Source: Bacteroidetes bacterium HLUCCA01 (GTDB lineage Bacteria > Bacteroidota > Rhodothermia > Balneolales > HLUCCA01). From it: DNA of 64,000 bases. The notes under the pieces are model-generated. The model worked only from the letters and a program-made list of their open reading frames with translations. It was not told the origin of the DNA and searched no databases. Position 1 is the first letter of the stretch. Each line of letters begins with the position of its first letter. Where the stretch lies: contig LIHN01000021.1 in assembly GCA_001314545.1 (NCBI GenBank), forward strand, positions 62,001 through 126,000, written 5' to 3'. Below are positions 1 to 64,000 of this stretch, piece by piece. Both the position numbers and the translations under genes were made by a program.

Positions 1-1
1 A

Positions 2-841
2 GCACCCGGTCCGGCAAAGGAAGTCTTACGGTACCGCGAAGCCCTTTGGACCGGATATCACTACCTGAAAGAAAAAGGCCGGTTCGACCGGGAATACTTT
101 ATCAAACTGTATCAAATCATACAGGATAGCAGCGATGGAATTCGTCCGCCGTTTGCCAGGACGTTCATACGAATGGGTGGCACCGGACCCAATGCCGGCA
201 AGCCCGCCTACACTCCACCCCGTGGAAAAGGTATTGTGGAAGCGAAACTGGATAACCTCATTCAGTTTCTGAATGACGAGCAATCGCAGCCCGATGATAT
301 ACTGTTAAAAATGTGTATCGCACATTATCAGTTTGAAGTAATTCACCCGTTCAGAGATGGAAACGGCAGGGCAGGACGAATCATGAACCTGCACATCATC
401 ACCCGAAATCAATTGCTGGATTTACCCATTCTGTATCTGAGTCGGTACATACTGGAACACAAGCATGACTACTACGAAAATTTGGCGGGGGTGTCCCGTT
501 ACGGCAACTGGAAAAGCTGGTTCATCTACATGCTGAAAGCCGTGGAATGGACCTCGAAACTAACCCTCCGCAAAGTGAATGATATCATAGACAGCAAAGA
601 TGAAATTTTGCAGGTATTGCGAGAACAGACCGATGTGCGTCGACCCGAGGACCTCTGTGAGGCCATTTTTACCCAGCCCTATATCAAAGTTAACCATCTC
701 ACCAACCGCGGTCTTTACGCCGAAAATACGGCTCGTAATTACCTCAATCAATTATCCGAACTTCAGGTCTTGCAGAAAAAGGAAATTCGTGGCAGGCACT
801 ATTACATAAACCCCGCATTGGTGGAGATACTGGCATATTAG
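2..841 (+). CDS. Fic family protein (5' end outside window)
   Basis: The reading frame is open from the first bases of the window and ends at a TAA at 839-841, so the N-terminus is missing. The Fic signature HPFRDGNGRAGR (about nt 344-379) is complete. Its His is the catalytic base and the GNGR loop binds nucleotide phosphates. Fic proteins usually transfer AMP from ATP to hydroxyls of target proteins. The C-terminal 100 residues look like a winged-helix segment, as in Fic/DUF4172-type regulators. Any inhibitory (S/T)xxxE(G/N) helix would lie upstream of the window. The target cannot be inferred. An internal ATG at 173 is not the start, because conserved Fic-fold sequence precedes it. Confidence 0.9.
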   Translation, partial: APGPAKEVLRYREALWTGYHYLKEKGRFDREYFIKLYQIIQDSSDGIRPPFARTFIRMGGTGPNAGKPAYTPPRGKGIVEAKLDNLIQFLNDEQSQPDDILLKMCIAHYQFEVIHPFRDGNGRAGRIMNLHIITRNQLLDLPILYLSRYILEHKHDYYENLAGVSRYGNWKSWFIYMLKAVEWTSKLTLRKVNDIIDSKDEILQVLREQTDVRRPEDLCEAIFTQPYIKVNHLTNRGLYAENTARNYLNQLSELQVLQKKEIRGRHYYINPALVEILAY

Positions 842-950
842 ATTAAGCACCCTCACCTTTAACAGATTCTTTGTACTTTCAGCAGTCAGGGAAAACCGGG
901 GCTGAGGCATTTATGCCCGGCATCACATCTACAGCATATCCAGGTAAACC

Positions 951-1982
951 GTGAACATCATCGTCATAAAATTTGGGACGGCCTCCATCACGCAGGCTTC
1001 CGGAGAGCCCGATGAGGGCGTCATCGCCGAAATTGCCCGGCAAACGGCCGCGTTACATCGCAGTCATCGTATTATCATTGTTTCGTCCGGGGCAGTGGGA
1101 GCCGGCAAAAGCTCCATCAAACGCTACAACGGCAGCCTCCATCAGCGCAAGGCGGCGGCGGCCGTGGGCAATCCCATCCTGGTTGGCCTGTACGCCCGGC
1201 ACTTTGCCCCGCACGGCATCAGTATTGCCCAGAGTCTGTGCGAACGCTCCCATTTTGCCGACCGCACCAAGTTTCTCCAGCTCAAAGACACCTTCGAGAC
1301 CCTGTGGAAAAGCGGCATCATCCCCATCGTCAATGAAAATGACGTCATCAGCGACCGGGAGCTGAAATTCTCTGACAACGACGAGCTGGCTACCCTGCTG
1401 GCCGCGGGATTCGGGGCCAAAGCCCTGCTGCTGTGTACCTCCCCCGGCGGACTCCTCAACCAGCAGGGGCAGATTGTGCCACGCGTTGAGCAGGTCAACG
1501 ACGCCTTCGCGCTGGTCCGCCGCGAAACGTCCGACCTCGGCCTGGGGGGCATGACCTCCAAACTCACCTTCGCCAAACTGGCCGTCACCATGGGCATCGA
1601 AGTGTGCATTTTCGGCATGCAGCACCCCGACGGACTCCTCCGCGCCGTTGACGGCACTTCCGGGACCGTTTTCACCGCCCGCGATGTGTCTGTATCTGCC
1701 CGAAACCGATGGCTGGCCAGCGGCGGACTCTCCTCGGGTCGGATTACCGTGGATGACGGTGCCGAAAAAGCGCTGCGCAGCAGAAAAAGTCTGCTTGCAG
1801 TTGGAGTTACCGGTTTTTCGGGCGATTTTGCCGCTGGTGAAATAGTGGAACTGGCCCTCGGGCCCGACCCCTCACCGGTGCTGGGCGTAGCCCGGACCCG
1901 ACTCTCCTCGGCCGAACTTGCCCAAAACGGAGCCGCGAAGAACCTGGAAGTGGCCCACGCCAACGACATTGTTTTATTGTAA
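951..1982 (+). CDS. proB: Glutamate 5-kinase (ProB)
   Basis: Phosphorylates L-glutamate to gamma-glutamyl phosphate, the first committed step of proline synthesis. The 343 residues begin at a GTG with KFGTASI, followed by the SSGAVGAGKSS loop and NENDVISDRELKFSDND of the amino-acid-kinase fold. The C-terminal 80 residues (from about RNRWLASGGL) match the PUA domain of full-length ProB. proA follows after about 120 bp, so the two probably form a proBA unit. Family members are feedback-inhibited by proline. The last codons (HANDIVLL-stop) lie in the first unit of a 55-bp tandem repeat that continues past the stop. Confidence 0.95.
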   Translation: MNIIVIKFGTASITQASGEPDEGVIAEIARQTAALHRSHRIIIVSSGAVGAGKSSIKRYNGSLHQRKAAAAVGNPILVGLYARHFAPHGISIAQSLCERSHFADRTKFLQLKDTFETLWKSGIIPIVNENDVISDRELKFSDNDELATLLAAGFGAKALLLCTSPGGLLNQQGQIVPRVEQVNDAFALVRRETSDLGLGGMTSKLTFAKLAVTMGIEVCIFGMQHPDGLLRAVDGTSGTVFTARDVSVSARNRWLASGGLSSGRITVDDGAEKALRSRKSLLAVGVTGFSGDFAAGEIVELALGPDPSPVLGVARTRLSSAELAQNGAAKNLEVAHANDIVLL

Positions 1983-2100
1983 GTTTGGCGCTGCAGCCTG
2001 TTTTTATACCCACGCCAACGACTTTGTTTTATTGTAGATTTGGTGCTGCAACCTGTTTTTGTACCCTCACCAACCATATTGTTTTACTGTAGATTTCTGA
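1956..2100. repeat. 55-bp tandem direct repeat copying the proB 3' end (about 2.6 units)
   Basis: Units start at 1956, 2011 and 2066 (period 55) and each begins CACGCCAACGA or the variant CTCACCAACCA, followed by a TTGTTTTA(T/C)TGTA core. The first unit overlaps the final proB codons and stop; the later ones repeat that end as non-coding DNA. The third unit is partial and most diverged, and stops just before proA. Replication slippage is the simplest origin. No hairpin with a T-run is evident, so I do not call a terminator. Confidence 0.9.
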
Positions 2101-2104
2101 ACCT

Positions 2105-3358
2105 ATGACCCCTACCATCGTCCCCCAGCTGCAACAAGCCCGGAAAGCTGCCATCAGCGTCCGGTCGCTTTCAGACGAACGTCGTCGCGACCTCATCGAA
2201 CTGCTCTCGCGCGCCCTGGAGGCTTCGGAAGAGGCCATTCTACAGGCCAATCAGCAGGACCTGGACGCCATGCCGGACACCGATCCCAAAAAAGACCGCC
2301 TCCTGCTGAATGCAGAGCGTATTGCCGGACTGGGAGAAAGTCTCCGGCAAATTGCCGGTCTGCCGGATCCCGCGGGCACTGTGCTGCTGGAACGGGAGCT
2401 CCAGGCGGGACTCAACCTGCAGAAAATTACGGTTCCGCTGGGCGTGGTGGGCGTGATTTACGAGAGTCGACCCAATGTAACCGCTGATGTGGCAGCCTTA
2501 TGCCTGCGGTCGGGCAATGGTTGTGTACTGAAAGGCGGCAAGGAAGCGGTGCACTCCAACAGAGCCATCGTCAAGGTCATTCACGAGGTATTGGCGGAAT
2601 TCGGGGTACCGGCCGAGACCGTGACGCTGCTGCCTACCGATCGCGCCCATGTGCAGGAGCTGCTCACTGCAACCCGCTATGTAGACATCCTCATCCCCCG
2701 AGGATCGGAGTCGCTGATCCAGTATGTGCGGCGCAACGCCCTGGTACCTACCATTGAAACCGGTGCGGGTGTGTGCCATACCTACGTGACCGCCAGCGCG
2801 GATGTGCAGAAAGCGGCGGCGATTGTGGTCAACGCGAAGGTGCAGCGACCATCGGTGTGTAACGCCCTGGATACCCTGGTGGTGGACCGTGCAACCATGG
2901 ATGAGCTCCTGCCCCTGCTTACCGCTCCGATGGCGGAACACGGGGTGGAGATCTTTGCCGATGCCCTCTCCTACCCGATTTTGCATGTGCTGGGCTACCC
3001 GCATCTGCAGGAGGCATCACAGGAGGATTTTGGTCGGGAGTTTCTGGATTTCAAGTGCTCGGTGAAGGTGGTTTCGGGGATGGATGAGGCCCTGGAGCAC
3101 ATCGAGACGTATTCATCGAGGCACAGCGAGGCCATCGTCACGGAGGACGAGGCCGAAGCGGAGCGATTTTTGTCGGAGGTGGATGCGGCTGCGGTGTATG
3201 TGAATGCCTCCACGCGGTTTACCGATGGCGGGGAGTTTGGCCTGGGAGCGGAAATCGGTATTTCAACGCAGAAACTGCACGCACGCGGACCGTTCGCCCT
3301 GGAAAAGCTGGTTACCGAGAAGTGGGTGGTCCGGGGGAACGGGCATATCCGTCGGTGA
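2105..3358 (+). CDS. proA: Glutamate-5-semialdehyde dehydrogenase (ProA)
   Basis: Reduces gamma-glutamyl phosphate to glutamate-5-semialdehyde with NADPH, the second step of proline synthesis. At 417 residues it has the usual ProA length. Recognisable blocks are PLGVVGVIYESRPNVT, GNGCVLKGGKEA, LIPRGSESLI and the catalytic Cys in QRPSVCNALDTL (Cys252), with the aldehyde-dehydrogenase-like ending STRFTDGGEFGLGAEIGIST. It follows proB on the same strand. The ATG at 2105 is preceded by the repeat and lacks a strong Shine-Dalgarno (SD) sequence. Confidence 0.96.
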   Translation: MTPTIVPQLQQARKAAISVRSLSDERRRDLIELLSRALEASEEAILQANQQDLDAMPDTDPKKDRLLLNAERIAGLGESLRQIAGLPDPAGTVLLERELQAGLNLQKITVPLGVVGVIYESRPNVTADVAALCLRSGNGCVLKGGKEAVHSNRAIVKVIHEVLAEFGVPAETVTLLPTDRAHVQELLTATRYVDILIPRGSESLIQYVRRNALVPTIETGAGVCHTYVTASADVQKAAAIVVNAKVQRPSVCNALDTLVVDRATMDELLPLLTAPMAEHGVEIFADALSYPILHVLGYPHLQEASQEDFGREFLDFKCSVKVVSGMDEALEHIETYSSRHSEAIVTEDEAEAERFLSEVDAAAVYVNASTRFTDGGEFGLGAEIGISTQKLHARGPFALEKLVTEKWVVRGNGHIRR

Positions 3359-3390
3359 AGTGGCATATTAACTGGCGCACGGCATCGGCT

Positions 3391-3454
3391 TGGTAACCGT
3401 GTGAGTTGGTAACCCTGTGGGCTGGTGGCTGTGTGGGCTGGTAGCCGTGTGCGC
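3391..3454. repeat. 16-bp imperfect tandem repeat, four units
   Basis: Four head-to-tail units of the form TGGTARCCSTGTGRGY start at 3391, 3407, 3423 and 3439 in the gap between proA and the convergent metallophosphoesterase. The rest of the gap (3359-3579) shows no gene. The period is not a multiple of three and there is no sign of translation. Confidence 0.75.
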
Positions 3455-3579
3455 GGTACGGACGTTGCAAATACACGGCAGGGCGCACCGGCGATGTGCT
3501 ATTCGTGCGATGATAGTCTGACATTGGCCCGGGGTGATACCAGGATCCGGGGCGTCTGCAATATACAGCCGCTACGACC

Positions 3580-5463
3580 TCACGGCGATATCCAGTAGCC
3601 GGTTACCGGTCCGTGCAGGCTTTCATCGTTCGGGATGAGCTCCAGGTACCAGGAACGCGTACGCGGCAGAACGGGAAGTGTGGTTTCCGGGTTGGGACCG
3701 GCCATGCGGGTATGCCATATGCTCGTGCTTCCGGGACCTTCGGTAATGCGCACCGTGTAGAACACGCCGTCGCCATCGGGATCGATTGCGCGCTCCCATC
3801 GTACGGTATGCAGGCTGTCGGAGGTCTGGACGTTGACGGAGCGAAGCGGAATGGAACCGGGCGGCAGGTTGGGGTCGGGCATGAGGCGGGCCGTTGCGCG
3901 AATAGGGGTGGTTGCACGTAGCTGTTCCCCTGCTCCGGCAAACATCGTCAGGTAATACACCCCTCCGCGCAATCCGTCCTCGTCAAATTGTCCGACCGGA
4001 AATACCTGGCTGAAGGTAGGTCGGGGCGGGTAAATGAGGGGCTGTACATGGGGCACAATGGTTTCTCCGGCGTGCAGGGTGTCGCTCTGCCCGGACTCGG
4101 CGATGGTAGTGTGAATACGCCATTGCAGCGGGGAACCGGCCAGGGATGCGGCGAATTCCGCAGGAATGTGCACATCCAGGTGCAGGGAATCGTCCTGAAG
4201 GCGCATTTCGACTCCGCTGTTGGGCAACATGCCGGCCGCCGAACCGGATGAGGTCGTCATCCAGCCAGACGACCATCGCTGCGCCGGTGGATTATCCCTG
4301 CGAATGGTGAACCCGGTCAGTCCGTGCAGGTGTCGGGGCAGGGCGTTACTGGTGATCAGGTCGCCGGTTTCCGCATCCCGGGTGGTGATGGTCACCCCGG
4401 CATCGGCCTGCGCGGGGATTTCCAGCAGGCTCCATGTTTTCTGCGGGGGTGCTCCGAAACGAAGCCAGGGTCGGGGTCCGCCGCCCAGCGCGCCGGTCTG
4501 CAGCAGGTCTACACCGCGTTTGTGACCGGGATAATAGGCATGGTGGTGGCCACTCACGTACATATCCACGTTGTTGGAGGTCATCACCTCCAGGAGTTCA
4601 TCGGGCTGGCGAAGCATCTCTCCGTAGCGATTGCGCCCTACTGCCGCGGCGTACAGGGGCAGGTGCCCGAGCATGATGCGGTAGCGGGCCTCACGGGCTT
4701 CGGGGCTGCGAAGCTGCTCCCGGACCCAGTTGAGAGTGGGCTCACTGATTTCGGCGGAGCTAGCATCCCAGCTGATGATGAACACATCGTTTACCCGATA
4801 GCTGAAATAAAAGGGGAAATCGCCGGTGTCCAGTATTTCGAGCAGGGTGTTTTCGGGTTTCCAGTATGCCCGGGCAGCCTCGCGTTCCCGGTTGAAGGCA
4901 TCGAAGGGGGAACCGTCATGGTTACCGATGGTGAACCCGAAAGGGATTCCGGCCCGACGCAGGGGTTCGGCTACACGGCGATCAAACTCGGCCCACATGG
5001 CCGGGAACCGGTCGTCAGGCAGGCGACGGTCCTGCCCGGCAATCATGTCGCCGGAGAGGATGACGGCATCGGGCTGCATACGTACGATGCGGGCTACGGT
5101 GGAGTCTACATGCCAGTCGTAGTCGAGGCTGCCGTAGGGACCGTTAAGGTCGCTGATGATGGCGATGCGGGTGGGCACCGATTGGGATGATGCGCTTGTT
5201 TGGGGAGGGGTGGTGAGCGTGACAGGATTTGCGTTGCTTCCGTCCCCGATCGAAAGCGACGTGCTGGTAGCACGCTGAACAGGGTTTACGTCCCCGGCGG
5301 GCTGCGACGTCGCCCAAAAAGGCATAACCAGGACAAGAAATGCGGTAAACAGGCACGCCTTCAGCAATTGTACCGGATTTTGGGTAATGCCCGGATCGAC
5401 AGCAGTGCAACCGGTCTTAAGCGATGTTTGCAGTAACACAATCAAAATTTGAGCTGGGTTCAT
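3580..5463 (-). CDS. Secreted calcineurin-like metallophosphoesterase with C-terminal beta-sandwich
   Basis: A 627-residue protein from the ATG at 5463; a longer frame to 5532 would overlap the divergent methyltransferase gene and is rejected. A hydrophobic segment (about residues 33-52, ending FWATSQPAG) looks like a signal peptide, though with a long n-region. The metallophosphoesterase core is complete: ISDLNG (D105), SGDM (D139), GNHD (181-183), GHLPLY and SGHHHAYYPGH for the di-metal site. About 200 C-terminal residues look like beta-sandwich/fibronectin-III sequence ending in YWISP, with no T9SS tail recognised. The substrate (phosphomonoester, diester or nucleotide) cannot be told. Confidence 0.85.
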   Translation of the reverse strand: MNPAQILIVLLQTSLKTGCTAVDPGITQNPVQLLKACLFTAFLVLVMPFWATSQPAGDVNPVQRATSTSLSIGDGSNANPVTLTTPPQTSASSQSVPTRIAIISDLNGPYGSLDYDWHVDSTVARIVRMQPDAVILSGDMIAGQDRRLPDDRFPAMWAEFDRRVAEPLRRAGIPFGFTIGNHDGSPFDAFNREREAARAYWKPENTLLEILDTGDFPFYFSYRVNDVFIISWDASSAEISEPTLNWVREQLRSPEAREARYRIMLGHLPLYAAAVGRNRYGEMLRQPDELLEVMTSNNVDMYVSGHHHAYYPGHKRGVDLLQTGALGGGPRPWLRFGAPPQKTWSLLEIPAQADAGVTITTRDAETGDLITSNALPRHLHGLTGFTIRRDNPPAQRWSSGWMTTSSGSAAGMLPNSGVEMRLQDDSLHLDVHIPAEFAASLAGSPLQWRIHTTIAESGQSDTLHAGETIVPHVQPLIYPPRPTFSQVFPVGQFDEDGLRGGVYYLTMFAGAGEQLRATTPIRATARLMPDPNLPPGSIPLRSVNVQTSDSLHTVRWERAIDPDGDGVFYTVRITEGPGSTSIWHTRMAGPNPETTLPVLPRTRSWYLELIPNDESLHGPVTGYWISP

Positions 5464-5493
5464 GGCGATAGGGTCTGAGATGATTCCCAAAGT

Positions 5494-5509
5494 ACACAAG
5501 TAATTGTGT
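5494..5509. promoter_or_regulatory. Inverted repeat ACACAA-N4-TTGTGT between divergent genes
   Basis: A perfect 6-bp-arm inverted repeat sits in the 56-bp gap between the divergent metallophosphoesterase (start 5463) and methyltransferase (start 5520). Its position suits a shared operator or overlapping promoters. This is inferred from position and symmetry only. Confidence 0.35.
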
Positions 5510-5519
5510 AATTTCTGCC

Positions 5520-6878
5520 ATGTTCGAAACATTCAAAGAAGTTTTACAGCGTGAGCATCCGGCCCTGGCCGACCGGCTTCTGCTTGCCCTGAATACCCCT
5601 GCACCGGTGAGTGTGCGGGGGAATCCTGCCAAATTCAACCCGGACCTGCACCATTTTCCGGCCCCGCCGGACAGGCCGGTACCCTGGGAGCCGTCTGCAT
5701 TCTGGCTGCAGGAACGACCCGTTTTCACGCTGGACCCCCTTTTTCACGCCGGTGGCTACTACGTGCAGGAGGCCTCATCGATGCGCCTGGGCGAGGTGGT
5801 ACGGTGGCTTCGCAGTACCATCCTGACGGATAAGCAACCACTGAAGGTACTTGACCTGTGCGGCGCTCCCGGCGGGAAGTCGACCCATCTTGCTTCGGTT
5901 CTCGGCGCCGATGACCTGCTCATTTCAAACGAAATCCATCGTGGCAGAGTACAAATCCTCACGGAGAATATGATCAAATGGGGGCTGCCCAATGTGGTGG
6001 TAACCAGCAACAATCCCAGCCATTTTCAATCGCTGGGCTCATGGTTCGACCTCATCGTAACCGATGCACCCTGCTCCGGGGAAGGACTCTTCCGCAAGGA
6101 TCCGGACGCTATCAGGCATTGGTCGCCGGATGCCGTTCAGCAATGCGCACTCCGACAGAATGACATACTACAAGACGTCTGGCCGGCGTTAAAACCCGGT
6201 GGTGTGCTGATCTACAGTACCTGCACCTACAACCGGTCGGAAAATGAGGACCCGGTTGCCCGCATGGTTCAATCGTTCGGGGCACAGCCGTTGCGACCGG
6301 AGCTGTCGGAGTTCGATAGTGAGCTCATCGCGGCACACGAGAGCGGAGCGGTAGTATTCCGGTGTGTGCCGGGAATTTCGGCGGGCGAGGGGTTCACGTT
6401 CAGCGTGCTGCAGAAATCCATCAACGCCGAGGTTCATTATGGAGCGCGACGTGGCAGGGGTTCTCTGAAACGGACCAAATCTCATCCGCGTGCCGGGGCG
6501 CTGGATGAAGGCACGGCGGCAGTCTTCCTGGAGAATGCGCAGCGAACCTTTGCCGTACCGGAACCCCTTGCGGATCAGGTGCTGGCCGTAGATGATGCCC
6601 TGCACATCCATCATGCCGGCACGGAACTGGGTGATGACCGCAGGCCGGCACAGAGCCTGGCGATGTCGGTCTGGAGGCGCAGCGGTGCTTTTGACGAGGT
6701 TGAACTGGATACCAAACTGGCGCTGGACTACCTTCGCCGGGAGGCGGTAGCCGTGGATTCATCGCTGCACGGGACGGTCCTGGTGGTTTGGCAGGGGCTC
6801 GGATTGGGTTTTGCCAAGGCCACCCGGGGTCGACTCAACAATCACTATCCGCAGGAATGGCGCATTCGCATGCGGTAA
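5520..6878 (+). CDS. RsmF/NOL1-Sun family rRNA (cytosine-5) methyltransferase
   Basis: A 452-residue SAM-dependent RNA m5C methyltransferase. The SAM-binding motif is LDLCGAPGGKST. The two family cysteines are present: DAPCSGEG (Cys185, release Cys) and STCTYN (Cys235, nucleophile). The N-terminal region with RGNP matches the RNA-binding part of the RsmB/RsmF group. The C-terminal third, with HGTVLVVWQGLGLGFAK, resembles the PUA-like/FAU tail of RsmF (YebU), which modifies 16S rRNA. It stands alone and is divergent from the phosphoesterase. The exact rRNA position cannot be assigned. Confidence 0.9.
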   Translation: MFETFKEVLQREHPALADRLLLALNTPAPVSVRGNPAKFNPDLHHFPAPPDRPVPWEPSAFWLQERPVFTLDPLFHAGGYYVQEASSMRLGEVVRWLRSTILTDKQPLKVLDLCGAPGGKSTHLASVLGADDLLISNEIHRGRVQILTENMIKWGLPNVVVTSNNPSHFQSLGSWFDLIVTDAPCSGEGLFRKDPDAIRHWSPDAVQQCALRQNDILQDVWPALKPGGVLIYSTCTYNRSENEDPVARMVQSFGAQPLRPELSEFDSELIAAHESGAVVFRCVPGISAGEGFTFSVLQKSINAEVHYGARRGRGSLKRTKSHPRAGALDEGTAAVFLENAQRTFAVPEPLADQVLAVDDALHIHHAGTELGDDRRPAQSLAMSVWRRSGAFDEVELDTKLALDYLRREAVAVDSSLHGTVLVVWQGLGLGFAKATRGRLNNHYPQEWRIRMR

Positions 6879-6904
6879 TCGGAGGTGATTTCCCGTATTT
6901 GTCG

Positions 6905-6912
6905 TATTTTTG
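6905..6912 (+). promoter_or_regulatory. Putative -7 promoter box (TATTTTTG) for htpX
   Basis: TATTTTTG matches the Bacteroidota-type -7 consensus TAnnTTTG and lies about 38 bp before the htpX ATG. A clear -33 TTTG at the expected spacing was not found, so the call is weak. Confidence 0.35.
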
Positions 6913-6950
6913 AACGGTAAAACACATGTAATCATAATTTTTAAACATCC

Positions 6951-7841
6951 ATGAAACGAATTGGTTTATTTCTTCTCACCAACATAGCGGTCATCGCTGT
7001 TGCCAGTATTACGCTTTCCATACTGGGTGTCGGCTCGTTCCTGGACGAGTCGGGTACGAACCTGGATTTGCAGTCGCTGCTGATTTTTTGCTTTGTGTTT
7101 GGTATGGCCGGGGCGGGGGTGTCCTTGCTGCTCTCAAAAAAAATGGCCATCTGGACAACCGGTGTAAAAATCATTGATATGCCGTCGACCCAGCAGGAAC
7201 GCTGGCTCATGGACACAACCCGTGAGCTGGCCACGCGCGCCGGTATCGGCATGCCGGATGTAGGTATTTTCCCGATGGAGCAGTCGAATGCATTTGCTAC
7301 GGGTGCCAACCGGAACAAGGCCTTGATGGCGGTCAGTTCGGGCATGCTCCAACGGTTCGACCGCAACGAGCTTCGTGCGGTGATTGGCCATGAAATTGCA
7401 CACATCGCCAATGGCGATATGATTACGATGACGCTGCTGCAGGGTATCATCAACACTTTTGTGATGTTCCTGGCCCGGGTAGCGGGCTTCATCGTTGACC
7501 GTGTGGTGCTGAAAAACGAACGTGGACTGGGTATAGGCTACTACATTACCACCATTGTCATGGAAATATTGCTCATGATTCTGGCCTCTGTAATCATCAT
7601 GTACTTCTCCAGAGTCCGCGAGTTCAAGGCCGATGCCTACGCTGCCAAACTCACGCGTAAGGAAGACATGATCGGCGCCCTTCGATCACTCAAGCGCGAG
7701 ATGAACATTCCTGATCAGATGCCCGAAAGTCTGAATGCCTTCGGAATCAACGCCGGCAAACGTCAGGGCATCAAGGCCCTGTTTATGACCCATCCCCCGC
7801 TGGACGACCGGATTGCGGCCCTGGAGCGACTCCAGGTTTAA
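6951..7841 (+). CDS. htpX: Membrane zinc metalloprotease HtpX (M48B)
   Basis: A 296-residue inner-membrane protease of family M48B that degrades misfolded membrane proteins. The order is typical: two N-terminal membrane segments (LTNIAVIAVASITLSIL and LLIFCFVFGMAGAGVSLLL), a cytosolic catalytic part with HEIAH (His147, Glu148, His151), two further hydrophobic segments, and the third zinc ligand region REFKADAYAAKL. It ends in HPPLDDRIAALE, typical of the family. It is followed by a good terminator and probably forms its own transcription unit. Confidence 0.95.
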   Translation: MKRIGLFLLTNIAVIAVASITLSILGVGSFLDESGTNLDLQSLLIFCFVFGMAGAGVSLLLSKKMAIWTTGVKIIDMPSTQQERWLMDTTRELATRAGIGMPDVGIFPMEQSNAFATGANRNKALMAVSSGMLQRFDRNELRAVIGHEIAHIANGDMITMTLLQGIINTFVMFLARVAGFIVDRVVLKNERGLGIGYYITTIVMEILLMILASVIIMYFSRVREFKADAYAAKLTRKEDMIGALRSLKREMNIPDQMPESLNAFGINAGKRQGIKALFMTHPPLDDRIAALERLQV

Positions 7842-7866
7842 GGCAGCCATTCTTCCGGAATTGAAT

Positions 7867-7907
7867 AAGGCTCTGATACCATGCTGTTTCAGGGCCTTTA
7901 TTTTTTT
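7867..7907 (+). terminator. Rho-independent terminator after htpX
   Basis: The stem AAGGCTCTGA / TCAGGGCCTT (one T-G pair) is followed by TTTATTTTTTT, 25 bp after the htpX stop. Confidence 0.8.
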
Positions 7908-8022
7908 GCAGCTGTGAACTTTGGGGATTGTGAGCACGCCGGGCACGAACAGTTGCTGTCCCACTCCACGTCCTACTTCAACTTCGTACGACATCGGGGG
8001 ACTGTCAAAAGAGCCTTTCCTC

Positions 8023-8202
8023 CTACTGATTGTAGTGCTTACGTCGCTGCTCTTCCGGACTCCCCTCCATCAGCGGCCAGCGGTGCCGGTAGTCTTCGGG
8101 ATGTTTGTCCATTTTTTTGAACTCATTGGCACTTGCCAGAAATCCGATGATTAAAAGTAAGCTTACGGCGATAATTATGATGTAAATCATCATGGTACTC
8201 AT
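8023..8202 (-). CDS. Small single-span membrane protein (59 aa)
   Basis: Begins at the ATG at 8202, which has a good SD (AGGAGA, about 8 bases upstream). A longer frame to 8328 has no such signal. Residues 5-26 (MIYIIIIAVSLLLIIGFLAS) form one membrane helix. The 33-residue tail is polar and charged (EFKKMDKHPEDYRHRWPLMEG...) and presumably cytoplasmic. I do not recognise the family. It is convergent with htpX and stands alone. Confidence 0.6.
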   Translation of the reverse strand: MSTMMIYIIIIAVSLLLIIGFLASANEFKKMDKHPEDYRHRWPLMEGSPEEQRRKHYNQ

Positions 8203-8530
8203 CGTTTTTGTCTCCTGTTTACTTGCGATTTTCACTAACCTGAGACGTCGGTCACTACCGGGTGGCAGTTCCATAACGATTGCTGCTATAGTAATCAACG
8301 GGAAGGACCGGGGTATCATTCCATGCATTTAATTTGTCAGCAAGACAGCCTGTTCAGCATCCACCGGACGGGTACACGTCGGCCCGGGGGTGCATCGTGA
8401 AGGCCAAAACCGGATACAATGGCTTTGTTACGCGCAGCAAGCCGTGAATTCAGGGTCCGGAGCGAAAATACTATCCCTTTTGATTGGATATGTCCCGGTT
8501 TTTTTTTGATTGAATAATTCCGAGGGTTAT
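8203..8530. other. Intergenic stretch, no gene seen
   Basis: Separates the small membrane protein from the SusC/D operon terminator. A 65-codon minus-strand frame here has no SD and looks like random sequence. No RNA gene or clear promoter was recognised. Confidence 0.5.
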
Positions 8531-8532
8531 CC

Positions 8533-8571
8533 AAAAAAAAAGCCCTGCATGCAGCTGCACACAGGGCTTTT
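8533..8571 (-). terminator. Rho-independent terminator of the susC-susD operon
   Basis: Read on the minus strand, the hairpin AAAGCCCTG...CAGGGCTTT (14-base loop) is followed by a run of nine U residues, about 27 bp after the SusD stop. Confidence 0.85.
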
Positions 8572-8597
8572 GATATAGGAACCGGTCAGAAGGTGGG

Positions 8598-9995
8598 TTA
8601 GTCGATATAGCCCGGATTCTGAACAAGGTTTTCATTCACATTGGTTTCCCGCTCGGGGATCGGAAATACCAGTGAATTGTCATTCCATTGTACCACACCC
8701 TCAGCCAGGGATTGGGTTGTTCCTTCCAGTCGTTTCAGATCGGTCAGGAAATGACCCTCAAATGCCAGCTCAGCACGACGCTCACGCAGTACATCGTCAA
8801 GCGTAGCGGCAGCCAGTGGCGCGAGATTTACGCGGTCACGAAGCGGATTCAGATCGGCTTCGGGCGTTACACCACCGATACCTGCAACACCGGAACCGGT
8901 CAGTCGCATATTGGCTTCTGCACGGATGAGGTGCATTTCAGCCAGGCGAATGATACTGATATTGGTGCGACGGGGGTCAACACTGGTGTCCTCATCGTGA
9001 TAACGGGTCACCATACGACCACGACCGGTTTCAACGAACAAGGTGGCACGAAGGTCGCCGGCCTCGTAGGTATCCAGGTGAGCATCCCGAATCTGAATAT
9101 CGGCACGACCATAAGGCTGAGGTGTGTAGAAGGTAGCCATATCATTACGGAAATCGGTAGGCGTATTTTGCATGGCAAAAATGGTCTCCGATCCGTTGCT
9201 GGTTCGGTTGAAATTCTCACGAATATCTGCGAACAGCGTGTAGTTGTCACTTTCAATCACACGACTTGCCTCGGTACCTGCTTCGGTATAGTTGCCCATT
9301 GTGAGGTGTACACGGGCCAGCATGGCGCTGGCTGTAAACTCATTGGCAAACACGCCGTTGTCAGGGGGAAGGTTGTCACGGGCGAACTCCAGATCGTCAA
9401 TGATCTGATCGTATACAGCCTGTACCGTAGCACGACTCACCTTCAGGTTGTCGTCAATGATACGGGTGGGCTGCAGTACGAGGGGCACCCCCAGATTGCT
9501 GGACGGATCGCCATCGTTATAGGCTTTTCCGAAAGCTACAACCAGGTTATAGTACACCACGCCGCGCAAAAAGTGTGCTTCTGCTTCCAGACGTTCGCGA
9601 TCAGCCGCGTCGGTTACTACATCAATGGCTGACAATACGTTGTTGGCACGGTTGATGATGTTGTAACTGGTGTTCCAGTAACCGGCAACAAAACTGTTGC
9701 TGATCAGCATTTCTTTGTCATTGACTTCACGGGGTTGGGTAAACGTACCGTTGAAGTAAATTTCATCCTGCGGTGCTGCCAGAATATCCGTCAGATACAC
9801 ATAGCTGCCGCCATAGGCATTCACGCTGCTGAGCGCAGCATAACCGCCTACAATGGCGGTCTGGATGTTGCCCGGCGTAGACAGGGCAATATCATCCGAT
9901 ATCGAGGCTTGCGGGTCCAGCTCCAGCAGGTCATCGCATGCTGTAAAAGCGACACCTACAAACAGGGCCAGGACATATATTTTGATTTTCTTCAT
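8598..9995 (-). CDS. SusD/RagB-type nutrient-binding outer-membrane lipoprotein
   Basis: A 465-residue surface lipoprotein that covers the SusC pore and binds the ligand. The ATG at 9995 has a purine-rich site (GAAGAG) upstream and opens a lipoprotein signal ending VAFTAC, with Cys20 followed by DD as in Bacteroidota exported lipoproteins. The family blocks follow: an RAxxxR-like helical repeat, AEAHFLRGVVYYNLVVAFG, the RxAEMHLIRAEANMR helix and the ending ERETNVNENLVQNPGYID. The start is 43 bp after the SusC stop, so the two are co-transcribed. No glycosidase or peptidase lies next to the pair, so the substrate cannot be predicted. Confidence 0.95.
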   Translation of the reverse strand: MKKIKIYVLALFVGVAFTACDDLLELDPQASISDDIALSTPGNIQTAIVGGYAALSSVNAYGGSYVYLTDILAAPQDEIYFNGTFTQPREVNDKEMLISNSFVAGYWNTSYNIINRANNVLSAIDVVTDAADRERLEAEAHFLRGVVYYNLVVAFGKAYNDGDPSSNLGVPLVLQPTRIIDDNLKVSRATVQAVYDQIIDDLEFARDNLPPDNGVFANEFTASAMLARVHLTMGNYTEAGTEASRVIESDNYTLFADIRENFNRTSNGSETIFAMQNTPTDFRNDMATFYTPQPYGRADIQIRDAHLDTYEAGDLRATLFVETGRGRMVTRYHDEDTSVDPRRTNISIIRLAEMHLIRAEANMRLTGSGVAGIGGVTPEADLNPLRDRVNLAPLAAATLDDVLRERRAELAFEGHFLTDLKRLEGTTQSLAEGVVQWNDNSLVFPIPERETNVNENLVQNPGYID

Positions 9996-10038
9996 AATGT
10001 ATTTCTCTTCAAGTCCGTATTTACAAAGTTGCGATTGA

Positions 10039-13000
10039 TCAGAACCCGATGTCAACACCGAAGGTGATGGTACGGGCCTGAGGAGCGGTGTAAAAGTCGG
10101 TACCCAAACTGATGTTACCGGCAAGGAAGTCCGTATTCATTTCCGGATCCCATCCTTCATAGTTGGTCCAGGTAAGCAGGTTTACACCGGTTGCATACAG
10201 ACGCACTTTGGTCAGACCTGTATTGTTCAGGTAGGAACGCGGCACCTCGTATCCCAGGGTTACGTTTTTCAGTCGCATATAGGATGCATCGGAAATGTAG
10301 CGCGAGGAGTGCTGGTTACCGTTGGCAGACAGGAATCGGGCCTGTGGCACATTGGTTTCGGTGTTCTCAGGAGTCCAGCTGTTGAGCTGATCGCGGGTTG
10401 AGTTATCTTCGAAGATACCGTTACCACGACTCCATCGTCCGTGACCACCGATGTAGCCATCATTACCATATACGAACTGGAACAGTACGCTAAGCGACAG
10501 GCCACGATAGGTAATCTGATTTCCGAGACCTCCCACAAAATCCGGATTCGGATTACCAATTACGCAACGGGTAGCTGCATTGTAGTTGGTGGTAGTTTCC
10601 GAGAAATCCGTACAAGCTTCATCGTTATAAATATTGAAGAGTGCATTTCCGTTCTCAGGATCAACGCCGGCAAACTCGGGTGCAAAGAATACCCCGATGG
10701 ATTCACCTTCCAGCGCACGACTGACCAGACCACCGGTCAGCACCTGACCATCCAGGTTGGTTACCGTGTTCTGGTTGTTGGAGATGTTGAAGTTGGATGT
10801 CCAGGTGAGCGGACCTTGAACGTTGATGGTGTTCAGCACCAGCTCCCAGCCTTTGTTTTCCATACTACCTACGTTCTGCAGGGAGGTGGTAAAGCCGGAG
10901 GTTGAAGGAATCTGAACGTTCAGCAACAGGTCGTCCGTGTTTTTCACATAGTAATCCACTTCACCGGAAATACGGTTGTTCAGGAAGCCAAAATCGAAAC
11001 CTATGTTGAACTGATTGGTTGTCTCCCAGGTCAGATTCGGGTTAGGAATCTGGGAAGGAGCAATACCGGAGAATCCACCGTAGGAAGTTCCGCCCCAGAG
11101 ACCGCGTGAACCGAAGTTGCCGATGGCTGCGTTACCGGTTATCCCGAAACTGGCGCGGGCTTTAAGGTAATTCAGCACGGAGCTGAACGAATCAGCAAAC
11201 GACTCTTCGGTTACGATCCAGCCCGCAGAAACTGCAGGGAAGAAACCATATCGGTTTTCCGAACCAAATCGGGATGATCCATCGAGACGACCGCTTGCGG
11301 AAATCAGGTACCGGTCGTTGAGCGAGTAGTTGGCACGCGCAAAGTACGACAGGAAGCTGTACTCAGACCCTGTGGTGGTACCGTCCAGTACGTTGGCGGC
11401 ACTGGTCAGACGCTGGAAGGAGTCGTTCGGGAAACCTGAAGCTGACGTGTAGGTGTAGGTATAATCATTGTACTGATAATCACCACCGACAGTCACGTCC
11501 AGGGTTTGATCCGGACTCAGATTCGTGTTGAAATTCAGGTAGTGTGAAGTTCGGTACGAGGCTGTCTGCTGCCAGGCCATGGAAGCGAAACCACCGTTGG
11601 CGGCGGACGCAAATCCACGCGCAGTCAGCGGGCTGTACCACTGATCATCTTTACCGGTTACAATGTCTGCGGAGAACTCAGAACGCCACTCCATACCTTC
11701 CATGAGCTGGAAGCCGATGAAGGAGGTACCGGTGGTACGCATGGTGGTTACTTCATACTTGGAGTTATCCCGATGGATGATACCGTTGTAGTAGAAGGTG
11801 TCATCATTGAGAACATCTGAAGGCGTATACCCTGGCAGGTTGCCGGCTTCGGGTACATAGAGCGGACTGATGGGCATAAGGGCAATCAGCTGAATCGGGG
11901 TAGAGAATGCGTTGTCAGTAGAAAGACGTGCATTGAAGCTGCGACCGGTATTCAGGTTAAGACCCATGGAGATACGGTCGCTGGCCTGATGATCCAGATT
12001 GATACGGGCACCGATACGCTGGAAACGGTCGTTGATCAGGATACCATCCTGGTCGCTGTAATGACCACTGACAAAAAATCGGGTGCTATTGTTGCCACCG
12101 GAAGCAGAAAGGTCGTGTGAAGCCATACTGGCATCCTGGAATGCCAATGACTGCCAGTCGGTATCTACCACGCACTGATCACTGCCCTGTCCACCGAATT
12201 CGGTGTTAAGGCACTGTCGCCAGTCAGTTCCGAGAGAGTAAAAATCAAAGATATCTTCGACCTCACCGGTAACCCAGCCGACACCAAATAACTCGTTGGT
12301 GTTGACGGCTGCCTGATACATGTAATTGATGTACTCTTTGGAATTCATCATTTCCACGGTGTTGGTAGGCTCGCTGAAACCGGTCTGGAAGGAGTAATTG
12401 AACTGGGTACGACCCTGCTGGCCCTGCTTGGTGGTAATCAAAACCACCCCGTTGGCAGCACGGGAACCGTAGATAGCCGCAGCGGAAGCATCCTTGAGTA
12501 CCTGAATGGACTCAACATCGTTGAAGTTGAACTGAGCCAGCGGGTTGGTAGCAGCGGCGGAAATCGAGAAGTCATCCATAACTACCGGTACACCGTCAAT
12601 CACGTAGAGCGGCTGGTTACTGGCAGACACCGAGGAAGATCCACGAATCCGCATCTGTATACCCTGCCCCAGTTTACCATTGTTCTGCTGAATGAACACA
12701 CCGGACATACGACCCTGGATAGCATTCTCAACGGTGTTAACGGGCGCAAACTGGATATCATCACCGCGAACCGAGGTGATGGCACCGGTTACATTACGGC
12801 GTGAAACCTCACCATAACCCACTACCACAACCTGGTCAAGGCCCACAACGTCGGCCTCCAGCTGGATGTCAACGGTTACGTTGCCGTTGGCAATGGTCAG
12901 TGGCTGTGTGAATCGCTGGTAACCCACATACGTGGCAACCAACTCGTAATCACCCGAGGCCAGCTGAAACGCGTAACGACCATCAAGGTCGGTTACATCA

Positions 13001-13158
13001 CCACGGTTGAGTGAGGGTATCGCTACGTTTACACCCGGAAGGGGTTCACCCGTTTCCGCGTCTGTAACCGTTCCCGATACCGTAAATCCCTGTGCATACA
13101 CTTCCGTAAATGTAAAGCACAAGATGGCCCAAAGGGCTATTTGTATCTTCCTTTTCAT
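10039..13158 (-). CDS. SusC/RagA-type TonB-linked outer-membrane transporter
   Basis: A 1039-residue TonB-dependent pore for oligomer uptake, partner of the adjacent SusD. In order: a signal peptide ending EVYAQG, a carboxypeptidase-regulatory-like domain (about 25-110), the conserved VVVVGYGEVSRRNVTGAITSV, a plug (RIRGSSSVSASNQPLYVIDGVP), and a 22-strand barrel ending in TFGVDIGF with C-terminal Phe. It is the first gene of a two-gene operon. No sigma or anti-sigma pair is adjacent. Confidence 0.96.
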   Translation of the reverse strand: MKRKIQIALWAILCFTFTEVYAQGFTVSGTVTDAETGEPLPGVNVAIPSLNRGDVTDLDGRYAFQLASGDYELVATYVGYQRFTQPLTIANGNVTVDIQLEADVVGLDQVVVVGYGEVSRRNVTGAITSVRGDDIQFAPVNTVENAIQGRMSGVFIQQNNGKLGQGIQMRIRGSSSVSASNQPLYVIDGVPVVMDDFSISAAATNPLAQFNFNDVESIQVLKDASAAAIYGSRAANGVVLITTKQGQQGRTQFNYSFQTGFSEPTNTVEMMNSKEYINYMYQAAVNTNELFGVGWVTGEVEDIFDFYSLGTDWRQCLNTEFGGQGSDQCVVDTDWQSLAFQDASMASHDLSASGGNNSTRFFVSGHYSDQDGILINDRFQRIGARINLDHQASDRISMGLNLNTGRSFNARLSTDNAFSTPIQLIALMPISPLYVPEAGNLPGYTPSDVLNDDTFYYNGIIHRDNSKYEVTTMRTTGTSFIGFQLMEGMEWRSEFSADIVTGKDDQWYSPLTARGFASAANGGFASMAWQQTASYRTSHYLNFNTNLSPDQTLDVTVGGDYQYNDYTYTYTSASGFPNDSFQRLTSAANVLDGTTTGSEYSFLSYFARANYSLNDRYLISASGRLDGSSRFGSENRYGFFPAVSAGWIVTEESFADSFSSVLNYLKARASFGITGNAAIGNFGSRGLWGGTSYGGFSGIAPSQIPNPNLTWETTNQFNIGFDFGFLNNRISGEVDYYVKNTDDLLLNVQIPSTSGFTTSLQNVGSMENKGWELVLNTINVQGPLTWTSNFNISNNQNTVTNLDGQVLTGGLVSRALEGESIGVFFAPEFAGVDPENGNALFNIYNDEACTDFSETTTNYNAATRCVIGNPNPDFVGGLGNQITYRGLSLSVLFQFVYGNDGYIGGHGRWSRGNGIFEDNSTRDQLNSWTPENTETNVPQARFLSANGNQHSSRYISDASYMRLKNVTLGYEVPRSYLNNTGLTKVRLYATGVNLLTWTNYEGWDPEMNTDFLAGNISLGTDFYTAPQARTITFGVDIGF

Positions 13159-13615
13159 AGAATATGACTTTGGTTGTTATTGCTCTTCGTATCCCATACC
13201 GGTTTAAAGCGCAACCGGCAAAGTACTACATCTTTTGACACTGTAATCAGAGCTAATTCGCCTGTTAAGCAAATCAGATGACCTACATTAAGTATTATTT
13301 AGGCCGATTACAAGCAGTTTTTTACAGGCACCTCGCTCATTGAGGGCTATTTTTAACAACCACTTACATTTTGGAAGCGATTTTCCCCCCGGATGCAAGC
13401 CATTTCTGCCGGTCTGACATGATCCCAAAAACACTTGAAAATTTTACGCTAATCGGCTCTGATACCTTACTTTTTGTGCGAACTTAATAAAACAAACCAC
13501 TATTTGACAAAACAATCACTTTCGTACCAGCGGATACCCCGGCTCCCGAAACACGGTTACAAATGCCTATATTTACGCACAGCAAAACTGATCATATCTA
13601 CTATACTCTGATACC
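13159..13615. other. Intergenic region between susC and the divergent cyclophilin gene
   Basis: This 457-bp AT-rich gap must hold the divergent promoters for susC (minus) and the cyclophilin gene (plus). I searched for TAnnTTTG with an upstream TTTG on either strand and found no convincing pair. No ORF or RNA gene was recognised. Confidence 0.5.
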
Positions 13616-14047
13616 ATGAAACAGGCAGTAATAGAACTCACTTCGGGCAGCATGGACGTTGAACTCTATGACGAAGACGCGCCGGGCACCGTAGCAAATT
13701 TTGTCAAGCTGGCCGAGTCCGGCTTCTACAACGGACTCACCTGGCACCGGGTCATACCGGGATTCGTCATCCAGGGCGGCTGTCCGGAAGGAACCGGCAG
13801 GGGAGGACCCGGATGGACCATCAAATGTGAACTCGACGGTGAGAAACAATACCACGACCGGGGTGTTCTCTCCATGGCTCATGCCGGTCGTGACACCGGG
13901 GGATCCCAATTCTTCGTATGCCACAACCGCCAGAATACCCAGCACCTTGACCGCCGACACACCGTATTCGGCAAAGTCGTCACCAACGTAGATCTGATTG
14001 ACGATATACAGGAAGGTGACGCCATCGTTTCGATAACCATCAAGTAA
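13616..14047 (+). CDS. Cyclophilin-type peptidyl-prolyl cis-trans isomerase
   Basis: A 143-residue single-domain cyclophilin that speeds proline isomerisation during protein folding. Core motifs are [13 protein letters not shown], the GxGxGGPGW loop, [16 protein letters not shown] and the HTVFGKVV strand. There is no signal peptide, so it should act in the cytoplasm. The family Trp contact is replaced by [11 protein letters not shown], as in many bacterial members. It is followed by a strong terminator. Confidence 0.93.
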
Positions 14048-14054
14048 ACGTACC

Positions 14055-14090
14055 AGCCCCGCTTCCCGCCAGGGAAACGGGGCTTTTTTT
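14055..14090 (+). terminator. Rho-independent terminator after the cyclophilin gene
   Basis: The hairpin AGCCCCG...CGGGGCT is followed directly by seven T residues, 8 bp after the stop codon. Confidence 0.85.
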
Positions 14091-14109
14091 CAGGTACACA
14101 TCGTATAGC

Positions 14110-14802
14110 ATGAAAGTCTTTCTCATCCGGCACACCCCAACCGTTGCTCCCAAAGGGGTCATCTACGGTAAAACCGACCTCGATATCGCAGAACCCTACC
14201 TTCCCATGTTCAGGCAGATAGGCGATTTCATCAAACCACGACCCGGTTCCCCGCACCAGCGACATCTTTTCTTCTCCAGTCCGCTCGTCCGCTGCCGCAA
14301 AATGGCCGAGTTTATGTCGCAGGAAGTACTCCGGCCGGATGGTGACATTATATATGATGAACGACTCATTGAAATTGACTTCGGACAGTGGGAAATGACC
14401 GCCTGGTCCGATATTCCCGTAGAAGAAATCAGAGCATGGATGGACAACTTCGTAACCGCCGCCACCCCGGGAGGCGAAAGCTTCGAGCAGGTCATGAAAC
14501 GAAGCGTAGCGTTCTGGGAGGACTCCATTATGCCTCATTGTGCAGAACCGGAGGATGTACTGCCCGGCGAGGTGAGTACGGCTCGCGTGAAGACCGCCGC
14601 CGAGCTGGAACCGGTCATCTATATATATGGACATGGCGGTGTGCTGCGATCCTTCCTGTGCCACGTGCTGGGCATGGATATGGAGCATGCTTTCAAGCTC
14701 ATACTACGACACGGCAGCGTCACCCAGCTGGAAGTGAGCAAAGATCACCGTCGTACGCGATTAATACACCTCTCCCATGGGGGTGCAGAACATTCCTGGT
14801 AA
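14110..14802 (+). CDS. Histidine phosphatase family protein (CobC/phosphoglycerate-mutase-like)
   Basis: A 230-residue branch-1 histidine phosphatase. The N-terminal LIRHTPTVAPKGVIYGKTDL contains the nucleophilic His of the RHT motif and a YGxTD block like that of alpha-ribazole phosphatase CobC. A later RLIEIDFGQWE provides the acid, and HGGVLRSFLCH the second catalytic His. No cobalamin genes lie nearby, so a CobC role is not supported by context. Many family members are general phosphomonoesterases. It precedes a two-component system by 84 bp and may or may not be co-transcribed. Confidence 0.85.
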   Translation: MKVFLIRHTPTVAPKGVIYGKTDLDIAEPYLPMFRQIGDFIKPRPGSPHQRHLFFSSPLVRCRKMAEFMSQEVLRPDGDIIYDERLIEIDFGQWEMTAWSDIPVEEIRAWMDNFVTAATPGGESFEQVMKRSVAFWEDSIMPHCAEPEDVLPGEVSTARVKTAAELEPVIYIYGHGGVLRSFLCHVLGMDMEHAFKLILRHGSVTQLEVSKDHRRTRLIHLSHGGAEHSW

Positions 14803-14826
14803 GTAACCGCCACCCGAATGTTCAGA

Positions 14827-14845
14827 ATTTCATCAGGATTTCATC
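14827..14845 (+). promoter_or_regulatory. 11-bp-spaced direct repeat ATTTCATC, possible response-regulator box
   Basis: ATTTCATC occurs at 14827-14834 and 14838-14845, a period of 11 bp, 42 bp before the response-regulator ATG. OmpR-family regulators bind direct repeats of about one helical turn, so autoregulation is plausible. Confidence 0.4.
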
Positions 14846-14886
14846 GTACTTTCAGGCAAAATACCGTCTAAATCACACGCCGACCC

Positions 14887-15564
14887 ATGAAAATCCTCAT
14901 TGTTGAAGACGAACCGGAGCTCGCAACCCGTATCCACAGCAGACTCACCGAAGACGGCTACCGATGCGAGTCGGCCACCCTGTACAAGCAGGCCCGTGAA
15001 AAAATCTATGTGTATGATTATGATCTGCTCATTCTGGACATCAACCTGCCCGATGGCACCGGACTGGACTTAATCCGGCTGGCCAAACAGGAGAAGTCGA
15101 CCACACCGATTATCGTTATTTCGGCACGAAACTCCCTGAATCAGAAAATAGAAGGACTCGAACTGGGGGCCGATGACTACCTGACCAAACCCTTCGAACT
15201 GGCAGAACTCACCGCCAGGGTCAAATCCGTACTCCGCCGTTGGAGTTTCGACGGAAGCAACCAGATCACGGCCGGCAACATCACCGTAGACCCCGACGAT
15301 AAAACCGTAACCGTTGATGGTGCTGACCTTAACCTGACCCGTACGGAATACAGCTTATTATTGTATTTCATGGCCAACCCGAACCGGGTACTCTCGCGCG
15401 ACAGCATTGCCGAGCACATCTGGGGTGATCATATGGACATGGCAGATACCTTCGACTTTCTGTACACCCATATGAAAAACCTTCGCAAAAAAATCAAAGA
15501 CGCCGGCGGTACAGATCCGATCAAAGCCGTCTACGGCGTCGGATACAAGCTGGTCAAATTGTGA
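14887..15564 (+). CDS. OmpR/PhoB-family response regulator
   Basis: A 225-residue two-domain regulator. The receiver has the acidic pocket VEDE, the phosphoacceptor Asp51 in LILDINLPDGTG, the switch Ser in IVISAR and Lys in LTKPFE. The effector is a winged helix (from about residue 128) with LNLTRTEYSLLLYFMANPNRVLSRDSIAEHIW and the C-terminal hairpin PIKAVYGVGYKLVKL. The sensor kinase follows after 70 bp on the same strand. Direct repeats at 14827-14845 suggest autoregulation. The signal and regulon are unknown. Confidence 0.95.
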   Translation: MKILIVEDEPELATRIHSRLTEDGYRCESATLYKQAREKIYVYDYDLLILDINLPDGTGLDLIRLAKQEKSTTPIIVISARNSLNQKIEGLELGADDYLTKPFELAELTARVKSVLRRWSFDGSNQITAGNITVDPDDKTVTVDGADLNLTRTEYSLLLYFMANPNRVLSRDSIAEHIWGDHMDMADTFDFLYTHMKNLRKKIKDAGGTDPIKAVYGVGYKLVKL

Positions 15565-15634
15565 GCCCTGTGCTGCCATCTGCCGCACGACCAACCCGTA
15601 AAAGCCGGACAGATAACCGATTAGTCGCCCGTTT

Positions 15635-16876
15635 ATGAATCTCATCCGTCATACCATCTCCCGTGTAGCCCTGCTGCTCATCCCCTTTATAATTCTGGGG
15701 AGTGTGCTCATTTACATCACGTTCCGCTATATAGCCTACGATGAGATAGACGAGTTCCTGCTCTATGAAATGGACCGTATCAACCAGCACTATGCGCTGT
15801 ACACCGATGTGCCGGATGTCAACTCCATCGTGCGGACCTATGAGGTGGAAGCCCCGTTTGAAGCGTTTTTTGCCGATACCCTCCTGCTGGAAACCGGCGA
15901 TATGGAGATGGTTCCGCACCGCGAACTGCATTTCTCGCTGACACATAACGAACGGCATCTTGGCATTGTACTACATCACCTCATGCTCGGTGATGACGAT
16001 ATCATTCAGGGGGCCTTATTGTTAATGGTTGGCATGGCGCTGCTGGTGGTTGTTCTGATTCTGGTTGGGGTAACCTCGGTAACCCGCACGGTATGGCAAC
16101 CCTTTTTCAGCACACTCGGCTATATCCGCAGGTATGAACCGGTAGTGGCACCGGACGTGCTTCCTTCCAGCACCATTACCGAATTTGAGCTGCTTAACGG
16201 TACGCTCAACGAACTCCTGCAGCGATTGTACCTGAACTACGAACGGACCAAATCCTTCAACGAAAACGCCGCCCATGAGCTTCAGACCCAGCTGGCCCTG
16301 ATAAAGACTACCAATGAAAATCTGCTGAACCGGCTGGAAAACGACGAAGAAGCCATGATTCTGGCTCAGAAATCGCAATCGGTAGCCACCCGCGCATCCC
16401 ACATGCTGCGCTCGTTGCTGCTGCTGAGCAAAATCGGTAACCGCGAATTCCGCCAAACCCGCCCCGTGGATGTTGCCACGGTTGCCGAAAGCATTCTGGC
16501 CGGATTCGGTGAACGTATTGCCATGCGGAAGCTGAGCGTTGAGGAACATCTGAATCCGGTTACCCTGAACATGGATGAGGGATTGGCCGAGGTGTTGTTC
16601 ACCAATCTGATTAAAAACGCCGTTGTGCACAGTGATTCCGGTAGCGTCGTGAAAATCGATCTGACATCGAAATCCTTCCGGATCAGCAATACGGCTGCCC
16701 CCCTGGATGAGGACCCGGCTGTCATGTTGCAGCGATTTAAAAAGGGCAAAAAAGGCAATACCGGTCTGGGACTGTCTATTGTCAGTGAAATTTGCACCCT
16801 CTACGGGTTCAGCCTGCGGTATACAACCTCAGACACCACACACACCGTGGAGGTCTGCTTTGACCCTCTGGTGTAA
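15635..16876 (+). CDS. Membrane sensor histidine kinase
   Basis: A 413-residue kinase, partner of the upstream regulator. It has two membrane helices (about residues 10-32 and 125-149) around a small periplasmic sensor of about 90 residues. The phosphoacceptor is His214 in AAHELQTQLALIKT, which departs from the usual HELRTPL. The ATPase part keeps the N box (LFTNLIKNAVVHS) and G2 box (GNTGLGLSIVSEICTLYGF). The segment between them is short and lacks a standard DxGxG. These short, QseC/PmrB-like features do not identify the stimulus. A BOF-domain gene follows. Confidence 0.9.
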   Translation: MNLIRHTISRVALLLIPFIILGSVLIYITFRYIAYDEIDEFLLYEMDRINQHYALYTDVPDVNSIVRTYEVEAPFEAFFADTLLLETGDMEMVPHRELHFSLTHNERHLGIVLHHLMLGDDDIIQGALLLMVGMALLVVVLILVGVTSVTRTVWQPFFSTLGYIRRYEPVVAPDVLPSSTITEFELLNGTLNELLQRLYLNYERTKSFNENAAHELQTQLALIKTTNENLLNRLENDEEAMILAQKSQSVATRASHMLRSLLLLSKIGNREFRQTRPVDVATVAESILAGFGERIAMRKLSVEEHLNPVTLNMDEGLAEVLFTNLIKNAVVHSDSGSVVKIDLTSKSFRISNTAAPLDEDPAVMLQRFKKGKKGNTGLGLSIVSEICTLYGFSLRYTTSDTTHTVEVCFDPLV

Positions 16877-16945
16877 CCGGGAACAAACCCGGCGCTTCCG
16901 CAAGTGCCCGACCGGTCCGTAGCACCGTTTCACATGAACACCAGC

Positions 16946-16994
16946 TCCGCTCAACGCATCCGGTAACAGCAAGCTGAACGTTGCATTGAGCGGA
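16946..16994. repeat. Inverted repeat with 9-bp arms (TCCGCTCAA / TTGAGCGGA)
   Basis: Perfect 9-bp arms lie in the gap between the kinase and the BOF-domain gene. A nested CAACG/CGTTG pairing is also possible. No T-run follows, so it may be an attenuator, an mRNA-stabilising hairpin or a protein site rather than a standard terminator. Confidence 0.5.
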
Positions 16995-17074
16995 ACAGCC
17001 GTTTAGAATCTCTTCAGTTTTGGTTGGTACTTTTGTCGCATCACAAACCATCCTTGCACAAAAATCAACTCCCC

Positions 17075-17473
17075 ATGAAATACCTTCTGTTCCCAACCAT
17101 CCTCATTCTGACCTTGCTCAGCACCAACAACGCACAGGCTCAGTTCACGGGCCCGTCTTCATTTCGTACCGCCACCACAGTCAGCGAAGTGATCGAAGAT
17201 GCACGACGGCTCGACCGGCAGGACGCTCTGGTCAAGCTGCGGGGTTTCGTAGTAGAACAGATCAACGAAGATGAATTCTGGTTCGAGGACGCCACCGGCC
17301 GTGTTCGCCTGGAAATAGAACCCCAGTACATGCCCGCTACCCCGTTCGATCACACCACGGAGCTTGTGATTATGGCCGAGGTCGACTTCGACCTGCTTGA
17401 CGGCACTGAAATCGAGGCCAAGCGTATTCTGTTCGCGTCCGAATACGATGCGTTGTCGGAAGAGCAGCGGTAA
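17075..17473 (+). CDS. Periplasmic BOF/YgiW-YdeI-like OB-fold protein
   Basis: A 132-residue protein from the ATG at 17075, with signal peptide MKYLLFPTILILTLLSTNNAQA. The mature part matches the bacterial OB-fold (BOF) family: SVSEV-type opening, VKLRGFVVEQINEDEFWFEDATGRVRLEIE and ending in the strand after DGTEIEAKRI. E. coli YgiW and YdeI belong here and are linked to stress tolerance, and the ygiW gene lies beside qseBC. Here the gene follows a two-component system, so the association recurs in a distant phylum. Confidence 0.82.
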   Translation: MKYLLFPTILILTLLSTNNAQAQFTGPSSFRTATTVSEVIEDARRLDRQDALVKLRGFVVEQINEDEFWFEDATGRVRLEIEPQYMPATPFDHTTELVIMAEVDFDLLDGTEIEAKRILFASEYDALSEEQR

Positions 17474-17553
17474 CGCGCTGCTCCCGCAGACTTGAGGCCG
17501 GACGACTGCAAGCCGGCCGGCGTGTTCCAAAAACGTACGGCGATCATCGCCAC

Positions 17554-18075
17554 TTACCGACCGAAATCGTCTTCCACCCGCACAATATCGTCCTCATCGG
17601 AGGGGTGAGTCGCATCCGTATGCTGCCAGATTTCAGCAACGATACCCCACCCGGTTGTACCCATCAGCCGGTGGCGCTCCCCCTGCCGCAGGGACACCAG
17701 ATCACCCGGCACCAGATTGCGCTCCGGCATTTGTGCATCCGTATCGCTGACCACCACCGCAGCCTTCCCGCCGATGAGCTTCCAGATTTCCGAACGGCGA
17801 TGGTGATACTGCCAGGAAAGTCGCTTCCCGGGCGCAACCAGCAGGATTTTCGGACTCAATCGGGCAAAACCGGTAAAGTCGTCAGGATTAAGATGGGGGA
17901 AAAACGTCTCGATGAACTTGGTAGACTGCCCTTCATCTACGTAAAAAAATCCTCCCCAGGGTCGGGTATCATCAAAATCGGCAATGGTAAAACCCAGCTT
18001 CTCCACAAAACTCCGCACCGCGCGGAAGACCTCACCCTTGGGCGTTTCCTGATGAAATTCCAGCTCAGTTATCAT
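17554..18075 (-). CDS. Cupin protein, type II mannose-6-phosphate isomerase-like
   Basis: A 173-residue single cupin. The block PGKRLSWQYHHRRSEIWKLIGGKAAVVV gives metal-ligand His/Glu residues, and VPGDLVSLRQGERHRLMGTTGWGIVAEIWQHTD is characteristic of the C-terminal cupin of bifunctional mannose-6-phosphate isomerase/GDP-mannose pyrophosphorylase enzymes. The nucleotidyltransferase half is absent. Similar stand-alone proteins are often labelled phosphoheptose isomerase. An isomerase role is plausible but not proven by context. It is convergent with the BOF gene. Confidence 0.7.
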   Translation of the reverse strand: MITELEFHQETPKGEVFRAVRSFVEKLGFTIADFDDTRPWGGFFYVDEGQSTKFIETFFPHLNPDDFTGFARLSPKILLVAPGKRLSWQYHHRRSEIWKLIGGKAAVVVSDTDAQMPERNLVPGDLVSLRQGERHRLMGTTGWGIVAEIWQHTDATHPSDEDDIVRVEDDFGR

Positions 18076-18238
18076 ACATAAGGGAAATTAAACAATGGAT
18101 GGTTAACGAAATACGTATCTTACAGGCGATATAATCGCACGAAAACATACCGACCGAAGTTAGGAAAAACACCTCACTTATCGGCATTGAAAATCGAAAC
18201 CCGGAACCATCGTACCCGAACCATAGTAAACCCTATTC

Positions 18239-18784
18239 ATGAGTAACGTTACCTATTTCAACCCCTGGCATCACGTAGACCCCGAATATCAGGAACCCGA
18301 TAAAGTCAGCGGCATTATTGAAATCCCCAAGGGCACCCGCGCCAAGTACGAGCTTGATAAACAGAGCGGCCTGCTGCGGATCGACCGGGTGCTGTACTCA
18401 TCGGTGTACTATCCGGCCAACTACGGGTTCATCCCGAAGACCTACTGCGATGACCATGATCCCCTCGACATTATGATCGTGTCTCAGGTTGACATCGTAC
18501 CCATGTGCATTGTCCCGGCCCGCGTAATCGGCGTAATGCGCATGATGGACCAGGGCGAGGCGGATGACAAACTGATTGCCGTGATGATGGGCGATCCCAG
18601 CGTTGACCACATCCAGGATATCGACGAGCTGCCCAATCACTTCATCACTGAGCTTCGGAACTTCTTCGAGGATTACAAGAAGCTGGAAAACAAGCAGGTT
18701 CTGGTGGAGGAATTCCTCGGCAAGGCCATGGCCATGCAAATTCTGGGCGACAGCCTCATGATGTACAAAGAAAAATTCGGCTGA
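18239..18784 (+). CDS. ppa: Inorganic pyrophosphatase, soluble family I
   Basis: Hydrolyses pyrophosphate to two phosphates, pulling biosynthetic reactions forward. The 181-residue protein has the metal-binding block [12 protein letters not shown], the [12 protein letters not shown] segment and [14 protein letters not shown], all typical of hexameric bacterial enzymes. It is a cytoplasmic single-gene unit. The ATG at 18239 is used. Confidence 0.96.
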
Positions 18785-18915
18785 GGCTACCTGCCAAAAG
18801 ACCGCGTAAAACTGCCGAAACCGGCTTCAAGTCATGTACAGGACCTTCTGGAATCCGGCTCGGAGCCTGTACGCGTCAGGGCAAACACTGCGCTCCGGAG
18901 ATTAGCAATGCCCGC

Positions 18916-19224
18916 CTACCTGCGCAGGTACTTGGCGCCCCGGGCTACTTCCACATCGCGTACATACGCAATCACGGCGTAGTTTTCGAAGTAATTCTCC
19001 GAGACCTCCTGCATGATGGCATCGGCCACCGATTCTGAAACAATCGTTTCAATTTTCACATTTCGCCCCTCAAAATCGGAGGCGCGAATACCGCGTGAAC
19101 CCTCGCCTTCCACCTCCGAGCGCGTATATCCGGTAGCTCCCTTCAGCTTGATCATGTCCGTAATTTCATGGCGCAGGAGTCGTTCTGTAATGATGGTTAT
19201 CAGTTTGGCTTTGACCAGTTCCAT
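18916..19224 (-). CDS. sbtB: PII-like regulatory protein, SbtB type
   Basis: A 102-residue PII-fold protein directly downstream (15 bp) of an SbtA-type bicarbonate transporter. SbtB trimers sit on SbtA and sense adenine nucleotides such as cAMP and AMP. The T-loop region is GYTRSEVEGEGSRGIRASDFEGRNVKIETIV. No conserved uridylylation Tyr of GlnB is seen in the usual place. The protein ends VARGAKYLRR and lacks the C-terminal CGPxGC redox loop of some cyanobacterial SbtB. The gene neighbour makes the assignment firm; ligand binding is untested. Confidence 0.88.
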   Translation of the reverse strand: MELVKAKLITIITERLLRHEITDMIKLKGATGYTRSEVEGEGSRGIRASDFEGRNVKIETIVSESVADAIMQEVSENYFENYAVIAYVRDVEVARGAKYLRR

Positions 19225-19239
19225 AGTGTTGTGATGTTG

Positions 19240-20202
19240 TTAAAACGATGCGACCCACTCCGAGATAAATAAATAGATGGGAATGCCCAATGCAATATTA
19301 AATGGAAAGGTGATTCCAAGCGAGGCGGTCAGGTACAGGGCCGGACTGGCTTTGGGCAATGCGATGCGGACCGCTGCAGGTGCGGCGATGTAGGATCCGC
19401 TGGAAACCATGGCCGCAAACACGGTGGTTCCGCCAATGCTCAATCCGGCAAAATGCCCGGCAACGACGGCCAACGAACCGAAAATCAGCGGCATAATCAC
19501 ACCAAAACCCACCAGAAACCACCCGACTTTGCGGAGGTCGCCAAGCCGGGATGCGGTAACCATCCCCAGCTCCAGCAGGAAGATGACCAGCGCCCCCTGA
19601 AATCCGTTGACAAAAAACGGCTCGATACCTGCAAATTTCTCCGGACCGGCCAGGAAGCCAATAGCCAGTCCCCCGGCCAGCAGCACAATACTGCCTCCCG
19701 TGGCAACTTCCCGTACGGCCTTTTTCAGCGATACCTGCTTGCCCTGCGCCATGAAATGCGGAATCAGCAGCGCGACCATAATGCCGGGAACTTCCAGCAG
19801 GGCCAGCAAAGTGGGCATAAATCCTTCCGGCTGAAATCCCTGCAGCTCCGAATAGGTGATGGCCGCGATGAAGGTAACCGCTGATACCGACCCGTAGTGC
19901 GCGGCAATGGCCGATGCGTTAATAATATCAAACCGACCGATGAAGCGGAGGACGAGGAAGGCCAGGATGGGTGTGAGCACCCCCATAAACAACGTTGCCC
20001 CAAAAGGTCCGGCGAAGTCGGCCAGCGGAGTTTTGCTGAGTTCAACGCCACCTTTCAGACCGATAGCCAGCAGCAGGTAGATGGAAATCCCCTGGTAGAC
20101 GGGTTTGGGTATCTCGAGATCGCTTTTAACCAGCCGAACGATGATCCCCAGCACATAGGCCAGTACTATGGGCGAGGTAAAGTTGGATAGGAGTGCATCC
20201 AC
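19240..20202 (-). CDS. sbtA: Sodium-dependent bicarbonate transporter, SbtA family
   Basis: A 320-residue, roughly 10-helix inner-membrane permease of the SbtA family (old DUF897). Recognisable parts are SNFTSPIVLAYVLGIIVRLVKSDLEIP, YLLLAIGLKGGVEL, HYGSVSAVTF and MVSSGSYIAAPAAVRIALP, the last two being the conserved half-helix breaks of the two inverted halves. Cyanobacterial SbtA imports bicarbonate with Na+. In a heterotroph it may feed carboxylases or serve pH balance. It sits between icd (42 bp upstream) and sbtB, all minus strand. Confidence 0.9.
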   Translation of the reverse strand: MDALLSNFTSPIVLAYVLGIIVRLVKSDLEIPKPVYQGISIYLLLAIGLKGGVELSKTPLADFAGPFGATLFMGVLTPILAFLVLRFIGRFDIINASAIAAHYGSVSAVTFIAAITYSELQGFQPEGFMPTLLALLEVPGIMVALLIPHFMAQGKQVSLKKAVREVATGGSIVLLAGGLAIGFLAGPEKFAGIEPFFVNGFQGALVIFLLELGMVTASRLGDLRKVGWFLVGFGVIMPLIFGSLAVVAGHFAGLSIGGTTVFAAMVSSGSYIAAPAAVRIALPKASPALYLTASLGITFPFNIALGIPIYLFISEWVASF

Positions 20203-20244
20203 TAGTAAAAGGTGTTATTTACGGATATCCGGCTAGGGCCCGGC

Positions 20245-21675
20245 TTACTGTCCCTGTCCCAGGCTGTAGGCACGGTCGCCATCGAAGCGGTACAGATGCT
20301 CTGTTTTTATGAAATCCACCCCGTTTTCAGCCATCAGCGAAAGCAGTTGGGCTACATCCGTATTGGAAATCGCGTCCGCGGTTTTCTCAAATCGGCATCG
20401 CCAGTGGTCGGTACAGAAGGTTTCCTCGAACCCGTTCGGCCAGACCTTGACCCCGCGGTTGGTAATCATGAGCAGTTTGAACTCCGGGTGCAGTGTGGCA
20501 ATCCTGGCAGCCAGGTCGTCCACATTCTTGCCCGACCAGTGGATGAATACATCGACCCCATCCAGGGTTTTCTCTCGGGCCGGCCGACGTTTATACGGCT
20601 GGATGGTCATTTTGACCTCGCTGGAGTGTCGTGTGGGCCGGAAGGTTTTCGGTTCATTACCCAGCTGCTCAATCACGGCATCGGCGAAGGCGCGGGTTCC
20701 GACACGTTCAGCATTCTGTCCCGACTGAAAGATATCTTCGGTGTAGATCCGGTTTTCCAGTGTACACAGCCAGGCATTTTTAATCTTGTCTGCGGTATGC
20801 TGCTCGCCCAGGTGATGCAGCATCATGATGGCTGCGCGAAGGAGTCCGGATGGGTTGGCAATATTTTTTCCGGCGATGTCGGGAGCCGAGCCGTGGATGG
20901 CCTCGAACATGGCGAAGGTTTCCCCGATGTTGGCCGAGCCGGCAATACCGACCGATCCGGTGAGCTGGGCCGTGATATCCGATACGATATCGCCGTACAG
21001 GTTGGGCATGACTACCACGTCAAAGCGTTCCGGGGTATCGGCAATACGGGCGGCGCCAATGTCGATAATCCAGCTGTCGCTTTCAATATCCGGGTACTCG
21101 GCGGCGATTTCCTTGAAGACTTTCAGGAAGAGGCCGTCGGTCAGTTTCATGATATTGTCTTTGGTAAAGCAGCTCACTTTTTTTCGGCCGTAGACCCGGG
21201 CGTATTCGAATGCATAGCGCACAATTTTTTCCGAGCCGGGACGGGTTATGAGCTTGAGGCACTGCACCACCTCATCGGTTTGCTGATGCTCGATTCCTGC
21301 ATAGAGATCTTCCTCGTTTTCACGAACCACCACCAGGTCGAGGTCGGGATGACGGGTGGGTACGAAGGGATGAAAACTTCGGCAGGGTCGGACGTTGGCA
21401 AACAGACCGAGGGTCTTGCGCAGGGTTACGTTCAGGCTTTTGTAGCCGTCGCCACGCGGGGTGGTGATGGGGGCTTTCAGGAAAACCCCGCAACGGCGGA
21501 GCACATCCCAGGAGGCGGCGTCAATACCGCTGGTTTCACCGCTCAGATACACTTTTTCGCCGATGGCAATTTCATGCCAGTCAAGAGGAGATTCGGCCGC
21601 GTCCAGAATTCTGCGGGTTGCGTCCATAATTTCGGGTCCGATTCCGTCTCCCTGGGCGAAGGCAATCTGATGCAT
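20245..21675 (-). CDS. icd: NADP-type isocitrate dehydrogenase (Thermus-like, with C-terminal extension)
   Basis: A 476-residue beta-decarboxylating dehydrogenase that oxidises isocitrate to 2-oxoglutarate and CO2. The blocks GDGIGPEI, KAPITTPRGDGYKSLNVTLRK, VVRENEEDLYAG, the metal site NLYGDIVSDITAQLTG and EAIHGSAPDIAGKNIANPSG match the ICDH branch. The last 130 residues (from about PFRP/TRHSSEVKMTIQPYKRRP) are the extra domain of Thermus/Rickettsia-type enzymes. The ATG has a good SD (AGGAG, 8 bases upstream). It is the first gene of a probable icd-sbtA-sbtB operon. Confidence 0.92.
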   Translation of the reverse strand: MHQIAFAQGDGIGPEIMDATRRILDAAESPLDWHEIAIGEKVYLSGETSGIDAASWDVLRRCGVFLKAPITTPRGDGYKSLNVTLRKTLGLFANVRPCRSFHPFVPTRHPDLDLVVVRENEEDLYAGIEHQQTDEVVQCLKLITRPGSEKIVRYAFEYARVYGRKKVSCFTKDNIMKLTDGLFLKVFKEIAAEYPDIESDSWIIDIGAARIADTPERFDVVVMPNLYGDIVSDITAQLTGSVGIAGSANIGETFAMFEAIHGSAPDIAGKNIANPSGLLRAAIMMLHHLGEQHTADKIKNAWLCTLENRIYTEDIFQSGQNAERVGTRAFADAVIEQLGNEPKTFRPTRHSSEVKMTIQPYKRRPAREKTLDGVDVFIHWSGKNVDDLAARIATLHPEFKLLMITNRGVKVWPNGFEETFCTDHWRCRFEKTADAISNTDVAQLLSLMAENGVDFIKTEHLYRFDGDRAYSLGQGQ

Positions 21676-22037
21676 GGGGGTCTCCTGTGGTTTTGAATGA
21701 ATGTAGTCAACGGGACTGGTTTTTTCCTGCCCGTTGTTGGGATGGTTTTGGCTTGCAGAGCTGACAAAAGGTCTATGGGCGAGCCTGCGTGCCTGCGTGC
21801 CTGCGTGCCTGCGTGCCTGCGTGCCTGCGTGCCTGCGTGCCTGCGTGCCTGCGTGCCAAAACTACCGCTTTCCGACGATTTATGCTTTTTTATAGTTTGT
21901 AAAGATGATCGTAAAGATCAGCTCCCTACCAGAATATAGTATACCCAACAACGGAAACAGTCCCTAACACCGGTAACCGTCCCACCAGAACCGGAAGCAG
22001 TCCACCCCTCAGAGAAAACGCCCCCATCACCAGACTA
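21676..22037. other. Intergenic region upstream of icd, holding an octamer array
   Basis: The 362-bp gap separates icd from the next minus-strand gene's stop. It contains the GCCTGCGT array and, at 21930-22020, loose CCACCAGAACCGG-like repeats. No gene or RNA was recognised. The icd promoter should lie here. Confidence 0.5.
21783..21857. repeat. Octamer tandem repeat (GCCTGCGT)9.4
   Basis: Seventy-five bases of perfect GCCTGCGT units, about 110 bp upstream of the icd start. Perfect identity between units suggests recent expansion or active slippage. A plus-strand frame through it encodes a Cys/Ala/Arg-rich repeat that I regard as accidental. Confidence 0.95.
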
Positions 22038-22856
22038 CTACCCATCCAGCGCCTTGCTCCAGCTGAGCATGGTATCATAATGCACAATAGCCGATGGCAC
22101 CTCGCGGGATGCAGCAAAAATCATGGCCCGGGCCACATCGCGTGCGTGAACAGAGCGGTATTTCGAGGTACTTCCGCGCAGGAAGGGATCGGCCATCGCG
22201 AAAATCCACTCACCAATACGCTCACCGGTTCTGTTTTCAGCGCGCGGACCCAACAGCAGTCCCGGTTGGTAAAATAAGACGGGACCGGATGGAAAAGCCT
22301 GCTTAACCCCCTCCTCCATCTCACCCTTCGTACGATTATAAAACACCCGTGAGGCGGCATCGGCCCCGATGGCTGAAACCACCTGGAGTGAGGCACACCC
22401 TCCTGCATGAGCCGACTTCGCAATAGCAATGGGCAGATCGCGGTCGATGTGCTGGTACTGCGCCTCATCGGGGGTTTTCTTACGGGTAGTTCCCAGCGCG
22501 ATAAACACACGGGTATGCGGGGTAAACAAGTCACCTAGAGCCGACCAATCCTTAAAATCGAACAGGCGCTCGGAGATGTTGGGATGCCGGGCAATCAGGG
22601 CCTGGTCGGGGTGCGGCCGACGGTTCACGAGGGTGACCACATCGAACAACCCTGCAGGTGCATCGCCCTCTTCTCCGGCAGGGGTACTGCCGGAGTCAGG
22701 GGATGGATCATCGCCAGCATCCCCGGCCCGACCCGATTCAGCACTCCGGGCAGGCATAGGGGTTGATGGCGACGAAACCGCGCCGTTGGCCAGCTCGTGC
22801 AGCAGCTGAGTTCCGATTAAACCGGTACTTCCGAAAATGAGGGCATGCTTAGACAT
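22038..22856 (-). CDS. NAD(P)-binding SDR-like protein (TIP30/HTATIP2-like)
   Basis: A 272-residue Rossmann-fold protein. It opens with ALIFGSTGLIGTQLLHELANG, the glycine-rich dinucleotide motif GxxGxxG. Later blocks IALGTTRKKTPDEAQYQHIDRD and LQVVSAIGADAASRVFYNRTKGEMEE, with a YxxxK-like NRTKGE, match the atypical-SDR group that includes human TIP30. A 45-residue Ser/Pro/Gly/Asp-rich insert (about residues 27-70) separates the first helix from the second strand, where the family normally has a few residues. The substrate is unknown. Confidence 0.8.
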   Translation of the reverse strand: MSKHALIFGSTGLIGTQLLHELANGAVSSPSTPMPARSAESGRAGDAGDDPSPDSGSTPAGEEGDAPAGLFDVVTLVNRRPHPDQALIARHPNISERLFDFKDWSALGDLFTPHTRVFIALGTTRKKTPDEAQYQHIDRDLPIAIAKSAHAGGCASLQVVSAIGADAASRVFYNRTKGEMEEGVKQAFPSGPVLFYQPGLLLGPRAENRTGERIGEWIFAMADPFLRGSTSKYRSVHARDVARAMIFAASREVPSAIVHYDTMLSWSKALDG

Positions 22857-22909
22857 AGGGAATCAGATTAGGTGTGTATGCTGAATATACAACATCACCA
22901 GTCCCCGAT

Positions 22910-25576
22910 TTAAAACCCTACCCGAACCTGGGCTGTGAAGTGTCGACCGGCCTGCGGGTACAGAAAATTGAACCGATTTTCCTGCTGCCCGGTAATCCAG
23001 GCGTAGGTGTACCCGTTGGCTTCGTAGCTGACATCCAGTACATTCATCACATGCAGATTCAGCTCGATGTTCCGGGCGAAACTCCGGTCACTGAACTGAT
23101 ATCCGATGATCAGATCGTTTACAAAGTACGGATCGATGGAGCGCGAGGTGAGTCCGCTGTTGTCCAGGTACTGCCGGGAAACGTACTTGCTGATCAGGTC
23201 GGCCTGCAACCCGCCCCGGGTGTAGCGCAGGGTGACCGAACCGACCACATCCGGCGAAAGGGCGATGGGCGTGTCGGTGTAGCGCACTTCGGTCTGCGGC
23301 AGCGGATTCCAGTTCTCATCACTGGTATCGATGAATTCGGTGAACCCGGGGATGATGTTCCGGCTGAAGGTCAGATTCCCCACCGCCTGCAAGGCCCGTG
23401 TGAACTGCCAGCCCCCCTCCAGCTCGATGCCGGCCCGGTAGCTGTCTTTCACGTTGGTTCGCACCGCGGCACCCACATCGTTGAGCTGACCGGTAAGGAT
23501 GAGCTGATTATCGTAGTCCATGTAATAGAGGTTTACTCCGCTGAACCACTGCGACCGGTCGATACGATACCCGGCCTCCCAGTTGAACAAGGTTTCGTGG
23601 GTCGGGCGCGATTCGGGCGAGGTTCGGGTGAGTTCCCGCCGGACCGGCTCTTTGCTGGAAACGGCAAAGGATCCGTAAAGCCGCTGCCCTTCGCCAAGTC
23701 GGTATACCAGTCCGGCTTTGGGATTGAAGAAGGCGTAATCTACGGTCTGGTCGAGGTCCTGACGGTTGCCGTCGTTGTCAATGACCGGACCTAAAAACGT
23801 GTAGTTAATGGTGCGCAGCTGTACATCCCCATACACACTCAGGGCATCGGTGAGCCGCAGATTGGCTTTGGTATAGGCGTTGAAATCACGCTTGAGCCCG
23901 TTGTTGTCATAGTAGCGATGCCGCACATCCGCGTTGATGTCGGTCGCGGCATTGCCGGGCGTGCCGGGGAAAACCCTGGCCCAGATCACCTCGCCGAAGT
24001 GGTCGCCATCGTACTCATTGTACCCGCCTCCGAAGGTCAGCTGCAGGGCTTCGGTGAGGTTGTACTCGCTGGAAAGCACGATGCCGTAGAACCAGTTGTC
24101 CAGCCAGCGGCGACGCACGATGTCGGTTCGGCTGATGGTCTCACCTCCGATGCTGGGCGACGGGAGACCGTACGATGAAAACCGGTCGTTCTCACGGAAT
24201 TCCTCGAAATAGCCTTTCCCGCGGGTCAGGTGCAGCGAGGCATTGGCGCTCCAGTTGTCGGCCAGGCGTCGCGAGTAGTGCAGCTGGTAATGCGACTGCG
24301 CGTAGCGGTCGATCTGGTTGTCGTAGGTGAACATGTTGTAGGTGCGTGCATCGGCGTTGAGCAGGCGTGAACGTTCGGCCTCGCTGAGTCCGTGCTGGTC
24401 GGCATAGAAGTTCATCCCGGCCACATCGCCGCGGATGCGGGCTTCGGGAACGCCGTTCCAGGCCTGGTAGGTGCGCTCACTGCCGGAGAAGGCCACGATT
24501 TTGAGCAGATCGTTGGTGCCGTAGCGCGAGGCCGACAGGTACCAGGAGCTCAGGTCTGATTCAGCCCGGTCGATGAAGCCATCGGAGGTAATCTGTGAGA
24601 GGCGACCTTCCACCGTCCAGCCGTTGTTCAGCAGGCCGGTACCCAGTTCCAGGTTATAACGCTGGGTGTTGAAACTGCCCAGCGACAGGGTTGACCGGGC
24701 GTGGGGTTCGGTTTGCAGGGCACCGGTCTGCAGGTTGAGCGTGGCTCCGAAGGCGGACGGACCGTTGGTGGAGGTGCCTACACCGCGCTGTACCTGCATG
24801 CTTCCCACCGAGCTGGCGAAGTCGGGCATGTTGACCCAGAATACGCCGTGCGACTCCGCGTCATTCAGAGGGATTCCGTTGATAGTTACGTTGATACGGG
24901 TGTCGTCAACGCCGCGGATCCGCAGGCCCGTGTAGCCAACCCCGGCGCCGGCGTCAGAGGTGCTGACTACCGAGGGGGTGTGCAGCAACAGGAACGGCAC
25001 GTCACGAGCAGCGTCCCGTCGGTCGATTTCATCGCGGTTGACGTTGGAGTAGGTCATGGGCACCGAGTCGTCAACGCGCTGGGCGGTGACAAACACCTCG
25101 GAAGTTACAAAGGTCTCCGGCAACAGCGACACGGATATATCGGTGCGCTGCGGAACGCGTACATCAACGTTATTTCGTCGATAACCGAGGAAGGATACCT
25201 GTATTTCGGTGTCAATACTGCCGTCACGCCCAAGCGACCTGAACCAGTCGGACAGGTCGAGCTGAAACCGGCCATCACTCCCAGTTACGGCTCCTGAGCC
25301 CGATTCAGGATGATACACCGTAGCACCCTCCAGGGCTTGTCGGGTCTGGGCGTCACGAACCAGTCCTTCCACGGACTGCGCGTGCAGCCAGAGCGGCATG
25401 ATGAACATTACGGCAAGTATACCGAAATATCGTTTCAGCGAACGGTTATAATTTGCTCGTGAATGTCCCGTTGTCTCGTCGTGGCAGGTCCGTTGCAATG
25501 AGCTTTCTGCGGTGATAACGGGTTGTCTGCGGAGCGGATCGAAGTGAGCGAGGATTGTTTGAAATTGCATATGCAT
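22910..25576 (-). CDS. TonB-dependent outer-membrane receptor, predicted thiamine (or precursor) transporter
   Basis: An 888-residue receptor. The ATG at 25576 has a strong SD (AAAGGAG, 7 bases away), giving an unusually long 45-residue n-region before the signal helix YFGILAVMFIMPLWLHAQS. A carboxypeptidase-regulatory-like domain (about 68-145) follows, then the plug (LRIRGVDDTRINVTINGIPLND) and a barrel ending FTAQVRVGF. A TPP riboswitch lies about 230 bp upstream on the same strand. In Bacteroidota, TPP-controlled receptors of this kind (OMR1) take up thiamine. No pnuT or thi genes are adjacent, so the exact substrate is inferred from the riboswitch alone. Confidence 0.85.
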   Translation of the reverse strand: MHMQFQTILAHFDPLRRQPVITAESSLQRTCHDETTGHSRANYNRSLKRYFGILAVMFIMPLWLHAQSVEGLVRDAQTRQALEGATVYHPESGSGAVTGSDGRFQLDLSDWFRSLGRDGSIDTEIQVSFLGYRRNNVDVRVPQRTDISVSLLPETFVTSEVFVTAQRVDDSVPMTYSNVNRDEIDRRDAARDVPFLLLHTPSVVSTSDAGAGVGYTGLRIRGVDDTRINVTINGIPLNDAESHGVFWVNMPDFASSVGSMQVQRGVGTSTNGPSAFGATLNLQTGALQTEPHARSTLSLGSFNTQRYNLELGTGLLNNGWTVEGRLSQITSDGFIDRAESDLSSWYLSASRYGTNDLLKIVAFSGSERTYQAWNGVPEARIRGDVAGMNFYADQHGLSEAERSRLLNADARTYNMFTYDNQIDRYAQSHYQLHYSRRLADNWSANASLHLTRGKGYFEEFRENDRFSSYGLPSPSIGGETISRTDIVRRRWLDNWFYGIVLSSEYNLTEALQLTFGGGYNEYDGDHFGEVIWARVFPGTPGNAATDINADVRHRYYDNNGLKRDFNAYTKANLRLTDALSVYGDVQLRTINYTFLGPVIDNDGNRQDLDQTVDYAFFNPKAGLVYRLGEGQRLYGSFAVSSKEPVRRELTRTSPESRPTHETLFNWEAGYRIDRSQWFSGVNLYYMDYDNQLILTGQLNDVGAAVRTNVKDSYRAGIELEGGWQFTRALQAVGNLTFSRNIIPGFTEFIDTSDENWNPLPQTEVRYTDTPIALSPDVVGSVTLRYTRGGLQADLISKYVSRQYLDNSGLTSRSIDPYFVNDLIIGYQFSDRSFARNIELNLHVMNVLDVSYEANGYTYAWITGQQENRFNFLYPQAGRHFTAQVRVGF

Positions 25577-25809
25577 AATTCTCCTTTAAGTGATTTTAGA
25601 GGAGATGCAGCATACATGGCGATGTTGAGCAGACGGTAGCGCTGGTTGCGGAGCAGGGCTGTGCGGGGCGGTACACTGAAACATATCGGCGATAGCCGGC
25701 ATCCTTCCGGGCACCTAACGATGTTGATTTTCGCCGCAGCCGGATGGGTTTCAGGTGGCCCTGACAGGTAACTGCAGCGAGCAAACAAGCACATACGTTC
25801 GAAATTGAA

Positions 25810-25895
25810 CGGGTCTGTACCGGTTTCCCTTCGCCGGCATTATCCGGATCAGGTAATATGGGGTATGTTCTCAGCCAGTTTTGCCAGCACCCCCA
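25810..25895 (-). promoter_or_regulatory. TPP riboswitch (THI element)
   Basis: On the minus strand the conserved parts occur in order: GGGGTGC (25894-25888), CTGAGA (25874-25869), ACCC, then ACCTGATCCGGATAATGCC (25854-25836) and GCGAAGGGA (25834-25826). These are the pyrimidine- and pyrophosphate-sensing helices of the thiamine pyrophosphate aptamer. It precedes the TonB receptor by about 230 bp, and the intervening leader has room for an expression platform, though I could not assign a clear terminator or sequestrator. High TPP is expected to shut off the receptor. Confidence 0.93.
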
Positions 25896-26252
25896 ACCTT
25901 GTTTGTTGTCAAAGATTGGACATTTTAAATATACAGCTTTTCCGGCCGGAAGTACAGGAATCATTCCCGGCGCTTTCCCTGCCAGTCATTTCTTATGTAT
26001 TTTACAGTAGAAGTGCGGGTTGCATGAAGGTACGTGCCGGTCGTACGACCGGCTCCGTTATCACGACGAAATGCTGCTTGCGCGCTGGTGCGGGTGATCC
26101 GCAGTTGGTGTCTGACGCAAAACCGGAGTACAACCCGGACGTCTCCCGATTCCATCTCCCGCCCGGAAGGTCATATTTTCCAGAGATTTCCATGCAAAAC
26201 AGCGGTCGCGACCCTGTCACCATCCACTTTTTTCAGAACAACCCACATCGCA
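25896..26252. other. Divergent intergenic region upstream of the riboswitch
   Basis: No convincing gene was seen. On the minus strand AATCTTTG (25917-25910) is one mismatch from the TAnnTTTG -7 box and sits just upstream of the riboswitch, so it may be the receptor promoter. The plus-strand frame before 26253 is low-quality sequence without an SD. Confidence 0.4.
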
Positions 26253-26765
26253 ATGAATAAAAACGATATCGCTGCAGCCATTGAGCCTCAAATCAACCAG
26301 GGACTCACCATCATCGCCCTGTCCTTCCTGATGGGTGTGGGATTCATGTATGGTATCGCTTATTTCATGCACCTCAGTGCAGAAATCCCTCCGGCCGATG
26401 CCTTTAATGACGGTCACCTGGCACGCACACTCGCCCAGCTGACACTCCTCTATTTTGCCGCATCCATACCTCTTGGACGATTTCTGTTCAAAAAAATGGC
26501 CAAACCCAACGCCGGTATCACCGATCCCTACCTAGTGGTTAACAATATCCGAACCGGTATGCTGGTGCAGCTGGCTATCATCGAGGGTGCCGCGTTATTG
26601 GGAGCCGTCAGTTTTCTGATGGGCGCCCTCGACGGATACACCCATGTAAATAACCTGATGTGGGGTACCTTCCTGCCCCTGGCCTACATGGCGTTTCATA
26701 TCATTCTGATGCTCCCGCCGAAAAACTACATACTCAAGATGTACGAGGAGCACTTTCCTGGCTGA
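26253..26765 (+). CDS. Four-helix integral membrane protein of unknown function
   Basis: A 170-residue protein from the ATG at 26253. A longer frame from 26034 gives unconvincing N-terminal sequence. Four hydrophobic stretches are visible: TIIALSFLMGVGFMYGIAYF, LAQLTLLYFAASIPLGRFLF, MLVQLAIIEGAALLGAVSFL and LMWGTFLPLAYMAFHIILML, with short polar ends. No catalytic motif was recognised. It is divergent from the receptor and is not obviously part of an operon. Confidence 0.7.
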   Translation: MNKNDIAAAIEPQINQGLTIIALSFLMGVGFMYGIAYFMHLSAEIPPADAFNDGHLARTLAQLTLLYFAASIPLGRFLFKKMAKPNAGITDPYLVVNNIRTGMLVQLAIIEGAALLGAVSFLMGALDGYTHVNNLMWGTFLPLAYMAFHIILMLPPKNYILKMYEEHFPG

Positions 26766-26939
26766 GATGAGGTAACGTAGTAAATTGGTGGAGGTATCCG
26801 GGCTGAAGTCGATGGTCTGGAAACACCCGGCCACTGAGTCGCCAATGCTCAATATCCCTGCAAAGGCACCACCGGACTGTACACAACGACCATTGAAAGC
26901 ACGTAGCTGCAACCCGCCAACACGGAGGCACTCAGCATT

Positions 26940-26955
26940 TACTCCGTTCGGAGTA
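26940..26955. promoter_or_regulatory. Perfect palindrome TACTCCG-TT-CGGAGTA
   Basis: Seven-base arms with a two-base centre lie 72 bp before the T9SS protein gene. The site could be an operator or a short hairpin. The remaining 26766-27026 shows no gene. Confidence 0.35.
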
Positions 26956-27026
26956 TTCCGTTTGTAGCCATTTTTGAGGTATTTACGGGTGTAATCTAAC
27001 CCAATCGTACCCAAATCTGTGACGCT

Positions 27027-29300
27027 ATGCTACGTGCTCTGCTTCTGACCGTGTTGCTCATCCTTCCCCGGCTGACCTCCGCCCAATACACCTTCACCGG
27101 CGGCCCGGCCGACGGGGGCACCATCCACGACTTCATCGAACACAACGGGCACTGGTTCATCGCCCACGAGACCTTTCTGCTGCGCTCGGTCGATGAGGGA
27201 CAAACCTGGGAAATTCTCAGCGACGGGCTCCCTGCCACAGAAATATCCCCGCGCGCCCTCGCCGAATTCGACGGTTACCTGTACCTGTCAACCAACAGCG
27301 AACACCGCATGCTGCGCTCGGCCGACGGCGGGACTACCTGGGAAAAATTCAATGCCGGTCTGCCCACCTTTTTCGGCATTACCACCTACCTGGCACGCGA
27401 GATGGTGGTCTCCGGAAACCGGCTCATAGCCCTCCCTCTGGGCAACGATTTCATCCGTTATGTGGAGGAAGGCGGCACGGCCTGGGCTGAATCGCCTTTC
27501 AACGGAGCGGCCGGCAACGGAATCCGCGCCCTGGGCGACACCCTCATGGCCAGCATTGATTCCAACATCCGATTCAGTACCGACCATGGGGATACCTGGA
27601 CCAACATTCCGGAAAATCCCATCCCCTCCATCAGCTTCGTGGGCGCAACCGACTTCCTGAAAATCGGCGAACGGGTACTGATCACCACCAATGCCGGAGG
27701 CAACAACGGGGTGGCCTATTCCGATGCCAACCTCTCAGGCTGGACCCTGCCGGAGGGGAACTTCTACTCCGGCAACGCCGGCGGACCGAAATTTGTATAC
27801 ATTTCAGACGACCACATCCTGGCTCTGGCCGCCAACGGCATCATGAAATCCACCGATCAGGGCAGCAGCTGGCAGGAAATCACCACCGAAAACACCCGTC
27901 CGAACGGCGTGACCACCTTCATTGAGCCCCTCCCCGGCGACCGTGTACTGGTTGGCTCCACCTCCGGGCTATACCTGTACCCCAACCACGGTGAGGGCGA
28001 ACCCCGGCTCATTGACATTCCCCTGGGGGAAGTCAACATTTTTGACACCTTCGCCTTTGACGGTGGACTCATCGCACAGCATTCCGGTCGGGTTTCCACC
28101 TACAGCCATGAAACCAACGCCTGGATCCGCCGGCTGGATATGCGGGACATCGGTTTTTCTATCAACTCGACCAACGCCGGTGCTCATCGCATAGACCTGC
28201 TGGGCGAGCGTATCGTGCTGTTCAATCAGGACCGCGCGGTAATCAGTGCCCCCGGCACCACCGCTGCCACCCTGGATAGTACCTCCTTCTCGGAAATGAC
28301 TACCCTTGGCGACATCGTGCCGATAACGATGCATGCCTTTGATGACACCTGGCTCATTGTAGGCGGCATTCGACAGATTGAATCGTTCGGCATCTTTTTC
28401 ACCGGAACCACCCTGCACCGCAGCACCGATGCGGGGGCTACCTGGCAGGAAGTGACCCATGACATCCCCTCCGGCGCGCTCTCCCGGGCGCCGTATTTCA
28501 AAGGGGCCAAAACCGTGGTTCACAACAACAAATGGTACCTAAGCAGTGAGCGTGGATTCCTGCGTAGTGACGATGAGGGCCAGAACTGGACCCGGATCGA
28601 CCAGGGCTCGCGGGTAGTTCTGTTTTCCTTCGACGGCGCGCTGTTCATGTCGAGCAGTGACGATTTCGGTCACACCATCATGAAAAGTACCGATGACGGG
28701 GACACCTGGGTCACCTGGCACGATGGCCTTCCGACAACCAACACCTTCTCGCGCCGCACGCACGGACTGGTACAGATTGACGATGTTCTGTACACCTACA
28801 ACGACGCCCGTGCTTCCATCACACCCGAACCGGGCGAAACCGGCCTGTTTGAGATTACCTCAGCAGGCGATTCATGGTCGCTGGTGGAGGGTCACCCGCT
28901 CATGCCCTTCCGTCCCAACCTGATGCTGGCCAGCAACGGGTACATCATGGGAATTCAACCCAAAGCCGGCTACTGGCGCTCACCCCTTGTGGGCTCGCCA
29001 ACATCCGTTGAATGGACGGGAACTGCGATGGCAGTCCGGGCCGAGCTGACAGGGAACTATCCCAACCCGTTCAACCCGTCCACAACCATACGGTACACCG
29101 TTCACGAGTCCTCCGTGGTTCAGGTTCGCATTTTCAACGTGCTGGGTCAGCAGGTATTTGAAAGTGCGGCAACCCTTCACACACCCGGCAGCCACGGTTT
29201 GTCGTTCAACGCCGCGGGACTGAGCAGCGGATTATACCTGTATCGTCTTGAAGTAAACGGTACCGGAGTGGATTCCCGTACGATGATGCTGGTTAAGTAG
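27027..29300 (+). CDS. Secreted BNR/sortilin-like beta-propeller protein with T9SS sorting domain
   Basis: A 757-residue exported protein. The signal peptide is MLRALLLTVLLILPRLTSAQ. The body is a string of propeller blades with Asp-box/BNR-like repeats: SVDEGQTWE, SADGGTTWE, STDHGDTWT, STDQGSSWQ, STDAGATWQ and SDDEGQNWT, as in sialidase-fold and YCF48-like proteins. The C-terminal 80 residues are a T9SS type A sorting domain (NYPNPFNPSTTIRY...FNVLGQQV...GLYLYRLEV). No glycosidase residues are evident, so it is probably a surface binding protein rather than an enzyme. Confidence 0.88.
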   Translation: MLRALLLTVLLILPRLTSAQYTFTGGPADGGTIHDFIEHNGHWFIAHETFLLRSVDEGQTWEILSDGLPATEISPRALAEFDGYLYLSTNSEHRMLRSADGGTTWEKFNAGLPTFFGITTYLAREMVVSGNRLIALPLGNDFIRYVEEGGTAWAESPFNGAAGNGIRALGDTLMASIDSNIRFSTDHGDTWTNIPENPIPSISFVGATDFLKIGERVLITTNAGGNNGVAYSDANLSGWTLPEGNFYSGNAGGPKFVYISDDHILALAANGIMKSTDQGSSWQEITTENTRPNGVTTFIEPLPGDRVLVGSTSGLYLYPNHGEGEPRLIDIPLGEVNIFDTFAFDGGLIAQHSGRVSTYSHETNAWIRRLDMRDIGFSINSTNAGAHRIDLLGERIVLFNQDRAVISAPGTTAATLDSTSFSEMTTLGDIVPITMHAFDDTWLIVGGIRQIESFGIFFTGTTLHRSTDAGATWQEVTHDIPSGALSRAPYFKGAKTVVHNNKWYLSSERGFLRSDDEGQNWTRIDQGSRVVLFSFDGALFMSSSDDFGHTIMKSTDDGDTWVTWHDGLPTTNTFSRRTHGLVQIDDVLYTYNDARASITPEPGETGLFEITSAGDSWSLVEGHPLMPFRPNLMLASNGYIMGIQPKAGYWRSPLVGSPTSVEWTGTAMAVRAELTGNYPNPFNPSTTIRYTVHESSVVQVRIFNVLGQQVFESAATLHTPGSHGLSFNAAGLSSGLYLYRLEVNGTGVDSRTMMLVK

Positions 29301-29447
29301 GGGGACGCTCCCCCGGTCGCAGGTTATCTCACCGCGATTGACTACCTGCTCACCCAAACCGGGGACGCTCCCCGGCCGCAGGTTATCTCGCCGCGATTGA
29401 CTACCTGCTCACCCAAACCGGGGACGCTCCCCGGCCGCAGGTTATCT
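29301..29447. repeat. 59/60-bp tandem direct repeat between convergent genes (about 2.5 units)
   Basis: Units containing GGGGACGCTCCCC start at 29301, 29361 and 29420. Each includes a GCAGGTTATCT block; in the third unit this block holds the stop codon of the RND gene (29442-29444). Each unit has a small GGGG/CCCC hairpin. The array fills the space between the T9SS protein gene and the convergent RND gene. Confidence 0.9.
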
Positions 29448-32400
29448 GCCGAACATACCCGTCATCACAAGCAACAGGACCGTGGAGAATCCCAGTCCCC
29501 AGCTTACTACAACCGCCAGGCTGGTCCACACCGGATCCGAGCCAAACAGGATGAGGGGAAACAGTCCGGCTACGGTGGTCAGCGAGGTGATGATAATGGC
29601 CCGAAATCGCGCCCTGTACACGTAAACCCAGCTTCGCAGCCCGAAAACACCCCCTTTTCGCAGGCGCTCTTTTTCGTGCATCAAGAGGATCGCGTTGTTC
29701 ACCACCACCCCCACACTGAGCAATGTGCCCGCGATGGCACCCTGAGCGAAGTTCAATTCGTGAAAGAGTACGCCGCTCATCACGCCCAACAGGGCCAGCG
29801 GCACCGAAACAATCACCCACAGCGGATCCAGCCACTTTTCCAGCAGGGCCGACACGATCATCCACACAGTGAGCAGGGCCATCAGCAGGATGAGCATCAT
29901 ATTCTGACTCGATTCCCGGGTCCCGAACGACCAAAACGTGGGTTCCTGTACCTGAACGCCGATGGGCAACGGGAAGGTGGCGAGTACATCATCCCGAAAT
30001 TGCCTCGCCATCGGGTTTGGACCCAAAAAATCGTAGGATATGCCCCGTGTATAGGCCTGGTCTTCCCGGCGGATGTCGCTCATCACATCGCGAAGTTCCA
30101 GCGTCGCGATTTCGTCCATGGTAAACATCGTCTGGCCATACTGCCTCGGCCGGTCCTGAAACTCCATCCAATAGGTGGATGCACGCGGACCGGTGCCCAT
30201 CAGGTACATTTGCTGGCCCTGAAACTCGACCCGGCCAAACGTATTCTCAGGGTTGATGTCCACTTGAATGGCATCCAGTACCGATCTGCGGTCGAGTCCC
30301 CTGGCCTGAATTTCCAGGTCATCCAGCCCAAGCGAATACTGCTTCATATCGCTTCTGCCCCAGAATCCGGTCTGATTGATGTCCACATTTTGAACGCGGC
30401 GGTTTTGTTCCAGTCTCTCCTGTAGCCGGCGGGCGGTTTGCTCAAGTTCCAGGTAGGAATACCCGCGCAGTGTTATGGTGGAGTTCACACTGCTGCCCCC
30501 GCCACTGAAAAAAGAATCACCCAGTCCGGTAACCGAGATACGGGAGTTGCCCGTTCGGGCGGCCAGGTACGCCGCTTCGGCGTAGAATAGATATGGGTCG
30601 GGCTGCATGAGGGACTCCGGTTTCAGATAGAAGATGAGTCGTGCTCCGAATTGCTCGGACACCCGGGTTTCGTAGTAGTCGAAATACTCGGCATAGGGCT
30701 CGGCAACCACCTCGAAATTCCGCGCGATGGTGTCGATCTCGTCGAGGGGGGTGCCCTGTGGCGTGTTGATGCTCACGAAAACCGTCTCTCCGGTTGAAAA
30801 TCCCCAGGGCTCGCCGAAGTAGGTCTTCTTGAAAAACCGGTAGCTGATGCCGCCAATCCATGGATCAATCGCGCTGCGATTCTCGAAATAGGGCCTGGTG
30901 ATGGATTTCATCCAGCGGGATGTCGTCTCCCCAAACGATGTCCCGGTTTCAGCGCTGGCCGGACGATCCATCGGTTCGGGAATGGCGAAGGTCGGGATGC
31001 CAATGGTCAGCACTACGGCACCAACCAGCAGCCATCGCAGACGACGACGCCAGTAGAATATGCGCAACAGATTGATTTTTCGGAAGATGCCACCCTTGCG
31101 GATGTCGTTGAAGGTCACCCGCTCTTTGATGCCGGCCGGAACCAGCCAGATCAGGGCGTAGGGAATCCAGGTGAGCGATACGAGTACCGAAGCCAGCAGA
31201 GTGAAGGACAAGGCGGTACCCAGAGGCATGAGCACGGCACGGTTCGCCTCCAGGGCAAAAATGAGGGGGATGAAAATACCGATGGTGGTGAGGGTACTGC
31301 CCATGACCGGCACGATGGCCCTGGGGATGTGCTCGCGCAGGTGGCGAACACGCGCATCCCTGCCCTCGGGCAGACCCGGATTCACGATTTCGAAGACCAC
31401 CACGGCATTGTCGATGATCATCCCGATGGCAACGGTGAGTCCGGCCAGGGTGAGGATGTTGATGGTGAGTCCCGTCAGTTGCAGCAGACTGATACTGATA
31501 AGGATGCTGAACAGGATGCTGCCCAGAATGATCACAGGCGCCCTGAACCGGCGAATGAACAGCAAAAGCACCAAAAACACAGCGAGCAGGCTGTACAGGG
31601 ACTGTGTCCGGAGCTCGACCAGTTGCCGGCGCAGCTGTTCGGTGTTGTCCTGCTCGAGCCGGAGTGTGATGCCTTCGGGGAGTTCCGCCTGTATCTGTGC
31701 TATGCGGGACTGTATGGTTTCGGAGAGCGAGAGGGCATCGGCGCCGGGTTCTTTTTCAAATTGTAGGGTCAGCGCCGGATTCCCGTTGATGCGCCTTCGC
31801 TGAAAATCGGGATAGTCGCGAACCTCGACGCGTGCGATGTCGCCCAGAACCAGCTGTCGCTGAGATCCGGGCAGCACAATACGCTGCTGCTCAATGTCTT
31901 GTATGGAGGTGAACTGCGGGGGAACGAGCAAGGCGTAGCGTTGCGACGACTGCTCCGTGAAGCCGGCGGAATGCCAGTTCAGACTACGGTTCACCTGGCT
32001 CAGTATCTCGGCCGGACGTAATCCCAGAAGTTCCAGCTGACGGGTATCAAAAACGACGGTCAACGCCGGTTCGCGCACGCCGTCCAGTTGCACACCGGAC
32101 AGTCCGTCAAGACCCATAAGCGGCAGTCGTATGCGTTGCCGGGCCAGTTCCAGCAGGTTGCGCCGGGGTATATCGCCGTGCAGGGAGTATACCAGAAACG
32201 TTTGCATGGCCTGCAGCTCGGCAGGCACGGAGCGGGAAATCGGTTGCTGTACCACGCTGGAGGGCAGGGTTTCACGGAGGGCGTACAGATCCTCCTGCAG
32301 CTCGATCGACCTGAAGTCAACGGGTGCATCGCGGCGGAATCGAATGGTTACCGATGAATATCCCTCACGGGTGGTGGAGGTGATGTTTTCAACGTCACGC

Positions 32401-32609
32401 AATCGGGATGCGGCCTGCTCTACCTTGCGCGTGACCTCCTGCTCCATGACTTCCGGTGAGGTACTGCCCCAGCTATGAGTGACCGTAAGGGAAGGCAGCT
32501 GCGCGTCGGGCGCCAGCTCCATGGGAATATGCATCCACGATACCACCCCGATGGTCGCCACCAGCAGGTAGAACAGGGAAATCAGGTATCGTCGTTGAAA
32601 AAAACTCAT
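29442..32609 (-). CDS. RND-family efflux permease (second permease of the operon)
   Basis: A 1055-residue inner-membrane proton antiporter from the ATG at 32609 (MSFFQRRYLISLFYLLVATIGVVSW). A longer frame to 32846 would overlap the adaptor gene. It has the standard two-fold RND plan: a helix, a porter loop, six helices, then a repeat. The TM4 motif GLTVAIGMIIDNAVVVFEIV carries Asp-Asn where AcrB has Asp-Asp. It lies downstream of the adaptor in a permease-adaptor-permease operon. HAE-type drug or lipid export is likely; the substrate is unknown. Confidence 0.92.
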   Translation of the reverse strand: MSFFQRRYLISLFYLLVATIGVVSWMHIPMELAPDAQLPSLTVTHSWGSTSPEVMEQEVTRKVEQAASRLRDVENITSTTREGYSSVTIRFRRDAPVDFRSIELQEDLYALRETLPSSVVQQPISRSVPAELQAMQTFLVYSLHGDIPRRNLLELARQRIRLPLMGLDGLSGVQLDGVREPALTVVFDTRQLELLGLRPAEILSQVNRSLNWHSAGFTEQSSQRYALLVPPQFTSIQDIEQQRIVLPGSQRQLVLGDIARVEVRDYPDFQRRRINGNPALTLQFEKEPGADALSLSETIQSRIAQIQAELPEGITLRLEQDNTEQLRRQLVELRTQSLYSLLAVFLVLLLFIRRFRAPVIILGSILFSILISISLLQLTGLTINILTLAGLTVAIGMIIDNAVVVFEIVNPGLPEGRDARVRHLREHIPRAIVPVMGSTLTTIGIFIPLIFALEANRAVLMPLGTALSFTLLASVLVSLTWIPYALIWLVPAGIKERVTFNDIRKGGIFRKINLLRIFYWRRRLRWLLVGAVVLTIGIPTFAIPEPMDRPASAETGTSFGETTSRWMKSITRPYFENRSAIDPWIGGISYRFFKKTYFGEPWGFSTGETVFVSINTPQGTPLDEIDTIARNFEVVAEPYAEYFDYYETRVSEQFGARLIFYLKPESLMQPDPYLFYAEAAYLAARTGNSRISVTGLGDSFFSGGGSSVNSTITLRGYSYLELEQTARRLQERLEQNRRVQNVDINQTGFWGRSDMKQYSLGLDDLEIQARGLDRRSVLDAIQVDINPENTFGRVEFQGQQMYLMGTGPRASTYWMEFQDRPRQYGQTMFTMDEIATLELRDVMSDIRREDQAYTRGISYDFLGPNPMARQFRDDVLATFPLPIGVQVQEPTFWSFGTRESSQNMMLILLMALLTVWMIVSALLEKWLDPLWVIVSVPLALLGVMSGVLFHELNFAQGAIAGTLLSVGVVVNNAILLMHEKERLRKGGVFGLRSWVYVYRARFRAIIITSLTTVAGLFPLILFGSDPVWTSLAVVVSWGLGFSTVLLLVMTGMFGR

Positions 32610-32701
32610 GGATGGTACAAAACCCGGATGTAATGAGATCAATCGTTGCAGCGTTGAACCTGCGCATGCAACAGATCCTGCGTAGGTGCAGGCTGTTGCA
32701 T

Positions 32702-33781
32702 TCAGTTCATCATTCTGACATTCACGCGCTGTTGGTGACTGAGCGCAAAGTGTCGGTCGAAGGCGAGGGTGTCGCCGGCGGTGAAAACGGATTCGTTCAA
32801 CAGGATATACTCCGGCGTAATCATCTCCGGCGACACGTAAATCCACTCGACCATCGACCCGCGGAGACGGAAGACCAGGTGCCGGCCATCGCGCTCAAGG
32901 AGCACGCTTCGGGGAGCACGCAGTACGCCGGACCGTGTTTCGGTTAGAATTCGACCGTTTACGGTCATGCCGGTCTTTAGCAGTCGATCGGAATTCGCCA
33001 CTTCAACCAGTATTTGCCCGGTTTTTCGGTCCCGGTTCACCATGGGCGAGATGGTGCGTATCCGACCGTTCAGAGTCCTGCCGTCGGCTGTGGTGAGTTC
33101 AACGGTCATACCTTCACGCACGGAGGCCAGTTCCGACTCGAGTACATCGAAACGCACCAGCACGGTGCGGTGATCAAGCAGCTTTCCGAGCTCGTTTCCC
33201 GGACCAATAAATGCGCCTGCCGACAAATTCAGTGGAGTGTGGATTTCCCCGGAAAAGGGTGCCTGAAAAACGGTATAGCTGAGGTCCAGTGCGGCGCGTT
33301 CGTAGGCGATTTCAGCCTGAAGCAGTCCGGTCTGTTGGCGAAGCATACGATCCTCGCGCTCGCTGAGCTCCCCCTCGCCGTTGCGGGCCGATCGGGACCG
33401 CAGCTCGCGTTCAATGCGATACTCCTGCTCGGCTTTGAGCCGGGTGTTCAGCGCCTCCCTGTAGCGCAGCTGCCATTCCTCATCCGCTATGCGCAGCAGG
33501 GTGTCGCCGGCGCTTACCCTCATCCCCTCATGAATCTGATGTCGGTCGATGAATCCGCTGAGGCGCGATTGGATGGGGAGCTCCCGGGCCGCCTCAACAA
33601 TACCGGTACTTTCGAGGTAGCGGTGAATGGGCTCGCCGTCCGTTTTCACGAAGACCACATCCGGACGGATTTCAATGCCCTGTGGTCGTTCACGGGTTGA
33701 CGCTTCGCTATCCTCACGGCTGCAGCCAGCCAGTATAAACAGTGCTGAAATCATCATCAACAAGTGGCTCGTCGGCTTCAT
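32702..33781 (-). CDS. RND efflux periplasmic adaptor (membrane-fusion protein), lipoprotein
   Basis: About 359 residues from the ATG at 33781, with lipobox LFILAGC (Cys20). Alternative starts are an ATG at 33793 and one at 33895 that overlaps the upstream stop as ATGA and would allow translational coupling. In order: the first lipoyl half (SRLSGFIDRHQIHEGMRVSAGDTLLRI), a short alpha-hairpin rich in Arg/Glu, the second lipoyl half (YTVFQAPFSGEIHTPLNLSAGAFIGPG), then beta-barrel and membrane-proximal parts. It links the flanking permeases to an outer-membrane channel that is not encoded in this operon. Confidence 0.88.
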   Translation of the reverse strand: MKPTSHLLMMISALFILAGCSREDSEASTRERPQGIEIRPDVVFVKTDGEPIHRYLESTGIVEAARELPIQSRLSGFIDRHQIHEGMRVSAGDTLLRIADEEWQLRYREALNTRLKAEQEYRIERELRSRSARNGEGELSEREDRMLRQQTGLLQAEIAYERAALDLSYTVFQAPFSGEIHTPLNLSAGAFIGPGNELGKLLDHRTVLVRFDVLESELASVREGMTVELTTADGRTLNGRIRTISPMVNRDRKTGQILVEVANSDRLLKTGMTVNGRILTETRSGVLRAPRSVLLERDGRHLVFRLRGSMVEWIYVSPEMITPEYILLNESVFTAGDTLAFDRHFALSHQQRVNVRMMN

Positions 33782-33891
33782 CCGTCGACTCATCACCCGA
33801 GTGCTTCGTACCCTTGCACCATAGTAATGGTCATTTTCGCCAAGGTTCAAACATCCTGCAGACGACGTTGGCGCGATAAATATTGGAAGTA

Positions 33892-36800
33892 TCATAAATG
33901 TTCTGATGGTTGAGCTGAAAATGGGTGGTTCCGATTCACAATCCGGAACAGTACCGGAATGACAAATAAGGTGAGCAATGTCGAGGTGAACATCCCGCCG
34001 ATAAGCGCCGTAGCCAGGGCCTGACGAAATTCATATCCGTCGCCGAAGGGAATGAGCATGGGCAAAAGTCCCAAAATGGTGGTCATGGTAGTCATCAAAA
34101 CCGGTCGAAATCGATGTTTCCCGGCCTGGATGATGGCCTGACTCAGATCGCCGGACTCCTCCAGGTACCTTCGCATGAAATCCACCTTCAAAATGGCATC
34201 GTTTACCGCAATACCGGTGAGAATGAGCAGCCCCATGAAGGAGAGCATGTTCAGGCTTCCTCCCAATATGTACAGTAAAAACAGGGAGCCGATCCAGGCG
34301 AAGGGCACAGCGACCAGAATCAGTGCAGGATAACGCAGGCTTTCGTACTGAACGGCCAGAATGATGTATATAAGGATGAGGCTGATGCCCAAAAGTCGGA
34401 GCATGTCGCGCAGGAGGCGGTCCACCATGAGTGCCGATCCTGCGATGCGCACTTCGATGCCGGTTTCGCGGGTGAATTCCCGCACGGCATCGCGAATTTC
34501 GCGGCCGTTGAACCACCAGTCGGCCAGGGTGAATCCGGTGCGGTAACTGAGCACCGCGGCCTGACCGGCGCGTTCGAGCTGTTCGGGCTCCTGAACCTGT
34601 TCAATGGCCAGGAGTTCGCGAAGCGGGATGTTGCGTCCGCCGGCGGACATGACCAGCGACTGGGGATCCACAAAGGATTCGCGGTCGCTGAACAGGCGAA
34701 TGGCTATGCTTTCATCTTCCCGATTCCATTCGGTGACCAGATTACCCCGCGCGCGGGACTCGAGGAAATCGATCACCTGATTCTCGGTGAGTCCGAGTTG
34801 CAGCAACCGGGCGCTGTTGAACCGAATATGCCAGGTATCGACCACTTCGGGATATTGCTTATGCAGGGTGCTTCCCGGGATTCGGGCGGGCAACCACTCC
34901 ATCATGGCTTCTGCCACTCTTTCGCTGAATACCCGGTCCGTGCCCACAAATTGCAGGATGACGGGATCGGTGTTCCCGCCGGTTAGTGTGCCAAGTGCGC
35001 TGTCGCCTTCGAGTCGCTCGAGCGTCCAGCCGGACTGCGATGCAATGCGCTCGCTCATCAGTTGATCGATGTCGGTGGCCCTGTATCCGGGCGGAACGGC
35101 AATTTGAATGGTGAATTTGTTGAGTCCTTCCCGCGCGATGCGACTCAGGTTGGTCTGATCGGTGTAGCCTCCCATGACCAGAATGCCGCGGGTTGGAGGC
35201 GCTGATTCCAACACCGCAGCCAAATCGAGGGAGAGGTCCCGCGCCGCTTGCTGCAGCGTAAGCAGGGAGGTGTTCCCGGGCAGACTCACCCGGTATTGCA
35301 CACGATCCGGCTCGCCTTCGGGGAGCATGGCTTTCGGCAGCTGCCAGAACATCCATCCGGCAAGAATTCCCGGAATAAGGGTAGAAACCAAGACCAGCGC
35401 AGGCCGACCCAGCGCTAACTGCAGCAATCCCTCGTAGAGGCGTTGAACCCGGTTGAGTCCACGAGCGAAAACGTTCCGTTTTTCGTCAGGGTTCGCTTTC
35501 CCATCAACTGTGAAACCTGCATCTTCCTTGTGTGAACGGCTTGCTGCTGCATCTGAATTAGGGTCTGAACCTTCGGCAAGGGCTCTATCGTGCATACTGA
35601 CTGGATCTTCGGCAAAACTTTCATCCTGTTTAACGGGGGGCGCTACACTTTTCTGCCTCGCAGACCGCTTCTGAAACGAAACCACCATCACGGGGATAAT
35701 CCCAAGCGCTAGCAGCAGCGAAGCCAGTAAGCTTACCGACAGAGTGAAGGCCTGATCTCGAAATATGGCGCCTTCAAATCCACCCAGAAACAGCAGGGGC
35801 AAAAAGACCGATATCGTTGTGAATGTAGAAGCCGTCACGGCAAGGGCGATTTCCCGGGTTCCGCGGTGGGCTGACTCCCGAATATCATGTCCGTACTTGC
35901 GATATCGATTGATGTTTTCCAGCACCACAATCGCATTGTCCACCAGCAGCCCGATTCCCAGCGTGAGTCCGCTCAGCGATATGATGTTCAGCTGAATACC
36001 GAACAGATACATCACGAAAAAGGTGAGGAAAATACTGGCGGGAATGGCAATTCCGATCGTAAACGGCATCCTGGGATCGTTCAGAAACACGAACAGCACG
36101 ATGAAAGCGAGGATGCCTCCGTAAGCCAGGGTTTGCAGCAGGTTTTGGATTGTATTCTTTACATATGAGGCGTTTTCCTGCAGGATTTCCACCTGTATGC
36201 CCGGATATTGCCCGGTGATTTCTTCAATCAGCGGACCGAGCGATTCGAACACCCGAACCGTGTTGCTGCCGTAATCCTTTTTCACGAGCACCGTTAAAAC
36301 CTGGCTCCCATTATATAAGGAGAACGATGTGGGGTCCTGCTCATCCAGATACACATCGGCGATTTCGTGGAGGCGGAGGATGCGTTGGGTGTCGGTGAGG
36401 CGGGTCACCGCCAGCATCCGGATATCGTCGATGGACTGAATACGGCTTTGGATGGAAAGCGAATAGCGATACCATCCGTCGCGCAGCTCTCCTGAAGCCG
36501 AGAACACGTTCGCCTGACGAATAACCTCGCGGATTTGGGCTATGGAGAGTCCGTATTGGTCGATGTCGGCCTGACGAAAGCGGATGTGTACCTCCGGAAC
36601 AACGGCTCCGACCAGAACGGCCTGAGCGATACCCTCCTGCTGCTCGAGCCGACGGGTTAACACGTGCTCGGACCAGCGTTTCAGGTTGAGGCGGGTTGCG
36701 AAATCGGGATCGGGCTGACCGGAGGCGGTAATCGAAAGCACAGCAACGGGTTCATCGGCGGGAGTTGTGTAAATCAGGCGAGGTCGACCGGCCTGTTCGG

Positions 36801-37143
36801 GCAGCATCATGCGAACCTGATCCAGTTTTTCGCGGGTGTTGAGGAAAGCGAGGTTCATATCGCGTCCCCAGTCGAAATTCAGGGCAATAATGCTTTGTCC
36901 TTGCCGGGCGAAACTGTGCACACTGCTGATGCCGGGAATGGTGCTCATAACCGCTTCGAGGGGTTCGTTGATGCGTGTTTCGACCTCACGGGCTGAAGCG
37001 CCCGACCACTCGGTTTGCACCAATAGCGATGGGCGGTCGACATCCGGCAGGAGATCCACAGACAAGCTTTGCAGGGCAATCCATCCGAAGATAAATGTTG
37101 CCAGCACGAGCATCAGCGCTGTAACGGGACGGTCAAGTAGCAT
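33892..37143 (-). CDS. RND-family efflux permease (first permease of the operon)
   Basis: A 1083-residue permease starting MLLDRPVTALMLVLATFIFGW. TM4 has GLTLGIGLLVDNAIVVLENINRY, again Asp-Asn for the AcrB Asp-Asp pair. Between the two halves lies an unusually long polar linker of about 70 residues (from KRSARQKSVAPP to about ARGLNR), rich in Asp, Glu, Lys and Ser. The C-terminal helices (ALATALIGGMFTSTLLTLFVIPVLFRIV) are typical. Its stop overlaps a possible adaptor start. It may pair with the second permease as a hetero-oligomer, as MdtB and MdtC do. Confidence 0.92.
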   Translation of the reverse strand: MLLDRPVTALMLVLATFIFGWIALQSLSVDLLPDVDRPSLLVQTEWSGASAREVETRINEPLEAVMSTIPGISSVHSFARQGQSIIALNFDWGRDMNLAFLNTREKLDQVRMMLPEQAGRPRLIYTTPADEPVAVLSITASGQPDPDFATRLNLKRWSEHVLTRRLEQQEGIAQAVLVGAVVPEVHIRFRQADIDQYGLSIAQIREVIRQANVFSASGELRDGWYRYSLSIQSRIQSIDDIRMLAVTRLTDTQRILRLHEIADVYLDEQDPTSFSLYNGSQVLTVLVKKDYGSNTVRVFESLGPLIEEITGQYPGIQVEILQENASYVKNTIQNLLQTLAYGGILAFIVLFVFLNDPRMPFTIGIAIPASIFLTFFVMYLFGIQLNIISLSGLTLGIGLLVDNAIVVLENINRYRKYGHDIRESAHRGTREIALAVTASTFTTISVFLPLLFLGGFEGAIFRDQAFTLSVSLLASLLLALGIIPVMVVSFQKRSARQKSVAPPVKQDESFAEDPVSMHDRALAEGSDPNSDAAASRSHKEDAGFTVDGKANPDEKRNVFARGLNRVQRLYEGLLQLALGRPALVLVSTLIPGILAGWMFWQLPKAMLPEGEPDRVQYRVSLPGNTSLLTLQQAARDLSLDLAAVLESAPPTRGILVMGGYTDQTNLSRIAREGLNKFTIQIAVPPGYRATDIDQLMSERIASQSGWTLERLEGDSALGTLTGGNTDPVILQFVGTDRVFSERVAEAMMEWLPARIPGSTLHKQYPEVVDTWHIRFNSARLLQLGLTENQVIDFLESRARGNLVTEWNREDESIAIRLFSDRESFVDPQSLVMSAGGRNIPLRELLAIEQVQEPEQLERAGQAAVLSYRTGFTLADWWFNGREIRDAVREFTRETGIEVRIAGSALMVDRLLRDMLRLLGISLILIYIILAVQYESLRYPALILVAVPFAWIGSLFLLYILGGSLNMLSFMGLLILTGIAVNDAILKVDFMRRYLEESGDLSQAIIQAGKHRFRPVLMTTMTTILGLLPMLIPFGDGYEFRQALATALIGGMFTSTLLTLFVIPVLFRIVNRNHPFSAQPSEHL

Positions 37144-37672
37144 CAGTTGGGAATCAAGATGAAGTTATGGTCAAATGTACGATGGTGGTTAACTCGTACG
37201 AGCAGACATGACACCTGACTCATGAGTGTTGCCAAACTCTGGCAAGTGATCAAACTAGTGAGCATACCCAAAATCAGGTTACGTCAGGCAGCTCGTGATA
37301 AATATCTGTAAATATGAAGTACTATCCACCCACTTTTAGTGTGAGATATGTGCATGTTTCTGCAGGTATACCGATGTACATCCTATTTTCATTTAGTTCA
37401 CATGACGTTGAATCATAAAGAAATCCGATAGTGGAAAGTGATCAGGTCATTTTAAATGGTGAACGATGGAGTCGGCGGATTCCGGTCACGAGGTCAGGTA
37501 CCGGGTACTTTTTCCTACAGAAGTCGGGCGATTCAAACGTTGAATAACCAAGTCCCGGTTCATTTATAGTGCAAATTATTCACTATACACAAGGAATATG
37601 CACTTATGGAATAACGGGAACAATTAAGTTGCGAAAATAATACTTATTAACCATCTTGCTACTCAATAATGA
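37144..37672. other. AT-rich gap between the RND operon and the cassette array; possible integron left flank
   Basis: About 530 bp with no coding sequence recognised. It ends at the first cassette junction (GTTAGTG at 37673). An integrase gene and attI would be expected on this side of an intact integron. I see no integrase and no palindromic attC here, so the junction could be a relic of attI. Confidence 0.4.
37218..37245. promoter_or_regulatory. Twin palindromes ACTCATGAGT and TTGCCA-N5-TGGCAA upstream of the RND operon
   Basis: Two adjacent perfect palindromes (37218-37227 and 37229-37245) lie 75-100 bp upstream of the first permease ATG. The position suits a repressor operator. No regulator gene is adjacent. 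Confidence 0.35.
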
Positions 37673-37686
37673 GTTAGTGTGCTTTA

Positions 37687-38724
37687 TCATTTCCTTTCAT
37701 ATACTCTAATATTTCCTGCATGATCTAGTGAATTTATCAACAGAAGTTTTTCACCGACGAACCCGATATTGCGCGCATGTTCAGGTAACAAAAACTCACC
37801 AATAAATTCTCCCGTTTCCGCTTCAAACACCATCAGTTTTGAAGTATGTTTCATTTTCTCCAGCAATGCATCGAAGTTAAAAGTATATCTCATTTGCTCC
37901 AATCGTGAAATTGTCTCACCATGAAAATGCATAAATACAAAATCATTGTGATAATATATTCCACGACTTCCTTCAGGATGACTTCCAATACGAGGCATCA
38001 TATAACCCAAATTCTCAGAATCAGCAACCGGTAGATTAAATCCATTGGGTATATTCGAAATCCACTTGATACCATTTTCATCAAGCGCAATTATGAATGA
38101 AGCAAATTCATTGCTTAAGTATATGGCATTGTTAGAATTAGAAATGAACATCGCTTGTAACAAAGCAAAGTTTTTAAAATCATTTAATTCAGAATAGTCA
38201 TCCGTTGATATTTCAAATAGAATATCAGATTCGTTCACGTACTTTGAGTTAAACCGATAGCCTCGTATAAAACTTTCTCCATTATCGATTAAGATAAGTG
38301 TAGAATCATTTACTAAACCAGCTTGGTAGATTCTGTTGCTTAAAGCAGATCCACTTAGGTCGTATAAATACTCGAGATTTGAGCCATATTTTGTTAGTCT
38401 TTGATTTCCAGCGTCGAATAGTAGAATACTGTTATCTGAAAACTTTGTAACTCTTTTGTATTGCGTTGGGCTTACTTCACCTGGTCCCTGTCCAACTCTC
38501 AGGGACTTAATCGTATACCCCTCCACTATATCAATAAGCTTAATAGGTTCTTGTTTATCCGCCAAATCGTTCACTATGGCGTATGATTCATCAATCGTCC
38601 ACATATCATATGGATTATATACAACTTCTCGAATTTCGCTTACAAGCGAGTAGTTTAAATGGTACTCAGCGGTAGTCGTAACTGATACGACTACCACTAA
38701 GTATGTTAGTAGTTTAAATCGCAT
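37687..38724 (-). CDS. Six-bladed beta-propeller protein (exported)
   Basis: A 345-residue protein with a hydrophobic start (MRFKLLTYLVVVVSVTTTAEY) that could be a signal peptide or anchor; no lipobox Cys is present. The block GYTIKSLRVGQGPGEVSPTQY matches the RGxGPGEF signature of the six-bladed beta-propeller (NHL-like) family common in Bacteroidota. NSILLFDAGNQRLTKYGSN and later repeats fit propeller blades. It starts 12 bp after the stop of the Cys-rich peptide gene, so the two are co-transcribed. The pair makes up the first cassette, on the strand opposite to the array direction. Function unknown. Confidence 0.75.
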   Translation of the reverse strand: MRFKLLTYLVVVVSVTTTAEYHLNYSLVSEIREVVYNPYDMWTIDESYAIVNDLADKQEPIKLIDIVEGYTIKSLRVGQGPGEVSPTQYKRVTKFSDNSILLFDAGNQRLTKYGSNLEYLYDLSGSALSNRIYQAGLVNDSTLILIDNGESFIRGYRFNSKYVNESDILFEISTDDYSELNDFKNFALLQAMFISNSNNAIYLSNEFASFIIALDENGIKWISNIPNGFNLPVADSENLGYMMPRIGSHPEGSRGIYYHNDFVFMHFHGETISRLEQMRYTFNFDALLEKMKHTSKLMVFEAETGEFIGEFLLPEHARNIGFVGEKLLLINSLDHAGNIRVYERK

Positions 38725-38736
38725 TATGTGATTTAT

Positions 38737-38958
38737 CTAAGGTTGTATTATTGTCACGTCACCGCAGGAAGTACAATTTTGTCCACCTTTACATAGGCGT
38801 ATAGTTTCTCCGCGGCACTGGCCCAACCAGTTGATTCTCTCAGCACATGTACATGAAGCACAGTTTGCTTCAGTCGGTGTTGTGAAAACAAACCCAGTTG
38901 ACATAATCATTACAACTGATAAGCCAAGTAGTATTCGACGAAACATACTAGTATCCAT
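38737..38958 (-). CDS. Small secreted cysteine-rich peptide
   Basis: A 73-residue peptide with a purine-rich SD (AGAAGAA) before the ATG at 38958. A signal helix (about residues 7-30, ILLGLSVVMIMSTGFVFTTP) is followed by a 45-residue mature part with seven cysteines: NCASCTC, GQC, RLC, QNC and TSC. The size, the Cys-rich tail and the downstream six-bladed propeller recall the NVEALA-type peptides of Bacteroides, which are also encoded beside propeller proteins; the NVEALA motif itself is not present. Odd Cys number suggests either a metal site or a free thiol. Confidence 0.7.
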   Translation of the reverse strand: MDTSMFRRILLGLSVVMIMSTGFVFTTPTEANCASCTCAERINWLGQCRGETIRLCKGGQNCTSCGDVTIIQP

Positions 38959-39065
38959 AATTTCTTCTATTTATTATTGTATTTTATGGGGTTAAGACAT
39001 GCTGCACTATACTAATAAATTTAATAATTTGTTCAAAATAATAATTTTACTGCTATTTCGCGCAC

Positions 39066-39187
39066 ACTAACAATGGTTTCAAGCGGTCTCGCCTACTAGG
39101 TTTTGATGGGCTTGGGAGTTTGCTTAAAAGAACAAAGTCTTTAACTTAATGCAATAGGCTCGCCGCTTAAACCAAAGGCCGTTATGT
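39066..39187 (+). repeat. attC site 1
   Basis: R'' CACTAAC (39066-39072) and R' GTTATGT (39181-39187) flank an imperfect palindrome: GGTTTCAAGCGG near the left end pairs with CCGCTTAAACC near the right. R'' plus its 5' bases (GCACACTAAC) is the reverse complement of GTTAGTGTGC at 37673, the start of the first cassette. Confidence 0.85.
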
Positions 39188-39251
39188 TGCAGTCTAATTA
39201 ACTAGATTGAAACAGTTAACATTTGAAGATGAAACGCAATATATAATACAT

Positions 39252-39800
39252 ATGAACTCAAAAAAATATCTTTGCAAATTGATCTCTATTTTTATTGTTT
39301 TTTTGATGGTTCAACCATTAAAGGCTCAGGGTTTAACCGATGAACGAACTGGAACACAAACCTGGTTGAAATTGGGTATCGGCCATTCCGGGGCAGAAAA
39401 TTTCAGGGGTGTTACCGGGATTGTCAGCGCTCACTATTTTTCAGCGTATGGTGTTATTGGTCTGCGTTATATCGTCTCTGACCGAGCAGGTGTTGACCCC
39501 GGCGTACCCCAAGTAAACAGAATTACAGGAATGAATGAAGTGAGTATGAATTGGGGATATTCTTCAAACGTATCCATTCTATCGCTATCTGCCTCGGCGG
39601 GTCTCGGAAGCCTTTGGTGGCATGAACAGGTAGCAGGTGATCAGGAAAGACTGGTGGTAATATCCGTTCCGTTGGAAGCTCAAATTCTGATAAAAACGGG
39701 TCGTTTTTTGGGTATAGGAGCTATGCTATCAACAAGTTTGAACAAAAAAACTACAATTACAAGCGGAATGCTGGTACTACAGATAGGAAATTTTAAATGA
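39252..39800 (+). CDS. Small exported beta-barrel-like protein
   Basis: A 182-residue protein from the ATG at 39252, with signal peptide ending MVQPLKAQG. The mature part alternates polar and hydrophobic residues in short strands (WLKLGIGHSG, AHYFSAYGVIGLRYIVSD, VSILSLSASAGLGSLWW, LGIGAMLSTSLNKKTTI). This suggests an eight-strand outer-membrane barrel or similar porin-like fold. It is the first gene of the 4.5-kb cassette, upstream of the subtilase. Family not recognised. Confidence 0.65.
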   Translation: MNSKKYLCKLISIFIVFLMVQPLKAQGLTDERTGTQTWLKLGIGHSGAENFRGVTGIVSAHYFSAYGVIGLRYIVSDRAGVDPGVPQVNRITGMNEVSMNWGYSSNVSILSLSASAGLGSLWWHEQVAGDQERLVVISVPLEAQILIKTGRFLGIGAMLSTSLNKKTTITSGMLVLQIGNFK

Positions 39801-39831
39801 CAAAAAATTAAATGAATAAATTTTAAAAACG

Positions 39832-39858
39832 GGAGGAGGCCATGCAGAGGCCTCCTCC
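39832..39858 (+). terminator. Strong GC hairpin (GGAGGAGGCC / GGCCTCCTCC) after the barrel gene
   Basis: Perfect 10-bp arms with a 7-base loop lie 32 bp after the stop. No T-run follows, so it may act as a weak terminator, an mRNA stabiliser or a processing site between the two cassette genes. Confidence 0.5.
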
Positions 39859-39931
39859 CTCGAACGCCGTATTCCCGAAGGGAATGCTCTAACTAACGAT
39901 CAGAACCATAACCTCTTACAGGAGATACAAC

Positions 39932-39976
39932 ATGAAAACAAAGCAAAATACCGAAAAACAACGTAGATATATATAA
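39932..39976 (+). CDS. Short leader frame with strong SD, out of frame with the subtilase
   Basis: AGGAG stands 8 bases before the ATG at 39932. The frame encodes 14 residues (MKTKQNTEKQRRYI) and ends at TAA 39974-39976 inside an (AT)4A tract (39967-39975). Losing one AT pair would join it in frame to the subtilase and give MKTKQNTEKQRRYIILRANM, a good basic n-region for the following signal helix. The subtilase's own ATG at 39991 has no SD. Confidence 0.6.
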   Translation: MKTKQNTEKQRRYI

Positions 39977-39990
39977 TTCTGCGTGCCAAC

Positions 39991-42900
39991 ATGGGACTGC
40001 TTGCGACCTCTCTTGTGCTCATTTCCGGTATCGCAATGGCTCAGACCAAAGCGGATACCCCTGTGCCAGGCGTAATCAACATCAAGTTTAAGCAGGAAAC
40101 ACTGCAGGTAAACAGGCAAGATATCTATCCTGAGGAAATAGAGATATTCGAATTAAGAGCGTTACTGTCCGGGCACGGGTTCGCCCGGGGAGAAAAAATA
40201 TTCCGGCATTTCGAAGCAAGAGATACCCTGACAACTTCAAGAATAAACGGAGAGCCTGTCATCCTGCTTGATCTGTCTCGCTGGTATACCATCTGGGTTG
40301 CCGATACGGTTAACACCCTCCGTTTTGCCGAACAATTGATGGAATTGCCAGGTGTGGAAGCGGCCTCACCGGAATTCCTGATGTATCCGCAGCAAGTTTT
40401 TCCTAATGACCCCCGTTTTCAATCAAATAATCAGTGGGGGCTGTATAACTGGGCCAATCCCGGAAAAGATATTCATGCTCCACAGGCTTGGGAGATGAAT
40501 ACCGGAAGAAGTGATGTGATTATTGCCGTAATTGATGGCGGGGTCGATTACACCCACTCGGATCTGGATCCGGGCAACCGCAGCCGGATCATCCAGGGGT
40601 ATGATGTAGCCGATAACGATTCCAACCCAATGGACGACATCCCTTCACAGTATGGATTCGCCAATCATGGGACAGCTGTAGCCGGTATTATTGGTGCGAT
40701 TACAGACAATAACCAGCAAGTAGCCGGAGTCATGTGGGATGCAAAAATTATGCCTGTGAAGGTCGCTCACACCAGTTCGCCTTGGTGGGATCCGTTTGGC
40801 TGGTCCATGGGAGGTGCCCCTCACAGCAAAGTAGCTGCAGGGGTGGATTGGGCAAGACAAAATGGAGCCAATATCATTAACCTGAGCTTAGGCGGACAAG
40901 GTGTTTCGGGAAACTGGTACAGCACATTTATCAATAATCCTGTCACCCAGGCAACCTATAATGCATATCTTAGTGGTATTTTAGTAGTAGCAGCTATGGG
41001 CAATGACGGAAATCAAACCGTGAATTACCCGGCCGGGTTTCCCTGGACAATAGCTGTTGGAGCCTCCAGTCAATCAGACTTTAAAGCTTCTTTCTCTAAT
41101 TCAGGAAGCCACATTGATGTTGTAGCCCCGGGAGTCAGTTATTATTCCACCTATAGAAACAATCAGGATGGTTCGTTCAGTGGCACTTCGGCAGCGGCTC
41201 CTGTCGTTTCGGGGGTAGCAGGCCTGATCCTCTCGCAAAGCAGAGATTTGGGCTTGAACCTGACCCATGATGACATTCGAAATACTATTCGAGTGACAGC
41301 GGATAAAGTCAGTGGAATGGGTGCTCATAATTTTACTAATGACTACGGCTATGGACGCGTCAATGCTTACGAAGCTTTAAAATTGATCAGCCCACCTAAT
41401 ATCGTAGAACACGGCACTGCGTATGGAGGCAGTTCGACATTGTTTTGGAACAACCATACCCATACATTTTACCGGGGGATGGGGACTCTGGCAACAGGTG
41501 TCTACTACGGTGTCAGAACGTATAAAATTACCGGCTTTACGAGTTTTTCCAATTATTTTGATGAACCACCTGTAGTTTGGATCCGGGATCAAACTACAAA
41601 AGGTTGGAGTGGCGCAAATCCAAATATGCAAGTGCCATGGGTAAATATCACCAGTGTAACTAAGTCTGGGTTTTATTATGAAACATTTGTTTACTGGATT
41701 GGAACCAATTCTGCGGGACAATCAATCAATACCTATTATCCGGCTTCTCCGTCAAATGCAAGAATTGATTACACCGCTGTTGGTAAGCTTTCTGGTGATG
41801 TTTGGAGTGGTAATATGAATATTACTTCCACTTACACTGTAGAGGCAACTGATCTATTAACTATCACCCCTGGATCCTCCATAACGTTTACTAACAATTC
41901 AGACTTCATTGTAAATGGAGAGTTGATAGCTAATGGAGTTACTTTTGATTTTGTTACTCCATCCAATAACGGTATTAAATTCAATTCTGGTTCTTCCGGT
42001 ACTATTTCTTACTCTACCATTAAGAATGCGACGACCGGCATTTGGGCGACCGGTTCCAGCACCTCAATTAATATACATGACAATGTGATTTCCGACAACG
42101 GGACCGGCGTTCATCTGACATCCACTGGTACGAATGTCCTGATTACAGATAACGTAATTGAAGATAATACGATTGGAATGTGGTTGTACCAGTCCAATGC
42201 TTCCGTTTCTGGAAATATCATTGAGAATAATACCTATGGGATGAACGCCGACTATGTGTCTACTACGGCAGAACACGACGGGAACAAAGTCCGCTACAAT
42301 ACGGCGCGCGGTCTGTTTCTAAATTCCTCTAACCTGTGGGTTACCACCAGTGTGTTTGCGGGAAACGGCGGCAATCAGGTGCTGATCAATGACGGCTGGC
42401 CAAGCTTTGCCGAATCCCCGGGATTCGAAGGGTATAACGTAATCGCCTATGGTGCTGGTCCGATGCTCAAGGCACAAAACGGGGCATACGTATTTATGGG
42501 TTATTCCGCCGATGGCGGATACAATAGTTTCTACGAAACCGACATGCCCCATATCCGGGCGGAAAACAACTCCGGCGTGTGGGCAGACAGAAACTACTGG
42601 GAAGGTGGACCGGGCAACTCCATGGACGGTACATCCTGGGTGACCTCGAATAATACACTTAGCACCGACCCGAATCCACCTTACTACCAGAAAATGATTG
42701 CTGGCAATAGTACTTCCAATAGGTACGATGACACCGATAATCATACTCGCGTCCCTGAAGAACTTTTGACGGCAATGCGTGTGAGCATGGGCGGTGAGAT
42801 AGAACAGGGTTTATCAGTTTTAAAAAGCTACATTGAAAATGATCGTCAATCTTCGTTTGCTCCATTAGCTTTGATTGGTTACAACGCCCTCGTACACAGA

Positions 42901-43581
42901 CAAATGCAGGGCTTGGCTTCTGAGGGGCCGCGTCAAACATTGCAAGCCGAATTGACGGCGTATCTACATTCTCAGTCCACAACCGGCCAATCGGATCCCC
43001 TCTGGCCCTATGCGGTGCGTTTGCTGGCAAATAACGCCATGCTTGAATCAGATTATGAAATTGGCCGGAATCACTTGCTTTCGTTGGCCGAATTTTCATC
43101 GTACGATTCTGTTCATAATCTACTGGCACAGTATAATCTGTTTACCTACTACCTCGAAGTGGAGCAAAATTTCGAGAAGGCAACCTCATATTTAAGTCAA
43201 TTGTTAAGAAATCACCCCGATGATGAATTGACCCAAACAGCGCAAGTACTTGCTGGTATTTACCTTAATAGTGTGCCCGATCCTATTGCTGAGCAGCATG
43301 GCAAAGAGAAACAAATTTCCGACATTGTCCAGGTTGGAGCTTATCCCAATCCATTCAACCCGAATGCGGTAATCCGGTACAGCATCCCGGAAGATGGTCA
43401 GGTAAGGCTTGCCGTATTTGATGTTTTGGGGCGACAAGTGTCAGAGCTTGTCAATGGTTCGGTTCGAGCGGGTGTCCATGAAGTGGCCTTTAACGGCGCA
43501 AATCTGGCATCGGGAATTTACGTGTATAGGCTACAGGTCAGTGGTCAGATTATCACTGGCAAAATGATGCTACTGAAATAA
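39991..43581 (+). CDS. Subtilisin-family (S8) protease with beta-helix region and T9SS sorting domain
   Basis: A 1196-residue secreted protease. After a signal helix (GLLATSLVLISGIAMAQ) and a propeptide-like region come the catalytic triad: Asp182 (AVIDGGVDY), His226 (NHGTAVAG) and Ser400 (SGTSAAAP). Residues about 620-800 hold right-handed beta-helix-type repeats (NVIEDNTIGMWLYQSNASV, GNIIENNTYGM). The C-terminus is a T9SS type A domain (AYPNPFNPNAVIRY...FDVLGRQV...GIYVYRLQV). Translation may begin at 39932 through the AT tract, or at 39991 by reinitiation 14 bases after the leader stop. It fills most of a 4.5-kb integron cassette, very large for one. Substrate unknown. Confidence 0.9.
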   Translation: MGLLATSLVLISGIAMAQTKADTPVPGVINIKFKQETLQVNRQDIYPEEIEIFELRALLSGHGFARGEKIFRHFEARDTLTTSRINGEPVILLDLSRWYTIWVADTVNTLRFAEQLMELPGVEAASPEFLMYPQQVFPNDPRFQSNNQWGLYNWANPGKDIHAPQAWEMNTGRSDVIIAVIDGGVDYTHSDLDPGNRSRIIQGYDVADNDSNPMDDIPSQYGFANHGTAVAGIIGAITDNNQQVAGVMWDAKIMPVKVAHTSSPWWDPFGWSMGGAPHSKVAAGVDWARQNGANIINLSLGGQGVSGNWYSTFINNPVTQATYNAYLSGILVVAAMGNDGNQTVNYPAGFPWTIAVGASSQSDFKASFSNSGSHIDVVAPGVSYYSTYRNNQDGSFSGTSAAAPVVSGVAGLILSQSRDLGLNLTHDDIRNTIRVTADKVSGMGAHNFTNDYGYGRVNAYEALKLISPPNIVEHGTAYGGSSTLFWNNHTHTFYRGMGTLATGVYYGVRTYKITGFTSFSNYFDEPPVVWIRDQTTKGWSGANPNMQVPWVNITSVTKSGFYYETFVYWIGTNSAGQSINTYYPASPSNARIDYTAVGKLSGDVWSGNMNITSTYTVEATDLLTITPGSSITFTNNSDFIVNGELIANGVTFDFVTPSNNGIKFNSGSSGTISYSTIKNATTGIWATGSSTSINIHDNVISDNGTGVHLTSTGTNVLITDNVIEDNTIGMWLYQSNASVSGNIIENNTYGMNADYVSTTAEHDGNKVRYNTARGLFLNSSNLWVTTSVFAGNGGNQVLINDGWPSFAESPGFEGYNVIAYGAGPMLKAQNGAYVFMGYSADGGYNSFYETDMPHIRAENNSGVWADRNYWEGGPGNSMDGTSWVTSNNTLSTDPNPPYYQKMIAGNSTSNRYDDTDNHTRVPEELLTAMRVSMGGEIEQGLSVLKSYIENDRQSSFAPLALIGYNALVHRQMQGLASEGPRQTLQAELTAYLHSQSTTGQSDPLWPYAVRLLANNAMLESDYEIGRNHLLSLAEFSSYDSVHNLLAQYNLFTYYLEVEQNFEKATSYLSQLLRNHPDDELTQTAQVLAGIYLNSVPDPIAEQHGKEKQISDIVQVGAYPNPFNPNAVIRYSIPEDGQVRLAVFDVLGRQVSELVNGSVRAGVHEVAFNGANLASGIYVYRLQVSGQIITGKMMLLK

Positions 43582-43616
43582 GTCGGATAAAAATTCATAA
43601 ACAGGTCTAAACTGCA

Positions 43617-43706
43617 ACATAACAACGGTTTCGTGCGGACAGGTGCTGAGTTACAAGCCTTAGTAGAACTTTTAGCCCCTGCCGCACAAACCGAAAGGCG
43701 TTATGT
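43617..43706 (+). repeat. attC site 2
   Basis: R'' ACATAAC (43617-43623) and R' GTTATGT (43700-43706). Left arm CGGTTTCGTGCGGACAGG pairs imperfectly with right arm CCTGCCGCACAAACCG. The bases through R'' (CTGCAACATAAC) are the reverse complement of GTTATGTTGCAG at 39181, which starts this cassette. Confidence 0.9.
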
Positions 43707-43731
43707 TGCATATAGGAATCCGTCCGTAAAC

Positions 43732-44715
43732 ATGAATTCAGCAAAGATTATTTTATTTTACGTGATCATTAGTATGACTCTGCTTGGTTGCAATAGCTCT
43801 GGTATTATACCATCTGATGCAGAGGACTTGAACTCTGGCTGGCACGAGACAAGTATTGAACATGGAGATATGAGTCGTGTGTTTCGTTTTTATATTCCTG
43901 AGTCTATATCAGAAAATGCGGAAGTAGTTATTCTGCTTCATGGCGGAACACAAAGCATGGACAAGCTTTTTCGTCCCAATGCCGGAGGAACGCAGGAGTG
44001 GCAGCAAATTGCAGAAGAGGAAGGATTTTTGTTGATGGTGCCCAATGGTACCAATAACAACACCGGTTCACCGACAGGAGATAATCAGAGCTGGAATGAT
44101 TGTCGGCCCCAAACCCAGGGCAATCCGGATGCCGATGATGCCGGGTTCATCGTTTCGATGCTGGATTGGGCTGCCGGCCGGTTTGCGCATGAATCAATTA
44201 CACTTAATTTGAATCGAGTGTTTGCAACAGGTGCATCAAATGGTGGGATGATGACGTACAGGCTGGCAACAGAATATCCTGACAAATTTATTGCGGGCGG
44301 TGCATTTATCGCGAACCTGCCTGACCCTACAGAATGCGCGGAAGCAACTACACCTGTACCTATGATCATCGTTAACGGAACTGAAGATCCGTTCATGCTA
44401 TATGAGGGAGGCAGCATTATAGGTGGCCGAGGCGAGGTATTATCATCTGAATCGACCCGGGACTACTGGATTGAAGTCAACCAGGCAGATTCATCAAATC
44501 CAATAATCACCGAGTTTGAAGATCTTGACCCTGATGATGGTAGCGTTGTCATATGTGAATATTACTCATCGGCTTCAGACGGTGCGGATGTCCATTACTG
44601 CAAAGTCGATGGTGGCGGACATACTATGCCATCAATTAACCATCCAACCATTGGCAGGCAGAATCGTGATGTGGAAGGTGCTCGGTTGGTTTGGGAGTTT
44701 TTCGCTAAACAATGA
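43732..44715 (+). CDS. PHB-depolymerase-family (LpqC-like) alpha/beta-hydrolase lipoprotein
   Basis: A 327-residue lipoprotein from the ATG at 43732 (lipobox SMTLLGC). It has the esterase blocks of the poly(3-hydroxybutyrate) depolymerase/feruloyl-esterase family: oxyanion loop VVILLHGGTQS, nucleophile Ser169 in TGASNGGMM, the acid region VNGTEDPF and the catalytic His in GGGHTMP. This group covers cell-surface esterases acting on polyesters or feruloyl or acetyl esters. It is the only gene of its cassette and starts 25 bp after attC 2. Confidence 0.85.
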   Translation: MNSAKIILFYVIISMTLLGCNSSGIIPSDAEDLNSGWHETSIEHGDMSRVFRFYIPESISENAEVVILLHGGTQSMDKLFRPNAGGTQEWQQIAEEEGFLLMVPNGTNNNTGSPTGDNQSWNDCRPQTQGNPDADDAGFIVSMLDWAAGRFAHESITLNLNRVFATGASNGGMMTYRLATEYPDKFIAGGAFIANLPDPTECAEATTPVPMIIVNGTEDPFMLYEGGSIIGGRGEVLSSESTRDYWIEVNQADSSNPIITEFEDLDPDDGSVVICEYYSSASDGADVHYCKVDGGGHTMPSINHPTIGRQNRDVEGARLVWEFFAKQ

Positions 44716-44726
44716 ATACCGGTGCA

Positions 44727-44817
44727 ACATAACAATGCAAATCAAGCGGACGCGTTAGTGTTTAGTTTCTTACATTCAAGGACTTAGCCGCGCCGCTTAT
44801 TTGCCAGACCGTTATAT
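44727..44817 (+). repeat. attC site 3
   Basis: R'' ACATAAC (44727-44733) and R' GTTATAT (44811-44817). GCAAATCAAGCGGACGCG pairs imperfectly with CGCGCCGCTTATTTGC. TGCAACATAAC is the reverse complement of GTTATGTTGCA at 43700, the start of this cassette. Confidence 0.9.
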
Positions 44818-44831
44818 TTCTCTGAATCAAC

Positions 44832-45227
44832 ATGCACAAATTTCTGAGTAAATTATACAAAGTTGTTGGTGTTGAGCTCGGTGATATTTCCAGGAATTTC
44901 GAATTCTTGGAAATCAAAACACTTCATGCTCTAAATAATTCTGATCCCAGAGCGAACAAAGCTGGAGTTTATATTCACTACACAGACGAGCATCAAGTCA
45001 TTAAGGTTGGCAAGCATAACACCAATGCCAGAGTTCGTGCTTTGCAGCACATTCGAGATAATACCAAGAACGATGTGGTTCAAATGTACTCACTCGCAAG
45101 TAATCCAGAGGCGTTGATTTTTTTCATTGTACTAACAGATACGTCTAAAATTCATTGGGTCCTGGCATTAGAAAATTACTTGGAAAAACACCTTAATCCC
45201 ACGATTCGCTCCAAGAGATCCGGGTAA
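44832..45227 (+). CDS. GIY-YIG-like domain protein
   Basis: A 131-residue protein starting 14 bp after attC 3. The block AGVYIHYTDEHQVIKVGKHN followed by NARVRALQHIRDNT resembles the VYI...KVGK variant of the GIY-YIG nuclease core. WVLALENYLEKHLNP supplies the Glu of the metal site. GIY-YIG domains cut DNA in repair, restriction or homing. Small members are frequent in integron arrays. Activity is not established; the first motif lacks a literal GIY. Confidence 0.65.
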   Translation: MHKFLSKLYKVVGVELGDISRNFEFLEIKTLHALNNSDPRANKAGVYIHYTDEHQVIKVGKHNTNARVRALQHIRDNTKNDVVQMYSLASNPEALIFFIVLTDTSKIHWVLALENYLEKHLNPTIRSKRSG

Positions 45228-45275
45228 GGTGATTGCTGGGCTTGATAGATGTTCGCATTTATGCTAACTTATTAA

Positions 45276-45578
45276 ATGCGGAAAATAAACTTCTATCACA
45301 GCGAAAATGGAAAATGCCCGGTGCAATCTTTCTTAGAAAGTCTTCCAGATAAGACGTCAAAGAAGATAGCGTGGGTGTTGAGAACAGTAAGAGAAGTTAA
45401 TCCGGTTCCCGCTCAATACCTTAAAAAGCTGACCAATACTGACGATATTTGGGAAATAAGGGCTACTTTGGGTTCGAATACGTTCCGGCTATTATGTTTT
45501 TTCGACGGTAGTGAACTCATAGTCGCGACCAATGGATTTGCAAAAAAAGACCAACAAAGTACCTCAACAGGAAATTAA
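45276..45578 (+). CDS. HigB/RelE-like toxin, C-terminus shifted at an A7 tract
   Basis: A 100-residue mRNA-interferase-type toxin: YHSENGKCPVQSFLESLPDK, then WEIRATLGSNTFRLLCFF and VATNGFAKK, as in the phage Gp49-like RelE/HigB group. At 45542-45548 an A7 run shifts the reading frame to DQQSTSTGN-stop. With six A residues it would continue KKTNKVPQQEIKLAEERK and on to a TGA at 45628-45630. That gives the usual HigB ending and overlaps the antitoxin ATG at 45623. So the present form is a frameshift mutant, a slippage site or a sequence error. The antitoxin gene follows directly. Confidence 0.8.
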   Translation: MRKINFYHSENGKCPVQSFLESLPDKTSKKIAWVLRTVREVNPVPAQYLKKLTNTDDIWEIRATLGSNTFRLLCFFDGSELIVATNGFAKKDQQSTSTGN

Positions 45579-45622
45579 ACTTGCCGAAGAACGAAAACGC
45601 GATTATTTCAGGAGGAAAGATC

Positions 45623-45901
45623 ATGGGTGACGATTTAGAACGATTTATCGAAAAGAAAAAAGCGGAAAGTCCAGAGTTTGCTGAAAACTTTGAAGAAGGC
45701 TACTTGAACTTCAAGATTGGTGTCATATTACGCCAAGCACGTGAAGATTTGGGCATTACCCAACAAGAGGTGGCCAATAAGTTGAACACGACAAAATCGG
45801 TAATCTCGCGCATGGAGAACCATGCCGATGACATCCGTTTGTCTACATTACGAAAATACGCTCGAGCTTTAGGGCGAAAGGTAAAGCTAGAAATCCAGTA
45901 A
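45623..45901 (+). CDS. XRE-family antitoxin (HigA-like)
   Basis: A 92-residue antitoxin from the ATG at 45623, which has a strong SD (AGGAGG). A TTG start at 45581 is possible but weaker. The helix-turn-helix is ILRQAREDLGITQQEVANKLNTTKSVISRMEN, the Cro/C1 type. The toxin-before-antitoxin order matches HigBA. The gene ends 8 bp before attC 4. Confidence 0.88.
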   Translation: MGDDLERFIEKKKAESPEFAENFEEGYLNFKIGVILRQAREDLGITQQEVANKLNTTKSVISRMENHADDIRLSTLRKYARALGRKVKLEIQ

Positions 45902-45908
45902 AAGAGAA

Positions 45909-46017
45909 ATATAACAACGTTTTCACTTCGTGGCTTTCAGCTCGTGCTGACAGGTGCTGATTTCGATACTTTTGCAAAGTTGGCATCCCCTGCAGCACAA
46001 AACGAAGGCCGTTAAGT
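45909..46017 (+). repeat. attC site 4
   Basis: R'' ATATAAC (45909-45915) and R' GTTAAGT (46011-46017, exact GTTRRRY). AACGTTTT...GTGCTGACAGG pairs with CCTGCAGCACAAAACG, with extra bases in the left arm. AGAGAAATATAAC is the reverse complement of GTTATATTTCTCT at 44811, the start of this cassette. Confidence 0.88.
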
Positions 46018-46032
46018 AACAAAACAATACAC

Positions 46033-46590
46033 TTATAGCAGGTTTTCGAGAAGGTTAGCTGAGTTTTGAATATTGTTCTTTCTAAATGTGTCCAATAATT
46101 TGGTTGCAGGAATTGAGGGGTTATTCAGGTGCTCTACCTGATTTAAAAAAGCTTGAGTGGCTTTAACCGGTGATTCTTTGATTAGTGAAGTCAAAAACTC
46201 ATCCGGGTGTATTGATTTTAAAGCGTGTGTTATCAACTCCTTAGAGGGAAAATCTTTGATATTGAAGGTTACAATAAAATCGGCTTTAGCCTTTATCGCA
46301 GCTGCCAGCACATGATTATCACCCTGATCAGGTAAACTTAACCCTCCCATAAAATGGTCATAGTCCTTTACATTTGCATTTGGGAAGGCTTCATCCATTA
46401 ATACGCGTAGCCTGTGAAAACTATGTTCAGATAAATCTGGGCGGTTTTTAAGTACATTATGAATCCATTCATCATTGATACGATCGCTCCAACGGGGTTT
46501 GTAAAGTTTCTGCTGGGCTAAGTGAAGCAGAAAATCTCGAAGTGACGCCGAATACAACACACACGCATCCAAGACAACAGTTTTACGCAT
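46033..46590 (-). CDS. PIN-domain toxin
   Basis: A 185-residue PIN-domain ribonuclease. The first acidic residue is Asp8 in VVLDACVLYS, further ones lie in LPDQGDNHVLAAAI, and FNIKDFP fits the core strand. It starts 6 bp after the HTH antitoxin stop, so the two form an operon. A PIN protein behind an excisionase-type HTH protein is a known toxin-antitoxin arrangement related to VapBC. The pair is inverted relative to the cassette array and must use its own promoter. Confidence 0.85.
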   Translation of the reverse strand: MRKTVVLDACVLYSASLRDFLLHLAQQKLYKPRWSDRINDEWIHNVLKNRPDLSEHSFHRLRVLMDEAFPNANVKDYDHFMGGLSLPDQGDNHVLAAAIKAKADFIVTFNIKDFPSKELITHALKSIHPDEFLTSLIKESPVKATQAFLNQVEHLNNPSIPATKLLDTFRKNNIQNSANLLENLL

Positions 46591-46596
46591 GGACGG

Positions 46597-47034
46597 TTAG
46601 TACAAGTTTAGACGCTGGGACTCGTCGGTAAGCTTCTTGAGTTTTTGCAAGGCAATCTGTTGCTGCTTCTCTTCATAGTTTTTAAGCTCGGAGAACAAGA
46701 CTCGGCGATGACGGCCTACTTTTTTAAAGGGTATTTTCCCGGACTCCAATAACCGAACGACAAATGGTCGTGAAACGTCCAGATAATCGGCGGCTTGTTG
46801 GGTGGTCAGGTATTGAGTTTCACTGATGATTTCAGAGGTCTTTCCTTCTGCGAGGTTTTTTAGTATTGTTTCGATACTGTCTAACGCAGCTACTGGAAGT
46901 TGAAATGCCGTTCCATCCTGTGCAACGGCAAATTCAATAGAATTAGCGTTGTTCTTATAGAGCTTTGATAGCTTGCGGAAGCTCTTTAGAGAACGTTTAG
47001 CGAGGTCTTGATCCGTGGTCGTTGGGTTTGCCAT
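46597..47034 (-). CDS. Excisionase-type helix-turn-helix antitoxin
   Basis: A 145-residue DNA-binding protein. The MerR/Xis-like helix-turn-helix is LTTQQAADYLDVSRPFVVRLLESGKIPFKKVGRHRRV. A 75-residue N-terminal part precedes it. It probably represses its own operon and neutralises the downstream PIN toxin. Promoter elements must lie between 47035 and attC 5 (47124). Confidence 0.85.
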   Translation of the reverse strand: MANPTTTDQDLAKRSLKSFRKLSKLYKNNANSIEFAVAQDGTAFQLPVAALDSIETILKNLAEGKTSEIISETQYLTTQQAADYLDVSRPFVVRLLESGKIPFKKVGRHRRVLFSELKNYEEKQQQIALQKLKKLTDESQRLNLY

Positions 47035-47123
47035 AGGAATGTATTTGTTATGGTATGCGGTATAAAATACACAATATTCGAATTATTCGAACATTTTAAA
47101 CCATACTGAACTATGGTGTTGTT

Positions 47124-47223
47124 ACTTAACACGCGGTTCATGCGGACTCGCTTAGGGTTCCCAGCCTTAATTTTAACAAGTCGGCTCGCCGCTTAAACGC
47201 TGGGTCGTTATGGAGCGTTATAA
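47124..47223 (+). repeat. attC site 5
   Basis: R'' ACTTAAC (47124-47130, exact RYYYAAC) and R' GTTATGG (47217-47223). GCGGTTCATGCGGACTCGC pairs imperfectly with GGCTCGCCGCTTAAACGC. TTGTTACTTAAC is the reverse complement of GTTAAGTAACAA at 46011, the start of this cassette. Confidence 0.88.
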
Positions 47224-47332
47224 CCCGATCCTATTTGCTTCTCCCTTCCGCCATCATTTTCAGTAAATTCCCCCAAAACGCTGGTATATATTAACGTGGT
47301 ATTAGGGTTGATCCAAATAATTGCTTATCTTT

Positions 47333-47347
47333 TGCGTTACTAACGCA
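47333..47347. promoter_or_regulatory. Palindromic operator TGCGTTA-C-TAACGCA of higBA
   Basis: A perfect 7-bp inverted repeat with a one-base centre, 7 bp before the toxin ATG. HigA-type antitoxins bind such palindromes to repress their own operon. Autorepression is inferred. Confidence 0.7.
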
Positions 47348-47354
47348 TGAAGTT

Positions 47355-47636
47355 ATGATCATATCTTTCGGATCAAAACAGCCGGAGCATATTTGGCTTG
47401 GTAAAAGGGTAAAGAATATGCCTTTGGACATCCAAAATGTTGGTCGCAGGAAATTACGCATGCTCAACAACGCACAAACTATCAGTGATTTGACGGTTCC
47501 CCCTTCGAATAGGCTTGAAAAATTGTCGGGTAATCTGAATGGATTTTACAGTATCCGAATCAACAAAAAATGGCGCATTGTCTTCAAATGGAGTGAAGGT
47601 AACGCCAGTGAGGTAGAAATCATGGATTATCACTAA
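47355..47636 (+). CDS. higB: HigB toxin (RelE superfamily)
   Basis: A 93-residue ribosome-dependent mRNA interferase. It opens MIISFGSKQPEHIWLGKRVK and has the family blocks RRKLRMLNNAQTISDL, PPSNRLEKLSGNLNGFYSIRIN and KWRIVFKW...VEIMDYH. Length and motifs match plasmid-type HigB. The antitoxin follows after 12 bp. Confidence 0.93.
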   Translation: MIISFGSKQPEHIWLGKRVKNMPLDIQNVGRRKLRMLNNAQTISDLTVPPSNRLEKLSGNLNGFYSIRINKKWRIVFKWSEGNASEVEIMDYH

Positions 47637-47648
47637 AAGGCAGAAATT

Positions 47649-47948
47649 ATGGAAAAGTTATCGAATGTACATCCTGGAGAGGTTTTGCTCTATGAGTTTC
47701 TAGAGCCACTGGGCGTATCGGCATACAGGTTGTCGAAGGATTTGAACATCCCACAAACACGGCTCTCGCAGATCATAAAAGGTAAACGCCGTATAACCGC
47801 AGATACGGCGTTGCGGTTGAGTAAGTATTTTGGCGTATCCGCGAAGTTTTGGCTTGGATTACAAGACGATTACGACCTTGAAGAGGAAAGAGAATCGAAA
47901 AAAGACGAGCTCAGCGAGATTAAATCACTTCTTAAGGGTGCGGTATAA
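47649..47948 (+). CDS. higA: HigA antitoxin (XRE family)
   Basis: A 99-residue antitoxin. It opens VHPGEVLLYEFLEPLGVSAY, the standard HigA start, followed by the helix-turn-helix LSKDLNIPQTRLSQIIKGKRRI and TADTALRLSKYFGVSAKFW. It binds HigB and the operator at 47333-47347. The gene lies in the last cassette, 69 bp before the attC remnant. Confidence 0.94.
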   Translation: MEKLSNVHPGEVLLYEFLEPLGVSAYRLSKDLNIPQTRLSQIIKGKRRITADTALRLSKYFGVSAKFWLGLQDDYDLEEERESKKDELSEIKSLLKGAV

Positions 47949-48016
47949 TAGGTCGGGTACTTTCTGGGTTTGAAGTGAGCTAAACCCCAATGCAAATCAA
48001 GCCCTTATTGTACGCT

Positions 48017-48092
48017 CCATAACAACGCGTTTCACTTCGTGGCTTTCAGCTATTAACCAGTGTAAGCTTCCTACATTTTTCGAACGTTAACA
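48017..48092 (+). repeat. Truncated attC site 6 (right end of the array)
   Basis: R'' CCATAAC (48017-48023) is intact, and ACGCTCCATAAC is the reverse complement of GTTATGGAGCGT at 47217, the start of this cassette. The following bases CAACG...TTTCACTTCGTGGCTTTCAGCT match the left arm of attC 4. The sequence then diverges at about 48050 with no complementary right arm; GTTAACA at 48086 is only a weak R' candidate. Confidence 0.7.
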
Positions 48093-48101
48093 GAAACCAG
48101 A

Positions 48102-48566
48102 TTACACCCCAAACTGTTCGAGGTGGTGCGTGAGATGCTTGCTGTGGAAGACCTGCCACTCGTCGTACGTCAGGGGACCCATTACCGGATGGACCGGTCG
48201 TGAGCCGGGGTAGTGTTGGAACCACCCTTCAAAGGCATCGATTTCCTCTTCCAGCGCGTCGATGGCCGCATTCAGGCTCTCATACTGATACGGCAGGGTT
48301 TCGTTTTCAGGCAAAATAGGAGCTTTGAAACCCTTCGGAAAGGCCATGTCCGACTCCAGTAACCTTCGCTTGGTGATGTTGGCCAGTCGTTCGGGAGTCG
48401 TCTGGGCAATCTCCATCCGACCATTAGACATCGAGAACGTCAGGCAAACATGCTCCACCATGTGCTGAGCCGTCATCAGGCCAAACGCCGGTGCTGTATC
48501 TGGCGTAAGCTTCCGGAATCGATCAAGCAGGTTTTTCCGGTCGGAGGGGGACTTGAATTGAATCAT
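48102..48566 (-). CDS. DUF1569 family protein (DinB-like fold)
   Basis: A 154-residue cytoplasmic protein from the ATG at 48566; a longer frame would overlap the M14 gene. The segment FGLMTAQHMVEHVCLTFSMSNG and the closing FHSKHLTHHLEQFGV supply the spaced His residues typical of the DinB/DUF1569 four-helix metal-binding group. It follows the peptidase gene by 10 bp, so it is probably co-transcribed. Function unknown. Confidence 0.75.
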   Translation of the reverse strand: MIQFKSPSDRKNLLDRFRKLTPDTAPAFGLMTAQHMVEHVCLTFSMSNGRMEIAQTTPERLANITKRRLLESDMAFPKGFKAPILPENETLPYQYESLNAAIDALEEEIDAFEGWFQHYPGSRPVHPVMGPLTYDEWQVFHSKHLTHHLEQFGV

Positions 48567-48576
48567 AAAAACCTTG

Positions 48577-50394
48577 TTAGTCTGCGTTTTGAACAGGGAA
48601 CAACGTCCCGTTGGCAAAAACATAGTGCCGACCGTCCTCGTGCTGTAACGATAAGGCCGGATCGCCGCCAATGCCCGGGAACACCGGAGGCAATTCATTC
48701 TCAAGAAGTACACGAAATGGCAAATTCTGGGCCTCGCGCTGCACACGATCCGGCTCAAGGGCATATACACGGAAATACCCGAATCCCTGACGAAGCAGTC
48801 GCCGCCAGTCTTGTTCCAGCAAAACGTCGAGACTCGCAAAGATCTCCGGATAGACCTTCATGTTGCGAATTTCGAAGCCCTCTGCGTTGAATTCATCGTA
48901 AGAGCCAAAGGTGGAAACATCGCCCACATCCGATAAACGCCAGCTGTAACGATCCAGCTCAGCACGTTGATTCAGCACTTCCTGGGCGCGGAAGGCCAGA
49001 TCCAGCTTGAATGATATGGCTGCGGAGGATGGCCCTGTAGCGGCGTTGGATGCCGGCGTTCGGTCTGTACCCCCTTGTTCGGATGCGGCCCTATCCGAAG
49101 CTGGTGTTCCCGTACGCGACGGACTCCCGGAGGATCCCGACTGCCGGTCTCGATGTCCGACAGTGGATGACTGCGCTGTAACCTGAGCGTCCGGCACAAC
49201 GCTACCGTTTCGAAGTACATATCCGAATACGCCGTTGAACCGGTTCATGGGTAAATCCAGATACTCCTGCAGGTCCACATCGGCATATTCGTCGCGGGCG
49301 ATGTAGGTGAATGAACTGAGCAGCATCATGAAATGCAGCTTGCGCAGGTACTGCTTTTCGGTATCTTCCCGGAAACCGCCCGATTCAATCAGTATGGTGG
49401 AGGTGCCCCATCGCTGCATGTTGTCGCCGAAGGCGCGGGGCTCGAAGGTATCGTCGTACCGGGCAACCTGACCGGGAATGTAGTCGCGGAGGTCGCGGTG
49501 CAGGGCGCCGATGAGGCGTTTGGCGCGCTCACGCACTTCGTTGGTTTCTTTTTCAACGTTGTAGGCCGGCGCAAGAAAAGCGATGGCTACGGGGTCCTGG
49601 GCGGTATCGGTGCCGTAGAATACGCTCTGGTCGTGAAGGTTGAATCCGAACAGGGCGTTGTACCGATCGCGCACGCCCTTGAGCAGTACCGACTCCGGAC
49701 TCGACAGCCTGAGCGCATCCCGGTTCAGGTCTACATCCAGCGCGTTTCTGCGTTGATACACCTCGGCGCCATCGGGATTCACCATGGGCATGAAAAGCAG
49801 GGTCAGCTCCTGCGACCATTCCCGGCGTTCATCGTCAAATTCATCCTCCCCGGCAGCCAGGAAGTTGAACACATCCATCAGGGCCATGGTGGCGGTAGGT
49901 TCGTTGCCATGCATCTGCGACCACATAAAGACCGTTTTCGGACCATTGCCCCACTTTACGAGATAAATGGGCCGTCCCTGAACCGAAACGCCCTCCTGCT
50001 GAACGGTAAAATCGGGGTGGTCACGGAGTTGATTAATGAGCGGGTCGATGTCGGCCTGTTTGAAAAAGCGGTCGGTGATGGTGCTGTCGGCGAAACGCTC
50101 AAAGGCTTCATAAAAGCGGTGCGGAAGCGCCTCCGGTGTGGGATTATCGGACGCGTGTTGGGCTGAGGGATTCCATGTTGGGCCGTAGCCTTGGCCACCG
50201 GAAGAAGCATCGCGCTGCGCTGAACCGATCTGCTCTGGTGTCTGGTTATCCGAAGCATTGCCATCGGATGGATGGTGGCCTTCGGTGTGATGTTCCCGGG
50301 CATGGTTTTGGGCCGATTGGGGCTCAGATCCGCGGTAGTCGTCGGGATTTCCCGCGGCCATACTGGCAAAAAGCAGCATAATCAAGATGTTCAT
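48577..50394 (-). CDS. M14-family zinc carboxypeptidase (secreted)
   Basis: A 605-residue protein from the ATG at 50394, with a short signal helix MNILIMLLFASMAAG. A TTG at 50418 in the same frame is less likely. Zinc ligands are His and Glu in WSQMHGNEPTATMALMDVF and a later His in GFNLHDQS; NPDGAEVYQRRNALDVDLNRDA binds the terminal carboxylate and ILIESGGFRED holds the catalytic Glu. Polar Ser/Gly/Gln-rich stretches follow the signal (about residues 16-100) and lie at about 420-470. M14 enzymes cut C-terminal residues or peptidoglycan stem peptides. Confidence 0.88.
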   Translation of the reverse strand: MNILIMLLFASMAAGNPDDYRGSEPQSAQNHAREHHTEGHHPSDGNASDNQTPEQIGSAQRDASSGGQGYGPTWNPSAQHASDNPTPEALPHRFYEAFERFADSTITDRFFKQADIDPLINQLRDHPDFTVQQEGVSVQGRPIYLVKWGNGPKTVFMWSQMHGNEPTATMALMDVFNFLAAGEDEFDDERREWSQELTLLFMPMVNPDGAEVYQRRNALDVDLNRDALRLSSPESVLLKGVRDRYNALFGFNLHDQSVFYGTDTAQDPVAIAFLAPAYNVEKETNEVRERAKRLIGALHRDLRDYIPGQVARYDDTFEPRAFGDNMQRWGTSTILIESGGFREDTEKQYLRKLHFMMLLSSFTYIARDEYADVDLQEYLDLPMNRFNGVFGYVLRNGSVVPDAQVTAQSSTVGHRDRQSGSSGSPSRTGTPASDRAASEQGGTDRTPASNAATGPSSAAISFKLDLAFRAQEVLNQRAELDRYSWRLSDVGDVSTFGSYDEFNAEGFEIRNMKVYPEIFASLDVLLEQDWRRLLRQGFGYFRVYALEPDRVQREAQNLPFRVLLENELPPVFPGIGGDPALSLQHEDGRHYVFANGTLFPVQNAD

Positions 50395-50632
50395 GGTGGT
50401 GCGTGGATTGATTGACAAAAGGTTAGCACAAGTTGGCTAAATCCACGCACACCATCAAGTAAATTGCTGTAAGAAAGCAATGCCGGCTTAAGGTATCTTA
50501 ATTTCCTCTGTTTCGGCGTGATCTGTTGAGCTATTGATTCCGGCGATGGCTCAATACGAAAAAGGACTACGGTCCGTCTGCGCAGTCGTGACAACTCAAA
50601 TCCGCACACCAAACCAATCCCTACCCGAATTA

Positions 50633-51592
50633 CTATACAGAGGTGTTCGACCGAATCTTAGCGTAGAGTTTCTGCACGGCCATTTTCGGGGTTCTGTCAA
50701 TGTGAAATACTCCCCAGTGCTTTTCAGGCTCGAGAGGCTCGGGTGAGCCTTTCCAGTCTTCATCGAAGGCCTCAAAGAAGAACGACATGATACCCTCGGA
50801 GCGGGTCCAGGCCTCCAGCTTTTCAAAGTAAATGTTCTGATAGGTTTCGTTCACATTCTCCGGATCAATACCCCGACCATTGGAATTGGTGGCCCAGCCG
50901 GCTTCGGTAATAACTACCGGGGTATCCGGATATTTGTTGGACACGGCATAGTAATTCTCTTTGGTGTAGTCCAGTCCCTCGTCAATGTGCTTGTACTCCC
51001 AGACGGGATAGGTATGGATGGAGATGAAATCCACCTCCGCGGCCAGCTTTTCCAGCTTGTACAGCCAGGGGACGTAGTTTTCGCAGAACGTGACGGGCTG
51101 TTTTGCCCCCGCTTTCACACGGCGAACATACTCCAGCACGCTGTTTTCATGCACATAATGGTCGGTCCACTCCACACAGGCCTCATTCCCCACCGACAGC
51201 GACATTACAATGTCGGGATATTCATTCGCCCAGGCTATGAGCCTGTCGATTTTCCCGGAATTGAGGTCCACATTGGCCTGCAGCTGTTCTTCAGAGTACA
51301 CACCGCCGCCCCAGGGACAGTTAAAATTATTCATCTCAGCCTCGATGTAGGCCCCGAGCATGACCTTGAAGGGGAGTTTCTCCTGCCGAATTACCTCAAG
51401 TACCGTTTTGGCGTGCTCATCCACATCGTACATGCGCAGGTACAACCAGTGCGGTTTGAGCAGCAGCAGATCTTCCAGAACCTGCTCGTAGGATGGATGT
51501 TCGCCACCGGGGTACTGTCCTTCCCGATAGCCGGAATAGCAGATGGCCCTTCCGGGCTGGAGCTGGAACTTTTGGTAGATGGTATTGGTCAC
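50633..51592 (-). CDS. GH17-family beta-1,3-glucan hydrolase (no signal peptide)
   Basis: A 319-residue single-domain (beta/alpha)8 enzyme. The acid/base is Glu137 (LSVGNEACVEW) and the nucleophile Glu230 (VVITEAGWAT), both in GH17 positions. There is no signal peptide, so it should act in the cytoplasm. It is the last gene of the beta-glucan locus, 207 bp after another GH17 gene. Bacterial GH17 enzymes cut or transglycosylate beta-1,3-glucan. Confidence 0.85.
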   Translation of the reverse strand: MTNTIYQKFQLQPGRAICYSGYREGQYPGGEHPSYEQVLEDLLLLKPHWLYLRMYDVDEHAKTVLEVIRQEKLPFKVMLGAYIEAEMNNFNCPWGGGVYSEEQLQANVDLNSGKIDRLIAWANEYPDIVMSLSVGNEACVEWTDHYVHENSVLEYVRRVKAGAKQPVTFCENYVPWLYKLEKLAAEVDFISIHTYPVWEYKHIDEGLDYTKENYYAVSNKYPDTPVVITEAGWATNSNGRGIDPENVNETYQNIYFEKLEAWTRSEGIMSFFFEAFDEDWKGSPEPLEPEKHWGVFHIDRTPKMAVQKLYAKIRSNTSV

Positions 51593-51677
51593 GATGTTCC
51601 TGAATTAAATTTCGGTAACGGTTCACATTGTTGTGTACCACTAAAAAAATAACCCCGGCCGGCAACCCCAACAATTG

Positions 51678-51711
51678 GAGAGCCGACCAGGGAGTAAAGC
51701 GCAAGGCTCTC
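51678..51711. repeat. Inverted repeat GAGAGCC...GGCTCTC between GH17 genes
   Basis: Seven-base arms around a 20-base loop in the 207-bp gap. On the minus strand no T-run follows, so it may mark RNA processing or weak termination between the two genes. Confidence 0.4.
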
Positions 51712-51799
51712 TCTCTTTATGTTATGGATGGTAATTAATCAACCATGCTTTGTATTCAGACAATGGGTAGTATCAATTTGCCCGAACATTGAGCAAGGC

Positions 51800-52705
51800 T
51801 TAGAATTTCAGGTTCCCCTTGCTGTCCCAGATTCCCCAATACGCACCTACTTCACCCTCGGCACCCTTCTTCCAGTCTTCATCAAACGATGCGAAGTAGA
51901 ATACCGGTATGTCTGCCTTGGCCGACCATAACTGGGTATTGATGAAGTAATTCAATGCATTGGCGTGCGTAGGAACCGCTCCGCCGAGGGCTTCACCCTG
52001 GCTGGGCCATCCGGTTTCGGTAATCATAACGGGTTTCCCTTTTCCGGCCTGGGCAGCAAGATCAAACATGTGCCGCATATGGTCGTATCCGTACTCGATG
52101 GGTGTTCCCTCCCAGTATGGGTAGCAATTCGTAAGGATGATATCGCAGGCGTCCGCAATAGCGGGTCGGGTCACAAATTCGTAGTAAGCGTCAACATAAC
52201 CCACCGGAATATCCGGCAGTGCTTCCCTGACCTCTGCAATGTAGGTCAGCAGCTCTTCTTCGCTGAGATCTTTACGGTAAAGTACCTCGTTCCCAACGGC
52301 TGCAACATCCACCAAACCATCGTTAGCCAGGGCAATCAGGGCATCAATTTCTTCCCGGTTCTTCTCCGCATCGCTGCTCAACCAGGCCCCTACCAGGGTT
52401 TTCATCCCCATTTCCTTTGCCACACGCGGAATATGTTCGTTACCCTCGATGCAGGAAAATGATCGCACCCATTGGGTGTGGGGTTTCAGGATGGCCAGTC
52501 GACGGCGGATTTGCTCCTCGGTAATCACATCGCTGGGTTTTTGCCCTTCCTCGTAGAGACTAAAACAGAATCCAAAGACTCCATCAGCCATAATTTCACG
52601 GAAGAGATCCCGGATTTCAACGTCCGATTTGCTTTTCAGGAAGCTGTTGCCGGAAAGCGATTCAATCGCCTTGTAGTTAAGATAATTTTCTTGACGGAAT
52701 GACAT
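51800..52705 (-). CDS. GH17-family beta-1,3-glucan hydrolase, second copy (no signal peptide)
   Basis: A 301-residue enzyme with Glu140 (VAAVGNEVLYR) as acid/base and Glu230 (VMITETGWPSQGE) as nucleophile. The TGWPS block is close to plant and yeast GH17. No signal peptide is present. It starts 25 bp after the symporter stop, so it is probably translated from the same transcript. It and the neighbouring GH17 are clearly different subtypes. Confidence 0.85.
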   Translation of the reverse strand: MSFRQENYLNYKAIESLSGNSFLKSKSDVEIRDLFREIMADGVFGFCFSLYEEGQKPSDVITEEQIRRRLAILKPHTQWVRSFSCIEGNEHIPRVAKEMGMKTLVGAWLSSDAEKNREEIDALIALANDGLVDVAAVGNEVLYRKDLSEEELLTYIAEVREALPDIPVGYVDAYYEFVTRPAIADACDIILTNCYPYWEGTPIEYGYDHMRHMFDLAAQAGKGKPVMITETGWPSQGEALGGAVPTHANALNYFINTQLWSAKADIPVFYFASFDEDWKKGAEGEVGAYWGIWDSKGNLKF

Positions 52706-52730
52706 GGATGTATTTCGATTGATTTATTTT

Positions 52731-54161
52731 TTAAAGTTCTCCGCGGCGACTTACCAGTTCCGCTTTGATTCTGCGTGCTTTTTCTTCAGTAAGGTCATAT
52801 CCCCACATGACCCAGATGGCCAGTGCGGCTGTAAGTGACGGAATGATTATATCGGCCAACCGGAGACTGGTCATGGTCTCTACAGACTGCATGGCCAGGT
52901 TCTGGTCGAAGCCGACCAGTTTCAAGACCAGACCACCCAAAACCAGAGCAATTCCCTGCCCTAACTTAACCATCCACCAGTAAATAGCCCCGAACATGCC
53001 TTCCTTGCGGGGCATACCATTACGAAGTTCATCGAGATCACACACATCGGCTGTCATACTCATCATCAGGGTGAAAAGACCACCGAGACCAAATACCATA
53101 AACGGTACCGGCATGAAAATTAGCCAGGGATTTTCCGGACTGAATCCCCACCATTTGAGCAGATAACCGATTATGGAAAGTATAGTGGAAACGATAAAGG
53201 CATTGCGCTTGCCCCACTTATTAGACATCCAGGTAACTACGGGAATAATCAGAAACGCTGTAGCAACAGCACTGATGGTTGAGAACCAGGCCGGCCAGTT
53301 ACCCGCGGCACCATAATCGCCCTGAAACATGTGAAAAACGATGATGAAATAGCTGAATGAAGCTACCATCTGAAATCCGTTGAACACCAAAAAGGTAGCA
53401 CCACAAAGTCGGGCAAACGGCTTGTTTCGTGCGATGAGGGCCATACTCTTGGCCAGTTTCACCAAATTTATAAACGCCGATTTAAAGCTGAGATCAGCAC
53501 GATTACTCAGGTTCTTCTGGTCTACTTCCTTACAGAAAATAGCCGGCATAATACCGAGGATGATACAGGCTCCACCAACTACTACGGCCAGTTGATGCAC
53601 GCCTTGTGCCTGGGTTTCAAACAGATCAGGATTAGCAATCAGCACCCAGAACCAGGGTACAATCATCCAGGCAATCTGTCCGATGGTCTGGGAAAAACCC
53701 ATCAGACGGGTCCGTTCGTTGTAGTCCGAGGTCATTTCGTACCCAAGACCGATCAGCGGGGTGGAGAATGTGGTGTTTCCGATCAGGTAGATGAGGGAGA
53801 ATATCAGAAAGTACCAGAAATTGTACGATTGGGAATTGTCCGGATCCAATTGCCACAGAGCGATAAATAACAGTCCACTGGCGATGGCACCGATGAAAAT
53901 ATACGGTCGGCGTCTGCCAAAACGCGACTTCGTATTATCCGTGATGTAGCCCATGATGGGATCGGTTACGGCATCAAACAGACGAGGCAGACCGCCCAGC
54001 AAACCGGCCAGAAACGGGTCCATTCCAAATGCGGTAAGCAGAAAGAAAGAAAATACGCCCAGGGCGCCGGGAAGCAGATTATTGACGAGATGACCGGAGC
54101 CAAAAGCCGCTTTTTGCAAAAACGGTACTCTGTCTTTGGCTGGAGTTACATATTCAGACAT
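52731..54161 (-). CDS. GPH-family sugar/cation symporter (MFS)
   Basis: A 476-residue, 12-helix inner-membrane transporter from the ATG at 54161; an upstream GTG at 54194 is less likely. RLFDAVTDPIMGYITDNTKSRFGRRRPYI is the defining cation-binding block of the glycoside-pentoside-hexuronide (GPH) family. Position among beta-glucanases suggests it carries gluco-oligosaccharides with H+ or Na+ into the cytoplasm, where the GH17 enzymes and phosphorylase act. Confidence 0.9.
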   Translation of the reverse strand: MSEYVTPAKDRVPFLQKAAFGSGHLVNNLLPGALGVFSFFLLTAFGMDPFLAGLLGGLPRLFDAVTDPIMGYITDNTKSRFGRRRPYIFIGAIASGLLFIALWQLDPDNSQSYNFWYFLIFSLIYLIGNTTFSTPLIGLGYEMTSDYNERTRLMGFSQTIGQIAWMIVPWFWVLIANPDLFETQAQGVHQLAVVVGGACIILGIMPAIFCKEVDQKNLSNRADLSFKSAFINLVKLAKSMALIARNKPFARLCGATFLVFNGFQMVASFSYFIIVFHMFQGDYGAAGNWPAWFSTISAVATAFLIIPVVTWMSNKWGKRNAFIVSTILSIIGYLLKWWGFSPENPWLIFMPVPFMVFGLGGLFTLMMSMTADVCDLDELRNGMPRKEGMFGAIYWWMVKLGQGIALVLGGLVLKLVGFDQNLAMQSVETMTSLRLADIIIPSLTAALAIWVMWGYDLTEEKARRIKAELVSRRGEL

Positions 54162-54261
54162 GTGGTGGTGATTTAAGGTGTTTGTGGAGGGCACAGTCGC
54201 AGAAGCCCTGTGGATTCATTCGGCTACAATTCAGATTTCAGGTTGGGATTTCAGCTACAGA

Positions 54262-55548
54262 TTATTCTCTCTCGGCCAGACGACGACGAATTTCAGCGTC
54301 GGTTGGCGGCACCAGTACATCCTGAAGCAGGGAGTCCAGGTCGCCATTATACGTTTTGGTTACAGGCATGCCGTCGCGGGTAAGACCATCAAATACCCCC
54401 GCATCCACATACTCCCAGATAGGATATTTGGCCTGAGCCTGCAGGTTGATCAGCCCGAAATGGTTTTCAGATCCCATTGGATTAGCGGCATCTTTCCAGG
54501 GCTCATCAAAGGCCTCGAAATAGAAGACCGTGATATTATTTTCGTTCGACCACTCCCGGATGTGTTTGTAATACAGACCCGATTTGTACTCATCAATAGC
54601 CTGAGCTCCGCCCTCGCCGTATTTTTCATTGGATATGGTGGCCCAGCCGGTTTCTCCGATATGTACGGGTTTGTCTACACCCAGGCTCTCCATATAGTCT
54701 ACCACGCTTTGGAACTGATTGATGGCGTAGTCGCGCGAACGGATCATGGCAGAGTGTACTTTTTCCAGATCACTGAGTCCGGCTTCGCTCTCCGGAACAC
54801 CCCAGAAAAGCGGATTGTAATGGGTGTCATGCATGGGATAGGTATGCATGGAGATAAAATCGACCTCGCGGATGAGGTCGTTCAGATCCTCGTTGTGGTA
54901 TTCCTCGCCGCCGCCGCCCCAGGATGCGAAGTTATCGGAGGTGGTAATCCAGAGGCTTTCGGGGAGCTCACCCTGAACCTTAAGATCCTGCAAGTGACGT
55001 ACCCATCGTAAAATAATGGAAGGCTCCACATAGTATTCGGCCGCCCAGTGGACCATCGCTTCGTTACCCACAGCAATAATCTTGACGATGTCAGGGTATT
55101 CCTGGGCCAGCTCTACGGCACGGTCAATTTCCTGTTTGTTGCGGGGTGCATCTACGTCGCGGATACGCTCGGGTTCGTCGGTCCATGCATTCTGGGCGTC
55201 AATCCATGCGCCCAGCATCAGATACATTTCGAAATCGGGATCTTCTTCCTTGATTTCGCGGATGGCTTTGAGCAGGTTGGTGGCTTCGGCCAGGTATACG
55301 TTGTAGGTGCGAAGCAGGCGGATTCCCATGGCATGCAGGATACGGAGGTCATCCTTTAGCTGGGGAATGGTAGGCTGGATGTCGCGGGTATTTTCCCGGT
55401 AAGCACCAAAGGAAATGGCCTGATAGGCCGGATCCCCGAGGATTTCCTCCGCTGTTTTCCCGACGTTGGAGAAATCGTGACGGGGTGATTGCACACAAGA
55501 AAGCATAAAAAGCGCGGTAAGAGACAGTATTATGGATACATATTTCAT
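54262..55548 (-). CDS. GH17-like beta-1,3-glucanase lipoprotein
   Basis: A 428-residue lipoprotein from the ATG at 55548, lipobox ending FMLSC (Cys18). The catalytic pair is Glu163 (IAVGNEAMVHW) and Glu299 (VHIGETGWAT). The layout matches the cytoplasmic GH17 copies with inserted loops, for example an Asp/Glu-rich loop at about residues 205-225. Cell-envelope location, probably periplasmic or surface, suits the first cuts on polymer or long oligomers. It starts 13 bp after the phosphorylase stop. Confidence 0.82.
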   Translation of the reverse strand: MKYVSIILSLTALFMLSCVQSPRHDFSNVGKTAEEILGDPAYQAISFGAYRENTRDIQPTIPQLKDDLRILHAMGIRLLRTYNVYLAEATNLLKAIREIKEEDPDFEMYLMLGAWIDAQNAWTDEPERIRDVDAPRNKQEIDRAVELAQEYPDIVKIIAVGNEAMVHWAAEYYVEPSIILRWVRHLQDLKVQGELPESLWITTSDNFASWGGGGEEYHNEDLNDLIREVDFISMHTYPMHDTHYNPLFWGVPESEAGLSDLEKVHSAMIRSRDYAINQFQSVVDYMESLGVDKPVHIGETGWATISNEKYGEGGAQAIDEYKSGLYYKHIREWSNENNITVFYFEAFDEPWKDAANPMGSENHFGLINLQAQAKYPIWEYVDAGVFDGLTRDGMPVTKTYNGDLDSLLQDVLVPPTDAEIRRRLAERE

Positions 55549-55561
55549 GACGACCTTGATT

Positions 55562-58500
55562 TTAGATGAGGTGGTCCTCCCGGAGGGTGACCTGTATGTT
55601 CCTGATTTCGCCGGTACGGTTGAACACGGCATTGCTCTGCGATTCATCCAGGATTAATCCTGAATAGGTTTGCTGCCCGCTGGCAGTGGTTACGGTAATG
55701 GTATCTTCGGCACCGATGGTATAGACTACGGGAACCTGACAGCAGGTGAAACACAATGATCGCTCAGGCAGGGTCAATGTGTCGTTTTGCTGGTGCAAGT
55801 TCACATAATCGAGTTTCCCGGCTTCCCGCGTAAATTCAGCCTTGCGCAGCAGGGTGGGTCTGAAAGCCAGTTTCCCGCCGGCAATGTGAACGCCCAACTC
55901 GCCCAGACTCACCAGGATGTCTTCTTTAACCTGTCCGGTCATGCCGGGTTGTTGTGCACCACGGTGCTGCGGTGTGTGCGAGTAAGGGTCGGTTGGGAAA
56001 GCTCCGTATAGTTCGGGCGACTTATGCACGCCGATGCCCTCTCCGATTTCCTGGAAGTGTCGGAGCAGACTTTCGGTACAGTGGTAGTGCTCAGCCTGGG
56101 CTTTCAGGCAGACTTCCTGAACAGCCAGATGCAGTTTGGAAACCATGTGCCAATAGATAGAGCCCAGTCCTTCATAGGCAAAGAAGGTACCCGACCTGCC
56201 GGTGAAAGCTTTGTGATTGAACACCTGCTCAAACAGATTGAGCACATACTGCGTGTCGGTTTCAACCAGATTGGCATACCCCTTCAGCCGGAGTGCTTCC
56301 AGCGCTTCCTTCACATCGGCTGCGTTGCGGAAGTTCCCGTTAAAATGAAATGCCCCGCGTACATCCCGGGTAATCAGCTGCAGATTACCATCGGCAACAA
56401 GCTTCTTGAGCAGAGGCGATCCGGCAACGGCCGACTCCTCCATGGTATTTTTCTGCAGAAAACGGGGGAGTTCCTTGTTGGGATACAGCATATAGCTGTT
56501 CTGATCAGGGCGGTACAGGGCGCTGCTGCGCAAGGCATCCAGCAGACGCGAGCTCTGCTCCGAGGTCAGATATCCGGAGCTGAGTACCGCTACCTGACCC
56601 TCCAGCATTTCACTGAGATGCGCAATTGCGATCCCGTCCGGATTCATGGTCATGATGTTATAGCTGTGATACAGATGATCATCACGGCGGTTGGCATCTA
56701 TAGATTGCTCCAGATACTTCAGGGAAATCTCCACAAAACTCCGCAGTTCTTCGATGGTCAGCAACGTGGTATTACCGCTGAAGCTTTGTTCATACACAGC
56801 AATCCGATAATCGCTGCCGGCAGTTCCGAGGGCATCGGTTATCATCTTGCGGGATGCATCGTCAAATCCATCTTCCAGAATACTGGTGTGCGAGGTGAGC
56901 GCCGTGAGAATCTGCGTAAATAGTGTATGCACTTCTTCAGATACCGGTACTTCCTGCAGACTTGCGTCACTGAGGGTTTGTTCAAAAAATTTGAGGAACC
57001 GGCGCAGATAGTACAGTGTGACCATAGACACCCCGTTACCCACAAGGGCATTGTTGGCATCGTTCCATTCCGGTCGTTGGGTGTTCATCCAGATTCCGCC
57101 TTCCGGTATGAAATTAGATACCTTGGCCAGTACTGTAACCAGTACTTTTTCCATAAAATTTACCCGGTGGATGTGTCCGTCGCGACGACGAATCAACGCA
57201 CCGTCTGCACCCTCCAGGGCTACGCGCTCACGAATGGCGTGGTCCAGAGGCTCATCAAAGTCGATCGTGTTTTTCGGATCCCTTGCAATGTCATCATAGG
57301 GCTTGATGCGATATGGGACATTAGCATAAACGAAATACGACTTATCGAAGAGCCCTTCCAGAGCATGGGGTTCATACTGACGGTAAAACTCCAGGAATTT
57401 GAGCAGATAGATAATCTGATGATCCCCCCAGTAACCGATGTACGACCACGGATTATCCGGCTCGATGGTTTCCCAGTCGAACCCACCTTTGGTCACGCGG
57501 TAGGGGTTATATCCTTCAAACGTGGAGGTGTTCAGGAACTTGAAAATCATCCCTTCAATGAATTCCGGATAGGAATGTACGAGGGCTTCCCAGTTTTGGA
57601 ATATATCCCTCCAGTTACCTTCATAGTCCAGAATTTTGGACCCATCAACTTCGCTATTGGTGTTGATGGAGAATTTATTCCATGGCCGGCTCGGGTCACC
57701 GTGACGTCGGCTAAACTTAAGCGGCAGATATTCCTTGCAGAGCCGATACAGGTCCGGGTCATCACAACCTTCGAGGCTGGAGAACAGGGTTTGCTTGTCC
57801 AGCACATCACCAAGTTCCTGCAGGAATTCCCGGTTACGTTCGGCAACAGGCTTGCTGGCGTTAGACAGATACGCGTTTAAATCGGCCTTTTCAATGGTAT
57901 AGTTATGATCAAAGGTGCCTCCACGCATTATGTTGAAGAGCACATTGGAGTAATGACGAGCATCTTTGAGCGGGTCACCGGATTTACGGAAACCATCGGC
58001 TCCGGATATAAGTCGGGCCAGCGCCTGACTTCCCCGGTCTACGTCAGAACGAACCTCGTCCATCAGCTCCGCGGGTTGCTGGCGGATGCGTTCGTGCAGC
58101 GCCACAACCTGAGCATGATTTTGATTTACATTGGCTACAATGTCCCAGCTTTTTGCTTCGCCGTCTGTCAGGGAAACCGATGCATGCAGAAAGTAGGCCC
58201 CCTTCTCACCCTTTATATCCGTTTCCGGGGTAATGGGCTGGTGACGCCGGAAGGCGTTGAGCTGGAGGGATGAGAGCAGGTATCGGGGGTTTTCCAGTCC
58301 GTTCGACCATACCACATTGGCTTTAAGTGCTTCGCTTGGCTCGGCCTTATCTACAATGATAGCGCTCAGGGCGTAAATACCCAGACCTGATTCGGCCAGT
58401 TTTTCGCTGCGTTTATAGGCATCGGCCAGATTGCTGGATGCAGTCTGCATATCAGGCTCAACGCCATAGGGCATGAGATTCTGCAGCCCATCCAGAACGG

Positions 58501-58969
58501 TAACATTGCGGGTAGTGCCGGACTCATTGCGCAATTCAGCCGTGCGAACGAAGCCATACATAGCGCTGGACTGCCAGGTGTACCGGAAAGTCAGCCCCAG
58601 ATCATGATTGACTTCCTCAAACATTATTTTATTGCCGAGGAGGTTTTTACTCAGATTTCTGGTGATTCTGTGTTGCCCGGTGAAGCGATCGGAAAAAGGC
58701 TCCCAAATAACGGTTTCGTTTCCAAGTCGTACCTGGAAAATGGTTTTACTTCCTGTGATATCGGCCGACTCGGTGATTTTATCGTCCGTATAATAGGGAA
58801 ACAGTGCATATTCACTGTTTTTCCGACCCGCGGTCAGCCCGCCGTTACTGGAAATGAACATCCAGTGATTGGAGTCACTGACGATGCTCATAAAAAACGG
58901 ACGCATACGGTCGTGGTCTGAAATTTTAAACCACTTTTCGTTCAGGTGAAGTTCGGTTGAGATAGACAA
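55562..58969 (-). CDS. GH94/GH149-like beta-1,3-oligoglucan phosphorylase
   Basis: A 1135-residue cytoplasmic protein (no signal peptide). It opens with a beta-sandwich typical of inverting disaccharide phosphorylases (NGGLTAGRKNSEYALFPYYTDDKI), followed by an alpha/alpha-barrel. Asp455 in EGNWRDIFQNWEAL is in the place of the GH94 catalytic acid. The length and the company of GH16/GH17 enzymes fit GH149 (or GH161), which cleave beta-1,3-gluco-oligosaccharides with phosphate to glucose-1-phosphate. The subfamily call needs a profile search. Confidence 0.75.
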   Translation of the reverse strand: MSISTELHLNEKWFKISDHDRMRPFFMSIVSDSNHWMFISSNGGLTAGRKNSEYALFPYYTDDKITESADITGSKTIFQVRLGNETVIWEPFSDRFTGQHRITRNLSKNLLGNKIMFEEVNHDLGLTFRYTWQSSAMYGFVRTAELRNESGTTRNVTVLDGLQNLMPYGVEPDMQTASSNLADAYKRSEKLAESGLGIYALSAIIVDKAEPSEALKANVVWSNGLENPRYLLSSLQLNAFRRHQPITPETDIKGEKGAYFLHASVSLTDGEAKSWDIVANVNQNHAQVVALHERIRQQPAELMDEVRSDVDRGSQALARLISGADGFRKSGDPLKDARHYSNVLFNIMRGGTFDHNYTIEKADLNAYLSNASKPVAERNREFLQELGDVLDKQTLFSSLEGCDDPDLYRLCKEYLPLKFSRRHGDPSRPWNKFSINTNSEVDGSKILDYEGNWRDIFQNWEALVHSYPEFIEGMIFKFLNTSTFEGYNPYRVTKGGFDWETIEPDNPWSYIGYWGDHQIIYLLKFLEFYRQYEPHALEGLFDKSYFVYANVPYRIKPYDDIARDPKNTIDFDEPLDHAIRERVALEGADGALIRRRDGHIHRVNFMEKVLVTVLAKVSNFIPEGGIWMNTQRPEWNDANNALVGNGVSMVTLYYLRRFLKFFEQTLSDASLQEVPVSEEVHTLFTQILTALTSHTSILEDGFDDASRKMITDALGTAGSDYRIAVYEQSFSGNTTLLTIEELRSFVEISLKYLEQSIDANRRDDHLYHSYNIMTMNPDGIAIAHLSEMLEGQVAVLSSGYLTSEQSSRLLDALRSSALYRPDQNSYMLYPNKELPRFLQKNTMEESAVAGSPLLKKLVADGNLQLITRDVRGAFHFNGNFRNAADVKEALEALRLKGYANLVETDTQYVLNLFEQVFNHKAFTGRSGTFFAYEGLGSIYWHMVSKLHLAVQEVCLKAQAEHYHCTESLLRHFQEIGEGIGVHKSPELYGAFPTDPYSHTPQHRGAQQPGMTGQVKEDILVSLGELGVHIAGGKLAFRPTLLRKAEFTREAGKLDYVNLHQQNDTLTLPERSLCFTCCQVPVVYTIGAEDTITVTTASGQQTYSGLILDESQSNAVFNRTGEIRNIQVTLREDHLI

Positions 58970-59040
58970 GGTAATAGAAACGTTTTGGTGTTATACGGAC
59001 ACTTGACAGGTAAATACAGCACTAGTGTATCACCCGTATG

Positions 59041-59868
59041 TTACTCTGAATAGACCCGCACATAGTCGACCAACATGGTCTGGGGGAAAGGGGTGCCGTC
59101 ATCGGGAGGGCCTACAAAGGTACCGCCCACGGCAATATTCAGAATGATATAGAACGTGTTGTCATTAAATACCCACTCGTTACTGCCGACGTCAGCGGGA
59201 GTAATGGTATTGTAGAGCTCATCATCAACGTAGAAATCGATGTAATCTGGTCCCCACTCAACGGCAAATACGTGAAATTTGGTGTCGAATCGCGCATTGT
59301 TGAGTTGGTAGGAATCCGTTACGGCATTACCGGCTGAGTAGCCGGGTCCGTGGATACTTCCATGAATTACGGTTGGTTGCTGTCCACGGTATTCCATGAT
59401 ATCGATTTCACCAATCTGCGGCCAGATAACGGTACCGTTGGAGTCGTTACCAAGCAACCAGAACGCCGGCCAAATACCCTGACCAAAGGGGAGTTTTATA
59501 CTGGCCTCGAATCGACCAAAGGTTGTTTCGAACAGGCCTCTGGTAAGAATTTTAGCTGAAGTGAAGTTAGATCCGTTGAAAGACTCCCTGCGGGCCGTAA
59601 TATGCAGCATTCCACCTTCTACCTTAATGTTTTCAGGTCGGTCGGTGTAGTATTGCTGCTCCTGATTTCCCCAGCCCGGGAGGCCAATTTCAGCTCCGGT
59701 ACCGATATCAAATATCCACCGCTCAGGGTCAACGGGTCCGTCCGTATTAAATTCATCAGACCAGACCAGGTTTGTGAATTTTTCTTCCGGTTCATTCTGA
59801 TCGCCGCAACCCCATGTGAGGGTTGCAGCGATACAAAATGTGCACAACGAAATCAGTTTTCTTTTCAT
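59041..59868 (-). CDS. GH16-family endo-beta-1,3-glucanase (laminarinase) lipoprotein
   Basis: A 275-residue lipoprotein (lipobox TLTWGC, Cys21). The catalytic signature EIDIMEY gives Glu154, Asp156 and Glu159, and the surrounding GIWPAFWLLGND, TVIHGSIHGPGYS and FAVEWGPDYIDFYVDDELY match bacterial laminarinases (GH16_3-like). It cuts beta-1,3-glucan chains outside the inner membrane. It starts 21 bp after the upstream lipoprotein stop in the same operon. Confidence 0.93.
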   Translation of the reverse strand: MKRKLISLCTFCIAATLTWGCGDQNEPEEKFTNLVWSDEFNTDGPVDPERWIFDIGTGAEIGLPGWGNQEQQYYTDRPENIKVEGGMLHITARRESFNGSNFTSAKILTRGLFETTFGRFEASIKLPFGQGIWPAFWLLGNDSNGTVIWPQIGEIDIMEYRGQQPTVIHGSIHGPGYSAGNAVTDSYQLNNARFDTKFHVFAVEWGPDYIDFYVDDELYNTITPADVGSNEWVFNDNTFYIILNIAVGGTFVGPPDDGTPFPQTMLVDYVRVYSE

Positions 59869-59889
59869 CGTTTAGTGCGTTAGAGCTGA

Positions 59890-61335
59890 TTAGTTCGCCG
59901 CATCGGCGTTGTATAGGTAGATGTTATCTACCCAGAGCGTCTGACCTCTGAAGGCTATATTATTATCGCCATCTGCGGCAAGAATAATCTGCCCGAGATT
60001 AGACCGGTCAGCCATGCCGCGGATGTCAACAACCAGCGTTACCCACTGACCGGAAACCAGTCGGGGACTACCAATATTCTGGAAGATAGTGGCTGTAGCC
60101 GATGTTTCGCCGCCACCTACATTGTTCACAATACGGGCCAGCAGGGAAGATCCAACCGGTACTTCATTTGGAACGAACACATCCATGGTAAGGTGCGTCA
60201 TATTGGTTCCGTCAATGGATGGTACATTGGTGCGGAACTCAATACCTACAAAGTTGAAGTTTTCGTAGGCCAGAATGTTGTCTCCATTGACTTCAAAGTC
60301 GTTGGATGTAGTAGTCTGGAACGGCTCGTAGAACCCGTTGTAGAAGTCAACACCCACATTATCATAGGCATTACTGAAGATGGAAATGACGTTGGCAGGA
60401 TCACGGGTTGGTGTTGGTGCAGAAACGAATTCGCCCTGCGATTCAACTGTGAGTGATCCCGTGGCAACATTGCCTGCCAGCGATGCGGTAATTTCAGCCT
60501 CTCCGGTTCCAACCACACTGACTTGTCCGGTCACATCTACCGTTGCAACATCAGGATTGGAGCTGCTGAAGGTGAAGTACGCTGAAGATGGTACAATCGT
60601 CACATCCTGGCCATCAGCCTGATTGATAGTGTACCCCAGACCGGTAACCCGTGTACTCGAGCCGATAAATGCAGTTTGCGTTACTGCTTCACCGTTGAAA
60701 ATGGATGGACGAGGTTGTGCCATGTTTTCAATAGCCTCGTATTTCAGGTCATCAATCCAGAAGGTGTACCCTTCTCCATCTTCAGGACCTTCCGAATACC
60801 AGAACAGTCCGCGGCTTTCGTCCAGTACGGATGCATCCGGAATCGGAATCACATACTTACGCCAGTTGGTGGTAAGCTGCAGATTTTTTCGGGATACTTC
60901 ATACTGGTTTCCCAGGAAGTCCTGTCCGAAACCGATATCGTTGATAGATCCACCTCGTGTTGCCTTAGCATAAAAGGTGAGCGCATTATAGGAAGTAAGG
61001 TTCCGGCCGCCAAAATCATCTCGGAAGATGGCGCCTGCAAATGCACCGTTCGGATCTCCGACATTAGGTATATCGAAGCGCATAGAGGCGCCACGATTGC
61101 CAACTTTGTTATCAGTATCCACCGAAAATGCATTGTTCAGGGAGCCTTCATACGGATAGTATTCCAGTCCGGGACTGAAACTGTTGATGAAGACCTCCGG
61201 GTTAGCGGTGAGGTCTGGTTGCGACAATCCGTCTACCGACCGCTCACATGCGGTTACGGTGACCAAAAGCACAACGCCGGCGGCCAGGACTCGTTTCATA
61301 GTGTTTGATGCTAAATTCTTCATGCTGATTGACAT
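59890..61335 (-). CDS. Ig-like (Big_2) glycan-binding surface lipoprotein
   Basis: A 481-residue lipoprotein. The ATG at 61335 has an SD-like AAGGAAC; a second ATG at 61299 is possible. The lipobox is LLVTVTAC. Residues about 40-205 resemble a carbohydrate-binding beta-sandwich (GASMRFDIPN, YNALTFYAKAT, YTFWIDDLKYE). About 215-305 form a bacterial Ig-like domain (SSNPDVATVDVTGQVSVVGTGEAEITASLAG), and a second binding-like module follows with FWIDD-like WVDNIYLYN at the end. Probable role: glucan capture at the surface, like SusE/SusF. No enzyme motif. Confidence 0.78.
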   Translation of the reverse strand: MSISMKNLASNTMKRVLAAGVVLLVTVTACERSVDGLSQPDLTANPEVFINSFSPGLEYYPYEGSLNNAFSVDTDNKVGNRGASMRFDIPNVGDPNGAFAGAIFRDDFGGRNLTSYNALTFYAKATRGGSINDIGFGQDFLGNQYEVSRKNLQLTTNWRKYVIPIPDASVLDESRGLFWYSEGPEDGEGYTFWIDDLKYEAIENMAQPRPSIFNGEAVTQTAFIGSSTRVTGLGYTINQADGQDVTIVPSSAYFTFSSSNPDVATVDVTGQVSVVGTGEAEITASLAGNVATGSLTVESQGEFVSAPTPTRDPANVISIFSNAYDNVGVDFYNGFYEPFQTTTSNDFEVNGDNILAYENFNFVGIEFRTNVPSIDGTNMTHLTMDVFVPNEVPVGSSLLARIVNNVGGGETSATATIFQNIGSPRLVSGQWVTLVVDIRGMADRSNLGQIILAADGDNNIAFRGQTLWVDNIYLYNADAAN

Positions 61336-61347
61336 ACGTTTAGTTCC

Positions 61348-64000
61348 TTATATGTTGATCTGAATGTAGGTTCTAAACTCCCACTCATTGCCATTCCCGA
61401 AGCCGGGGGCCGTAGGATCGGGTACAAGCATACCGCTCGGATCCAGCATGTATGCAGGCGCATACCGTGGTGAATATTGATCCAGGGTTCGGTACGTACC
61501 GCGTACGCCAAGACGGGTTCGCGGCATATTAAACCAATCCTGCTCACCAAGCGACATGGACACATCGGCCATTAATTGCAGGGGGAAGGTTTGGTTGAAA
61601 TCACGGTGATAGTCATAGGGTCCCCAGTCGTTCACACGAGCGAAAGAGTTCAGCATGATGTTTTTGTAAATCATCCGGAAGTCGCCGCCAAATCGTGTTA
61701 CAGTTCGCGGATCACTTCCGTTGGCCTGCGCATCTCCGCCGTAAATACGGGCTATCATACCCAGATCAGGGCTGATACGAGATACAATCCTGGCGTGAAC
61801 CTCCCACAGATCCTGTGCAGGTGGTGCACCGGGAAATGCGAATGTGGTACGACCATCAGGCAGAATACCAATGGCAGCATCCTGGGTGGTAGGCAGATGA
61901 CGGTATACCAAACCGATACTGGCCGCAAATGGCGAATCTTCGCGATAATCATTGTTCCAATCGAACATATAGGTAGCGGGTGTCGGATCAAAGGTTATCA
62001 GAAGCTCACCAGCCATCATCTCGCGATTGGCACGAACTACAAATGGGTCGTCGAGGATGTTTCTTGGTCGGGCAGCGCCACCGGCTTCTGGTGTAACAGG
62101 ACCCTCAATGGGTTGCTGCCATAAGAAGTTGGGTGCAATCTGAATATTACCTAACTGGTAGGCGAAACCACTCAAAACGTTGTACTGGTTTCCACTGCCG
62201 GTGTCCTTAAGTTGCCATCCGGTAAAGGTCATGGTTTGGTCGTACCCCCCCTGAGCTACCAGTCCCATTACCGCAGACTGTGCATACCAGTTAAAATTAC
62301 CTCGCTGCAGGGTAAGTTTAAGCTTTCCACCCCAGTTATCTTCGGGCTTTATTTCGTCTAAGTAGACGGTTTGGGAACCATCTGCATTCTCACGCATGAG
62401 TTGAAATTCACGACCGTTCAGCGGCTGACCCGCCCAGATCACACCCGCTTCCAGTCCCAAAGAACCGAAGTCTCTGCCGGCTGCAAAGGTTAAACGACGA
62501 GTTTTCGGCTGGGGAATAGCAAAGGAGCTTTCAGCCTGACCTTGCTTGGCAACGTCTTCATGGTAAATAGCGGCCATATCCCATACACCCGGCTGGAACC
62601 GGTACTTCAGCAGGAATGCCGGGTTGGCACCCCACCATAACTGCGGTCCAAATGCGAATTTCAGTCCTTGATATTTACCACGTCCGGCTGCTTCGAAACC
62701 AAATGGTGCGATACCATTATACACATCAATCTGATCGCCATAGTTAGCTTCCGGATACAATCCAAAGAAATCCCCTTCATAGCCCCAGTGGTACCGACCT
62801 GTACGGTAGAATCCGGTCAGGTCAAAGTGCTGGTGTGTCCAGCTGTAGCTGGCATTGTACACCATCACCCGGTTGATATCCTGCAGGGTTGCAATGCCTT
62901 CGGGGGTGTTTACTTCCAGCTGTCGACCCCGGTTTTCATAGAAGATCTCATCGATAGGGTTTTGAGCTACGTTACCAAGCACATTAAACTGAACTTCGGC
63001 ACGCATATTCGGAGCGGGTTCTGCTTCCACACCGATGTAAAATGACTGCATGTGATCAAAACCCTGTTCGTCCGGGAATTGTCGGGTATTTGGATCGGCT
63101 GCATCGGGGGTTGTAATCAGGTCGCCACCGGTATTAAAGGTGGTAAACTCCGATGTAAACCGGCTCAGACGGATACCGGAGAGACGCTGTACCTGCTGTG
63201 CTGCACGATCACCCCGTGCCTGGAGCACGGCGTCCATTATGTTGATATCTTCAAAATACTGTGTAACGCTCTCGAGGGTGGTTCCGGGTGCGTATACATC
63301 CAGCTGATGGGCTCGTTTGAGTACGTAGTAAGCAGCCCGGGGGAAAAGTTCGAAATGACCTGCTGCATCGGTCGGGCCTTTGGCCATGATACCAAACCAC
63401 TCTTCGTTCATGTTGTTCTGTCCGGCCACAAAGTCGATAGGGTACCCGCCGTTGGCCCAGGAAGCGCCGGTGTTATGAACATCCAGATCTTCGGTTTGTC
63501 CGAGTTTCCACCAACCGTCGCTCCACTGGAATGTAAATCCACCGATGGAGTTGTCGGCGCGACCCATACCTGCTGCGTTCTGGTAAATATCCAACCAGTT
63601 GCGATGTTTGTAGTAGGCCTGCATCAGCTGGTCTTCCTGATTGGTCCGGGCGTTGAAGGCATCAGAACCAAATTCGGTAAGCAATACCGGCTTCCCGTAC
63701 TCGGCAGCTACGCGGTCGTATAAATCGGTGAAGGTTTCACCACGGTACACGTTAGCGCCGAAAATATCAATATCGGGTGCGTAACGAACCACCAGATCCA
63801 TGAACAGCAGGTCACCGTTAGCCATGGCTATCGGCCGATCCTGGTCGATGGCTTTCATGGCCAGTGCGCCTTCGTTGAACAGCTGGTACATCGCTGTTGC
63901 ACGAATTGTTGAGTTCCGGTCTTCTATCGGGATATCTTCGGTTTCAGCGCCGCCCCAGAAAAGGCCGTAGTTGTTCTCGTTACCCAGCAGGTACAGAAGT
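61348..64000 (-). CDS. Glycosidase-domain / outer-membrane beta-barrel fusion (5' end outside window)
   Basis: The frame stays open to the window edge, so the N-terminus is missing. The first 240 visible residues look like the C-terminal part of a clan-A (GH2/GH5-like) TIM barrel: LLGNENNYG with the acid/base Glu, then VYRGETF and VLLTEFGSDAF with the nucleophile Glu, and a Trp-rich segment (FTFQWSDGWWKL). The rest, over 600 residues, is rich in alternating beta-strands (ASYSWTHQHFDLTGFYRTG, GFAYQLGNIQIAPNFLW, LNSFARVNDWGPYDY) and ends EWEFRTYIQINI, as in outer-membrane barrels. The gene lies first in the visible beta-glucan operon. Confidence 0.75.
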   Translation of the reverse strand, partial: LLYLLGNENNYGLFWGGAETEDIPIEDRNSTIRATAMYQLFNEGALAMKAIDQDRPIAMANGDLLFMDLVVRYAPDIDIFGANVYRGETFTDLYDRVAAEYGKPVLLTEFGSDAFNARTNQEDQLMQAYYKHRNWLDIYQNAAGMGRADNSIGGFTFQWSDGWWKLGQTEDLDVHNTGASWANGGYPIDFVAGQNNMNEEWFGIMAKGPTDAAGHFELFPRAAYYVLKRAHQLDVYAPGTTLESVTQYFEDINIMDAVLQARGDRAAQQVQRLSGIRLSRFTSEFTTFNTGGDLITTPDAADPNTRQFPDEQGFDHMQSFYIGVEAEPAPNMRAEVQFNVLGNVAQNPIDEIFYENRGRQLEVNTPEGIATLQDINRVMVYNASYSWTHQHFDLTGFYRTGRYHWGYEGDFFGLYPEANYGDQIDVYNGIAPFGFEAAGRGKYQGLKFAFGPQLWWGANPAFLLKYRFQPGVWDMAAIYHEDVAKQGQAESSFAIPQPKTRRLTFAAGRDFGSLGLEAGVIWAGQPLNGREFQLMRENADGSQTVYLDEIKPEDNWGGKLKLTLQRGNFNWYAQSAVMGLVAQGGYDQTMTFTGWQLKDTGSGNQYNVLSGFAYQLGNIQIAPNFLWQQPIEGPVTPEAGGAARPRNILDDPFVVRANREMMAGELLITFDPTPATYMFDWNNDYREDSPFAASIGLVYRHLPTTQDAAIGILPDGRTTFAFPGAPPAQDLWEVHARIVSRISPDLGMIARIYGGDAQANGSDPRTVTRFGGDFRMIYKNIMLNSFARVNDWGPYDYHRDFNQTFPLQLMADVSMSLGEQDWFNMPRTRLGVRGTYRTLDQYSPRYAPAYMLDPSGMLVPDPTAPGFGNGNEWEFRTYIQINI

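Follow-up and report, generated by a model that had tools for sequence, protein, structure and literature searches.

A gene cassette array headed by a probable orphan attI, apart from the integron-integrase gene, in Bacteroidetes bacterium HLUCCA01

A cassette array beside an RND operon in Bacteroidetes bacterium HLUCCA01 begins at a junction (37673|37674) which, judged by homology, is a genuine attI without an integrase in cis, and hence a second, 'orphan', attI of this genome. We consider it likely that an integrase-less attI was duplicated, that cassettes were inserted and exchanged there in trans by the single integrase coded at an spmA/B-like locus on another contig, and that the array is now probably frozen. 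The window, the whole stretch of 64,000 nucleotides that was analysed, spans positions 62001–126000 of contig C11 of the genome (G000; 3.37 Mb in 22 contigs, 98% estimated completeness). It was compared with a metagenome-derived genome (MAG) of the same genus (G001) and, at the RND locus, with relatives comprising Balneolales and other Balneolia/Rhodothermia MAGs and isolates.

The cassette array and its left boundary

The RND operon and the cassette array are separated by 529 bp (37144–37672) with 40% GC, against 52% for the window. The initial annotation had described this gap as about 530 bp of AT-rich DNA before the operon, which fits in length and composition, but its first part (37144–37354) is the leader of the RND operon. 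Array features were located using an attC covariance model trained on eight short attCs from the window, contig C14 and contigs C8 and C17 of G001, attC 1 being left out. With it, five full attCs were recognised in the window, all pointing the same way. The features are as follows:

37144–37354, strand not assigned: RND operon leader, with a blastn match to G001:C8; outside the integron
37355–37563, strand not assigned: 209-bp spacer without a match in G001 and without an integrase remnant (tblastn, 10 IntI proteins)
37564–37621, plus strand: flank upstream of the orphan attI, common only to the orphan attI of G001
37622–37673, plus strand: putative orphan attI, with distal motif at 37622–37653, crossover-proximal 16-mer at 37658–37673 and crossover between G 37673 and T 37674
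37674–39181, plus strand: cassette 1 (1508 bp), carrying a 345-aa ORF (37687–38724) on the opposite strand
39062–39190, plus strand: attC 1 (covariance model, E 2.6e-11; outside the training set)
39182–43700, plus strand: cassette 2 (4519 bp), subtilisin-like secreted protease with a Por secretion tail
43614–43709, plus strand: attC 2 (covariance model)
43701–44811, plus strand: cassette 3, esterase-like
44724–44820, plus strand: attC 3 (covariance model)
44812–46011, plus strand: cassette 4, 131-aa ORF and a Gp49-like/HTH toxin-antitoxin pair
45906–46020, plus strand: attC 4 (covariance model)
46012–47207, plus strand: cassette 5, PIN toxin and an HTH/excisionase-type partner, both on the minus strand
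47121–47216, plus strand: attC 5 (covariance model)
47208–48095, plus strand: cassette 6, HigB/HigA, ending in a truncated attC
48014–48095, plus strand: attC 6, truncated; starts like the other attCs and is then cut off (read from the letters, unrecognised by the model)

Cassette boundaries of the form G|TT were found at 37673, 39181, 43700, 44811, 46011 and 47207. The array thus has its exact left boundary at 37673|37674, where the first cassette begins TTAGTGTGC and pairs with the start of its attC, GCACACTAAC, as is needed for a cassette to close on itself. It had been proposed that the 10-mer GTTAGTGTGC at 37673–37682 is the left end of the first cassette, and it is indeed the exact reverse complement of GCACACTAAC at 39062–39071, the start of attC 1. 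The bare 10-mer has a third exact copy inside an RND gene (34982), and five matches with at most one mismatch were seen compared with 2.7 expected. By these counts it is not significant alone and gains its significance through the array and the attI homology, with which the proposal stands. The claim that no attC lies upstream of 37673 is also upheld: the covariance model found none there at E ≤ 5 with default filters, and the best unfiltered match in 37144–37720 scored 4.8 bits (E 1.1).

The ORF of cassette 1 runs against the attI-to-attC direction, so that a promoter of its own would be needed. For a cassette promoter (Pc) in or near the attI, a scan of 37144–37760 for promoters of the sigma-70 type gave one match, on the minus strand, fewer than the mean of 2.0 in shuffles. 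Propeller-like genes occur near the RND genes in three relatives (directly upstream in two, further upstream in one), and we rejected the idea that the beta-propeller ORF of cassette 1 is an ancestral RND neighbour, its identity to these genes being only 16–23%. Elsewhere in the window a TPP riboswitch lies at 25809–25904 on the minus strand. More attC matches, each on the plus strand, were seen near contig starts (G000:C17:2129–3131, G000:C1:1039–1163 and G001:C5:1041–4606), which is how continuations of arrays cut off at the ends of other contigs would look.

Comparison of attI sites in two genomes

Within the 3.37 Mb genome, the 16-mer that precedes the crossover, GCTACTCAATAATGAG, has exactly two occurrences when up to two mismatches are allowed, at 37658–37673 of the window and at C14:7237–7252, and both copies end exactly at the G of G|TT. 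The copy on C14 is the attI beside the sole integron-integrase gene (intI) of the genome and has the same position relative to the crossover; in the array linked to it, upstream of the integrase gene, the first cassette begins TTATGTTTC and the first attC GAAACATAAC. The motif AATTAAGTTG-N11-CTTATT-N2-CCA is also common to the two sites, and the local alignment of the 150 bp before each crossover was reached by 1 of 2000 dinucleotide shuffles. Blastn of the whole 547-bp region against its own genome returned the self match only (E ≤ 0.001); the homology therefore rests on the short attI core, of about 55 bp. The best attC pairs between the orphan and the intI-linked array are 81–88% identical by blastn and one covariance model fits both, so the attCs of the two arrays appear to be of one kind. 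Visual inspection had suggested an attC half-site on C14, between intI and attI, but the model gave it no support (4.9 bits, E 0.5). The intI-linked array on C14 is broken up by two adjacent ORFs (L010 1795–4174) that resemble an IS21-type transposase pair.

The same layout recurs in G001. On its contig C17, an intact 370-aa intI lies beside the same spmA-like gene and has its own attI, at which the first cassette begins TTAGTGGGC and the first attC GGCCACTAAC. The RND operon of G001 lies on contig C8, where an attI without intI stands 1.7 kb upstream of the operon's start codon; at this attI the first cassette begins TTATGCCACC and the first attC GGTGGCATAAC. The start of the first cassette fits the R'' arm of the first attC at 10/10 positions in the window, 10/10 on C14, 11/11 on C8 and 9/10 on C17. 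Comparison with attI-intI regions, which the initial annotation had suggested as a check, has thus borne out an attI at this junction, through the 16-mer and motif at the C14 site and the repeated layout in G001.

All four sites contain AAWTAAGTTG and CTTAWTNNCCA, with likeness reaching about 52 bp upstream of the crossover. Counted on the letters, AAWTAAGTTG starts 52 bp from the crossover at both orphan sites and 66 and 67 bp from it at the linked ones, and the gap is visible in the alignment of the sites. An upstream flank, CTTATGRAATAACGG, is common to both orphan attIs (37564–37659, covering flank and part of the attI, is 70% identical to G001 over 96 bp), whereas the linked attIs have another flank that is absent from the orphans. 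There are thus two classes of attI, orphan and linked, each represented in both genomes. In the 150-bp local alignments, none of 2000 shuffles reached the scores of window against C8, C14 against C17 or C8 against C17; window against C17 was weaker (8/2000), and the score of C14 against C8 was reached by 1/2000.

The attI motif was drawn from these four sites themselves. At up to one mismatch it was found in 2 of 59 genomes, own genome included, with two sites in each, exactly the known four; at no mismatch it was found in 3 of 244 genomes of the class, as the known four plus one match in a further genome (G061). The latter (L110) has neither attC nearby nor integrase (best tblastn E 0.22) and was taken as chance. 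This type of attI is accordingly one found in only two genomes. RND loci from outside the genus did not contain the motif at up to three substitutions; this absence says little, as several of the contigs are short upstream (87 bp in L072, about 0.5 kb in L068 and L071).

The crossover-proximal 16 bp agree at 16/16 and 13/16 positions within the two genomes and at 9 to 11 of 16 between them, while the distal 32 bp agree about equally, at 22 to 25 of 32, in all six pairs. With four sites this pattern is suggestive only, and both sites of a genome may follow the resident integrase or may have undergone gene conversion. A more tentative idea is that of a two-site integron, in which one integrase would serve two attIs at separate loci, its own and a dedicated integrase-less one beside the RND efflux operon. 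The proximal bases of both attIs would then have changed together in each species so as to stay matched to the resident integrase, and the orphan attI and its array would move from lineage to lineage as a block without the enzyme.

The integrase gene and the origin of the orphan array

The integron-integrase model TIGR02249 has 11 matches in the genome, none of them within the window, which agrees with the initial annotation that no integrase lies upstream of the array. One recognisable integron-integrase gene is present, on C14 (218 bits, the best of the 11 matches). Matches on C17 (L002, L003), C3, C7 and C11 are short or in two parts, with the middle of the model left out, and were set aside; from this pattern, we take them to be Xer-like recombinases. 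The two on C17 (L002 1348–1740, L003 1147–1740) are short recombinase ORFs whose C-terminal regions are almost the same; relatives have longer matches of this kind of pattern, and the two may be decayed copies.

In both genomes intI adjoins spmA/B-like genes, but it measures 370 aa in G001 and is truncated in G000. The C14 gene can be aligned up to about residue 257 of the 370, beyond which it enters the 3' end of the spmA-like gene; spmA keeps its 173 codons. Between the flanking blastn matches there are 99 bp on C14 compared with 675 bp in G001, that is, about 0.58 kb is missing, and the gene has lost its C-terminal ~113 residues by deletion. The lost part includes the catalytic box II and the tyrosine of tyrosine recombinases. 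The broken C14 intI has probably left the array frozen in G000, although the unassembled part of the genome could still hold a second integrase copy.

The arrays behind the two orphan attIs (window and G001:C8) have no cassettes in common by blastn or tblastn. That unrelated cassettes follow one and the same attI core, each array starting exactly at G|TT, points to exchange after the loci separated; exchange needs an integrase, none is present in cis in either genome, and the integrase of the spmA locus acting in trans is the simplest source. We infer insertion and exchange in trans from the attI homology, the crossover, the lack of an integrase remnant, the G001 layout and the broken intI, each of which is read from sequence. 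The IntI coded at the spmA/B locus (C14) would have inserted and exchanged the cassettes at the orphan attI before the gene lost its catalytic half, and without the arrival of another integrase the array would now probably stay frozen. That a local intI was deleted twice, independently and without trace, is possible but less simple. The in-trans reading is weakened in that an intI of the orphan locus could have been deleted tracelessly before the exchange, that both lineages may have the orphan attI through exchange and not through common descent, and that recombination is read here from the sequences of two genomes.

The history of the RND locus bears on the second of these points. Fourfold-site likeness between G000 and G001 (best hit only; RND operon at 29442–37143 of the window against G001:C8, L034) is 0.85 for RND1, 0.69 for the adaptor and 0.70 for RND2, compared with 0.22–0.44 for nine other genes and intI; the M14 peptidase gene to the right has 0.56. 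On G001:C3 (L061 1665–2695), the window's genes at 48.6 kb and 26.7 kb have homologues that directly follow one another, in that order. As these flanking genes are neighbours there, one of the two genomes carries a stretch of about 21 kb (about 26760–48600), with the RND operon and the array, as an insertion or in a new place. Together, these comparisons suggest that RND operon and orphan attI, which probably travelled together, passed between lineages as one block; inheritance of the orphan attI from an ancestor of the genus is thus only one possibility. In another Balneolia MAG (L073), an attC (7171–7266) and a small gene pair (ORFs 7271–7899) lie directly after the adaptor gene of a related RND operon; no RND2 followed within the 11.5 kb examined.

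The foremost rival, close to the initial annotation's suggestion of an attI next to a deleted intI, is that the RND operon once had a complete integron next to it, from which intI was deleted in place, leaving attI and array. We regard this as unlikely. A real attI is present, as the homology to the C14 site indicates, and the C14 gene shows that intI can be lost by deletion. The suggested deletion at the RND locus itself found no support, the one integrase loss that did occur lying on C14. The translated alignment that had been proposed for the flank, made by tblastn with IntI proteins of the order as queries (10 of 21 candidate loci, chosen because their integrase reads openly and shows a box II pattern), gave no remnant in 37144–37690, the best score being 21.6 bits against up to 22.7 in 30 mononucleotide shuffles. 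G001 likewise has no intI here, its leader and attI being separated by a beta-propeller gene, and the flank common to the linked attIs is missing from both orphans. Had the deletion preceded the split of the loci, the unrelated cassettes would still demand activity in trans.

Less probable again is an off-target origin, in which a first cassette was put into an ordinary genomic site (attG), later ones followed and the attI likeness merely mirrors what the enzyme requires. Off-target insertion is among the origins proposed for clusters of attC sites lacking integrases (CALINs; PMC8618304), and the proximal 16 bp do agree best within each genome (16/16, 13/16), as expected if the resident integrase selects its sites. 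Yet the likeness extends about 52 bp upstream in all four sites, through AAWTAAGTTG and CTTAWTNNCCA, and the two orphans have one spacing and one flank in common. A misjoin of contigs at repeat-like attI or attC sequences is very improbable: arrays easily break contigs and both G001 arrays reach contig ends, but RND leader, orphan flank and attI stand in the same order in G001 with different cassettes, and the orphan upstream flank is unlike that of the linked attI, so that a join at a common upstream stretch is excluded.

Relation to known arrays

CALINs are defined by attCs only (PMC9024848), and the window array, with at least two attCs and no integron integrase nearby, is a CALIN by definition, though one with its own attI. 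Of the parts of a complete integron, it has an attI with a G|TT crossover and a cassette/attC array but no intI in cis. With other CALINs it shares several attCs, toxin-antitoxin cassettes and the lack of intI in the locus, and it differs in retaining at its left end a recognisable attI homologous to the linked attI of the same genome. Like a sedentary chromosomal integron it has a chromosomal attI and an attC array with cassettes joined at G|TT, but its intI, with the first attI, lies at another locus.

The origin of CALINs is debated between intI loss, off-target insertion and rearrangement (PMC8618304). In Treponema phagedenis, attCs persist while intI has seemingly been lost (PMC3607928). 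A parallel exists in Xanthomonas, where CALINs occupy conserved positions apart from the ilvD-intI integron and intI is often inactivated (PMC12444791); the available text of that study mentions no attI at them, whereas the attI of the window is backed by the four-site comparison. Insertions at attG resemble our array in that cassettes lie far from intI and were inserted in trans. According to PMC12901181, however, attG diverges from the classical att sites, while the window site agrees with the resident attI across about 52 bp; this clear attI likeness makes attG insertion less likely here. The phrase 'orphan attI' was not met in the titles and abstract openings of the literature searched, nor anywhere in the papers listed for one search (20 of 66), which is no proof of its absence from print.

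In the IntegronFinder 2.0 data, integrase-less arrays are about as common as complete integrons (2961 CALINs compared with 2760; PMC9024848). The same source states that IntegronFinder leaves attI outside class 1 undetected, and CALINs anchored at an attI may for this reason be overlooked. The pair of related genomes described here, in which an attI heads a CALIN, points to a further route by which such arrays may arise, namely that an attI alone is duplicated or transferred and is then loaded in trans.

Follow-up and report, generated by a model that had tools for sequence, protein, structure and literature searches.

The window, by which we mean the whole stretch of 64,000 nucleotides analysed here, carries between 37674 and about 48060 an array of six cassettes, delimited by six attC sites, of which the first five are complete and the last is truncated. 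The cassettes start (with GTT) at 37673, 39181, 43700, 44811, 46011 and 47207, and each start is matched by an exact reverse complement in the cassette's own right attC, over 10, 13, 11, 13, 12 and 12 nucleotides for cassettes 1 to 6 respectively. Among all 720 permutations of starts and sites, the pairing of each start with its own partner ranks first, with a sum of 71 against 69 for the runner-up and 36.5 on average. GC content is 36-49% in the array, versus 55-58% in the left flank and 52-58% in the right. An integron array is characterised by cassettes in tandem, each with a start that matches the attC at its own right end, and it is near certain that this region is a real one.

Cassette 1 (37674..39181) contains two orphan reading frames on the minus strand (345 and 73 amino acids) without Pfam match. 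Cassette 2 (39182..43700, plus strand) encodes a 182-aa orphan and a 1196-aa subtilase with a beta-helix and a T9SS sorting tail, and cassette 3 (43701..44811, plus) a secreted, PHA-depolymerase-like esterase. The last three cassettes carry one toxin-antitoxin module each: a Gp49/RelE-like toxin with an HTH antitoxin, beside a 131-aa orphan, in cassette 4 (44812..46011, plus); a PIN-domain toxin (RSP_2648-like) with an excisionase-type HTH antitoxin in cassette 5 (46012..47207, minus); and HigB with HigA in cassette 6 (47208..48060, plus). The genes of cassettes 1 and 5 thus run against the direction of the array. PADLOC returned weak generic matches only. Cassettes of this kind occur elsewhere and in other orders. 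On contig C353 of genome G001 there is a 98% identical counterpart of the 3' 1.7 kb of cassette 2, after which come a different cassette and a cassette-5-like start, in this order; coding segments of G001 that match core genes of the window are only about 69-73% identical. Cassette 6 should be immobile, because its attC lacks the right arm. The sequence-only reading had described the cassettes accurately: the six cassettes and their sites were all found at the positions it gave, the pairing of starts with their own sites and the AT-richness relative to the flanks were borne out, and its cargo of toxin-antitoxin pairs, secreted proteins and orphans is what annotation recovers. It had added that units never found in other orders would speak against an integron, and the order on C353 is a different one.

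The attC sites all lie on the plus strand. The five complete ones share a layout consisting of R'' ending in AAC, a spacer of 2-3 nucleotides, an L stem, a variable loop, L', a 6-nucleotide spacer, and R' starting with GTTA. A single top-strand base, C19, is unpaired and invariant in all five and interrupts the L stem, so that R and L boxes, an unpaired spacer and an extrahelical base, the features by which attC sites are recognised, are all present. A covariance model was built here from these same five sites (its E-values are rough), and its scores for them are those of training sites: 60.2 bits for attC1 (39062..39191), which also contributes to the covariation, 98.7 for attC2 (43614..43710), 85.1 for attC3 (44724..44821), 48.4 for attC4 (45906..46021, matched at 45930-46021) and 82.6 for attC5 (47121..47217). 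The left arm of attC4 contains a 19-bp insertion, and the same motif is found in attC6 (48012..48060), which consists of a left arm only, matches the start of cassette 6 over 12 nucleotides, and is not matched by the model. An Rfam search of the window did not match attC either; its sole match was a TPP riboswitch at 25809-25904 on the minus strand.

Could these be chance inverted repeats, or members of some other repeat family, rather than integron sites? What speaks for this is that single-strand folding, which the sequence-only reading had proposed for each site, is weak at three of the five: thermodynamic folding alone is convincing for attC2 (z = -4.4 to -5.0) and fair for attC3, with attC1, attC4 and attC5 only at about -0.3 to -1.7, and by itself it does not decide the matter. 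Against it stands the covariation of the stems, in which 88.7% of cells are paired across the five complete sites (29-44% when the partner is slid by 1-3 columns) and 10 of the 16 L-stem pairs show compensatory change. The other check proposed, a covariance-model search, was successful: besides the sites in the window, the model finds attC outside its training set elsewhere in the genome, on contigs C14, C17 and C1, and attC was recovered from 99 of the 147 genomes that we searched. With the IntI fragment described below as query, intI was found in 70 of these 147 genomes; 64 have both intI and attC, 35 attC only, six intI only and 42 neither, so that the two co-occur (Fisher p = 1.8e-9). Moreover, intI and attC point away from each other in all 20 tabulated genomes in which both lie close together on one contig, and cassette starts in the arrays of other genomes likewise mostly match their own right attC. 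Covariation and co-occurrence rule out chance repeats, and a non-integron origin of any sort appears to us hardly conceivable.

The sequence-only reading had called this an array without an integrase. This is correct for the window locus, where neither an intI gene nor a remnant of one was detected, but the search of the whole genome that it recommended did recover one gene of IntI type, at 7552-8214 of contig C14, adjoining spmB. The product scores 218 bits against TIGR02249 and contains the IntI-specific stretch (MHATDLRHGLGHAELPHAL), but it ends at about position 208 of the 315 of the profile: the gene is truncated at its 3' end, its reading frame running into antisense spmB sequence, and the protein stops after ELPHALH without the HxxR, H and Y motifs, so that the catalytic set is incomplete. 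In a second species of the genus (G002) the corresponding locus, with spmB, spmA, metB and topA alongside, holds a full-length intI. The G002 protein scores 407 bits (cut-off 265) and aligns along the Vibrio IntI structure 2a3v with 269 bits, versus 101 bits for the best Xer-like chain, as expected of an integron integrase. The other tyrosine recombinases of our genome were rejected as IntI candidates, being of Xer type or fragments. On C17 there are two tyrosine recombinases, one without its central part and the other an open frame with the C-terminal part only. Since the catalytic C-terminus of IntI has been lost, the window array should now be frozen, to judge from the sequence, unless an IntI arrives from outside; a second intI could hide in draft assemblies.

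At the head of the array lies an attI, which the sequence-only reading had missed, at 37604..37673 on the plus strand, with the crossover between G37673 and T37674, exactly where cassette 1 begins; the array is thus an integron platform in the sense of being headed by an attI. Its final 16 bp up to the crossover, GCTACTCAATAATGAG, recur unchanged in the attI beside the C14 intI, at which the first cassette on C14 begins; no control G|TT position out of 3343 attains this identity. G002 has the same pair of sites, one adjoining its intI and the other, without intI, beside the orthologue of the RND pump gene that neighbours the window attI. In this RND-side array, too, the crossover coincides with the start of the first cassette (12-nt match), and the two cassettes detected in it differ from those of the window; one cassette from this array is present, 94% identical, in a different array on C17 of our genome. 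Between the two species, orthology of the RND-side attI regions extends over about 110 bp (score 56, against at most 33 after shuffling). The core of these sites and the sequence upstream of it differ in what they resemble most. In the last 16 bp, agreement is 16 and 13 within a genome and 11 and 9 between orthologues; in the 54 bp upstream of the core, aligned scores are 26 and 27 within a genome and 34 and 40 between orthologues. When orphan and intI-linked cores from eight genomes are compared, the summed match of each to its own genome is reached by 20 of 40320 permutations, a signal that becomes moderate (20 of 1440) when permutation is confined within families. A closer match within a genome fits cores kept compatible with the resident integrase, or else a site duplicated inside that genome; common ancestry within a genome, rather than action in trans, could account for the shared cores.

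Attachment sites without a neighbouring integrase recur in the sample. The first cassette was located in 17 intI-less arrays of one family (f4), of which about 13 start at attI-like sites and about four do not; this count is approximate, coming from a hand-chosen sample judged by eye and by a profile made from intI-adjacent attI only. The automatic search for first cassettes misplaced some heads, as at 4235 kb in G014, where attI is in fact situated some 2.8 kb upstream of the assigned position. Several heads are plain copies. That of an intI-less array in G075 has 227 bp in common with the intI-linked attI region of its own genome, and that in G106 about 187 bp. Three intI-less heads in G014 are copies of the intI-adjacent attI, two of them with 380 bp common to each other and about 165 bp common with the intI-linked region. 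At the 4235-kb platform of G014 a stop-containing remnant of the N-terminal part of intI still adjoins attI, and G057, a genome in which intI was not detected, has the orthologue of the attI that adjoins intI in G007. These copies, together with the G014 remnant, indicate that orphan platforms can arise by copying of an intI-attI unit followed by loss of intI, and the view that they are copies whose own intI was lost is well supported. Such a remnant is absent at the window locus; the origin of the window platform, presumably the decay of a paralogous local intI, is thus argued by analogy with relatives. Elsewhere in G014 (C1:752000-758000) an intI is cut after 177 codons, and beyond the first cassette there are transposase-like genes and a Xer-like recombinase represented by its C-terminal part. 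In G145 (C1:3843809-3844441) an IntI-like match lies within a 1074-aa open frame, possibly a fusion or an unusual frame.

We consider it likely that the window array occupies an orphan platform, the second one of a sedentary chromosomal integron that is distributed over several loci and whose intI is elsewhere, at the spmAB locus on C14. In such a scenario, an intI-attI unit would have been copied to a second locus, and the paralogous intI there would have decayed, leaving an orphan attI. An IntI encoded elsewhere would then act in trans, recombining the folded attC of circular cassettes with the orphan attI so that they integrate by attI x attC recombination, until its catalytic C-terminus was lost in this genome and the array became frozen. 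One alternative is ordinary decay: a complete integron took up its cassettes by means of its own intI and later lost that gene by deletion, the array never having been fed in trans. Loss of intI is indeed a published route to integrase-less clusters (PMC8618304), and both the intI pseudogene at the G014 platform and the G057 attI, in a genome without a detected intI, speak for it. It accounts less well for the orthologous platform that lacks intI in two species and holds different detected cassettes in each, for which turnover after an ancestral loss of intI is the simpler account, or for orphan attI whose core follows the genome while the sequence upstream follows the locus. The conserved, intI-less attI with different cassettes is what leads us to think that the orphan site was probably fed in trans after intI was lost; that decay alone produced the array we consider unlikely, without dismissing it.

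A distant IntI might also have inserted the cassettes off target, into a chance chromosomal site (attG) that happens to resemble attI. Capture of this type has been published (Loot et al. 2024, as cited in the accessible text of PMC11023631 and PMC12444791), and the exact core in common with the C14 attI is short. Nevertheless, the likeness to attI goes beyond the core, in spaced blocks to about 70 bp upstream in this genus and over 187-375 bp in G106, G075 and G014, and the sites are kept at the same locus between species, whereas the E. coli attG insertions are scattered in the accessible accounts of them. We thus find off-target capture improbable, clearly more so than decay. Returning to the orphan-platform reading, the detached arrays of related species suggest that several docking sites per chromosome may depend, or have depended, on a single integrase. 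It is possible, though we would only tentatively propose it and are inclined to doubt it slightly, that a single integrase serves several dispersed, evolutionarily maintained attI on one chromosome, each with an array of its own, and that many of the "CALINs" of this order are active docking sites served in trans rather than debris.

By the usual definition (at least two attC, no intI nearby) the window array is a CALIN, and like other CALINs it consists of attC-bounded cassettes without adjacent intI; it is not a complete integron, which would have a functional intI adjoining attI. It differs in starting at an attI that is related to the intI-linked attI of its own genome and is conserved in a second species, and the definition of CALIN makes no use of attI. 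As in the sedentary chromosomal integrons of Vibrio and Xanthomonas, attI and array are chromosomal and the cassettes include toxin-antitoxin modules, and inactivation of intI is a further likeness to Xanthomonas; unlike in either, there are several attI platforms per genome here, with usually one intI. The accessible text on Xanthomonas describes CALINs at conserved secondary loci, which its authors contrast with scattered attG insertions, and reports no attI there. The attG insertions of Loot et al. 2024, as far as their accessible description goes, resemble our arrays in that chromosomal sites remote from intI receive cassettes, but attG is neither attI nor attC and is widely scattered, whereas the sites here are copies of attI. 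IntegronFinder 2.0 (PMC9024848) recorded a single complete integron in Bacteroidetes, that of Salinibacter ruber M1, and noted that attI lies close to the integrase and is poorly described outside class 1. The Salinibacter integron belongs to this group and is complete, but comes from one genome, compared with the 70 genomes with intI and 99 with attC among our 147. We found no literature on integrons in Balneolaceae, nor any on multiple attI, in a search that covered little of the subscription literature, so that an earlier description is possible. The present results place integrons in much of an order whose suspected family name yielded no integron literature in that search.

The origin of integrase-less cassette clusters is an open question, for which three hypotheses have been published: off-target insertion, loss of intI and rearrangement (PMC8618304). 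The genomes studied here allow a direct test, in that the attI at intI-less heads can be compared between species and with intI-linked attI. If orphan attI are used in trans, the integron is a distributed system and not a single locus, and annotation that ignores attI overlooks distributed integrons.

Several contigs break inside arrays, and transposase-related repeats are found at contig ends where they do. At least one further cassette array with toxin-antitoxin cassettes, cut by contig starts, is present in the 1-3900 region of C17 and the 1-2830 region of C1. The second array, that on C14, contains an istA/istB pair (IS21-like) at 1795-4174 of the extracted locus. Finally, the surroundings of the window array (26758-48600) have been rearranged: the genes at about 26.7 kb adjoin those at about 48.6-49.2 kb in G002, and nearly adjoin them in G001, and the block of about 21.8 kb that includes the RND gene, the array and a DUF1569 gene lies elsewhere in G002.

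Follow-up and report, generated by a model that had tools for sequence, protein, structure and literature searches.

Near the end of the window, i.e., the whole analysed stretch of 64,000 nucleotides from Bacteroidetes bacterium HLUCCA01, one gene raises the question of what an outer-membrane barrel contributes to a glycosidase with which it shares a single chain. An initial annotation had read the gene as a clan GH-A catalytic pair (NENN and TEFG) followed in the same frame by more than 600 barrel-like residues, and had proposed that the fusion either couples cutting to uptake or anchors the enzyme at the cell surface.

Extent of the fusion gene and its enzyme domain

The gene is one open frame (61348..63999 on the minus strand within the window). 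In the assembly contig, its start ATG was found 491 bases past the window end, giving a full span of 61348..64491 (L002:8349-11492:-). The complete protein has 1047 aa and begins with MRRVKHYLSLLSILLCISVTASAQ, a type I signal peptide, followed by the enzyme domain; the signal peptide and residues 25-164 are encoded beyond the window. Full-length single-frame copies with 53-87% identity to the window protein are present in isolates as well as MAGs across the phylum, which rules out chance or a frame artefact.

The fusion is a conserved, phylum-wide arrangement. Relatives were found in 37 of 297 phylum genomes, a few of which hold distant enzymes only, and in named GTDB genomes about 560 candidate stretches code for relatives; the 80 best-matching of the 560 comprise 73 from Bacteroidota and 7 from Balneolota. 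A further genome draw centred on G053 added nothing new. No intact barrel without the enzyme was detected in 395 phylum genomes, the exceptions being one broken gene and one gene split between contigs.

Table 1 Features of the fusion gene and its operon, in window positions
Feature	Position	Strand	Basis
GH-A / outer-membrane barrel fusion gene, 3' part	61348..64000	-	ATG at window-equivalent position 64491, outside the window
Predicted clan GH-A TIM barrel, in-window part (residues 165-395 of 1047)	63307..64000	-	Pfam PF02836 (residues 77-306) above cut-off; Foldseek BuGH158 E 1e-12
Codon of E172, putative acid/base in LGNENN, equivalent to BuGH158 E137	63976..63978	-	Alignment to BuGH158
Codon of E273, putative nucleophile in TEFG, equivalent to BuGH158 E220	63673..63675	-	Alignment to BuGH158
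Linker helices, enzyme to barrel (residues 396-435)	63187..63306	-	Helices in predicted models
Predicted outer-membrane beta-barrel domain, ~24 strands (residues 436-1047)	61351..63186	-	Model, Foldseek, alternation, loop lengths
Partner lipoprotein (invariant lipid Cys, CBM11/CBM30-like region, Big_2), proposed surface glycan-binding	59890..61335	-	Pfam, alignments of relatives
GH16 lipoprotein, proposed surface endo-beta-1,3-glucanase	59041..59868	-	Pfam
GH149 1,3-beta-glucan phosphorylase	55562..58969	-	NCBIfam equivalog, 1709 bits
GH17 lipoprotein	54262..55647	-	PF00332 E 3.5e-5, just under cut-off; position is that of the relatives' GH17 gene
MFS_2 sugar transporter, inner membrane	52731..54194	-	Pfam
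GH17 without signal peptide	51800..52705	-	Pfam
GH17 without signal peptide, second	50633..51592	-	Pfam

The sole Pfam match above its cut-off in the fusion protein is PF02836, the GH2-type TIM domain (25.6 bits, cut-off 21), which also matches 20 of the 22 fusion-family members. Identity as a GH2 beta-galactosidase was rejected because the match is limited to the TIM part: the N-terminal sugar-binding and Ig-like sandwich domains of GH2 are absent by Pfam, and the TIM domain begins soon after the signal peptide. An NCBIfam search and a phmmer search against the PDB with the fusion protein gave no match. A profile of 22 relatives reached GH158 enzymes with a full-profile E of 2.9e-7, to which single stretches each contribute weak or sub-threshold matches. 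GH158 structures ranked first in a Foldseek search with the full-length model, the closest solved enzyme being the endo-laminarinase BuGH158 of Bacteroides uniformis (PDB 6pal). Weak similarity to GH72 beta-1,3-glucanosyltransferase was seen in 8 of 22 members.

Clan GH-A enzymes have a TIM fold with an Asn-Glu acid/base after strand 4 and a Glu nucleophile after strand 7, and the fusion protein fits this clan, with a TIM fold in the model. In the profile alignment, N171-E172 and E273 correspond to N136, E137 and E220 of BuGH158, whose alanine mutants are inactive (PMC7157763). By homology, N171-E172 and E273 are thus the predicted catalytic pair; they are invariant in 22-23 aligned relatives and lie in one frame with the barrel part, as the initial annotation had it. 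The fusion shares with BuGH158 the clan GH-A TIM fold, the aligned catalytic residues and a beta-1,3-glucan locus with GH16 (PMC7157763). Unlike the fusion, to which its sequence match is weak, BuGH158 has a lipid anchor and a C-terminal Ig-like domain, lacks a membrane barrel and adjoins SusC/SusD; the fusion protein has no such Ig-like domain, and in the models its TIM domain is followed by linker helices and the membrane barrel.

The barrel and the position of the enzyme

As the first full-length model (23 sequences, pLDDT 69.6) was too weak for the barrel, this part was refolded with 84 sequences. AlphaFold2 then returned a barrel of ~610 residues with about 24 long strands (pLDDT 80.8, pTM 0.76). 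All of the 50 PDB neighbours listed by Foldseek are outer-membrane barrel proteins (among them BtuB, FepA, MOMP, chitoporin and AlgE; E 1e-10 to 1e-7); given that TM-scores to solved barrels are low (~0.3), the fold class is clear while strand number, pore size and precise architecture are uncertain. The model has an even number of amphipathic strands, a hydrophobic lipid side and long loops on one side. Independently of the Foldseek match, hydrophobic and polar residues alternate along the strands with a mean difference of 0.66, versus 0.38 in shuffles (z 5.1, reached by 0 of 5000 shuffles), and in 21 of 26 strands conservation is higher on the polar lumen side than on the lipid side, with strand borders for both tests taken from the predicted model. 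This conservation of the modelled lumen would fit a functional pore more readily than an anchor. The region of residues ~436-1047 is strand-rich, and model, Foldseek and alternation together support the union of enzyme and outer-membrane barrel in one chain. The same three lines of evidence rejected a soluble beta-sandwich or beta-helix as C-terminal half; sandwich modules were the outcome that would have spoken against the initial annotation.

The barrel part has a mean column identity of 66%. It matches no Pfam family in any of 21 members, and no sequence relatives of it were found in the PDB. In particular, neither the plug domain PF07715 nor the TonB-dependent barrel PF00593 matched in the 21 members, whereas true SusC genes do match the plug. 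A TonB-dependent receptor fused to an enzyme was therefore rejected. Chitoporin and maltoporin-type sugar porins resemble the fusion barrel in being plug-less outer-membrane barrels for oligosaccharides, although no sequence similarity to them was found. These porins are 16-stranded trimers without an enzyme domain.

The loops connecting the 24 strands are long on the face opposite the N-terminus (mean 23.5 residues) and short on the N-terminal face (mean 5.4; p 0.0004). In known bacterial outer-membrane barrels the short-loop side is the periplasm, and soluble domains at the N-terminus of even-stranded barrels generally lie there. Since the N-terminus enters on the short-loop side, the modelled enzyme domain is most likely periplasmic, below the pore and not on the surface. 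Strand order and loop lengths place both chain ends in the periplasm, which disfavours the surface anchoring that had been suggested as the second option. Coupling of cutting to uptake is the favoured reading.

The operon and repeated loss of the barrel

Downstream (3') of the fusion, the genes for the partner lipoprotein, a GH16 lipoprotein, GH149, GH17, in many relatives GH30, and MFS follow in an order that is kept across the phylum, with a median gap of 12 bases between fusion and partner gene. Gene calls were mechanical longest-ORF calls, and some neighbourhoods are cut by contig ends. Resemblance of the partner lipoprotein to CBM11/CBM30 and Big_2 is weak; searches of the partner lipoproteins gave only Big_2/Big-like, CBM11, CBM30 and a single DUF2808 match, and none for the SusD domains PF07980/PF14322. 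GH149 is probably cytoplasmic, as no signal peptide was seen. LuxR-type Y_Y_Y or LacI regulators often lie upstream of fusion loci. Neither a further outer-membrane channel conserved across relatives nor a glycan synthase was found in the operon. From operon and fold we infer that the substrate is probably beta-1,3-glucan.

Two observations concern neighbouring genes. Directly upstream of the fusion and beyond the window, L002:11607-14357 (-) encodes a protein of 916 aa that carries CBM4_9 and ends in a T9SS sorting tail, likely a secreted glucan binder. The MFS protein is ~300 residues longer, about one GH17 domain, in some relatives (L037, 792 aa; L133, 783 aa), comparable to the MFS-GH17 protein of Formosa, while MFS and GH17 are separate neighbours in the window.

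Enzyme-only relatives occur mostly in the window organism's own order. In an enzyme tree that has distant stand-alone GH-A enzymes as its root, they fall within the fusions and at least 8 changes are needed, which indicates that the barrel was lost repeatedly. Decaying barrel sequence follows the stop codon in three genomes (G119, G418, G415), and one of these, G418, has two copies (L157, L158), a complete fusion and an enzyme-only gene that retains a barrel remnant. The partner lipoprotein adjoins 103 of 112 fusions, whereas none of the 22 enzyme-only genes has it as a neighbour (Fisher p 2e-18, without correction for descent); among the 4 independent pairs on supported branches, 3.6 point the same way and none the other, too few for significance. 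Similarly, GH16 lies no more than 3 genes downstream of the fusion in 99 of 102 cases, but at none of 17 enzyme-only loci. Barrel, partner lipoprotein and GH16 thus behave as one module that is gained or lost together, while the periplasmic and cytoplasmic beta-glucan pathway stays.

N-termini of the 22 enzyme-only proteins, read by eye, comprise 9 lipoboxes, 12 plain signal peptides and 1 ambiguous case. No T9SS tail was seen in the 12, which would suit a periplasmic enzyme. Fusions have no clear lipobox, the five pattern matches all sitting inside ordinary signal peptides. The 9 lipobox forms count against a periplasmic enzyme, since lipoproteins of Bacteroidota can be surface-located.

SusC/SusD pairs resemble fusion and partner in that an outer-membrane barrel and a glycan-binding lipoprotein are encoded side by side; the fusion differs in lacking plug, carboxypeptidase-like domain and SusD homology, and its barrel bears its own enzyme. 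In family f2 and genome G305, SusC and SusD, then GH16, precede the enzyme-only gene, an arrangement that looks like replacement of the barrel. Most enzyme-only loci outside these have no SusC/SusD nearby, and SusC/D is also present in six fusion loci. SusD was found upstream in 5 of 93 fusion loci (absent in 88) versus 4 of 16 enzyme-only loci, a difference (Fisher p 0.025) that is not significant with independent pairs. A simple rule whereby SusC/D replaces the barrel is therefore true only in part, as its nominal p of 0.02-0.03 is lost with independent pairs. In one genus (L158, L159, L160, L174), a SusC-model match of 824-840 aa without SusD recurs near the locus on the opposite strand and is probably another TonB-dependent receptor. 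The window itself holds a SusD/SusC pair (508 + 1039 aa; 8598..13158, minus strand) about 48 kb from the fusion.

Proposed role in glucan uptake

The simplest role for the barrel module is to let sugar through the outer membrane to the fused enzyme. We propose that the fusion is an outer-membrane channel for beta-1,3-gluco-oligosaccharides that carries its own glucanase under the periplasmic mouth, to which we assign a probability of roughly 0.6; transport would probably be passive and TonB-independent, as the missing plug suggests. The GH16 lipoprotein would nick laminarin-type glucan at the cell surface, and the CBM-type partner lipoprotein would keep the chains above the pore, acting like SusD without being its homologue. 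Oligosaccharides would then cross the ~24-stranded plug-less barrel, and the fused GH-A domain would cut (or transglycosylate) them as they emerge; we infer that this would trap them and so keep the gradient. The MFS would import the products, and GH149 and GH17 would finish degradation in the cytoplasm. More tentatively, and with slightly less than an even chance, barrel, glucanase and non-SusD lipoprotein may form an undescribed uptake machine that imports beta-1,3-glucan without TonB energy and replaces SusC/SusD across Bacteroidota and Balneolota, with SusC/SusD later taking the module's place in some lineages.

The main rival is that the barrel mainly anchors the glucanase at the outer membrane while uptake proceeds via SusC/D pairs or general porins from other loci. 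Some form of tether would seem useful, given that a lipobox replaces the barrel in the 9 enzyme-only forms, and the host genome has four SusD genes elsewhere, so that another importer could serve the fusion operon; six fusion loci also contain SusC/D. However, the length of the barrel, its column identity and its conserved lumen go far beyond the needs of an anchor, the partner lipoprotein and downstream GH16 are missing wherever the barrel is missing, and no other channel is conserved in the operon. We consider an anchor unlikely for these reasons. Distinctly less probable still is the same pore with its enzyme displayed on the cell surface and feeding it from outside. Surface endo-glucanases do feed SusC/D in Bacteroides beta-1,3-glucan PULs (PMC7157763); against this stand the periplasmic rule for N-terminal domains, with which the loop asymmetry agrees, the GH16 lipoprotein that the operon already supplies for the surface, and the enzyme-only relatives with plain signal peptides and no T9SS tail. 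Export or modification of a self-made beta-glucan by a synthesis system of the PgaA/BcsC/AlgE type, to which AlgE among the structural neighbours and the weak GH72 similarity could be taken to point, is very improbable, considering that the operon lacks a synthase, that GH149, GH30, the MFS importer and the LacI and Y_Y_Y-LuxR sugar-type regulators indicate catabolism, and that a comparable operon in Formosa is induced by laminarin (PMC6246565).

Few carbon flows in the sea are larger than that of laminarin, whose uptake by Bacteroidota has been described almost wholly via SusC/SusD, to the point that PULs are called by this pair. If the fusion is an importer, many beta-glucan loci go unrecognised or are recorded as incomplete, uptake without TonB-driven transport would be directly testable in laboratory Flavobacterium, and hydrolysis coupled to outer-membrane pore passage would have a natural example. 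The operon type is already known, and the barrel in the fusion protein is the new point: the 'variant 1' laminarin PULs of Formosa, Muricauda and bloom MAGs hold GH149, GH17, GH30, GH16 and MFS in conserved order, and susCD was reported missing from one NS4 MAG (PMC6246565, PMC10108472, PMC13188888). An upstream 'GH2' is listed for Muricauda (PMC13188888) and a 'GH0' for bloom MAGs (PMC10108472); by position, the 'GH2' of Formosa/Muricauda-type PULs, and perhaps this 'GH0', may be the fusion gene. We found no mention in these three papers of an outer-membrane barrel in the GH2/GH0 protein or of a role in uptake. A literature search for CAZyme/outer-membrane-barrel fusions or a SusC-independent laminarin route found none, with subscription journals thinly covered and an earlier description possible; nor did we find a published assay of any fusion-family member. 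The arrangement, which the initial annotation did not know from described polysaccharide loci, is widely conserved and so no one-off. A close parallel is the MFS-GH17 fusion of Formosa and other marine Flavobacteriia (FORMB_24740, PMC6246565), which likewise joins transporter and glucanase in one chain within the same laminarin operon type; there, an inner-membrane helical transporter carries a C-terminal GH17, whereas here an outer-membrane barrel follows an N-terminal GH-A domain.

Elsewhere, the window encodes two RND-type efflux genes with a HlyD-type adaptor between them (29442..37143, minus strand) and a large protein that resembles subtilisin and has repeats like those of a beta-helix as well as a T9SS-type C-terminus (39991..43581, plus strand), the latter and the efflux gene at 33892..37143 being judged by sequence only.
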